Shown here: piece by piece, positions 1 through 22,817 of the stretch
Layout: every line of letters begins with the position of its first letter
How positions within the stretch are numbered: position 1 is the first letter of the stretch
From: a virus
DNA: 22,817 nt
Strand: one strand, 5' to 3'
Virus record (IMG/VR): IMGVR_UViG_3300013126_000015
Coordinates: 1-22,817 of that record
Translations under genes and position numbers: made by a program
Notes under the pieces: model-generated
Database searches by the model: none
What the model saw: the letters and a program-made list of their open reading frames with translations, nothing else
Told to the model about the DNA's origin: nothing

Positions 1-210
1 AATGGTCCTGCTATAATCTATTATAACGAAAATGGTAATATACAATATGAAGCATATATCATCAATGGATCAAGACATAACAACAATGGTCCTGCAGTAA
101 TCAGCTATTTCGAAAACGGCACCATCAATGTAGAAGAATTCTGGATTAATGGCACAGAATTAGAAAAACTACAATTCTGGATTCATAAAAAGAACTTGGC
201 TACTTCATAA
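1..210 (+). CDS. MORN-like repeat protein, C-terminal part (5' end outside window)
   Basis: The frame is open from base 1 to a TAA at 208-210, so only the last 69 residues are seen. The peptide has two copies of an approximately 25-residue unit of the type N-G-P-A-(I/V)-I-x-Y-x-E-N-G-x-I-x-x-E-x-(Y/F)-x-I-N-G, then a tail with ELEKLQFWIHKKNL. This is the HNxNGPA/HRxDGPA repeat class, a MORN-like beta-hairpin repeat that is common in large phages and whose function is not known. The next gene (256-543) is nearly the same protein, down to the shared tail, so the two look like a tandem duplication. I infer a repeat-scaffold protein and nothing more specific. Confidence 0.75.
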   Translation, partial: NGPAIIYYNENGNIQYEAYIINGSRHNNNGPAVISYFENGTINVEEFWINGTELEKLQFWIHKKNLATS

Positions 211-224
211 TATTATGGTATAAT
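196..224 (+). promoter_or_regulatory. sigma-70 promoter for the second MORN-like gene
   Basis: TTGGCT (196-201), 17-bp spacer, TATAAT (219-224). The -35 box and part of the spacer lie inside the 3' end of the upstream gene. Confidence 0.55.
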
Positions 225-255
225 AAAAACATACCAATCATTTGAAGATGACATT

Positions 256-543
256 ATGAATAAACCAATCATAACCTATTACGACAATGGTAATATAAAA
301 TCTAAATCATATTTAATCAATGGATTAAGACATAACGATAATGGTCCTGCTTATACCAGCTATTGCGAGAATGGTAATATACAATATGAAGCATATATCA
401 TCAATGACCAATTACATAACGATAATGGTCCTGCATCAATCTATTATTCCGATAATGGTAATATAATATCTGAATCATATTGGATCAATGACATTCAACT
501 CGAAAAACTACAATTCTGGATTCATAAACATAACCTACCATAA
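256..543 (+). CDS. MORN-like repeat protein (95 aa)
   Basis: Whole protein made of three approximately 25-residue units (residues about 1-25, 26-50, 51-80), each with YxDNGNI or YxENGNI, a hydrophobic strand, then I-N-G/D and R/L-H-N-D-N-G-P-A. It ends with LEKLQFWIHKHNLP, as does the gene at 1-210. The repeat belongs to the DNGPA class of MORN-like repeats seen in large phages; the role is unknown. The start at 256 follows a weak purine stretch (gaagatg). Its last 22 bp overlap, tail to tail, the end of the minus-strand sigma gene. No signal peptide or membrane segment is visible. Confidence 0.8.
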   Translation: MNKPIITYYDNGNIKSKSYLINGLRHNDNGPAYTSYCENGNIQYEAYIINDQLHNDNGPASIYYSDNGNIISESYWINDIQLEKLQFWIHKHNLP

Positions 544-965
544 ATTCCTAATAGCCTCTTCCTCACCCATTCCCCACTATACCCTATACCATTACCTATC
601 TCTTTATTACTCTTTCCAAGTAACTTCCCTATCAATATCTCTCGATTATCTTCACTATCCATCATCCCAACTATATCTATTAATAATCCAGCATCATAAT
701 CATCATCCTCTAACTCTTCCACTATATCATCAATATCTTCATAATCCAATACAAGGTTCCTCTTTAAATATCTGTTCATACTATCTAATATATACATATG
801 CGCGTAACTTATAAAACTTAGTCCATATGATTCATCATAATTACTCCTCGCTCTATATAACGATAATATCCCCTCATGTACTAAATCCATCCTCTCTATC
901 GTACTAGGTAAATATCTATAACGATAACTTAACCTCTCTACATACCATATACTCTCTAATATCAT
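522..965 (-). CDS. Phage-type RNA polymerase sigma factor (sigma-70 family, regions 2 and 4)
   Basis: 147 aa. Residues 27-67 (DLVHEGILSLYRARSNYDES, then SFISYAHMYILDSMNRYL) match sigma region 2: the DLxQEGxxGLxxAxxxFDxxxG core-binding helix followed by the FxSYAxxxIxxxINRxL -10-recognition helix. Residues 116-140 (LLGKSNKEIGNGIGYSGEWV) have the helix-turn-helix of region 4, corresponding to the -35/activator-binding helix. An acidic linker (73-92) lies between. It would direct host RNA polymerase to a phage promoter class, as T4 gp55 does for late genes; gp55 is somewhat longer. The start at 965 follows AAAGGATATGAG, a usable Shine-Dalgarno. A TATAAT is present about 40 bp upstream on the minus strand without a good -35. 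It is one of only a few minus-strand genes here. Family assignment is fairly sure; a late role is inference. Confidence 0.75.
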   Translation of the reverse strand: MILESIWYVERLSYRYRYLPSTIERMDLVHEGILSLYRARSNYDESYGLSFISYAHMYILDSMNRYLKRNLVLDYEDIDDIVEELEDDDYDAGLLIDIVGMMDSEDNREILIGKLLGKSNKEIGNGIGYSGEWVRKRLLGIYGRLCL

Positions 966-1225
966 CTCATATCCTTTATTATTTTTCTTAGTATACTATT
1001 ATAGCACTTTTTCTTATTTTTATTTCCCTTTTTGACATCTTTATGATAATTTTTTTATCTTTATCATTATTTTTAAAATTTTAACCTTAAAAAACCTTTA
1101 AAATCAATAGGTTATATAAGGTGTTGATTTTAAAGGGAAAATGGTGGTCATTGAGGGCCTATAGTGTCGAGTCGAAACTAACCCATCCCTGACACTAGAC
1201 TGCATAAGAATCGTTAAAAGAATGT
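966..1225. other. Intergenic region with two inverted repeats, no ORF
   Basis: This stretch separates the divergent sigma gene and the 1269 gene and encodes nothing convincing. It holds a perfect 13-bp inverted repeat, CCTTTAAAATCAA (1095-1107) with TTGATTTTAAAGG (1124-1136) around a 16-nt loop. A shorter repeat follows, TAGTGTC (1162-1168) with GACACTA (1191-1197). Between and around them the base composition becomes clearly more GC-rich than the flanks (about 1141-1200). A structured RNA is possible, but no promoter directly precedes it. Confidence 0.4.
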
Positions 1226-1254
1226 TTGTATATAGTAAAAACAGTTGCTATAAT
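1226..1254 (+). promoter_or_regulatory. sigma-70 promoter, extended -10
   Basis: TTGTAT (1226-1231), 17 bp, TATAAT (1249-1254) preceded by TGC, which gives an extended -10. It drives the gene pair 1269-1678. Confidence 0.7.
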
Positions 1255-1268
1255 GAATAAATAGAAAT

Positions 1269-1472
1269 ATGAGTAAACCATTCAAAGGTGAAATAACATT
1301 TCAGAGTCATAGTGTCACGGTAGAATTACTGGAAGATAGGATATATTGTTTCAAGCACAATGATACTAATTGTGAGATGAAGATATTTGATGATTTTGAT
1401 ACAATGATAGAATGGACGTTAGAACCATTTCCGAATATTAGGTATACATTGGTATTAGATAAGGAGGAATAA
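1269..1472 (+). CDS. Small protein of unknown function (67 aa)
   Basis: I do not recognise a family. The 67-residue product is mostly alternating beta-type and charged sequence (ITFQSHSVTVELLEDRIYCF near residues 9-28) with an acidic C-terminus and two cysteines; no membrane segment. It starts 15 bp after a promoter -10 and has only a weak Shine-Dalgarno. Its stop TAA shares its last base with the ATG of the next gene (TAATG at 1470-1474), so the two are translationally coupled. Confidence 0.65.
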   Translation: MSKPFKGEITFQSHSVTVELLEDRIYCFKHNDTNCEMKIFDDFDTMIEWTLEPFPNIRYTLVLDKEE

Positions 1473-1678
1473 TGTATCGAGTTATTAACACTATGGTAGA
1501 TAGGATAGTAGAAGAACGATTAACCTATGAAGAAGCATTAGAGATTATGCATACATTAAATGATACACCTAATAGGAAATTAATAGCAAGGAGTTGGTAT
1601 CAAAATATAGAACGAGAGTTATATAAAGATACTAGTGGTAATAAGATATATGGACCATATGTAATCAAGGTAGAATGA
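1472..1678 (+). CDS. Small protein of unknown function (68 aa)
   Basis: Unrecognised 68-residue protein with a helical, charged middle (MVDRIVEERLTYEEALEIMH) and a basic stretch near residues 36-50. A textbook GGAGG lies inside the preceding gene, and the start overlaps that gene's stop by one base, so the pair forms a two-gene operon from the promoter at 1226-1254. Its stop ends at 1678, directly against the stop of the minus-strand HD-GYP gene, with no terminator-like hairpin between the two convergent genes. Confidence 0.65.
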   Translation: MYRVINTMVDRIVEERLTYEEALEIMHTLNDTPNRKLIARSWYQNIERELYKDTSGNKIYGPYVIKVE

Positions 1679-2239
1679 TTATTTATTTTTTAGATATTCG
1701 ATAGCAATATGACAAGCATCCTGATGAAGAGTGATGCCAGCATTTTGATATAGATATTCAATAGTAACATGATTAGATAATGCGGAACGATAAGGACGAT
1801 CAGTAGACATTGCATCGACTATATCAGCGACAGCGATGATTTGAGCTTCTAGCATGATATTGGATATACCATAAGGATACCCTGAGCCATCAAGACGTTC
1901 ATGATGTTGTAGAACGATATCAGCTAATGGGTATATCCACTTTATTTTTGATAAGATATCATAACCTAGAATTACATGACGTTTTAATAATGCTAATTCT
2001 TCATTTGATAATTTTCCAGGTTTAATTAATATTTCGATAGGTAGAGCGATTTTACCGATATCATGAACCATGCTTCCCCAATAGATAATATCTTTTAAAG
2101 TATCTGATAAGTTTAATTCATTACAAATATGAGTAGAGATAGTTGCCACATTTTCAGAATGAGTAAAAGAATAATAATCTTTTAAAGAGAAAGCATGTAA
2201 TAAAGTTTCTAAGAATTGTTTTTGTTCTGTTAGTGTCAT
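1679..2239 (-). CDS. HD-GYP domain cyclic-dinucleotide phosphodiesterase
   Basis: 186 aa, essentially one HD-GYP domain. The conserved residues are in order: H27-S28, H59-D60-I-G-K63, H88, H112-H113-E, D117-G-S-G-Y-P122, D139 and the D-R-P-Y-R stretch at 147-151. That is the full metal-ligand and GYP signature of active enzymes, which hydrolyse c-di-GMP, or 3'3'-cGAMP in the V-cGAP type. There is no receiver or other sensory domain, unlike most bacterial HD-GYP proteins, so it is a stripped, cytoplasmic form. A phage could use it to change host motility or biofilm state, or to remove a defence second messenger; both are inference. No clear Shine-Dalgarno precedes 2239. A 20-bp repeat lies directly upstream at 2248-2267, and GATAAATA (minus strand, 2276-2283) sits 37 bp upstream as a possible late promoter. 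Confidence 0.9.
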   Translation of the reverse strand: MTLTEQKQFLETLLHAFSLKDYYSFTHSENVATISTHICNELNLSDTLKDIIYWGSMVHDIGKIALPIEILIKPGKLSNEELALLKRHVILGYDILSKIKWIYPLADIVLQHHERLDGSGYPYGISNIMLEAQIIAVADIVDAMSTDRPYRSALSNHVTIEYLYQNAGITLHQDACHIAIEYLKNK

Positions 2240-2247
2240 AGTATGGA

Positions 2248-2267
2248 GAGTTCCCGCTGCGGTATCT
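2248..2267 (+). repeat. 20-bp dispersed repeat, copy A1
   Basis: GAGTTCCCGCTGCGGTATCT. Identical to 2309-2328 and related to four copies at 9202-9354. It contains the palindrome CCGC-T-GCGG and stands out as GC-rich. Confidence 0.85.
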
Positions 2268-2275
2268 ACATTATG

Positions 2276-2283
2276 TATTTATC
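2276..2283 (-). promoter_or_regulatory. Possible late-promoter motif GATAAATA upstream of HD-GYP
   Basis: GATAAATAC on the minus strand, 37 bp upstream of the HD-GYP start. It resembles the T4 late -10 TATAAATA. The same motif precedes the endonuclease genes ending at 19864 and 22353. Confidence 0.35.
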
Positions 2284-2308
2284 CTGTATTTAATGGTTTC
2301 TTAATGTA

Positions 2309-2328
2309 GAGTTCCCGCTGCGGTATCT
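2309..2328 (+). repeat. 20-bp dispersed repeat, copy A2
   Basis: Exact second copy of the 2248-2267 repeat, 41 bp downstream of its end. Confidence 0.85.
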
Positions 2329-2357
2329 ATGAAATGATGATATGAAACCGAAAGTAG

Positions 2358-2386
2358 TTGACAAATATTAAATATTGAGATAAGAT
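2358..2386 (+). promoter_or_regulatory. sigma-70 promoter
   Basis: TTGACA (2358-2363), 17 bp, TAAGAT (2381-2386), followed by GGAGGTGATAATA and the ATG at 2408. Confidence 0.7.
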
Positions 2387-2407
2387 AAAACATTGGAGGT
2401 GATAATA

Positions 2408-2536
2408 ATGAAAAGGTTCAAAACAAGAGAACATCGAGTATTATTTTTATCTGGATTATATAAGCAGAAGATAGTAGAATCGAAGTTGGTATATAAACGA
2501 GAAAAGAAACATAGAGGAAAGAGTGATGACGAATAG
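2408..2536 (+). CDS. Small, strongly basic protein (42 aa)
   Basis: A 42-codon ORF with a near-perfect Shine-Dalgarno (GGAGGTG, six bases before ATG) and its own promoter, so very likely translated. The product is rich in Lys and Arg (MKRFKTREHR at the start, KRFK, YKREKKHRGK near the end), which suggests nucleic-acid or ribosome binding, but I know no family. It overlaps the next gene by 11 bp (ATG at 2526, stop at 2534-2536), implying coupled translation. Confidence 0.6.
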   Translation: MKRFKTREHRVLFLSGLYKQKIVESKLVYKREKKHRGKSDDE

Positions 2537-2858
2537 ATATGAATATATTGGCACAGAAGCTGGAGCCATTCTTATGGTGGATAGTAATGGGATGAAAGAA
2601 TTATTTTCATGTGATAGTAATCCATATATTGACAAGGGTGATTTTTATGCATCATTAGGAACAACCTGTGATCGATTTTCATTTGATCAATTCATCAATA
2701 ATGTTGAGTTGCCATGGTGGATGAGTATTAAGGGAACAGTTGAAGATAGTGGCGAAGGTTATGTAATTAATCCGGTTACTAGTATATATTGGTATGATAG
2801 TTCCCATGATGTATGGATCACTACTGCAGAGAACATGATGTATCATATTTTTAAATAG
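2526..2858 (+). CDS. Protein of unknown function (110 aa)
   Basis: 110 residues, acidic, many aromatic residues (WWMSIKG, IYWYDSSHDVWI). No signal peptide or transmembrane helix; no family recognised. I chose ATG 2526 because AGAGG lies eight bases upstream; a GTG at 2523 is the alternative and adds one residue. It is second in a two-gene unit with the basic 42-aa protein. Opposite charges of the two products make an interacting pair conceivable, but that is only a guess. Confidence 0.65.
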   Translation: MTNRYEYIGTEAGAILMVDSNGMKELFSCDSNPYIDKGDFYASLGTTCDRFSFDQFINNVELPWWMSIKGTVEDSGEGYVINPVTSIYWYDSSHDVWITTAENMMYHIFK

Positions 2859-3081
2859 TATTGATTCGATATTATTGATAATGATATTCAATAACTATTG
2901 TGAATGATAATGATTATTGACTGATTATTGAATGATAATGATTCTTGTTATATATTAATTATTAAAGAGCGATACTAAATGGTAAGCACATATTGATGAT
3001 ATTGTCAAGTATTATATTTGAAGAATTCATTGTGTGATGTTCTCTTTTATGATACACATACTTTGGGAAAAAAGTCAATAC
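2859..3081. other. AT-rich intergenic region with direct repeats resembling Fur boxes
   Basis: No gene. TGAATGATAATGATT occurs at 2901-2915 and 2930-2944, offset 29 bp; a partial third copy (TTGATAATGATATT) is near 2875. The first, read as TGATAAT-G-ATTATTG, is close to the 7-1-7 Fur box. A pair of similar repeats with the same 29-bp offset lies at 9889-9934. Both pairs end about 198 bp before a copy of the conserved element (3143 and 10131). Confidence 0.45.
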
Positions 3082-3109
3082 TTGACAAAAAAATAAAAAT
3101 GTGTATAAT
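3082..3109 (+). promoter_or_regulatory. sigma-70 promoter running into conserved element copy 1
   Basis: TTGACA (3082-3087), 16 bp, TATAAT (3104-3109). No ORF follows before the element at 3143. Confidence 0.7.
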
Positions 3110-3142
3110 AACGTTGTGGGAGAATGGTTGTTATATATAAAC

Positions 3143-3190
3143 GCGAAGCAGCCTTCCGGGACCTCCTGGACTCGTAGTCGGCATCACCCG
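3143..3190. ncRNA. Conserved structured element, copy 1 (strand uncertain)
   Basis: 48 nt nearly identical to 12398-12444 and clearly related to 10131-10176. As plus-strand RNA it folds into TCCGGG-ACCT-CCTGGA followed by GACT-CGT-AGTC and a trailing GGCATCACCCG. In copy 3 the second hairpin is GACC/GGTC, a compensating change. It sits between a plus promoter (3082-3109) and a convergent minus promoter (3239-3267). It is not coding: copies 1 and 3 differ by one base inside the block, which breaks any common frame. RNA or DNA function unknown. Confidence 0.5.
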
Positions 3191-3238
3191 TACATCCTCA
3201 TTTAATTTCCTTTTACCCTTTCCTTTTAATCTGGGTAT

Positions 3239-3267
3239 ATTATTTCATATAATGCTCTAGATGTCAA
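3239..3267 (-). promoter_or_regulatory. Minus-strand sigma-70 promoter facing element copy 1
   Basis: On the minus strand TTGACA (3262-3267), 17 bp, AATAAT (3239-3244), with the same ATGAAATAATAT context as other promoters in the window. It would transcribe leftward through the element. No minus-strand gene follows. Confidence 0.6.
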
Positions 3268-3303
3268 GTGGTATTTTGAAAAAAATATTGCTAAAATGAA
3301 TGA

Positions 3304-3331
3304 TTGACAAAATGGGTTGATCATGTATACT
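3304..3331 (+). promoter_or_regulatory. sigma-70 promoter for the AAA+ ATPase
   Basis: TTGACA (3304-3309), 16 bp, TATACT (3326-3331), upstream of ATG 3364. Back to back with the minus promoter at 3239-3267. Confidence 0.75.
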
Positions 3332-3363
3332 ATATTAAAACATCAAGATGAATTGGAGCAAAT

Positions 3364-4254
3364 ATGTTTGAGCATATTACGTATCGTATTATTGGACCAT
3401 CTGACGGTAAGCAGCTTGTGAGTACTGGAAGAGAGAATGCTATAAAGGTGATGGATAATGTTATCACCAATGTAGAAACAGATGAAGAGATAATAGAGAG
3501 GATGCGTGTACGGTTTAATGTATTGGTTGACATGACCAAAGCGGTAAAGAAGGGTCATGTTAGATCGATGATTGTATCGGGACCTCCAGGAGTAGGCAAA
3601 TCATTTGGAGTTGAACAAGAATTAAGTAAGAATAAACTGATAGCTGAATTGGCCAGTAATGAATCATTGAAAAAATATGATATTGTAAAAGGATCAATGA
3701 CAGCATTAGGATTGTATGCTAAATTGTATCAATATAGACATGATCGTAATGTATTAGTGTTTGATGATTGTGATGAAATATTCTGGGATGTGGTATGCAT
3801 GAATTTATTAAAGGCAGCATTAGACAGTTCTAGAACCAGAAGGATAAATTGGTTAGCTGATAGTAACATGTTGCGGAAAGAAGATATCCCACATTCATTT
3901 GATTTTCATGGTGGAATTATATTTATTACTAATATGGATTTTGAAAAAGCCAGTCCAAAAATGAAACCACATGTAGAGGCATTGGAATCACGAAGTCATT
4001 ATTTAGACTTGACAATTAAGACAGAACGTGAGAAGATGTTAAGAATAAAGCAGATAATCATGGATGGAATGTTAGATGATTTAAGCTTGACAGACAACCA
4101 AAAGGATGATATCATAACTTATATAACTGATAACAAAACGAGATTGAGAGATTTATCATTAAGAACGGTATTAAAGACTGCTGGATTAGTAGCATCATTT
4201 CCTGATAGATGGCAATCTGTAGCGGAAATGACAATGATTAAAAAGAGCCGATAG
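3364..4254 (+). CDS. AAA+ ATPase
   Basis: 296 aa. Walker A is GPPGVGKS (residues 73-80), Walker B is VLVFDDCDE (130-138), and sensor 1 is the Asn of IIFITNMD (about 190), followed by SR at 210-211 as a possible arginine finger. The helical lid domain spans about 220-296. It lacks the extra motifs of helicases and of clamp loaders, so it is an AAA+ remodelling ATPase of a phage type whose substrate I cannot name. The N-terminal 60 residues precede the core and may bind the partner. It starts after GGAG and is followed, 10 bp on, by the 4265 gene before a strong terminator, so the two form an operon and probably work together. Unlike the ATPase at 5286 it is not of the MoxR type. Confidence 0.85.
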   Translation: MFEHITYRIIGPSDGKQLVSTGRENAIKVMDNVITNVETDEEIIERMRVRFNVLVDMTKAVKKGHVRSMIVSGPPGVGKSFGVEQELSKNKLIAELASNESLKKYDIVKGSMTALGLYAKLYQYRHDRNVLVFDDCDEIFWDVVCMNLLKAALDSSRTRRINWLADSNMLRKEDIPHSFDFHGGIIFITNMDFEKASPKMKPHVEALESRSHYLDLTIKTEREKMLRIKQIIMDGMLDDLSLTDNQKDDIITYITDNKTRLRDLSLRTVLKTAGLVASFPDRWQSVAEMTMIKKSR

Positions 4255-4264
4255 GTACAATAGT

Positions 4265-4672
4265 ATGAAACCATTAGCTATACTGAAACAATTATCAGAA
4301 CATGAAACTGATGTAATCAATCATAAATTCATTACTGAACATGAAATTACGGTATCAGCTGATGTTTATTGGAATTGGTTCAAACAATTTAATATAGTAA
4401 AGGTTCATCATAGGGATAATGGGTTATCATTATATTTTGATATCCAGGAATCATGTGACAAGTTTATGGAAGTACTTTTGCGGCATGAGCTTACTATATC
4501 GAAAGAATATTTTGACAAGATACCTGATGATATGATAGAATCAGAATATCATCAGGTATTTAACATGATTGAAACGGTACCGGTAGATTTAGTATATATT
4601 ATATGTTTACCAACTAATAAAAGATTACAATTACGTGATCATGCACGACAACAAGTTGCTCCCTGGTTCTAG
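4265..4672 (+). CDS. Protein of unknown function, operon partner of the AAA+ ATPase (135 aa)
   Basis: 135 aa, mixed alpha/beta, no signal peptide, no membrane helix, no family recognised. Features visible: MKPLAILKQL start, a WNWFKQFNIV aromatic stretch near residues 36-45, and a C-terminal LQLRDHARQQVAPWF basic-aromatic tail. It starts 10 bp after the ATPase stop with AGGT upstream and ends inside the stem of a Rho-independent terminator. Position makes it a likely substrate adaptor or regulator of the ATPase; that is inference from context only. Confidence 0.7.
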   Translation: MKPLAILKQLSEHETDVINHKFITEHEITVSADVYWNWFKQFNIVKVHHRDNGLSLYFDIQESCDKFMEVLLRHELTISKEYFDKIPDDMIESEYHQVFNMIETVPVDLVYIICLPTNKRLQLRDHARQQVAPWF

Positions 4673-4714
4673 ATAATTAATTGTCTCCTTATGGAATTAT
4701 CTAGAACCTTTTTT
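4665..4714 (+). terminator. Rho-independent terminator
   Basis: Perfect 14-bp stem, GGTTCTAGATAATT (4665-4678) with AATTATCTAGAACC (4695-4708), followed by six T. The stop codon of the 4265 gene lies in the 5' arm. Confidence 0.95.
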
Positions 4715-4718
4715 GGAG

Positions 4719-4747
4719 TTGACATGATATATGAATCATGTTAATAT
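4719..4747 (+). promoter_or_regulatory. sigma-70 promoter for an ORF-less transcript
   Basis: TTGACA (4719-4724), 17 bp, TAATAT (4742-4747), immediately after the terminator. The next 100 bp hold no ORF but a nested hairpin. Confidence 0.6.
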
Positions 4748-4753
4748 AAGAAT

Positions 4754-4832
4754 ACATCAACGCACTTTCGAATATATCACTATGATGGTATATTGGTAGC
4801 AAGGTCCAATCATAGTTGGATTAAAGTGTAAT
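4754..4832 (+). ncRNA. Candidate structured small RNA or leader
   Basis: From the expected start of the 4719 promoter the sequence folds as two nested stems. The outer stem is GCACTTT (4762-4768) with AAAGTGT (4823-4829). The inner is ACTATGATGG (4779-4788) with CCAATCATAGT (4806-4816) and one bulged A. A 17-nt loop is closed by GG/CC. A second promoter begins at 4851, so this transcript either ends here or forms a long leader for the 4914 gene. No known RNA family recognised. Confidence 0.4.
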
Positions 4833-4850
4833 AAACTATGAAACAAATAG

Positions 4851-4879
4851 TTGACAACAGATTAAAAACGTAGTATCAT
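4851..4879 (+). promoter_or_regulatory. sigma-70 promoter for the 4914 gene
   Basis: TTGACA (4851-4856), 17 bp, TATCAT (4874-4879). The -10 and leader are duplicated at 5240-5292. Confidence 0.75.
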
Positions 4880-4920
4880 TTAAATATACCTTAACAACAA
4901 CGGAGCATTCCAAATGAGTA
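4868..4920 (+). repeat. 53-bp direct repeat (promoter -10, leader and start codon), copy 1
   Basis: Identical to 5240-5292. It covers the spacer end, -10, 5' leader, Shine-Dalgarno (CGGAG) and the first codons ATGAGTA. The two copies bracket the 4914 gene. Confidence 0.95.
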
Positions 4921-5237
4921 TTACTGTAGAATTTAGTAAAGATATTGCTGATAATGAAATAATGACGTGGAAAATAAATGGTGTGATTCATAAAGAAGAT
5001 GGACCTGCCATTATATGTGAAAATGGATATCAAGAATGGTATCTCTATGATCAGTTACATCGTTTAGATGGCCCAGCTATTATTCATCCACAAGGATATA
5101 ATGAATGGTATTATAATGGAAAACTTCATAGAATGGATGGAACGGCACTGGATCATCCTCATGTAAAAAAATGGTATATCCACGGTACTGAGTTAACTGA
5201 ACAACAATTTAATAAATTTATCTTGACAATAATCTGA
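4914..5237 (+). CDS. MORN-like HRxDGPA repeat protein (107 aa)
   Basis: 107 aa with about four approximately 20-residue units, each G-x-x-x-x-W-Y-x-x-(N/D)-x-(L/I)-H-(R/K)-x-D-G-(P/T)-A: IHKEDGPAII, LHRLDGPAII, LHRMDGTALD, then a final KKWYIHGTELTEQQF. The C-terminal ELTEQQFNKFI tail resembles the ELEKLQFWI tail of the two genes at the left end. Function of this phage repeat class is unknown. It is held between two identical copies of the leader, so it looks like a cassette inserted in front of, or copied from, the MoxR gene. Its last codons (ILTII-stop) double as the -35 box of the next promoter. Confidence 0.8.
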   Translation: MSITVEFSKDIADNEIMTWKINGVIHKEDGPAIICENGYQEWYLYDQLHRLDGPAIIHPQGYNEWYYNGKLHRMDGTALDHPHVKKWYIHGTELTEQQFNKFILTII

Positions 5238-5251
5238 ATACGTAGTATCAT
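5223..5251 (+). promoter_or_regulatory. sigma-70 promoter for moxR-like gene
   Basis: TTGACA (5223-5228), 17 bp, TATCAT (5246-5251). The -35 lies inside the 3' end of the 4914 ORF. Confidence 0.75.
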
Positions 5252-5292
5252 TTAAATATACCTTAACAACAACGGAGCATTCCAAATGAGTA
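5240..5292 (+). repeat. 53-bp direct repeat, copy 2
   Basis: Second exact copy of 4868-4920, ending in the start of the MoxR gene. Confidence 0.95.
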
Positions 5293-6383
5293 AAGAAGTA
5301 GAAATCGTAACAAGAGCAGTTGGACCAAATGGTGCGAAACGCGCATTGCGCAGAGCATTCAAAGCCCAACGTCCAATTTTCCTATGGGGTGCTCCTGGAC
5401 TGGGTAAATCAGATATTATTAAACAATTGGGTTATGAACTGGAAGCTCCGGTTATTGACATTCGATTGTCACTGTGGGAACCCACCGATATCAAGGGTAT
5501 TCCATACTTCAATCCTGAGTCACATACGATGGAATGGGCACCACCAATGGAATTGCCCAATGAAGAGTTTGCATCGAAACATGATAAAGTTATCTTGTTT
5601 CTGGATGAAATGAACTCTGCAGCACCATCAGTTCAAGCAGCTGCATATCAGTTGGTATTGAACCGTAAAGTCGGTACCTATACCTTGCCAGACAATGTAT
5701 TGTTGGTTGCTGCTGGTAATCGTGATGCTGATAAAGGTGTTACTTACCGTATGCCAGCACCATTGGCAAATCGTTTCGTTCACTTGGAAATGAAAGTTGA
5801 TTTCGACGATTGGTTCCAATGGTCAACATTGAATAAAATTCATAAAGATGTTGTGGGTTTCTTGACCTTCTCTAAAAAGGATCTGTATGATTTTGATCCT
5901 AAAAGTTCAAGTAAAGCATTTGCAACACCACGTTCATGGTCATTTGTATCAGAACTGTTGTTCGATGATGATGAAGATGTCAACGTATTGACTGACCTGA
6001 TTGCTGGTTCAATTGGTGAAGGTCTTGCAGTCAAGTTTATGGCACATCGTAAGATTGCAGGTAAGTTGCCTGATCCACGTGACATTTTGACTGGTAAAGT
6101 AACCAAGTTGCAAACCACTGAAATTTCAGCGATGTATTCATTGACTATCAGTTTGTGTTATGAACTGAAAGAAGCCAGTGACAAAAAAGATAAAGACTGG
6201 AACAAATATGTCAACAACTTCTTCAAATTTGTCATGGGCAATTTTGAAACAGAGTTGGTAATCATGGGTACCAGATTGGCACTGACACAATATCAATTGC
6301 CATTCGATCCAGATGACATTGATTGCTTCGATGATTTCAATGATCGCTACAGCAAGTTTATCGCAGCTTCACAAAGTAGATAA
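5286..6383 (+). CDS. MoxR-family AAA+ ATPase
   Basis: 365 aa. Walker A is GAPGLGKS (residues 35-42). The MoxR-typical W-x-P-T-D-I-K-G stretch follows (64-71), then Walker B VILFLDEMN (102-110), sensor 1 in VAAGNRD (about 145) and ANRF with a likely arginine finger at R163. The C-terminal lid and an acidic tail follow. MoxR ATPases work with a von Willebrand A (VWA) partner to fold, activate or disassemble a target; the very next gene encodes such a partner. Codon use is less AT-rich at third positions than in the neighbours (many GGT, GTT, TTG, CCA), which could mean high expression. A terminator closes the gene, and a fresh promoter drives the partner. Confidence 0.92.
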   Translation: MSKEVEIVTRAVGPNGAKRALRRAFKAQRPIFLWGAPGLGKSDIIKQLGYELEAPVIDIRLSLWEPTDIKGIPYFNPESHTMEWAPPMELPNEEFASKHDKVILFLDEMNSAAPSVQAAAYQLVLNRKVGTYTLPDNVLLVAAGNRDADKGVTYRMPAPLANRFVHLEMKVDFDDWFQWSTLNKIHKDVVGFLTFSKKDLYDFDPKSSSKAFATPRSWSFVSELLFDDDEDVNVLTDLIAGSIGEGLAVKFMAHRKIAGKLPDPRDILTGKVTKLQTTEISAMYSLTISLCYELKEASDKKDKDWNKYVNNFFKFVMGNFETELVIMGTRLALTQYQLPFDPDDIDCFDDFNDRYSKFIAASQSR

Positions 6384-6401
6384 TTGGATTACATTATAGC
6401 A

Positions 6402-6430
6402 GAATGGGGCAGATAATGCCCCATTCTTTT
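6402..6430 (+). terminator. Rho-independent terminator
   Basis: GAATGGGGCA (6402-6411), 5-nt loop, TGCCCCATTC (6417-6426), then TTTT. It lies between the MoxR and VWA genes. Confidence 0.9.
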
Positions 6431-6431
6431 A

Positions 6432-6460
6432 TTGACAAAATAACAGAATGTTGCTATAAT
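6432..6460 (+). promoter_or_regulatory. Strong sigma-70 promoter for the VWA gene
   Basis: TTGACA (6432-6437), 17 bp, TATAAT (6455-6460) with TGC before the -10: consensus at both boxes. Confidence 0.9.
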
Positions 6461-6487
6461 TAAATAATAGTAAACGGAGACAACAAC

Positions 6488-7657
6488 ATGTCAAGAGCAA
6501 TTGAATCAGTAGCAGATAAATTAACGACAGCAAAAGTAAAATTGCTGTTTAGTCATCCATTTTTTGGAAATCTTGCTACCAGACTAAAAGTAAAAGATGC
6601 ATCAGAATGGTGCAATACATTAGCAACTGATGGTCGTAATTTATATTACAATCATGAATTTCTTGACAAATTGTCAATTAATGAAATCGAATTCGGGGTT
6701 GCTCATGAGCTATTGCATAATGTGTTTGACCATATGCGAAGAGTTGATAATCGTGATCGGAAGATTTGGAACTTTGCAACCGACTTTGCAGTAAATGGTC
6801 AATTGGTTCGAGATAAGATTGGAACGGTACCACATACCATCAATATCTTACATGATGCAAAATATTATGGAATGGGTTCAGAAGAAATATATGATGAACT
6901 CATTGAAAAACATAAAGACATGTTGGATAAGTTGGGACAATTGTTAGATGATCATATTGATTGGTCTAATGAAGATGGTAATGCTGATCCTAATCAACCG
7001 ACTTATACCAAAGAAGAATTGCAAGCCATTCGGGATGAAGTGGTTGAATCTGTGATTCAGGCATCACAAACAGCTGGTAATGTTCCAGCCGAGATTGCCC
7101 GATTGATTAAAACGATGACAGAACCAAAAATGAATTGGAGAGAGGTTCTAAGGAATCAAATTCAATCTATTTTGAAAAATGATTTCACATGGCAAAGACC
7201 ATCACGAAAAACGATGGCATATGGTATTTACCTACCATCATCAAATCATGATGAAACCATTGACATTTGTATTGCAATTGATATGTCAGGAAGTATTACA
7301 GATCAACAAGCTGGTATCTTCTTGAGTGAAATTCAAGGCATTATGGATGAATATAAAGAGTACAAGATTAAACTTTGGACATTTGATACCAAAGTTTATA
7401 ATGAACAAGACTTTTCATCTGATCAAGGTGATGATTTATCTGACTATGAAGTCATTGGAGGTGGTGGAACATCATTCGAATGTAACTGGGAATATATGAA
7501 AGAAAATAATATTGAACCTAAAAAGTTCATTATGTTCACGGATATGTATCCAAATTCCAGTTGGGGCGATGAAGATTACTGTGACACTATATTTTTGGGT
7601 CATGGAACAACTTCAATTGTTGCTCCATTTGGGACCACTATTTATTACGAAGATTGA
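6488..7657 (+). CDS. VWA-domain protein with N-terminal zincin-like metallopeptidase domain
   Basis: 389 aa in two parts. N-terminal, about 1-110: FGVAHELLHNVFDH carries the HExxH zinc motif (H73, E74, H77), then NFATDFAVN with a candidate third ligand D99, as in the DUF2201-type putative metallopeptidase domain. Linker about 130-240, partly charged helices. C-terminal VWA-like domain about 255-389: MIDAS residues DMSGS (265-269), T328 in GGGGTSF, and D352 in MFTDMYP. This architecture pairs with MoxR ATPases, here the gene just upstream; the ATPase would remodel or load the VWA/peptidase on a target. The target in a phage infection is unknown. The 3' end overlaps the minus-strand HNH gene by 13 bp. 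Confidence 0.88.
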   Translation: MSRAIESVADKLTTAKVKLLFSHPFFGNLATRLKVKDASEWCNTLATDGRNLYYNHEFLDKLSINEIEFGVAHELLHNVFDHMRRVDNRDRKIWNFATDFAVNGQLVRDKIGTVPHTINILHDAKYYGMGSEEIYDELIEKHKDMLDKLGQLLDDHIDWSNEDGNADPNQPTYTKEELQAIRDEVVESVIQASQTAGNVPAEIARLIKTMTEPKMNWREVLRNQIQSILKNDFTWQRPSRKTMAYGIYLPSSNHDETIDICIAIDMSGSITDQQAGIFLSEIQGIMDEYKEYKIKLWTFDTKVYNEQDFSSDQGDDLSDYEVIGGGGTSFECNWEYMKENNIEPKKFIMFTDMYPNSSWGDEDYCDTIFLGHGTTSIVAPFGTTIYYED

Positions 7658-8406
7658 TTTTTATTATAATCCTCATATAATTCTTCTATAGTTTTATGTG
7701 AGGATTTATGTTTCTTATAATTATCTTTATCAGAAATCATTCTGAGATTAGAAATATCGGATAAAATATTAATAGGAACATCATTTAGGAAACCATCGGT
7801 GACACTGTAAATATGGTCAAGATGATAATATTTACCACGTAATCCATCAGGGTCAATAATATGTTTGTTTCTTTCATATTGAGTATTAGCATATTGTTGA
7901 GCACGATGTCTATATTGTAGACGAGTCAATCCATCTATAGTATACGTTTTATTTTTATATACTTCTTTCCAATATTGTTTTTTTGAATTAGAAATTTGTT
8001 GTCTGACTTTTGGTATATAGGCTGGATTTGAAACGCCATAATTTTTCATAGTTGTTTCAATTTTCTTCAATTTGACACTTTCTAATTGAGATGCGTTGCC
8101 AACGCCTAATAATGTTTTCATATCATTCATTGCACAGGTACTATTACAATACCTATGATATTCTCTAGGTGTGTGTTTTCTAAATGATATTTCTTTACCA
8201 CATGATAAACATCCTGGTCGTTGTTTGATATTATAGGTGTAACAATATAAACGTTCATATAAAGAACACTTGCCAAGAAATGAAGTTTGTGATACAATAG
8301 TATTATACAATGATGGATATTTAAGTTTAAAATGATACTCTCGCACGGTGTGATATATGGTATCTAATCCATGAGATATTAAAAATTGTTCTACTTTGCT
8401 TGCCAT
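7645..8406 (-). CDS. HNH homing-type endonuclease with N-terminal zinc finger
   Basis: 253 aa. A Cys4-type zinc finger (C66-x2-C69 and C87-x3-C91) is followed by ETTMKNYGVSNPAYIPKVRQ (about 117-136), the YGVxNP module common in phage endonucleases and thought to help DNA binding. The HNH core is YYHLDHIYS (H195, D197, H198), SNLRMIS (N220) and KDNYKKHK (N229, H233). Free-standing, antisense to its neighbours, and ending inside the VWA gene, as expected for a mobile endonuclease dropped between genes. Own minus promoter at 8434-8462. No intron boundaries were seen. Confidence 0.85.
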   Translation of the reverse strand: MASKVEQFLISHGLDTIYHTVREYHFKLKYPSLYNTIVSQTSFLGKCSLYERLYCYTYNIKQRPGCLSCGKEISFRKHTPREYHRYCNSTCAMNDMKTLLGVGNASQLESVKLKKIETTMKNYGVSNPAYIPKVRQQISNSKKQYWKEVYKNKTYTIDGLTRLQYRHRAQQYANTQYERNKHIIDPDGLRGKYYHLDHIYSVTDGFLNDVPINILSDISNLRMISDKDNYKKHKSSHKTIEELYEDYNKNQSS

Positions 8407-8433
8407 AATTGTTAACCTATGTTATAATATACT

Positions 8434-8462
8434 ATTATAGACAAAAAATTAATATGATACAA
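8434..8462 (-). promoter_or_regulatory. Minus-strand sigma-70 promoter for the HNH gene
   Basis: Minus strand TTGTAT (8457-8462), 17 bp, TATAAT (8434-8439). Confidence 0.65.
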
Positions 8463-8493
8463 CTATCTACTATGAAGATTAATAAATACTGTC

Positions 8494-8691
8494 ATGAAAC
8501 AGTATAATATTACCCTTCACTATCAAGAACCCTTACGGGATGACTATGGGTTTCCACGCTTCGGAGAGAAGGTCGTGGAAATCCTATCAACCAATATGAA
8601 TTATGTTTATTCTACATTAGATAAAATGTTTGGTAAAGGTAATTATGATATAACAAAAATATCTGAAACAATGGTTGACAATTCTAAATAA
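8494..8691 (+). CDS. Small protein of unknown function (65 aa)
   Basis: 65 aa, soluble, slightly acidic, with a P-L-R-D-D-Y-G-F-P-R-F-G segment near residues 13-24; no family recognised. No Shine-Dalgarno precedes ATG 8494, which is unusual in this window. AATAAATACT lies 10 bp upstream, similar to the T4 late -10, so its expression may differ from its neighbours. The last codons (VDNSK) overlap the -35 of the next promoter. Confidence 0.6.
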   Translation: MKQYNITLHYQEPLRDDYGFPRFGEKVVEILSTNMNYVYSTLDKMFGKGNYDITKISETMVDNSK

Positions 8692-8703
8692 TTCATGTAT
8701 CAT
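8675..8703 (+). promoter_or_regulatory. sigma-70 promoter for the 8732 gene
   Basis: TTGACA (8675-8680) inside the preceding ORF, 17 bp, TATCAT (8698-8703). Confidence 0.65.
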
Positions 8704-8731
8704 TAAGACTAATAAACAATACAGGTGATTT

Positions 8732-8980
8732 ATGACAGATACATTTATTGCAACTGGTATGGGTAGGGTTAATGGTAAATTAAAACTACGTTGGTCTAAT
8801 GATCCAGGATTCTGTTTAACACAGTATAAATCACGTGGTGAGAAAGATGTCATCATGATTGAATTATCTCAACCATTGACTAAGGTTGGTTGTGTTCGAT
8901 ACATGAAACAAATGGTATCAGAATTTCATGATCAAGAACATCTTCAAGTTATCGATCAATATCTTGAAAAACATTTATAA
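8732..8980 (+). CDS. Small protein of unknown function (82 aa)
   Basis: 82 aa, no membrane segment. The N-terminal half looks beta-rich with a GMGRVNGKLKLRW stretch, the C-terminal half helical (VGCVRYMKQMVSEFHDQEHL). No family recognised. AGGTGA lies a proper distance before ATG 8732 and a promoter is 30 bp upstream; the 8994 gene follows after 13 bp and probably shares the transcript. Confidence 0.65.
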   Translation: MTDTFIATGMGRVNGKLKLRWSNDPGFCLTQYKSRGEKDVIMIELSQPLTKVGCVRYMKQMVSEFHDQEHLQVIDQYLEKHL

Positions 8981-8993
8981 TTAAAATAACAAT

Positions 8994-9197
8994 ATGCGAT
9001 ATGATAAAGATTCAGTAAAGATTCTAATTAAACAAGCTACCACCATATTCATGGATGATAAACTCTATGAAATCAATTGGTGTGATGATGATCAATTCCA
9101 GGCTACAGATGAAAATGGAATCCCTGATATCTTTTGGTATGAAGATATTAATATCAATGAAGTATTAATATATAAGACTACTCTACTAAACCCATAG
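8994..9197 (+). CDS. Small acidic protein of unknown function (67 aa)
   Basis: 67 aa, strongly acidic in the middle (INWCDDDQFQATDENGIPDI), no family recognised. No separate promoter and no good Shine-Dalgarno; it is probably translated from the 8675 promoter transcript. A four-copy 20-bp repeat array starts 5 bp after its stop. Confidence 0.55.
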   Translation: MRYDKDSVKILIKQATTIFMDDKLYEINWCDDDQFQATDENGIPDIFWYEDININEVLIYKTTLLNP

Positions 9198-9201
9198 ACG
9201 A

Positions 9202-9354
9202 GAGTTCCCGCTGCGCTATCTCTATACTGGGTATTATATACCAAGAGTTCCCGCTGCGCTATCTAGCGATGCTCAATTGTGGTAGGTTCCCGCTGCACTA
9301 TTGACATAACCATGTCATATATGATATAATATAATAGAGTTCCCGCTGCTACAT
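9202..9354 (+). repeat. Cluster of four 20-bp repeats
   Basis: Units at 9202-9221 and 9245-9264 (both GAGTTCCCGCTGCGCTATCT), 9283-9302 (degenerate, TAGGTTCCCGCTGCACTATT) and 9337-9354 (GAGTTCCCGCTGCTACAT). Spacers are 23, 18 and 34 bp and unrelated. All share GTTCCCGCTGC. Two identical relatives are at 2248 and 2309. Irregular spacing and absence of cas genes exclude an ordinary CRISPR. The last unit lies just before the Shine-Dalgarno of the 9369 gene. Confidence 0.9.
9301..9330 (+). promoter_or_regulatory. sigma-70 promoter inside the repeat cluster
   Basis: TTGACA (9301-9306), 18 bp, TATAAT (9325-9330), between repeat units 3 and 4, in front of the 9369 gene. Confidence 0.7.
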
Positions 9355-9368
9355 ATGAGGATAAGTTA

Positions 9369-9632
9369 ATGTTCAAAAAGATTAAAACATTTTTCGTTGG
9401 ATTACCATTATCAGAACGTCCTGATGTTCCATGTGGTGATAAAGCAGAACATTACTATTGGACAGATGATCGGTTAATGTGTCCCAATTGTTTGTCAATT
9501 AAATTGAAAGAAAAAGCTCAAATTCAATTGAGATTGGATACTGAACGGGAGAATGAACGGAAGATGAACGAATATGAGATATTATCAGATATGATAGCAG
9601 CTAAGGTATTGGCAAGGTTGAATGATAAATGA
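9369..9632 (+). CDS. Small zinc-ribbon-like protein with a charged helix (87 aa)
   Basis: 87 aa. Cysteines at residues 22 and about 38-41 (VPCGDKAEHYYW, then LMCPNC), with H28 nearby, could bind zinc. The rest is one long charged helix (about 42-85, rich in Glu, Arg, Lys) likely to form a coiled coil. Family not known to me. The start follows GAGGATAAG. Its TGA overlaps the next ATG (ATGA at 9629-9632), so the two genes are coupled. Confidence 0.65.
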   Translation: MFKKIKTFFVGLPLSERPDVPCGDKAEHYYWTDDRLMCPNCLSIKLKEKAQIQLRLDTERENERKMNEYEILSDMIAAKVLARLNDK

Positions 9633-9892
9633 TGGCACTTGAAGAGACCATGCCATATATTGATTTGATGACTATCATATATGCTGCAGAACAGGAAAAT
9701 GCTAATATCGATTTTGCCATCTTTACCCAATATGAAAATAATATCAGGGGATTAATACATTATCTGTATTTTCGTCAGCAAATGTTGGGACAAGATAACT
9801 ATCATCTTGAAGATGTTACCATTGAATTATTTTTCCATGATTATACTGACATTGAATGGTACAACACATTCAAAGAATTTCTCAATAGATAA
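9629..9892 (+). CDS. Small acidic protein of unknown function (87 aa)
   Basis: 87 aa, acidic and aromatic (ELFFHDYTDIEWYNTFKEF near the end), mostly helical by appearance; no recognised family, no signal or membrane segment. The start overlaps the stop of the 9369 gene (ATGA). A Fur-box-like repeat begins over its stop codon. Confidence 0.65.
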   Translation: MMALEETMPYIDLMTIIYAAEQENANIDFAIFTQYENNIRGLIHYLYFRQQMLGQDNYHLEDVTIELFFHDYTDIEWYNTFKEFLNR

Positions 9893-9934
9893 TCATTCTC
9901 ATTTTGTATTTTAAATCATAATCATTCTCATTTT
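9889..9934. promoter_or_regulatory. Two Fur-box-like direct repeats
   Basis: ATAATCATTCTCATTTT occurs exactly at 9889-9905 and 9918-9934 (29-bp offset). On the minus strand the first reads TGAGAAT-G-ATTATCT, close to the 7-1-7 Fur consensus TGATAAT-N-ATTATCA. They lie 35-80 bp downstream of a minus-strand promoter (9969-9997). Repressor identity is not established. Confidence 0.45.
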
Positions 9935-9968
9935 AAATGTGAGTTAAGAATATAATTTGCATAATACA

Positions 9969-9997
9969 ATCATATCATAATTTTAAAGAGCTGTCAA
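9969..9997 (-). promoter_or_regulatory. Minus-strand sigma-70 promoter, no gene downstream
   Basis: Minus strand TTGACA (9992-9997), 17 bp, TATGAT (9969-9974). It would make RNA antisense to the 9629 and 9369 genes. Confidence 0.5.
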
Positions 9998-10038
9998 GGA
10001 TTATTTTCAAGATCCTGATTTTTGTGATTGTCACTTCC

Positions 10039-10067
10039 AGTATACCATGAAAAAATAATTTTGTCAA
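10039..10067 (-). promoter_or_regulatory. Minus-strand sigma-70 promoter, divergent from the element-2 promoter
   Basis: Minus strand TTGACA (10062-10067), 17 bp, TATACT (10039-10044). Its -35 and the plus -35 at 10071 form the palindrome TTGTCAAG-T-CTTGACAA. Confidence 0.6.
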
Positions 10068-10070
10068 GTC

Positions 10071-10099
10071 TTGACAACAACGTCGAACTATGCTATAAT
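10071..10099 (+). promoter_or_regulatory. Consensus sigma-70 promoter running into conserved element copy 2
   Basis: TTGACA (10071-10076), 17 bp, TATAAT (10094-10099) with TGC before it. The first transcribed bases form a hairpin, CGAATAT (10108-10114) with ATATTCG (10125-10131). Confidence 0.8.
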
Positions 10100-10130
10100 A
10101 ATAGTAGCGAATATTAGTTTACCTATATTC

Positions 10131-10176
10131 GAGACAACGTTCCGGGACTCCCTGGACTCTTAGCCACCATCACGTG
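10131..10176. ncRNA. Conserved structured element, copy 2 (strand uncertain)
   Basis: Divergent copy of 3143-3190 and 12398-12444. The first hairpin TCCGGG-ACTC-CCTGGA is fully kept; the second is weaker (GGACT-CTT-AGCC), and the trailing part reads ACCATCACGTG. A pyrimidine-rich stretch (catttaaaatccttttta) follows, as in copy 1. A minus promoter at 10225-10253 faces it. Confidence 0.5.
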
Positions 10177-10224
10177 AGCATCATCATTTAAAATCCTTTT
10201 TATCTTTCCCTTTTTGTTGGACAT

Positions 10225-10253
10225 ATTATTTCATATTATCATCTATATGTCAA
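10225..10253 (-). promoter_or_regulatory. Minus-strand sigma-70 promoter facing element copy 2
   Basis: Minus strand TTGACA (10248-10253), 17 bp, AATAAT (10225-10230), same ATGAAATAATAT context as the one facing copy 1. Confidence 0.6.
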
Positions 10254-10276
10254 CAATTATTTTTATTATTTTTTAG

Positions 10277-10304
10277 TTGACAATTGAAATTTTTCCTGTA
10301 TTAT
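10277..10304 (+). promoter_or_regulatory. sigma-70 promoter for the 10331 gene
   Basis: TTGACA (10277-10282), 16 bp, TATTAT (10299-10304), back to back with the minus promoter at 10225-10253. Confidence 0.7.
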
Positions 10305-10330
10305 ATACCTATCTTTTAAATAACGGGATT

Positions 10331-10513
10331 ATGGTCATGGCCAAAATTACAATTAGTTTACCGTTACGTCGATATGCTATGTTTTGGGACAGTATTAGAT
10401 GCCGTAATTATATGATTGTAATATCAGGCAATGATTTAGATTATGCACCACTATGGGGAAATTTTGTTACCTGGGTTGGCGCAATAAAACAACCAACGAT
10501 TATCACAAAATAA
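10331..10513 (+). CDS. Small protein of unknown function (60 aa)
   Basis: I place the start at ATG 10331 because AACGGGA lies six bases before it and the promoter -10 ends at 10304; longer readings would start inside the promoter. The 60-aa product begins MVMAKITISLPLRRY, contains several Trp, Tyr and Arg, and ends with a Thr/Ile/Lys tail. No family recognised and no transmembrane helix long enough to call. The next promoter follows directly after its stop. Confidence 0.6.
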   Translation: MVMAKITISLPLRRYAMFWDSIRCRNYMIVISGNDLDYAPLWGNFVTWVGAIKQPTIITK

Positions 10514-10516
10514 TCC

Positions 10517-10544
10517 TTGACAAGTTTAAAAAATCCTGTATACT
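10517..10544 (+). promoter_or_regulatory. sigma-70 promoter, TCCTG-TATACT class
   Basis: TTGACA (10517-10522), 16 bp ending in ATCCTG, TATACT (10539-10544). Same class as promoters at 19965, 20210, 20760, 21122 and 22694. Confidence 0.8.
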
Positions 10545-10571
10545 AATACCAGATTCAAACGGGAGCATATC

Positions 10572-11231
10572 ATGTTTAACTTTTCATTCACCGCAGTTTC
10601 AAGTAACGTAAAAACTGGCCCTATTCCTGTTACCAGAACAGATAAAAAATCATGTCCAGACTCATGTATCCTTAAAGGTAAAGGTTGCTATGCTGAGGGT
10701 GGCCCGGTTTTAATACACTGGAAAAAACTTGATGATGCTGGTTTATCATTGGATGAATTGGCACGGAAAATTAAAAAATTACCTAAAGGTCAATTATGGC
10801 GTCACAATGAAGCTGGTGATTTGCCAGGGTTTAATGATATGATTGATATAGCACAATTGACCAAGCTAGTTGATGCTAACAAGGGCAAAAAAGGATTTAC
10901 TTATACTCATTACCCTATGGTGCAACATAACATTAAAGCAGTAAAATTAGCAAATGATAGCGGTTTTACTATTAACATGTCATTGAATAACTTGAATGAG
11001 TTATCACAAGCTAAACATTTACCATTGCCTAAAGTGGTCATTTTGCCTAAAGATTCACCTAATAAATTTGAGCATGATGGCGTCACTGTTATGAAATGTC
11101 CAGCTCAAATTAAGGACGAAATGTCTTGTTCAAGATGTAAATTGTGTGCCGATCCTAATCGTAAAATGGTAATTGGATTTGACCCGCACGGTTTTAGAAA
11201 AAATAAAGTAATTGCAATTTCAACCATATAG
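10572..11231 (+). CDS. Conserved cysteine-rich phage/plasmid protein (DUF7227-like)
   Basis: 219 aa. N-terminal motif TGPIPVTRTDKKSCPDSC, then GKGCYAEGGP (C28, C32, C39). The middle has QLWRHNEAGDLPG (74-86) and GFTYTHYP (108-115). The C-terminal motif is CPAQIKDEMSCSRCKLC (C176, C186, C189, C192) followed by KMVIGFDPHG. I recognise this as a family spread among phages and plasmids (DUF7227, from memory). The two Cys clusters could hold zinc or an iron-sulfur centre, and the conserved RHNEAGD and THYP blocks could be catalytic, but no activity is known to me. Start after CGGGAG; full length for the family as I know it. Confidence 0.8.
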   Translation: MFNFSFTAVSSNVKTGPIPVTRTDKKSCPDSCILKGKGCYAEGGPVLIHWKKLDDAGLSLDELARKIKKLPKGQLWRHNEAGDLPGFNDMIDIAQLTKLVDANKGKKGFTYTHYPMVQHNIKAVKLANDSGFTINMSLNNLNELSQAKHLPLPKVVILPKDSPNKFEHDGVTVMKCPAQIKDEMSCSRCKLCADPNRKMVIGFDPHGFRKNKVIAISTI

Positions 11232-11238
11232 GTGTAAT

Positions 11239-11496
11239 ATGTTAGCCAACACAAAACAAACAAGAAAGATTGTCAATGATACATTAAACAGTGTATTGTA
11301 TAATTATTGCAATAAGACTTGGACAGATCGGGATCATCGAACGATTGATGATGGCAAGCGAATTGTTGTATTTGAAATAATGTCAAACAATTTAGATGTT
11401 CTGAGTCGAGAAATTAAACAACGATTTATCAATGCTGGATTTGACAATCGTATCACGGTATCACAAAAATATATTCGAATAGCATCAATATTGTGA
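11239..11496 (+). CDS. Small basic protein of unknown function (85 aa)
   Basis: ATG 11239 is preferred over an upstream ATG at 11212 because AGGTG precedes it properly and 11212 lies inside the previous gene. 85 aa, basic, with helix-forming N-terminus (TKQTRKIVNDTLNSVLYNY) and a DGKRIVVFEIM strand; no family recognised. It follows the cysteine-rich gene by 7 bp and shares its promoter, so it may be a partner. Confidence 0.6.
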   Translation: MLANTKQTRKIVNDTLNSVLYNYCNKTWTDRDHRTIDDGKRIVVFEIMSNNLDVLSREIKQRFINAGFDNRITVSQKYIRIASIL

Positions 11497-11525
11497 TTGA
11501 CAATTAGCTGGGTATATGAAATAAT
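11497..11525 (+). promoter_or_regulatory. sigma-70 promoter with TGGGTAT/ATACCCA inverted repeat
   Basis: TTGACA (11497-11502), 17 bp, AATAAT (11520-11525). TGGGTATAT (11509-11517) and ATATACCCA (11524-11532) flank the -10. Same arrangement at 13799. Confidence 0.7.
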
Positions 11526-11557
11526 ATACCCACTTTCAAACAACTAGGACAACGATC

Positions 11558-11899
11558 ATGACTACCATCACAAAATCATTCAATGAAGTTCATGCTGAAG
11601 CATTGGTTGCCGCACGTAAGGCAGGATTAGAGTACTTTAACACTGTATTGAATGGTGTTGATCAATATGCTTGCGGTTTTGCATGGGTAAGATTGCCTGA
11701 AGTGAAACTTAATACCAAACTTGGTAAACAGATTGCTGCTTGTGGATTTTCAAAATCATACAATAAAGGTGTGGAATTATGGAATCCATCCGGTTTACAT
11801 TGTCAAAATATTGACGCTAAAGAAGCTGGTGCTAATGCCTATGCTACGGTAATGCAACAAAATGGATATGTTGCTTATTCAGAATCAAGATTAGATTAA
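11558..11899 (+). CDS. Conserved phage protein, CGFAWV family (113 aa)
   Basis: 113 aa. Motif order YACGFAWVRLPEVKL (38-52), CGFSKSYNKGVELW (62-75), then HCQNIDAKEAGANAYATVMQ and a terminal SRLD. I recognise this pattern (CGFAWV, kGg, Q-x-x-D-x-K-E-x-G, SRxD end) from small proteins found in many phages and plasmids; its function is unknown to me. AGGAC precedes ATG 11558. Own promoter, monocistronic. Confidence 0.75.
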   Translation: MTTITKSFNEVHAEALVAARKAGLEYFNTVLNGVDQYACGFAWVRLPEVKLNTKLGKQIAACGFSKSYNKGVELWNPSGLHCQNIDAKEAGANAYATVMQQNGYVAYSESRLD

Positions 11900-11907
11900 A
11901 ATAATAC

Positions 11908-11936
11908 TTGACAAATAGCCAAGGATGGCTTATCAT
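11908..11936 (+). promoter_or_regulatory. sigma-70 promoter with AGCCA-AGGA-TGGCT operator-like repeat in the spacer
   Basis: TTGACA (11908-11913), 17 bp, TATCAT (11931-11936). Inverted repeat AGCCA/TGGCT at 11917-11930 fills the spacer. Other members at 12895, 15583 and 21412. Confidence 0.75.
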
Positions 11937-11961
11937 ATGTCCATACTTTAGGGGATGTGTC

Positions 11962-12096
11962 ATGACTGAACAAGAATTTATCGATACCTTGGTTACAATC
12001 TGGTCAACTGGTGATGCAGAATTGTTGAAATCATTTATTGAAATTCACAAAGATGTTTGGTACAATGTCATTAAATCGTTTGGATTTTTGGGATAG
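11962..12096 (+). CDS. Small protein of unknown function (44 aa)
   Basis: Start ATG 11962 chosen for its Shine-Dalgarno (AGGGGATG) and position after the promoter; earlier in-frame codons lie inside the promoter. The product MTEQEFIDTLVTIWSTGDAE continues as a helical, amphipathic chain ending in FGFLG. No family recognised. The next gene begins 4 bp after its stop. Confidence 0.6.
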   Translation: MTEQEFIDTLVTIWSTGDAELLKSFIEIHKDVWYNVIKSFGFLG

Positions 12097-12100
12097 TGCC

Positions 12101-12286
12101 ATGACTACTACTGAATTGATGAAACTAGAACCAATCAGACACCAATTGCGTGTTCAAGCAATAGCCGCAATGAATGAAGGTGATTATGTGACGATCATTT
12201 CATATATTGCTGTTCCACGTGGAACAAGTTATATATCAGGACAAACATTTAATCATTGTCATTTAGTTGCAGTACATCACAATTAA
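12101..12286 (+). CDS. Small protein of unknown function (61 aa)
   Basis: ATG 12101, four bases after the previous stop, with GGGATAG upstream; an earlier ATG in frame at 12038 lies within the preceding gene and has no better ribosome site. 61 aa, N-terminal helix (TTTELMKLEPIRHQLRVQAI), C-terminal beta-like GTSYISGQTF and a His-rich end (HCHLVAVHH). Unknown family. Second gene of the 11908 promoter unit. Confidence 0.55.
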   Translation: MTTTELMKLEPIRHQLRVQAIAAMNEGDYVTIISYIAVPRGTSYISGQTFNHCHLVAVHHN

Positions 12287-12290
12287 AAAC

Positions 12291-12319
12291 TTGACAAATT
12301 ATTTAAAATATGAAATAAT
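12291..12319 (+). promoter_or_regulatory. sigma-70 promoter running into conserved element copy 3
   Basis: TTGACA (12291-12296), 17 bp, AATAAT (12314-12319). The leader contains GATAGG/CCTATC hairpins (12335-12377) before the element. Confidence 0.65.
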
Positions 12320-12397
12320 ATAGTCATAGTAATCGGATAGGTAATCAATCCTATCGTGGCATCCAAGAGGGGATAGGTGCGTTTATAAAAAATATAT

Positions 12398-12444
12398 GCG
12401 AAGCAGCCTTCCGGGACTTCCTGGACCATGGTCGGCATCACCCG
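12398..12444. ncRNA. Conserved structured element, copy 3 (strand uncertain)
   Basis: 47 nt, nearly the same as 3143-3190. Hairpin TCCGGG-ACTT-CCTGGA, then GACC-AT-GGTC where copy 1 has GACT-CGT-AGTC (U-A replaced by C-G), then GGCATCACCCG. The distance between blocks is one base shorter than in copy 1. Convergent minus promoter at 12468-12495. Confidence 0.5.
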
Positions 12445-12467
12445 AACCACCTCTTTACTATGGTTAT

Positions 12468-12495
12468 AGTATACACTAAAATTTTTTATTGTCAA
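12468..12495 (-). promoter_or_regulatory. Minus-strand sigma-70 promoter facing element copy 3
   Basis: Minus strand TTGACA (12490-12495), 16 bp, TATACT (12468-12473). An RNA from here would begin a few bases upstream of AAAGAGGTGG and run through the element. Confidence 0.65.
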
Positions 12496-12518
12496 GTTAT
12501 TTTTTAAATATATTTTTG

Positions 12519-12546
12519 TTGACATCTTAAATTTTTCCTGTATATT
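12519..12546 (+). promoter_or_regulatory. sigma-70 promoter for the 12580 gene
   Basis: TTGACA (12519-12524), 16 bp ending TTCCTG, TATATT (12541-12546), back to back with the minus promoter at 12468-12495. Confidence 0.75.
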
Positions 12547-12579
12547 ATGTTTCATCAAGTAACCAACCAGGAAAATAAA

Positions 12580-12891
12580 ATGTCAACCATCATCATCAAA
12601 TCAGTTTCATATGATAACTTCACTCATGAAGAATATCGTGATCTTACCTTTAGACCATCGCATGAATTGGTTAGAAAGCATCTACCACGTTATAAAGTAT
12701 CTAAACATATCATTGTTCCGCAATATGCCGAAGCAGCAGCTGAAGAAGCATTTGATCTAACCAACAATCCTTCACGTCAAGATGAACGTGAAGAAAAATA
12801 TGGTAATGGTAAATCATTATCAGTTGGTGATGTTGTCGAAGTTAATGGTGTGAATTATCTTTGTGAATCATTCGGTTGGGCAATACTTTAA
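12580..12891 (+). CDS. Conserved phage/plasmid protein, SLSVGDVV family (103 aa)
   Basis: ATG 12580 follows CAGGAAAATAAA; an upstream ATG at 12547 lies at the -10 and is unlikely. 103 aa. The C-terminal half, EAAAEEAFDLTNNPSRQDER, GKSLSVGDVVEVNG and YLCESFGWAIL, matches a small family I know from phages and plasmids (E-A-F-D-x-T-N-N-P ... R/K-S-L-S-V-G-D-V-V ... GW). Function unknown. The N-terminal 45 residues with several His and Lys are less typical. Confidence 0.75.
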   Translation: MSTIIIKSVSYDNFTHEEYRDLTFRPSHELVRKHLPRYKVSKHIIVPQYAEAAAEEAFDLTNNPSRQDEREEKYGNGKSLSVGDVVEVNGVNYLCESFGWAIL

Positions 12892-12894
12892 TAC

Positions 12895-12923
12895 TTGACA
12901 AATAGCCAAGGATGGCTTATAAT
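12895..12923 (+). promoter_or_regulatory. sigma-70 promoter with AGCCA-AGGA-TGGCT operator-like repeat
   Basis: TTGACA (12895-12900), 17 bp, TATAAT (12918-12923). Inverted repeat at 12904-12917. Confidence 0.85.
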
Positions 12924-12948
12924 TTATCCATACTTTCAGGAGAACATT

Positions 12949-13101
12949 ATGTACACTAAAAAAATCACTTTCAAAAAACTGGTTCATGGTATTTGGGTCG
13001 ATCAAGAATTGAGAACAACAAATGATACCATATGGTTTCATTTTAATCAATTATCATTGAGATCTGATGTAAAAGATATTGTTATTGTGGATATTGTGTA
13101 G
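12949..13101 (+). CDS. Small protein of unknown function (50 aa)
   Basis: ATG 12949 after CAGGAGAACATT, downstream of a consensus promoter; in-frame codons further up lie in the promoter. Product starts MYTKKITFKKLVHGIWVDQE and ends in a hydrophobic VKDIVIVDIV strand. No recognised family, no signal peptide. The promoter of the next gene is embedded in its last codons. Confidence 0.6.
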   Translation: MYTKKITFKKLVHGIWVDQELRTTNDTIWFHFNQLSLRSDVKDIVIVDIV

Positions 13102-13107
13102 TATAAT
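13079..13107 (+). promoter_or_regulatory. sigma-70 promoter with GTGGATAT/ATATCCAC inverted repeat
   Basis: TTGTTA (13079-13084), 17 bp, TATAAT (13102-13107). GTGGATAT (13087-13094) and ATATCCAC (13106-13113) flank the -10, a variant of the GTGGGTAT/ATACCCAC repeat at 13810-13835. Confidence 0.65.
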
Positions 13108-13132
13108 ATCCACCCAGTTTTAGGAGATTATC

Positions 13133-13342
13133 ATGTCCATACGATCATTAAGAAAAGAATTGATGAATCAGTATGAATACATGAAATGCGGCAATGTGCT
13201 GGAATTTAACCAACGATTGCAATGGTTAAGTGAAGGAATGTTAAAAAATCATTTAACTGGTATTATGCCATATACCATCAATCAAGATGAAATAATGTTA
13301 TATAAATCATTTTGTGAGAAAAGAAATAGGTTGACAACATAA
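13133..13342 (+). CDS. Small protein of unknown function (69 aa)
   Basis: 69 aa, helical and basic at both ends (MSIRSLRKELMNQYEYMKCG; SFCEKRNRLTT). TTAGGAG precedes ATG 13133 by a normal distance. No family recognised. The last codons (RLTT) contain the -35 of the next promoter. Confidence 0.6.
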   Translation: MSIRSLRKELMNQYEYMKCGNVLEFNQRLQWLSEGMLKNHLTGIMPYTINQDEIMLYKSFCEKRNRLTT

Positions 13343-13358
13343 AAGAATCGTGTATAAT
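13331..13358 (+). promoter_or_regulatory. sigma-70 promoter for the 13390 gene
   Basis: TTGACA (13331-13336), 16 bp, TATAAT (13353-13358). The leader begins TATCCATACT as in other units. Confidence 0.8.
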
Positions 13359-13389
13359 ATTATCCATACTAAATCACTTGGAGACTGAA

Positions 13390-13791
13390 ATGAGCGCTTG
13401 GATTGTATCAGAAAAACATATCATGACATTGGCATATAACTATCTGGTATTTGTCAAGGAGAGGGATGAACCAACTGATGCCGAAATCATGGAGGTTGCT
13501 AAGGTATTACTAAAGGAAAATGTTAAAAGTGTAAACTTTCGGTATGGTGACAAAAACAGATCAAGATTCTCAAAAAAACAAGTAGCACCAGATAAAACAT
13601 TATCTATTGCTGGATTGGTAAAAGCGATCCATTGTTGGGAATATCAAACATGCGAACATGATGGACATGAAAAATCAAAAGCATGGGTGATGATGCAACA
13701 ATTGCAAACGGCAATACTATCACAAATTTTTTACACCCATCAACCATATGCAAAAGAATATGAAGATGCAAAATGGGGATTAAGTGAATAA
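13390..13791 (+). CDS. Conserved phage protein, MSAWIVS family (133 aa)
   Basis: Start at ATG 13390 with GGAG seven bases before; the resulting MSAWIVSEKHI N-terminus is that of a family I know in many phages, which supports this start over an in-frame TTG at 13378. 133 aa. Conserved looking parts: SVNFRYGDKN (52-61), then a helical HCWEYQTCEHDGHEKSKAW (about 86-104) and a final helix with QIFYTHQPYAKEYEDAKWGL. The His/Cys pattern in the middle may bind metal, but no activity is known to me. Confidence 0.75.
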   Translation: MSAWIVSEKHIMTLAYNYLVFVKERDEPTDAEIMEVAKVLLKENVKSVNFRYGDKNRSRFSKKQVAPDKTLSIAGLVKAIHCWEYQTCEHDGHEKSKAWVMMQQLQTAILSQIFYTHQPYAKEYEDAKWGLSE

Positions 13792-13798
13792 ATAATCC

Positions 13799-13827
13799 TT
13801 GACAAATAAGTGGGTATGTGAAATAAT
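13799..13827 (+). promoter_or_regulatory. sigma-70 promoter with GTGGGTAT/ATACCCAC inverted repeat
   Basis: TTGACA (13799-13804), 17 bp, AATAAT (13822-13827). Inverted repeat arms at 13810-13817 and 13828-13835 flank the -10. Sequence from the right arm through the Shine-Dalgarno is nearly that of the 11558 gene leader. Confidence 0.75.
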
Positions 13828-13859
13828 ATACCCACTTTCAAACAAACAGGACAATTATC

Positions 13860-14105
13860 ATGAAAACAGTTAACCTATTAACATTCGCAGAATTGATTAG
13901 CATAGTCGAAGCATGTTATGAAATTGAGTTCGATAATCAATTGGTATATCCATGTGTAACGATTGGTGATGATGATACAGATGCATTGTTTGAAATCACC
14001 AACGACGGTGGTCAACTAATTAGTTTTCATGAAGATGACATTTTTGTCAACATGAATGACAATAAAATCATCTTCATGATGGACAATGATAAAAAATACA
14101 TATAA
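13860..14105 (+). CDS. Small acidic protein of unknown function (81 aa)
   Basis: 81 aa, strongly acidic (IGDDDTDALFEITNDGG, then HEDDIFVNMNDNK), beta-rich. Acidic small phage proteins of this sort are sometimes DNA mimics or inhibitors of host enzymes, but nothing here proves it. ACAGGACAATTATC precedes ATG 13860, a leader repeated exactly before the 14195 gene. Confidence 0.65.
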   Translation: MKTVNLLTFAELISIVEACYEIEFDNQLVYPCVTIGDDDTDALFEITNDGGQLISFHEDDIFVNMNDNKIIFMMDNDKKYI

Positions 14106-14194
14106 TATCAAACCATTACAACAAGTTGATATTTTAACAACGTTGATGCCACTTGTTAAATGTATGAAATAATCAAACAAACAGGACAATTATC
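14106..14194. other. Short leader with degenerate promoter
   Basis: The ATGAAATAATCAAACAAACAGGACAATTATC-type leader before the 14195 gene copies the one at about 13817-13859, but no proper -35/-10 pair is visible. An inverted repeat AACAAGT/ACTTGTT (arms near 14120 and 14152) takes its place, so the gene may depend on read-through. Confidence 0.4.
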
Positions 14195-14551
14195 ATGAAC
14201 TTTCAAAACATAAGCGAAACATACGCCAATGAAGTTAATGGATCATGCCTTCAAGGTCATGTCAATATCAAATATCATGAACTGGTAGAAATTTTCGGTG
14301 AACCTACGGATGGTGATGAATATAAGGTTCAAAAAGAATGGATACTACAATTCGAAGATGGTACAGTTGCAACCATTTACGATTGGAAATGGAGCGAAGA
14401 ATATAACGGTGATGGTCAAGGAACCCATTATACCATGGTGCCAGAATGGAACATAGGTGGTTTTAACATCAATGCCGTTTGCAATGTTCTGGCAGCAATC
14501 AAACAATTCGGTAGTATTGAAGGTGAATTGGCACAAAAACAGTTGACATAA
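14195..14551 (+). CDS. Conserved phage protein, LQGH...FGEPT...EWILQFEDGTVATIYDWK family (118 aa)
   Basis: 118 aa. Conserved order: CLQGHVNIKYHELVEIFGEP (18-37), KEWILQFEDGTVATIYDWK (49-67), then EWNIGGFNINAVCNVLAAI (88-106). I recognise this as a widespread small phage/prophage family of unknown function. Full length as far as I can judge. It lacks a clear own promoter; the leader copies that of the upstream gene. The tail codons KQLT overlap the next -35. Confidence 0.75.
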   Translation: MNFQNISETYANEVNGSCLQGHVNIKYHELVEIFGEPTDGDEYKVQKEWILQFEDGTVATIYDWKWSEEYNGDGQGTHYTMVPEWNIGGFNINAVCNVLAAIKQFGSIEGELAQKQLT

Positions 14552-14571
14552 TTTAGAAATTGTGGTATGAT
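14543..14571 (+). promoter_or_regulatory. sigma-70 promoter for the RTX-type gene
   Basis: TTGACA (14543-14548) in the end of the preceding ORF, 17 bp, TATGAT (14566-14571). The leader holds a small hairpin, ACCAT/ATGGT, at about 14576-14592. Confidence 0.75.
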
Positions 14572-14620
14572 TTAACCATTATCTCGATGGTCGTTTTAAC
14601 AATTTACAAAGGTGAATATC

Positions 14621-15574
14621 ATGAATACAAATACAAACGTGGTCATTGGTACATTAAACAATGTACTAGAGTTTAAATCAAATTATCTTCGTTCATTACT
14701 GGATACATTGAACGTTACCCTTGACAAAGATGGATACACGGTATTCACGGATGATACATTCCATTTTGTCTATGATGTTGGTGAAGAGGGTGTTGGTGCT
14801 GAAGTCAATTTAAATAACGATCTTAACAATACTGTTGTAACTGGAGCGGGTGATGATGTTATCCTAATTGACGGAAATCATCATAACGTGGTGTTATCTG
14901 GGGGTGGTGGAGATTATATTGTCACTGGCATTGGGGATGATTATATCCATGGTGGGAATGGTGATGATTATATCAAATCATCATTCGGCAATGATCTTAT
15001 CATTGGTGGTAATGGTGATGACAGTATCTTTGCAGATGGTAATGCAGTTGTTTCAGGTGGTAATGGTGAAGATTGGATTATTGTATCTGGTCAAGCATCA
15101 GTTGATGCCGGGAATGGCGCAGATTATGTGTTTACGGGGGATTACAACGATACGGTTTATGGTGGTCGTGGTGATGATCAACTCGAAACAGGTAGCGGTG
15201 ATGACCTAGTATTCGGTGACAATGGGGATGATTGCATCTACGGTGATGCCGGTAATGATACCCTATATGGTGGTCGTGGTGATGATTTGCTGGATGGTGA
15301 TGCCGGTAATGACATTTTGATCGGTGGTAACGGCAACGATGAATTGAGTGGTGGCACCGGAAATGATTTATTCATCTTCGATAAAAATGATGGACATGAT
15401 GAAATCTATGATTTCGATGTTGGTGATTCAATTCAAGCTGGTGATGGTGCAACACTGTTCGATAATGAAGATGGTTCTTATACCATGCACTACGGTAACA
15501 CAACAGTTGAAATTGACATTACCGGATCAGTTCACAACATCACTCTGGTAGATGGTTTCTTTGTAGCATCTTAA
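14621..15574 (+). CDS. RTX-type calcium-binding repeat protein (317 aa)
   Basis: ATG 14621 follows AAAGGTG; a GTG at 14612 lies in the ribosome site itself. Residues 1-70 are a non-repeat head. From about 73 to 258 the protein is built of glycine/aspartate nonapeptides of the RTX class G-G-x-G-x-D-x-(hydrophobic)-x, for example GGNGDDYIK, GGRGDDLLD and GGNGNDELS, which bind Ca2+ and fold as a parallel beta roll. The last 55 residues (FIFDKNDGHDEIYDFDVGDS and on) resemble the C-terminal cap of RTX proteins. No signal peptide and no enzyme domain is visible. RTX C-termini usually direct type I secretion; a calcium-stabilised fibre or adhesin is an alternative. Unusually large and repeat-rich for this gene neighbourhood. 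Confidence 0.88.
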   Translation: MNTNTNVVIGTLNNVLEFKSNYLRSLLDTLNVTLDKDGYTVFTDDTFHFVYDVGEEGVGAEVNLNNDLNNTVVTGAGDDVILIDGNHHNVVLSGGGGDYIVTGIGDDYIHGGNGDDYIKSSFGNDLIIGGNGDDSIFADGNAVVSGGNGEDWIIVSGQASVDAGNGADYVFTGDYNDTVYGGRGDDQLETGSGDDLVFGDNGDDCIYGDAGNDTLYGGRGDDLLDGDAGNDILIGGNGNDELSGGTGNDLFIFDKNDGHDEIYDFDVGDSIQAGDGATLFDNEDGSYTMHYGNTTVEIDITGSVHNITLVDGFFVAS

Positions 15575-15582
15575 AATAATAC

Positions 15583-15612
15583 TTGACAAATCGCCAAGGA
15601 TGGCGATATAAT
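15583..15612 (+). promoter_or_regulatory. sigma-70 promoter with ATCGCCA-AGGA-TGGCGAT operator-like repeat
   Basis: TTGACA (15583-15588), 18 bp, TATAAT (15607-15612). The inverted repeat (15590-15607) has 7-bp arms; its outer pairs differ from those at 11917 and 12904 but still match each other. Confidence 0.85.
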
Positions 15613-15637
15613 ATTTCAACATTTTAAGGAGAACATT

Positions 15638-15760
15638 ATGAAAATCTACTACAAAACCACTGAACAATTTTATGAAGGTATCTATCAGTTAACAGTAAAA
15701 GGGTTGACATTTGAAGCGGATGCTGATACACTAACCATCACAGTGTTAGGAGGATATTAA
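15638..15760 (+). CDS. Small protein of unknown function (40 aa)
   Basis: A 40-residue ORF with an ideal AAGGAGAACATT ribosome site and consensus promoter. Product MKIYYKTTEQFYEGIYQLTV followed by a beta-rich tail ending ITVLGGY. No family known. It is first in a run of four tightly spaced genes (15638, 15762, 15946, 16118), each beginning one base after the previous stop codon. Confidence 0.6.
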   Translation: MKIYYKTTEQFYEGIYQLTVKGLTFEADADTLTITVLGGY

Positions 15761-15761
15761 A

Positions 15762-15944
15762 ATGTCAAAAAGAATCTTGATTGTTGTTAACGGTGGTGTA
15801 GCAGATTGGGTTGCCGATGATGGTATCGAAGTGGGATTGTTTGATTTCGATAATTATGAAGCTGGTGATAAAATTGAAATACCATCAGAATTTGCTGATC
15901 TTGCCAATATAATGGGCATACCTGATGAGTGCATAGGAGAATAA
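15762..15944 (+). CDS. Conserved small acidic phage protein (60 aa)
   Basis: 60 aa, acidic. The N-terminal ILIVVNGGVADWVADDGIEV and FDFDN near residue 29 match a pattern I know from small phage and plasmid proteins (hydrophobic strand, G-G-V-x-D-x-V-A-D, D-x-D-N); function unknown. TTAGGAGG lies in the end of the previous gene. Confidence 0.7.
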   Translation: MSKRILIVVNGGVADWVADDGIEVGLFDFDNYEAGDKIEIPSEFADLANIMGIPDECIGE

Positions 15945-15945
15945 C

Positions 15946-16116
15946 ATGAAAGTAATATTCAGTGATATTGAATGGGATTCTGATGACAATTCATTACCTT
16001 TATTGGTTACAGTGAATGTTGATGATGCAATTGATGTTGAACAGAATGGAGCTGATATATTATCAGATGAATATGGATATTGTGTACATTGTTTCAGTTT
16101 TGAAATAGGGGAATAA
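15946..16116 (+). CDS. Small acidic protein of unknown function (56 aa)
   Basis: 56-residue ORF one base after the previous stop, with ATAGGAG upstream and the next gene one base after its own stop, so co-translated. MKVIFSDIEWDSDDNSLPLL continues with a valine/aspartate-rich strand and ends ADILSDEYGYCVHCFSFEIG. Paired Cys (CVHC) may bind metal. No family named. Confidence 0.65.
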   Translation: MKVIFSDIEWDSDDNSLPLLVTVNVDDAIDVEQNGADILSDEYGYCVHCFSFEIGE

Positions 16117-16117
16117 C

Positions 16118-16708
16118 ATGGGATTAGATATGTTTTTTCATGGTGAGAAAATACTATCACCAAAATCGAAGGTTGAACGGAAATTAATCAATGAATTAAA
16201 TAATTATCCATTCACTGATAATGAAATCAAAGAATTGGATGATGAGAATGATTACCTATATGTGTCTGATTGGCATAATGCTGTATTGAATACGTTGGTT
16301 AATGCTAGGAAATATACTGGTCAAATTGGCGAAATAAAAGGAATAAAACGAAAAATTAATAAAAGTGGAAAACAACATTGGACTATTATAACTGAGTCAT
16401 GGTATCTACGCAAAGCTAATGCTATCCATCAATGGTTTATAGTTCATGCACAGAACGGTGTTGATGATTGTGGTACATATCCTATCGATCATGTATTGGA
16501 TGACTTTATAGCGCAAGCTAATGATGTTTTGAATGGTGTTAAAACAGCTCAGGACACCATACCAACACAGTCAGGGTTTTTCTTTGGTGGTACTGATTAT
16601 GATGAATACTATTACCACAATTTGCGCGAAACACGACAACAATTTAAAAGAATGGTTGCAAAATGCAGAAAAAATAAATGGAATTATTTTTATCATTCAT
16701 CATGGTAA
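16118..16708 (+). CDS. Conserved phage protein, MGLDMFF...RKANAIHxWF family (196 aa)
   Basis: 196 aa. N-terminus MGLDMFFHGEK; a central ESWYLRKANAIHQWFIVHAQ (about 91-110), then GVDDCGTYPIDHVLDDF; SGFFFGGTDYDEYYYHNLRE (about 151-170) and RKNKWNYFYHSSW at the end. This motif series (W-R-K-A-N-A-I-H-x-W-F, D-C-G-x-Y, G-F-F-F-G-x-x-x-Y-D-E-x-Y) is a family I know from many phages and prophages, of unknown function. The conserved His, Asp and Tyr residues suggest an enzyme, but that is a guess. Last gene of the 15583 unit. Confidence 0.8.
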   Translation: MGLDMFFHGEKILSPKSKVERKLINELNNYPFTDNEIKELDDENDYLYVSDWHNAVLNTLVNARKYTGQIGEIKGIKRKINKSGKQHWTIITESWYLRKANAIHQWFIVHAQNGVDDCGTYPIDHVLDDFIAQANDVLNGVKTAQDTIPTQSGFFFGGTDYDEYYYHNLRETRQQFKRMVAKCRKNKWNYFYHSSW

Positions 16709-16713
16709 AGTAG

Positions 16714-16741
16714 TTGACAGAATTTAAAAATGGTGTATACT
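16714..16741 (+). promoter_or_regulatory. sigma-70 promoter for the 16771 gene
   Basis: TTGACA (16714-16719), 16 bp, TATACT (16736-16741). Confidence 0.75.
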
Positions 16742-16770
16742 ACCATCATCAAATCAATTAGGAAAACATC

Positions 16771-16998
16771 ATGAACACAGAACAATTGAAAGCATTATTA
16801 AATTCATGCAATGTAATGGTGCCACATGCAGATGAAGAGTCAATGAGAATTGATTTTGTGGCAGATGATGAAAACGCAGTGTATTGTACTGGAGAAGAAT
16901 CAGGTGAACAATACTTCATCGATCTGAACGATATTGATGTAAATGATTATAGGTTCTATCGTTTACAATTGGTTGATGTATTAGAAATTGAAAAATAA
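16771..16998 (+). CDS. Small acidic protein of unknown function (75 aa)
   Basis: 75 aa, very acidic (HADEESMRIDFVADDENAVY, then EESGEQYFIDLNDIDVNDYR), with a short helical N-terminus (MNTEQLKALLNSCN). TTAGGAAAAC precedes ATG 16771. No family recognised; overall it resembles the acidic 13860 product in size and composition. Confidence 0.65.
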   Translation: MNTEQLKALLNSCNVMVPHADEESMRIDFVADDENAVYCTGEESGEQYFIDLNDIDVNDYRFYRLQLVDVLEIEK

Positions 16999-17001
16999 TA
17001 G

Positions 17002-17030
17002 TTGACATCAACCGATAATTGGATTATACT
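17002..17030 (+). promoter_or_regulatory. sigma-70 promoter for the 17059 gene
   Basis: TTGACA (17002-17007), 17 bp, TATACT (17025-17030). Confidence 0.75.
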
Positions 17031-17058
17031 ATACTCACTTTCTGAATAGGAGAACATC

Positions 17059-17376
17059 ATGAGTACCAGAAAAAGATTTGAAAAAGTAGCACAATTGATC
17101 GCCATTGCCAAGAATCCAATGATGGGAACCATTATCAACGACATTGCAAAAGAAGTTGAAGATGAGTTCAAAGAAGTATTGACTGGTAATGAAATTATGG
17201 TATCATGGTCAATAGGTGATGTACAATCACGATACATGGATAATCATGATACTGAAGCAGATGATTATCAAGATTTGACTGATGCCGATGCTCGTGATAT
17301 ACTGGTTAGAATTGAACGTAAACACGATGCTGACATTGGTATCAACTGGACAGTAATTGATGAATATACCAGTTGA
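17059..17376 (+). CDS. Conserved phage/plasmid protein with HDAxxGINW C-terminus (105 aa)
   Basis: 105 aa. The N-terminal half is a helical KRFEKVAQLIAIAKNPMMGT region. The C-terminal half, MVSWSIGDVQSRYMDNHDTE, LTDADARDILVRIERKHDAD and IGINWTVI, matches a small-protein family I know from plasmids and phages (W-S-I-x-D-V-Q ... L-x-x-x-x-A-x-x-x-L ... H-D-A-x-x-G-I-N-W). Function unknown. AGGAGAAC precedes ATG 17059; the -35 of the next transcript is in its last codons. Confidence 0.7.
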   Translation: MSTRKRFEKVAQLIAIAKNPMMGTIINDIAKEVEDEFKEVLTGNEIMVSWSIGDVQSRYMDNHDTEADDYQDLTDADARDILVRIERKHDADIGINWTVIDEYTS

Positions 17377-17401
17377 CAAACTCTAAAAAACATGGGATAA
17401 T
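17373..17401 (+). promoter_or_regulatory. sigma-70 promoter for an ORF-less region
   Basis: TTGACA (17373-17378), 17 bp, GATAAT (17396-17401), then a second TATAAT at 17401-17406. The next gene begins only at 17783. Confidence 0.7.
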
Positions 17402-17404
17402 ATA

Positions 17405-17780
17405 ATCTCAATAGCAAGTTAACCTAGATAATATATTGTAGGGTTCGAGGTGACCCAGCCATGTAAACGCTAGTTATTAAAGTTTATTATAAATTCGACT
17501 GCCATTATTAACTAACCCCCATAGGCGGAAAATGCGATGAATAGAATTAGAGATTCCACCGAATAAATCACTATTATTTTAGAGTTATGCACCAGTTTAG
17601 GACGGGTGTAAAAACAAAATCCTTTAACCGATATTGTACCATGTTGAATAGATAAGAAAACCATGGTACAATATCATTTATCGACGTGTTATCATTGCTG
17701 ACAAAAGCAATGACTGATCCTAGCAACGAAAATATAAAAAAATTCACTGATTTAAATAATGGATTAATAACTGGTAAATA
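17405..17780 (+). ncRNA. Candidate non-coding RNA region (about 375 nt)
   Basis: A strong promoter is followed by about 375 nt without a credible ORF. Its base composition is less AT-biased in patches (17448-17470, 17510-17540, 17590-17610). Hairpins: GGGT/ACCC (about 17450-17466), a perfect 14-bp stem GATATTGTACCATG (17630-17643) with CATGGTACAATATC (17662-17675), and TCATTGCT (17692-17699) with AGCAATGA (17706-17713). No tmRNA, RNase P, 6S or group I intron core could be recognised. It may be a stable phage RNA or a long leader for the 17783 gene. Confidence 0.45.
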
Positions 17781-17782
17781 AA

Positions 17783-18013
17783 ATGTTTCCAGTAAAATTA
17801 ACAGAATACTTACAAGAACAAATGATGGAAGGTCATGATGTTCATTATATTGCAGAACCAAAAAGTGATGCACTAACATGGGTTATCATTCCTACTCTTG
17901 AAGATTGGGTAATTATCTGTCAATGGTATGAAGGTTCTGAAAATTATGATCTGATCAATTTACAAGGTTGTGAATTGGAATATGTAAGAACTGTTGCAAC
18001 ATATAAGAAATAA
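17783..18013 (+). CDS. Protein of unknown function (76 aa)
   Basis: 76 aa, acidic, starting MFPVKLTEYLQEQMMEGHDV and with a WVIIPTLEDWVIICQWYEGS stretch (hydrophobic strands, several Trp). The start has only a weak ribosome site (CTGGTAAATAAA). No family. It follows the ORF-less region from the 17373 promoter, which could regulate it. Confidence 0.55.
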   Translation: MFPVKLTEYLQEQMMEGHDVHYIAEPKSDALTWVIIPTLEDWVIICQWYEGSENYDLINLQGCELEYVRTVATYKK

Positions 18014-18022
18014 TGCTATAAT
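17994..18022 (+). promoter_or_regulatory. sigma-70 promoter for 18049 and 18173 genes
   Basis: TTGCAA (17994-17999) in the 3' end of the 17783 gene, 17 bp, TATAAT (18017-18022) with TGC before it; AATAAATACT follows. Confidence 0.75.
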
Positions 18023-18048
18023 AAATACTATAGAGATTGGAGAATATC

Positions 18049-18204
18049 ATGTCAACTATAGTTGAAAAAAATAAAAAAGTGGAATATGCGACACCAGAAC
18101 AAATAAAACGTCATGAAGAATTTATGGAAATCGCTGCTAGATTGATGATGATGGCAAATAATACTAAAAAAAATGCGCATATCAGAAATAACAATCAATC
18201 CTAA
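18049..18204 (+). CDS. Small basic protein of unknown function (51 aa)
   Basis: 51 residues, ATG 18049 after TTGGAGAATATC. Helical and charged: KNKKVEYATPEQIKRHEEFM, then EIAARLMMMANNTKKN. The 3' end overlaps the next gene by 32 bp in another frame. No family recognised. Confidence 0.6.
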   Translation: MSTIVEKNKKVEYATPEQIKRHEEFMEIAARLMMMANNTKKNAHIRNNNQS

Positions 18205-18448
18205 TAAAAAGGTATTAGAACAATTATATTCTGATAAAATACATGCAGCATACGAGTTGTATGAATTATTTCAGAATATAACATCTGATTTTAGTAAATC
18301 ATCATCAGAATTATATGAAGATTCATTTGCAATTAAAATGATACATGAATTGGTTAGATTGATTGAATTATTACAAGAAGATAATGTACCAGATTCAACT
18401 CAAATAATAATAGCATTAAATGAATTGCTTGACTATTTCAACAAATAA
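18173..18448 (+). CDS. Protein of unknown function, all-helical (91 aa)
   Basis: 91 aa, predicted helical throughout: EQLYSDKIHAAYELYELFQN (15-34), FAIKMIHELVRLIELLQEDN (about 51-71) and a final IIIALNELLDYFN. Leucine heptads suggest a helical bundle or coiled coil. The start lies inside the preceding gene without a clear Shine-Dalgarno, after an A-rich tract, so translation is probably coupled. Its end carries the -35 of the RNA promoter at 18429. Confidence 0.6.
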   Translation: MRISEITINPNKKVLEQLYSDKIHAAYELYELFQNITSDFSKSSSELYEDSFAIKMIHELVRLIELLQEDNVPDSTQIIIALNELLDYFNK

Positions 18449-18457
18449 TGCTATAGT
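18429..18457 (+). promoter_or_regulatory. sigma-70 promoter for the structured RNA and tRNA cluster
   Basis: TTGACT (18429-18434), 17 bp, TATAGT (18452-18457). Transcription should begin near 18464, inside the left arm of the 19-bp inverted repeat. Confidence 0.75.
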
Positions 18458-18607
18458 ATAGTTAAGACTGATAACTGCAATTGTCAGTAGATTGAAACGA
18501 TTATGGTTTGCAGACCATATAATACTTGGACTAAATAAGTCACTCACTAAAGTGAGTAATGTTGATAAGAATGCAACAGTATGTTATCGTTATCAGTCTT
18601 AACTATA
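18457..18607 (+). ncRNA. Candidate structured RNA closed by a 19-bp perfect inverted repeat
   Basis: Left arm TATAGTTAAGACTGATAAC (18457-18475), right arm its exact reverse complement (18589-18607). About 113 nt lie between, with no ORF and several small hairpins: ATGGT/ACCAT (about 18504-18520) and ACTCACT-AA-AGTGAGT (about 18542-18557). With a start near 18464 at least 12 bp of the closing stem would be in the RNA. It lies directly before the first tRNA on the same transcript. The form (one long closing stem, internal bubble) recalls 6S-like or RNase III-processed RNAs; identity unknown. Confidence 0.55.
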
Positions 18608-18611
18608 TTAC

Positions 18612-18692
18612 ACCCTCGTAGTTTAAATTGCAATAAAAACACCAAGCTCATAACTTGCGAGATTCTCAGTTGGATTCTGAGCGGGGGTACCA
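18612..18692 (+). tRNA. tRNA-Met (CAT), with encoded CCA
   Basis: Acceptor ACCCTCG (18612-18618) pairs with CGGGGGT (18682-18688), one G-T pair. Anticodon loop CTCATAA gives CAT; T arm CTCAG-TTGGATT-CTGAG; ACCA at the 3' end. The D arm is loose (GTTT/AAAC with a 12-nt loop lacking GG) and the anticodon stem has one mismatch, so this is a divergent tRNA. Confidence 0.75.
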
Positions 18693-18734
18693 TAAAAATA
18701 GTTTGCATGTTCTACCAAAATATGCTATAATGTA
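18688..18734 (+). repeat. 47-bp repeat (tRNA 3' end plus promoter), copy 1
   Basis: From TACCATAAAAATAG through the -10 and ATGTA; repeated at 18829-18875 with few differences. Each copy joins a tRNA CCA end to the promoter of the next tRNA. Confidence 0.85.
18703..18731 (+). promoter_or_regulatory. sigma-70 promoter for tRNA-Leu
   Basis: TTGCAT (18703-18708), 17 bp, TATAAT (18726-18731) with TGC (extended -10). Confidence 0.8.
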
Positions 18735-18750
18735 TAAATAAACAGAATAT

Positions 18751-18833
18751 GACGGTGTGTTGGAATGTATACAATCACGACTTAAAATCGTGCGCCTTCG
18801 GGATTGAGAGTGCGAGTCTCTCCACCGTTACCA
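18751..18833 (+). tRNA. tRNA-Leu (TAA), with encoded CCA
   Basis: Acceptor GACGGTG (18751-18757) with CACCGTT (18823-18829); anticodon arm CACGA-CTTAAAA-TCGTG, anticodon TAA. A long variable arm (CGCCTTCGGGATT) is typical of class II tRNAs; T arm GAGAG-TGCGAGT-CTCTC; then ACCA. Length 83 nt. Confidence 0.9.
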
Positions 18834-18875
18834 TAAAAATAGTTTGCATGTTCTATAAAAATATGCTATAATGTA
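18829..18875 (+). repeat. 47-bp repeat, copy 2
   Basis: Second copy of 18688-18734, between tRNA-Leu and the next tRNA. Confidence 0.85.
18844..18872 (+). promoter_or_regulatory. sigma-70 promoter for the third tRNA
   Basis: TTGCAT (18844-18849), 17 bp, TATAAT (18867-18872), extended -10. The tRNA starts only 6 bp after the -10, so the 5' end is close to the transcription start. Confidence 0.8.
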
Positions 18876-18877
18876 AT

Positions 18878-18950
18878 AGCGGAGTAGAGAAGCAGTTATC
18901 TCGTTAGGCTCATAATCTAAAGACCGTGGGCGCACATCCCACCTCCGCTA
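18878..18950 (+). tRNA. tRNA with CAT anticodon (Met or lysidine-modified Ile)
   Basis: Acceptor AGCGGAG with CTCCGCT, perfect; D arm GAGA/TCTC; anticodon arm TTAGG-CTCATAA-TCTAA; T stem GTGGG/CCCAC with an unusual CGCACAT loop. CCA is not encoded, unlike its three neighbours. Two CAT tRNAs in one cluster suggests that one is the Ile2 (AUA) type. Confidence 0.75.
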
Positions 18951-18962
18951 CATTTCATAAAT

Positions 18963-19038
18963 GCGGATATGGTGTAAGTAGAAACATGAGAGTCTTCCAA
19001 ACTTTAGTCGAGAATGCAATTTTTCTCTATCCGCTCCA
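18963..19038 (+). tRNA. tRNA-Gly (TCC), with encoded CCA
   Basis: Acceptor GCGGATA (18963-18969) with TATCCGC (19028-19034), perfect; anticodon loop CTTCCAA, anticodon TCC; T stem GAGAA/TTCTC with an 8-nt loop; T plus CCA at the end. 76 nt. It ends 2 bp before the minus-strand endonuclease gene. Confidence 0.8.
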
Positions 19039-19039
19039 A

Positions 19040-19864
19040 TTATGATATTATTGACAAGAATGCTGATTCTGGTGTATAATATCTATCTTCAAATATAAGA
19101 ACATTCCAACCCATATTTTTGATAATATTACATTTAATTCTATCACGATTCTGAACTTGTTTCAATGAATGATTTGATAATCCTGTTTCACGATAATGCC
19201 ATGGGCCATTCCATAAGATTGCAGTTTTAATATCGTGAATTATTATATCAGCATCCCATCCATTAAACATTGGTATATTATGTTCAACCATGATATAATG
19301 CTTGCAACATAACTCATATAACGTAATTTCATCTTTTGATCGTTTAATCATTTTTGCTGCTGACGCTTTACCACCTTTATATGCACCTTTATTTTGTGCA
19401 TATGTTTTGCATTCAGGTGAACAGGTTCTATTATTGTTTATACGTTTGAATGCTTTAAAACATGCAGTACAAAATCCTATTTTAGTATATGGTGATTTAT
19501 TGTCATATACTGATTGAACTTTTAATTTGATTTTATTTTTAGTCTCATTAGAATGATGTCTAGTATTTGCACAAGACCGAGAACAAAATAATCCATTCTT
19601 TGTATGTTCCTTATGACATTTTGGACAATACTTAATAACAACATTATGTGATTCAATATGTTGCGATAATCCAGATGATGTTAATTCTTTTTTGCATATA
19701 ATACAAGAACATTTTAATAAGAATTTTGTTGTTCCTTTACCACTATTTCTAGTTGATATATTTGTATGTTTTCTGATATAATGTGTATGAATACTTTGTG
19801 TTGAGAATGCTTGTTTACATTCTATACATGAGCATGCAGGTGATGTATAAATAGGATTAGACAT
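19040..19864 (-). CDS. Zinc-finger Vsr-like (PD-(D/E)xK, EDxHD-type) homing-type endonuclease
   Basis: 274 aa. The N-terminal 150 residues carry four zinc modules: C13-x2-C16/H26/H33 and C54-x2-C57/H69/H73 (C2H2 type), C80-x2-C83/C94-x3-C98, and C132-x2-C135/C148-x3-C152. The C-terminal nuclease has FNGWDADIIIHD (200-211, D204/D206), ILWNGPWHYRE (217-226, H223) and QVQNRDRIKCNIIKNMGWNV (237-256, D241, K244). This is the very-short-patch-repair-like fold of EDxHD homing endonucleases such as I-Bth0305I; the usual Glu of IEWNG is Leu here. It lies antisense, directly against a tRNA cluster, a common home for mobile endonucleases. AAGAGGTAATCAATT precedes the start; GATAAATAC lies 68 bp upstream. 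Confidence 0.8.
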   Translation of the reverse strand: MSNPIYTSPACSCIECKQAFSTQSIHTHYIRKHTNISTRNSGKGTTKFLLKCSCIICKKELTSSGLSQHIESHNVVIKYCPKCHKEHTKNGLFCSRSCANTRHHSNETKNKIKLKVQSVYDNKSPYTKIGFCTACFKAFKRINNNRTCSPECKTYAQNKGAYKGGKASAAKMIKRSKDEITLYELCCKHYIMVEHNIPMFNGWDADIIIHDIKTAILWNGPWHYRETGLSNHSLKQVQNRDRIKCNIIKNMGWNVLIFEDRYYTPESAFLSIIS

Positions 19865-19899
19865 AATTGATTACCTCTTTTAGTTGATTATGTTTAGAT

Positions 19900-19927
19900 G
19901 ATAAGGGAAGGTGAGATTTCCCTTATC
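19900..19927. terminator. Hairpin between the endonuclease gene and the 20018 gene
   Basis: GATAAGGGAA (19900-19909) with TTCCCTTATC (19918-19927), 8-nt loop. No long T run, so terminator activity is uncertain; it may insulate the divergent units. Confidence 0.5.
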
Positions 19928-19931
19928 ATTG

Positions 19932-19939
19932 TATTTATC
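19932..19939 (-). promoter_or_regulatory. Possible late-promoter motif GATAAATA upstream of the Vsr-like gene
   Basis: ATGATAAATAC on the minus strand, 68 bp before the start at 19864; the same motif as at 2276 and 22414. Confidence 0.35.
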
Positions 19940-19964
19940 ATTTCCCACCTGCTCCAATAATATC

Positions 19965-19993
19965 TTGACAATCCAAAAATAATCCTGTATACT
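19965..19993 (+). promoter_or_regulatory. sigma-70 promoter, TCCTG-TATACT class
   Basis: TTGACA (19965-19970), 17 bp, TATACT (19988-19993), then the ATCCCCATACTTTAGGAG leader. Confidence 0.85.
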
Positions 19994-20017
19994 ATCCCCA
20001 TACTTTAGGAGATGGTT

Positions 20018-20206
20018 ATGAATAAATTACCTTGTACATGTTGTGGACAAGAAAAAGCTAATGGACACTGGTGGTCATTATCTAATTATCATGGTCTTAG
20101 TGGTAGATTCTGTCCTAAATGTTATGAAAAGGTCAGTCATGATCCATATGGTAATCCAAAACATCCAGAACAATATACTATGATTTTATTAAGAATGGGG
20201 AAATAA
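20018..20206 (+). CDS. Small zinc-ribbon protein (62 aa)
   Basis: ATG 20018 lies seven bases after TAGGAG; an ATG at 20012 touches the ribosome site and is less likely. The 62-aa product has CTCC (residues 6-9) and CPKC (about 32-35), a classic paired-Cys zinc ribbon, around GHWWSLSNYHGLSGRF. Such small ribbons in phages are often HNH-like remnants or transcription/translation modifiers; no family is certain. Confidence 0.65.
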   Translation: MNKLPCTCCGQEKANGHWWSLSNYHGLSGRFCPKCYEKVSHDPYGNPKHPEQYTMILLRMGK

Positions 20207-20209
20207 TAG

Positions 20210-20237
20210 TTGACAATCAAACATAATCCTGTATACT
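20210..20237 (+). promoter_or_regulatory. sigma-70 promoter, TCCTG-TATACT class
   Basis: TTGACA (20210-20215), 16 bp, TATACT (20232-20237), same leader as at 19988 onward. Confidence 0.85.
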
Positions 20238-20262
20238 ATCCCCATACTTTAAGGAGATTGAC

Positions 20263-20484
20263 ATGTTCACACCAACCATTTTCAAACAACAAAAATCCAC
20301 ACTGGGTTACAATTATACTCAATTAAAAAAACGTATCAGGGAATGTGAAACAATTGGCGGCAATACTAAACAATATATTGTTCTATCATGCGCTGGATTT
20401 GTTAGACAATTTGATGTAAAAGAAATTACAGAAGAATTTTTGATTATCCAATCTGGACTTGTTCAATATAAAATTGTAAAATAA
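20263..20484 (+). CDS. Small basic protein of unknown function (73 aa)
   Basis: 73 aa, basic, beginning MFTPTIFKQQKSTLGYNYTQ with a KKRIRECE stretch (23-30) and a beta-rich C-terminus (FLIIQSGLVQYKIVK). AAGGAGATTGAC precedes ATG 20263. No family recognised. The 20510 gene follows with only a copied leader, so both probably share one transcript. Confidence 0.6.
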   Translation: MFTPTIFKQQKSTLGYNYTQLKKRIRECETIGGNTKQYIVLSCAGFVRQFDVKEITEEFLIIQSGLVQYKIVK

Positions 20485-20509
20485 TATCCCCATACTTTAG
20501 GAGATAATC
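20485..20509 (+). repeat. Leader copy without promoter
   Basis: ATCCCCATACTTTAGGAG recurs here as after the promoters at 19988, 20232 and 22716, but without -35 or -10 boxes. It points to cassette-wise duplication. Confidence 0.75.
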
Positions 20510-20680
20510 ATGAAATTCTCAACTGATAAAAAGAATAATAGATTCAATCGTAGACCTAATCAACGAGTAGATTATTTTTTACGATGGAAACGATATACAG
20601 ATAAGAATTTCAAATTTAAAACTGGTATGAAGCAATCATTATTTCTGTATAAATTCACGAAAAAAATATATGTTATGTGA
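20510..20680 (+). CDS. Small very basic protein, possibly the 5' part of a frameshifted gene (56 aa)
   Basis: 56 aa, rich in Lys/Arg (KFSTDKKNNRFNRRPNQR, RWKRYTDKNFKFK), likely to bind nucleic acid. TTAGGAGATAATC precedes ATG 20510. Near the end a run of seven A (20660-20666) occurs. A slip there would continue through about 40 more sensible codons to a stop at 20784-20786 instead of ending at 20680. An internal ATG at 20670 opens that same second frame. Either a sequencing or natural frameshift, a programmed slip, or chance. Confidence 0.55.
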   Translation: MKFSTDKKNNRFNRRPNQRVDYFLRWKRYTDKNFKFKTGMKQSLFLYKFTKKIYVM

Positions 20681-20786
20681 TGATATTCCATCTTATAAAT
20701 TGTATCTGGTAAATGGTACATTATCCAGATCAATGTTTGCAACTAAAATAAAAAGATCCTTGACAATCAAACATAATCCTGTATAA
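20670..20786 (+). pseudogene. Possible second-frame continuation of the 20510 gene
   Basis: ORF of 38 codons beginning MLCDDIPSYKLYLVNGTLSR and running into the next promoter (its end encodes LTIKHNPV across the -35 and spacer). No own ribosome site. Could be the displaced 3' end of the 20510 gene; low confidence. Confidence 0.3.
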
Positions 20787-20787
20787 T
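20760..20787 (+). promoter_or_regulatory. sigma-70 promoter, TCCTG class
   Basis: TTGACA (20760-20765), 16 bp, TATAAT (20782-20787); -35 and spacer identical to the 20210 promoter. Confidence 0.85.
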
Positions 20788-20815
20788 AATATCATAACTT
20801 AACCGGGAGTATATC

Positions 20816-21133
20816 ATGAAAACTAGAAAATATACCATGTATTCAGATGGTGGGCATGGATGGTTAAAGGTTGCAAAACTCGAATTGCAATGGTATGATG
20901 TTGGTGAACAAATTTCACCATATTCATATCAACGTGGCGATTATGCCTATCTTGAAGAAGATTGTGATGCTCCAAAATTCATTAAGGCATTAGATGAACG
21001 TGGTTATACTATCACAATTGTTGAAAAAACGTCAACTAAACAAAGTAAAATCAGATCATATGAACGGTATCTGACACCAGTGTATGAGAAACAAGTAACT
21101 GAATGGATTAAATCAGAACCCTTGACAATCTAA
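20816..21133 (+). CDS. Conserved phage/plasmid protein, DGGHGWLxV family (105 aa)
   Basis: 105 aa. YSDGGHGWLKVAKLEL (9-24), then ISPYSYQRGDYAYLEEDCDA (34-53), FIKALDERGYTITIVEK and RSYERYLTP. I recognise this pattern (D-G-G-H-G-W-L-x-V ... I-S-x-x-S-Y ... Y-L-E-E-D-C-D-A ... R) from small proteins in many phages and plasmids; function unknown. CGGGAG precedes ATG 20816. The last codons (EPLTI) encode the -35 of the next promoter. Confidence 0.8.
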   Translation: MKTRKYTMYSDGGHGWLKVAKLELQWYDVGEQISPYSYQRGDYAYLEEDCDAPKFIKALDERGYTITIVEKTSTKQSKIRSYERYLTPVYEKQVTEWIKSEPLTI

Positions 21134-21149
21134 AATAATCCTGTATAAT
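21122..21149 (+). promoter_or_regulatory. sigma-70 promoter, TCCTG class
   Basis: TTGACA (21122-21127), 16 bp, TATAAT (21144-21149), starting in the preceding ORF. Confidence 0.8.
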
Positions 21150-21180
21150 ATACCCACATTAACCAATTAGGAGAAAGAAA

Positions 21181-21363
21181 ATGATTATTCCTTGGCAAGT
21201 TAGTACAGAAAACGAATATGCCTACGCTAGTGTTGCGGGGTTGGTAAACATAACTATCAAACAAGACGCAGAAGGAATTGTGATTGATGTTTGGAACAAC
21301 GATAGTACAGAAATTATTGATTCAATGACCGTGTGGAATGAAGATATGGAAGGTGACGAATGA
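21181..21363 (+). CDS. Small acidic protein of unknown function (60 aa)
   Basis: 60 aa, acidic, beta-rich (MIIPWQVSTENEYAYASVAG, then VNITIKQDAEGIVIDVWNND). TTAGGAGAAAGAAA precedes ATG 21181. No family recognised; monocistronic as far as can be seen. Confidence 0.65.
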   Translation: MIIPWQVSTENEYAYASVAGLVNITIKQDAEGIVIDVWNNDSTEIIDSMTVWNEDMEGDE

Positions 21364-21411
21364 GTATTGTATTATGTTTTAAATCTACCGTATAACTATA
21401 TAAAATAATTG

Positions 21412-21440
21412 TTGACAATAGCCACGGATGGCATTATAAT
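21412..21440 (+). promoter_or_regulatory. sigma-70 promoter with GCCA-CGGA-TGGC operator-like repeat
   Basis: TTGACA (21412-21417), 17 bp, TATAAT (21435-21440). Inverted repeat GCCA/TGGC at 21421-21432; fourth member of this promoter class. Confidence 0.85.
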
Positions 21441-21472
21441 ATACCCACTTTCAAACGAACTGGAGAACTACC

Positions 21473-21688
21473 ATGTTAGCACAATCAGAAATGTATCAAG
21501 CAGGTTTTAATGATTATATGAATGGCGAGTGCAATGCCCCCAGTAATATAGATGATGCACAAGAATACCTAGATGGATGGTATGATGGTCAGTTTGATGC
21601 TGACACTGACTATGATTCAGAATTGTTAAAAAGGATTGAATTAACTTCAGAATTATATGAAAACGAACACCTGTACTTTGAACAATAA
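21473..21688 (+). CDS. Small acidic protein, RMF-like pattern (71 aa)
   Basis: 71 aa. YQAGFNDYMNGECNAP followed by a gap and YLDGWYDGQFDADTD resembles the A-x-x-x-G-x-x-D-Y-x-x-G ... W-x-x-G-W-x-x-A layout of phage proteins related to ribosome modulation factor, but it is acidic where RMF is basic, so a ribosome role is doubtful. ACTGGAGAAC precedes ATG 21473. A convergent minus-strand HNH gene follows after a shared hairpin. Confidence 0.6.
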   Translation: MLAQSEMYQAGFNDYMNGECNAPSNIDDAQEYLDGWYDGQFDADTDYDSELLKRIELTSELYENEHLYFEQ

Positions 21689-21700
21689 CAACGTGTAAAT

Positions 21701-21731
21701 CATGAAGAAAGGGATGATCCCTTTCTTCATG
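21701..21731. terminator. Bidirectional hairpin between convergent genes
   Basis: CATGAAGAAAGGGA (21701-21714) and TCCCTTTCTTCATG (21718-21731), perfect 14-bp arms with a 3-nt loop. It includes the stop of the minus-strand HNH gene. No T run on either side, so termination is inferred from position. Confidence 0.6.
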
Positions 21732-22353
21732 TGATATTACTGCCTTTTCGTAAATTATCTATTGCCCATAATGGCTGAAGATTGGTATAATGATTTAATT
21801 TTATTAGTTCATCTTCTGTTTTTGCTGACTTTAATGGTATAATATGGTCAATGTGCCATTCACTTCTATTATCCCAATTCATACCATCTTTAAATTGTGA
21901 TTCTATATGAATATATAATTCTTCAAAACTACATCCTAAAATTTCATATGTTTTGGATGTTTTAGAATATCCTTTACTTGTAATAGATTTTCTAATCAAT
22001 GATTTCATTCGAACTTTTAATGCAAAGATAGTATCATTAGCAATTCTCTGTTTAATATATTCGTTATTATATTTTCTTTCTCTATCTCGAATAGTGTCGG
22101 ATTTTGTTAATCTATATTCATTTTGATATTCTCTATGCTGTTTATTGTATTCTTCTCTATTTTGTTCCCTATACTGCTGTTTGTATTTTCTATCATACTC
22201 TTGAAATTTATCTTTATTCATTAGTACATGTTCTTTCCTGCATTGTTTGCATTGAAATACATGCCCATCTTTTGTTGACTTGTCTTTATAAAAATCTGAT
22301 ATAGGTTTAATAATGTTGCATTTAGTACAACATTTAGTTTGATAAATATCCAT
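21727..22353 (-). CDS. HNH endonuclease with N-terminal zinc ribbon (homing type)
   Basis: 208 aa. The zinc ribbon TKCCTKCNIIKPISDFYKDK has C9-x2-C12 paired with C35-x2-C38. A long, highly charged helix (about 47-110, Glu/Arg/Lys/Tyr) follows, then LGCSFEELYIHIESQFKDGM (139-158). The HNH core is EWHIDHIIPL (H167, D169, H170), HYTNLQPLWAIDNLRKG (N191, N200). This is a common free-standing phage HNH nuclease, usually a mobile homing enzyme. Strong GGAGG ten bases before the start. GATAAATA lies 61 bp upstream on the same strand, and a hairpin stands between. Confidence 0.9.
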   Translation of the reverse strand: MDIYQTKCCTKCNIIKPISDFYKDKSTKDGHVFQCKQCRKEHVLMNKDKFQEYDRKYKQQYREQNREEYNKQHREYQNEYRLTKSDTIRDRERKYNNEYIKQRIANDTIFALKVRMKSLIRKSITSKGYSKTSKTYEILGCSFEELYIHIESQFKDGMNWDNRSEWHIDHIIPLKSAKTEDELIKLNHYTNLQPLWAIDNLRKGSNIT

Positions 22354-22377
22354 GCTGATGCCTCCGGTGGTGTTAGA

Positions 22378-22407
22378 ATAGTTGGGTACGCCAATACCGC
22401 GAACTAT
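22378..22407. other. Hairpin upstream of the HNH gene
   Basis: ATAGTT (22378-22383) with AACTAT (22402-22407), with inner GGT/ACC pairs. In the leader of the minus-strand HNH gene. Modest stability; role unknown. Confidence 0.35.
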
Positions 22408-22413
22408 ATCTTT

Positions 22414-22421
22414 TATTTATC
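22414..22421 (-). promoter_or_regulatory. Possible late-promoter motif GATAAATA upstream of HNH gene
   Basis: ATGATAAATA on the minus strand, 61 bp before the start at 22353. Confidence 0.35.
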
Positions 22422-22447
22422 ATTCATAATTATATCCCCACATATAA

Positions 22448-22455
22448 TATAAATA
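22448..22455 (+). promoter_or_regulatory. Possible T4-like late promoter TATAAATA
   Basis: Exact TATAAATA, 27 bp before ATG 22482, with no TTGACA-type -35 in reach. The only plus-strand unit near the right end without a clear sigma-70 promoter. Confidence 0.45.
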
Positions 22456-22481
22456 GAATTTTATAACATGGAAAAATAAAC

Positions 22482-22676
22482 ATGAAGGACATTAGCAAAG
22501 AATTAGCGCAAGAACTTGGCACAAGAATTGCCAACTTATTACAAGTTAAAGAAATTGGTAGAGATAGATATAAAACCTCATTAGGTGTTAGAGAATCTGA
22601 AGGACTAGGGAGGGTATTAAATACTATCATAAATGACATTGAACGCAAATCAAAAAAAGAATCAAGAGGGGCTTAA
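22482..22676 (+). CDS. Conserved small phage protein (64 aa)
   Basis: 64 aa: MKDISKELAQELGTRIANLL, then GRDRYKTSLGVRESEGLGRV and a basic tail (ERKSKKESRGA). The RYKTSxG...GLGR pattern resembles a small phage family (YKTxxGxKxxxGLxxT) of unknown function. ATGGAAAAATAAAC precedes ATG 22482, a modest ribosome site. Its stop lies in the stem of a terminator; the only promoter candidate is the TATAAATA at 22448. Confidence 0.65.
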   Translation: MKDISKELAQELGTRIANLLQVKEIGRDRYKTSLGVRESEGLGRVLNTIINDIERKSKKESRGA

Positions 22677-22688
22677 AGCCCCTTTTTT
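22667..22688 (+). terminator. Rho-independent terminator
   Basis: AGGGGCTT / AAGCCCC stem followed by six T; includes the TAA of the 22482 gene. Confidence 0.9.
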
Positions 22689-22693
22689 AATGC

Positions 22694-22721
22694 TTGACAT
22701 TTTAAAATAATCCTGTATACT
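22694..22721 (+). promoter_or_regulatory. sigma-70 promoter, TCCTG-TATACT class
   Basis: TTGACA (22694-22699), 16 bp, TATACT (22716-22721), then the ATCCCCATACTTTAAGGAG leader. Confidence 0.85.
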
Positions 22722-22746
22722 ATCCCCATACTTTAAGGAGATGGTC

Positions 22747-22817
22747 ATGAAATATCATGAATTATTTGAAACAATACAATCAGAATTTAATACGGAATTG
22801 GCGATTAACGCAATTGC
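22747..22817 (+). CDS. Start of a gene cut by the window end
   Basis: ATG 22747 follows AAGGAGATGGTC and a good promoter. The 23 visible residues begin MKYHELFETIQSEFNTELAI, a helical start; too little to assign a function. Confidence 0.65.
   Translation, partial: MKYHELFETIQSEFNTELAINAI

Follow-up and report, generated by a model that had tools for sequence, protein, structure and literature searches.

What is the short, G+C-rich element that recurs between facing promoters in this viral DNA: a structured RNA, a convergent switch, a DNA site or a remnant of duplication? The window, i.e. the whole stretch analysed, covers the initial 22.8 kb of a virus contig of 102,445 bases in all and 33% G+C. 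The closest named relatives are the PA5oct-like jumbo phages of Pseudomonas (Wroclawvirus, Arenbergviridae), with amino-acid identities of 54% for the ATPase and 56% for the terminase. Many metagenomic contigs are nearer yet still distant kin (up to 78% for the ATPase and 58-66% for the terminase). No DNA match to the window was found in the named phages. The carrier of the three-copy, two-hairpin element is a large uncultivated bacterial virus. The contig may be part of a larger genome, with additional copies of the element in the missing part.

The three copies all lie on the plus strand, at 3144..3193, 10130..10179 and 12399..12447. The pattern TTCCGGGACnnCCTGGAC matches exactly at 3154, 10140 and 12409 (the element blocks starting at 3144, 10130 and 12399), with 0 mismatches across its 16 fixed bases. 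Shuffling gave a chance expectation of 0.01 matches per window, and none of 100 shuffles reached three, so the three copies listed in a preliminary description of this DNA are secure. A fourth copy was not found in the full 102,445-base record; nor was a degenerate one seen behind the third GTTCCCGCTGC cluster (26.6-27.6 kb), where we looked for it. Across the three copies 33 of the 47 alignment columns are invariant, and the element blocks are 58-63% G+C. The likeness of copies 1 and 2 (71%) extends over 195 nt, reaching from the promoter that points rightward to the one that points leftward. Copy 3 has only the core in common, a 66-nt stretch in which it is 85% like copy 1, between unrelated flanks. 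The one-base length change noticed earlier is real and is confined to copy 3, where the linker is one base shorter; copies 1 and 2 have the same length. We found no plausible ORF shared across the copies on either strand, and a coding origin in a plus-strand FRDxLD frame or a minus-strand SPGxPG frame was rejected because the frame is inconsistent among the three copies. The motif GCGAAGC, which we take to be the N4-type promoter hairpin, was also rejected since copy 2 does not have it.

To describe the setting of the element, we counted as strong promoters those sigma-70-like sequences that match the hexamers at 11 or all 12 positions. At copy 1, a rightward promoter at 3082..3109 (plus strand; TTGACA-16-TATAAT, 12/12) faces a leftward promoter at 3239..3267 (minus strand; TTGACA-17-AATAAT with TG, 11/12). 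Back-to-back with the latter is the promoter of the downstream gene (3304..3331, plus strand), which encodes a P-loop (SGPPGVGKS) protein of PHROG 1250 (3364..4254, plus strand). At copy 2, the rightward promoter at 10071..10099 (plus strand; TTGACA-17-TATAAT with TG, 12/12) and the opposing leftward promoter at 10225..10253 (minus strand; 11/12, TG) are followed by a plus-strand promoter at 10277..10304 for a 60-aa ORF ending at 10513. Copy 3 lies between a rightward promoter at 12291..12319 (plus strand; TTGACA-17-AATAAT with TG, 11/12) and a leftward one at 12468..12495 (minus strand; TTGACA-16-TATACT, 11/12), and the plus-strand promoter of the next gene, the SLSVGDVV protein ORF at 12547-12891, is at 12519..12546. 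All four promoter hexamers are identical in copies 1 and 2, with diverged spacers; the copy 3 promoters are other sequences in the same layout. The -35 boxes of the back-to-back leftward and next-gene promoters are 24-37 bp apart.

In every case the element begins ~25-75 nt past the predicted rightward start (near 3116, 10106 and 12326). With leftward starts predicted near 3232, 10218 and 12461, the facing transcripts would overlap, start to start, by 116, 112 and 135 nt for copies 1, 2 and 3, respectively. All 44 strong rightward promoters of the contig lie in its first 30.3 kb, and 7 of the 30 leftward ones are within this rightward region; three of those seven are the ones on the right of the elements. 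Elsewhere in the first 31 kb, no position has a facing strong pair within 100 nt. The sole other strong convergent pair with an overlap of <260 nt (25280/25588) has a coding-like stretch between its promoters, and no element. The arrangement reported initially (a plus promoter to the left, a minus promoter to the right and a further plus promoter with its gene) is therefore as described, with 11-12 of 12 matches in each facing promoter, and the facing pair is specific to these loci in the first 31 kb. Promoter-like sequences thus face each other at all three loci, as a convergent antisense pair would require. Neither predicted RNA has a nearby intrinsic terminator that we could find, which leaves the 3′ end of the putative rightward RNA unexplained.

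We then asked whether the three copies share a fold. Hairpin 1, UCCGGG-ACnn-CCUGGA (3155-3170, 10141-10156 and 12410-12425), is invariant in all three, in agreement with the hairpin TCCGGG-N4-CCTGGA noted before, and because it never varies it is uninformative for covariation. It includes a G-U pair on the plus strand that would be A·C on the minus strand. After a linker of 5-6 nt comes hairpin 2 (3177-3193, 10163-10179 and 12431-12447), whose stem has 5 bp and a single bulged base and whose loop, CAUCAC (3182-3187, 10168-10173 and 12436-12441), is the same in all copies. Copies 1 and 3 read GUCGG-CAUCAC-CCG(N)AC here, and copy 2 reads GCCAC-CAUCAC-GUG(A)GC. In helix 2 (columns 34-38/45-50 of alignment A6), three of the five pairs are changed on both sides in copy 2 and none is broken; the sample is three paralogous sequences from one metagenomic contig, and all the compensating changes stem from copy 2. 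The preliminary description had placed compensation elsewhere, in another small hairpin where copies 1 and 3 were said to differ by the replacement of U-A with C-G. In that hairpin (columns 28-29/33-34) we find no both-sides change, and the copy 3 loop would be 2 nt. The CATCAC sequence that it called a tail is indeed kept, but is the loop of the covarying hairpin 2.

On the plus strand the consensus energy was -13.4, as against -5.1 (sd 2.2) in the shuffled null (P 0.001-0.002, 3000 column shuffles), and only 0.03-0.1% of column-shuffled alignments had three or more compensating pairs and no broken one. On the minus strand the consensus fold was no better than column shuffles (P 0.21-0.32). 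Reshuffling of partners within the chosen structure (control a) gave a marginal result (19/500), because three sequences allow no more. Folded singly, the copies had ordinary energies, those of the 47-nt blocks being no better than shuffles. When the complete predicted plus-strand transcripts were folded, both hairpins were present at minimum energy in copies 1 and 2; in copy 3 hairpin 2 was missing. An additional 5′ hairpin in the predicted RNAs was rejected since it differs from copy to copy. The early suspicion of a structured RNA is thus supported on the plus strand, though through a hairpin other than the one named. Where a small RNA from either strand, a convergent-transcription switch and a DNA target had all been put forward, the convergent setting is real and the comparison of the copies leads us to favour a structured plus-strand RNA over a minus-strand RNA and a DNA site. 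That the element works as RNA, on one strand or the other, is quite probable.

The reading that we prefer, albeit tentatively, is that the loci are three paralogous phage ncRNA genes, transcribed rightward, whose products act in trans as a small RNA under antisense restraint. The copies, the promoter-like sequences and the covariation point this way; transcription, the strand of action, antisense control and the partner we infer. The element has the look of a novel regulatory small RNA, and transcription of the opposite strand may hold its synthesis in check. At each locus, the left-hand strong host-type sigma-70 promoter would drive a rightward RNA, which would fold into hairpin 1, the linker and hairpin 2 presenting the CAUCAC loop. 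A common partner, either a host RNA or a protein, might recognise this loop plus hairpin 1, with the small RNA acting in trans. Since the loop is constant while the stem varies, recognition by something common to the three copies is probable, and copy-specific antisense contact would be the less likely role for the loop. The opposing promoter would yield an antisense RNA (loop GUGAUG) overlapping the rightward RNA by 112-135 nt and restraining it through collision and duplex formation. Because the antisense and next-gene promoters are back-to-back, switching on the next gene could also raise antisense synthesis. When phage translation starts were scanned as small-RNA targets, none stood out versus shuffled RNAs.

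Antisense-controlled pairs include ColE1 RNA I/II, R1 CopA/CopT and P1 c4, whose loops differ between systems for specificity. The predicted RNAs resemble these in being overlapping and complementary with complementary loops (here CAUCAC/GUGAUG). However, here it is the loop that is constant and the stem that varies, and neither a replication nor an immunity gene takes part.

The best surviving alternative, which we regard as a genuine but lesser possibility, is a cis-acting nascent RNA at the head of three early transcripts, whose hairpins would bind RNA polymerase during elongation and confer resistance to termination, pausing or collision in the style of HK022 putL/putR. The put RNAs bring about terminator read-through via the β′ zinc-binding domain. 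As described, put is a ~70-nt two-stem RNA right behind PL with 21 Watson-Crick pairs (PMC9378689). The likeness is clear: a multi-copy two-hairpin RNA near strong early promoters, in a phage using host RNA polymerase. Two stem-loops soon after an early (here predicted) promoter are present in this phage as well. The location of the element at all three loci, ~25-75 nt past where a strong host-type promoter is predicted to start transcription, the short linker between the two hairpins and the lack of a terminator before the downstream genes, as a leader would predict, are all consistent with a cis-acting RNA. Against this, read-through would be unnecessary because every downstream gene owns a strong promoter, and the rightward region has few terminators. 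A cis-acting RNA also leaves the conserved opposing promoter unexplained; none is described for put. Moreover, put has long bulged stems and 21 pairs compared to 11 here, and our covariance model R2 had no match in HK022.

A double-stranded DNA site between the promoters, such as a protein operator, a roadblock, or a replication or packaging site, seems to us unlikely. It would suit a ~60% G+C island in a 33% GC genome, the imperfect palindrome of hairpin 1 and the presence of three nearby copies in the same orientation. However, the letters of a DNA site would be expected to stay constant, yet three pairs of helix 2 have changed on both sides with pairing intact, and the palindrome is mismatched in all three copies. 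Less likely again is that activity lies with the leftward (antisense) RNA, as a leader or as a gene for a small peptide under the control of its rightward counterpart. The minus strands of copies 1 and 2 do have an AAAAGGA-type RBS-like stretch, an AUG and five codons ending in UGAUG, where the stop overlaps a second start within the hairpin 2 loop, and similar short second ORFs follow in these two copies. But copy 3 is without the first start and its second frame is shifted, copies 2 and 3 have no minus-strand gene close behind, the A·C mispair breaks hairpin 1, and the consensus fold of this strand gains nothing over shuffles. Finally, a functionless recent duplication, with likeness from descent and covariation by chance, would fit flanks of copies 1 and 2 that are about as alike as the core, and a sample of three, but is improbable given that copy 3 retains the core and the facing promoters despite unrelated flanks, that the hairpin 1 block and CATCAC are invariant, and that the compensation and the promoter placement are each improbable.

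To explore whether the element has relatives, we searched at the level of family, structure and sequence. Rfam 15 bears out the initial view that no known RNA family fits: in the window only tRNAs matched, and a lax search of each locus returned chance matches only, far below family threshold. The preliminary description had proposed a covariance-model search of the rest of the genome and of related phages as its check. With models R1 and R2, this gave no further copy in the contig and no real match in sets of 43, 33 and 50 related records (overlapping, ~90 in all), so the case continues to depend on three paralogues. A direct model search of HK022, PA5oct and eight relatives was also without a match, a pattern scan of bacterial genomes gave 0 hits, and blastn against phages and plasmids gave only matches with E about 1 or more. 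Several candidates were discarded: core-pattern matches in IMG/VR (49, 36 and 43 stretches), nearly all coding-like chance matches in GC-rich genomes and none with the flanking element; a 15.9-bit match in a repetitive stretch (G086), having mainly a CATCAC-loop hairpin in common; and an 11.7-bit match (G042) to hairpin 1 only, in coding-like sequence. In other phages, the element is absent beside homologues of its flanking genes. Close relatives bearing it may exist, since the collections searched may lack the records nearest to the window.

The facing promoters are scarce elsewhere too. There is one convergent strong pair in 1.36 Mb of relatives (PA5oct included) and one in 1.2 Mb of further loci holding 506 strong gene-direction promoters, each across a coding-looking stretch. 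Facing pairs are thus nearly absent from relatives, and the cassette of element plus facing promoters therefore seems to have arisen within this phage lineage. We can also conceive, more speculatively than the put-like leader, of a lineage-specific RNA switch used thrice. Here, the facing antisense promoter, wired to the neighbour's promoter, would set the output; each locus would sense its own convergent transcription; and the three RNAs would address one partner via the invariant loop.

To our knowledge, few ncRNAs are known from large virulent phages and almost none with a function. Three paralogues that share a constant loop, a stem that covaries and one convergent arrangement of promoters are a concrete candidate for direct tests of structure, strand and partner. 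If the facing promoters do control the RNA, this would be a compact natural case of convergent-transcription control in a phage. In PA5oct, a lncRNA has been annotated from RNA-seq, but that phage differs in having neither a match to the element nor a non-coding convergent strong promoter pair. By description, a close parallel in a virulent phage is Pseudomonas phage PAK_P3, where RNA-seq revealed two abundant ~100-nt intergenic RNAs (sRNA1 and sRNA2) and many antisense RNAs (PMC4933390). Both phages would combine intergenic and antisense RNAs of unassigned function; however, the PAK_P3 RNAs were seen as transcripts, whereas here three paralogues, a covarying hairpin and facing promoters are recognised from the sequence only.

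The leader of the predicted copy 3 RNA, a rightward transcript of the third two-hairpin element, spans window positions 12326-12391 and contains the segments GATAGG, CCTATC and GGATAGG. Judged from the sequence, these could form two mutually exclusive pairings, which makes the leader a candidate attenuator-like structure. Adjoining copy 2, two more strong leftward promoters (at least 11 of 12 hexamer matches) are predicted on the minus strand at 9969-9997 and 10039-10067, with no nearby leftward gene to serve; the entire rightward region, the first ~30-31 kb of the contig, holds seven strong leftward promoters.

Left of copies 1 and 2 lie paired Fur-box-like repeats, ATAATCATTATCATT / ATAATCATTCTCATT, at window 2876-2945 and 9887-9932, on opposite strands at the two loci and with a spacing of 28-29 nt within pairs. 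Matches of at least 12/14 to TGATAATNATTATCA number 12 in the contig, versus 2-7 in controls. A G+C-rich repeat distinct from the two-hairpin element, GAGTTCCCGCTGCG(C/G)TATCTA(GCGATGCTCAATTGTGGTAG), forms three clusters, all intergenic and with units spaced 39-61 nt (window 2247-2329 and 9201-9357; contig 26630-26750); copies 1 and 2 each have one such cluster ~0.9 kb to the left.

The phage also encodes an RTX calcium-binding nonapeptide repeat protein (window 14612-15574; Pfam HemolysinCabind), and at least 10 paralogues of ~80 aa each are clustered on the minus strand at contig 35916-41659. Rfam and ARAGORN place tRNA genes at window 18612-19035, where the tRNA at 18963-19035 is detected by Rfam but not by ARAGORN, and two called by ARAGORN fall below Rfam's threshold.
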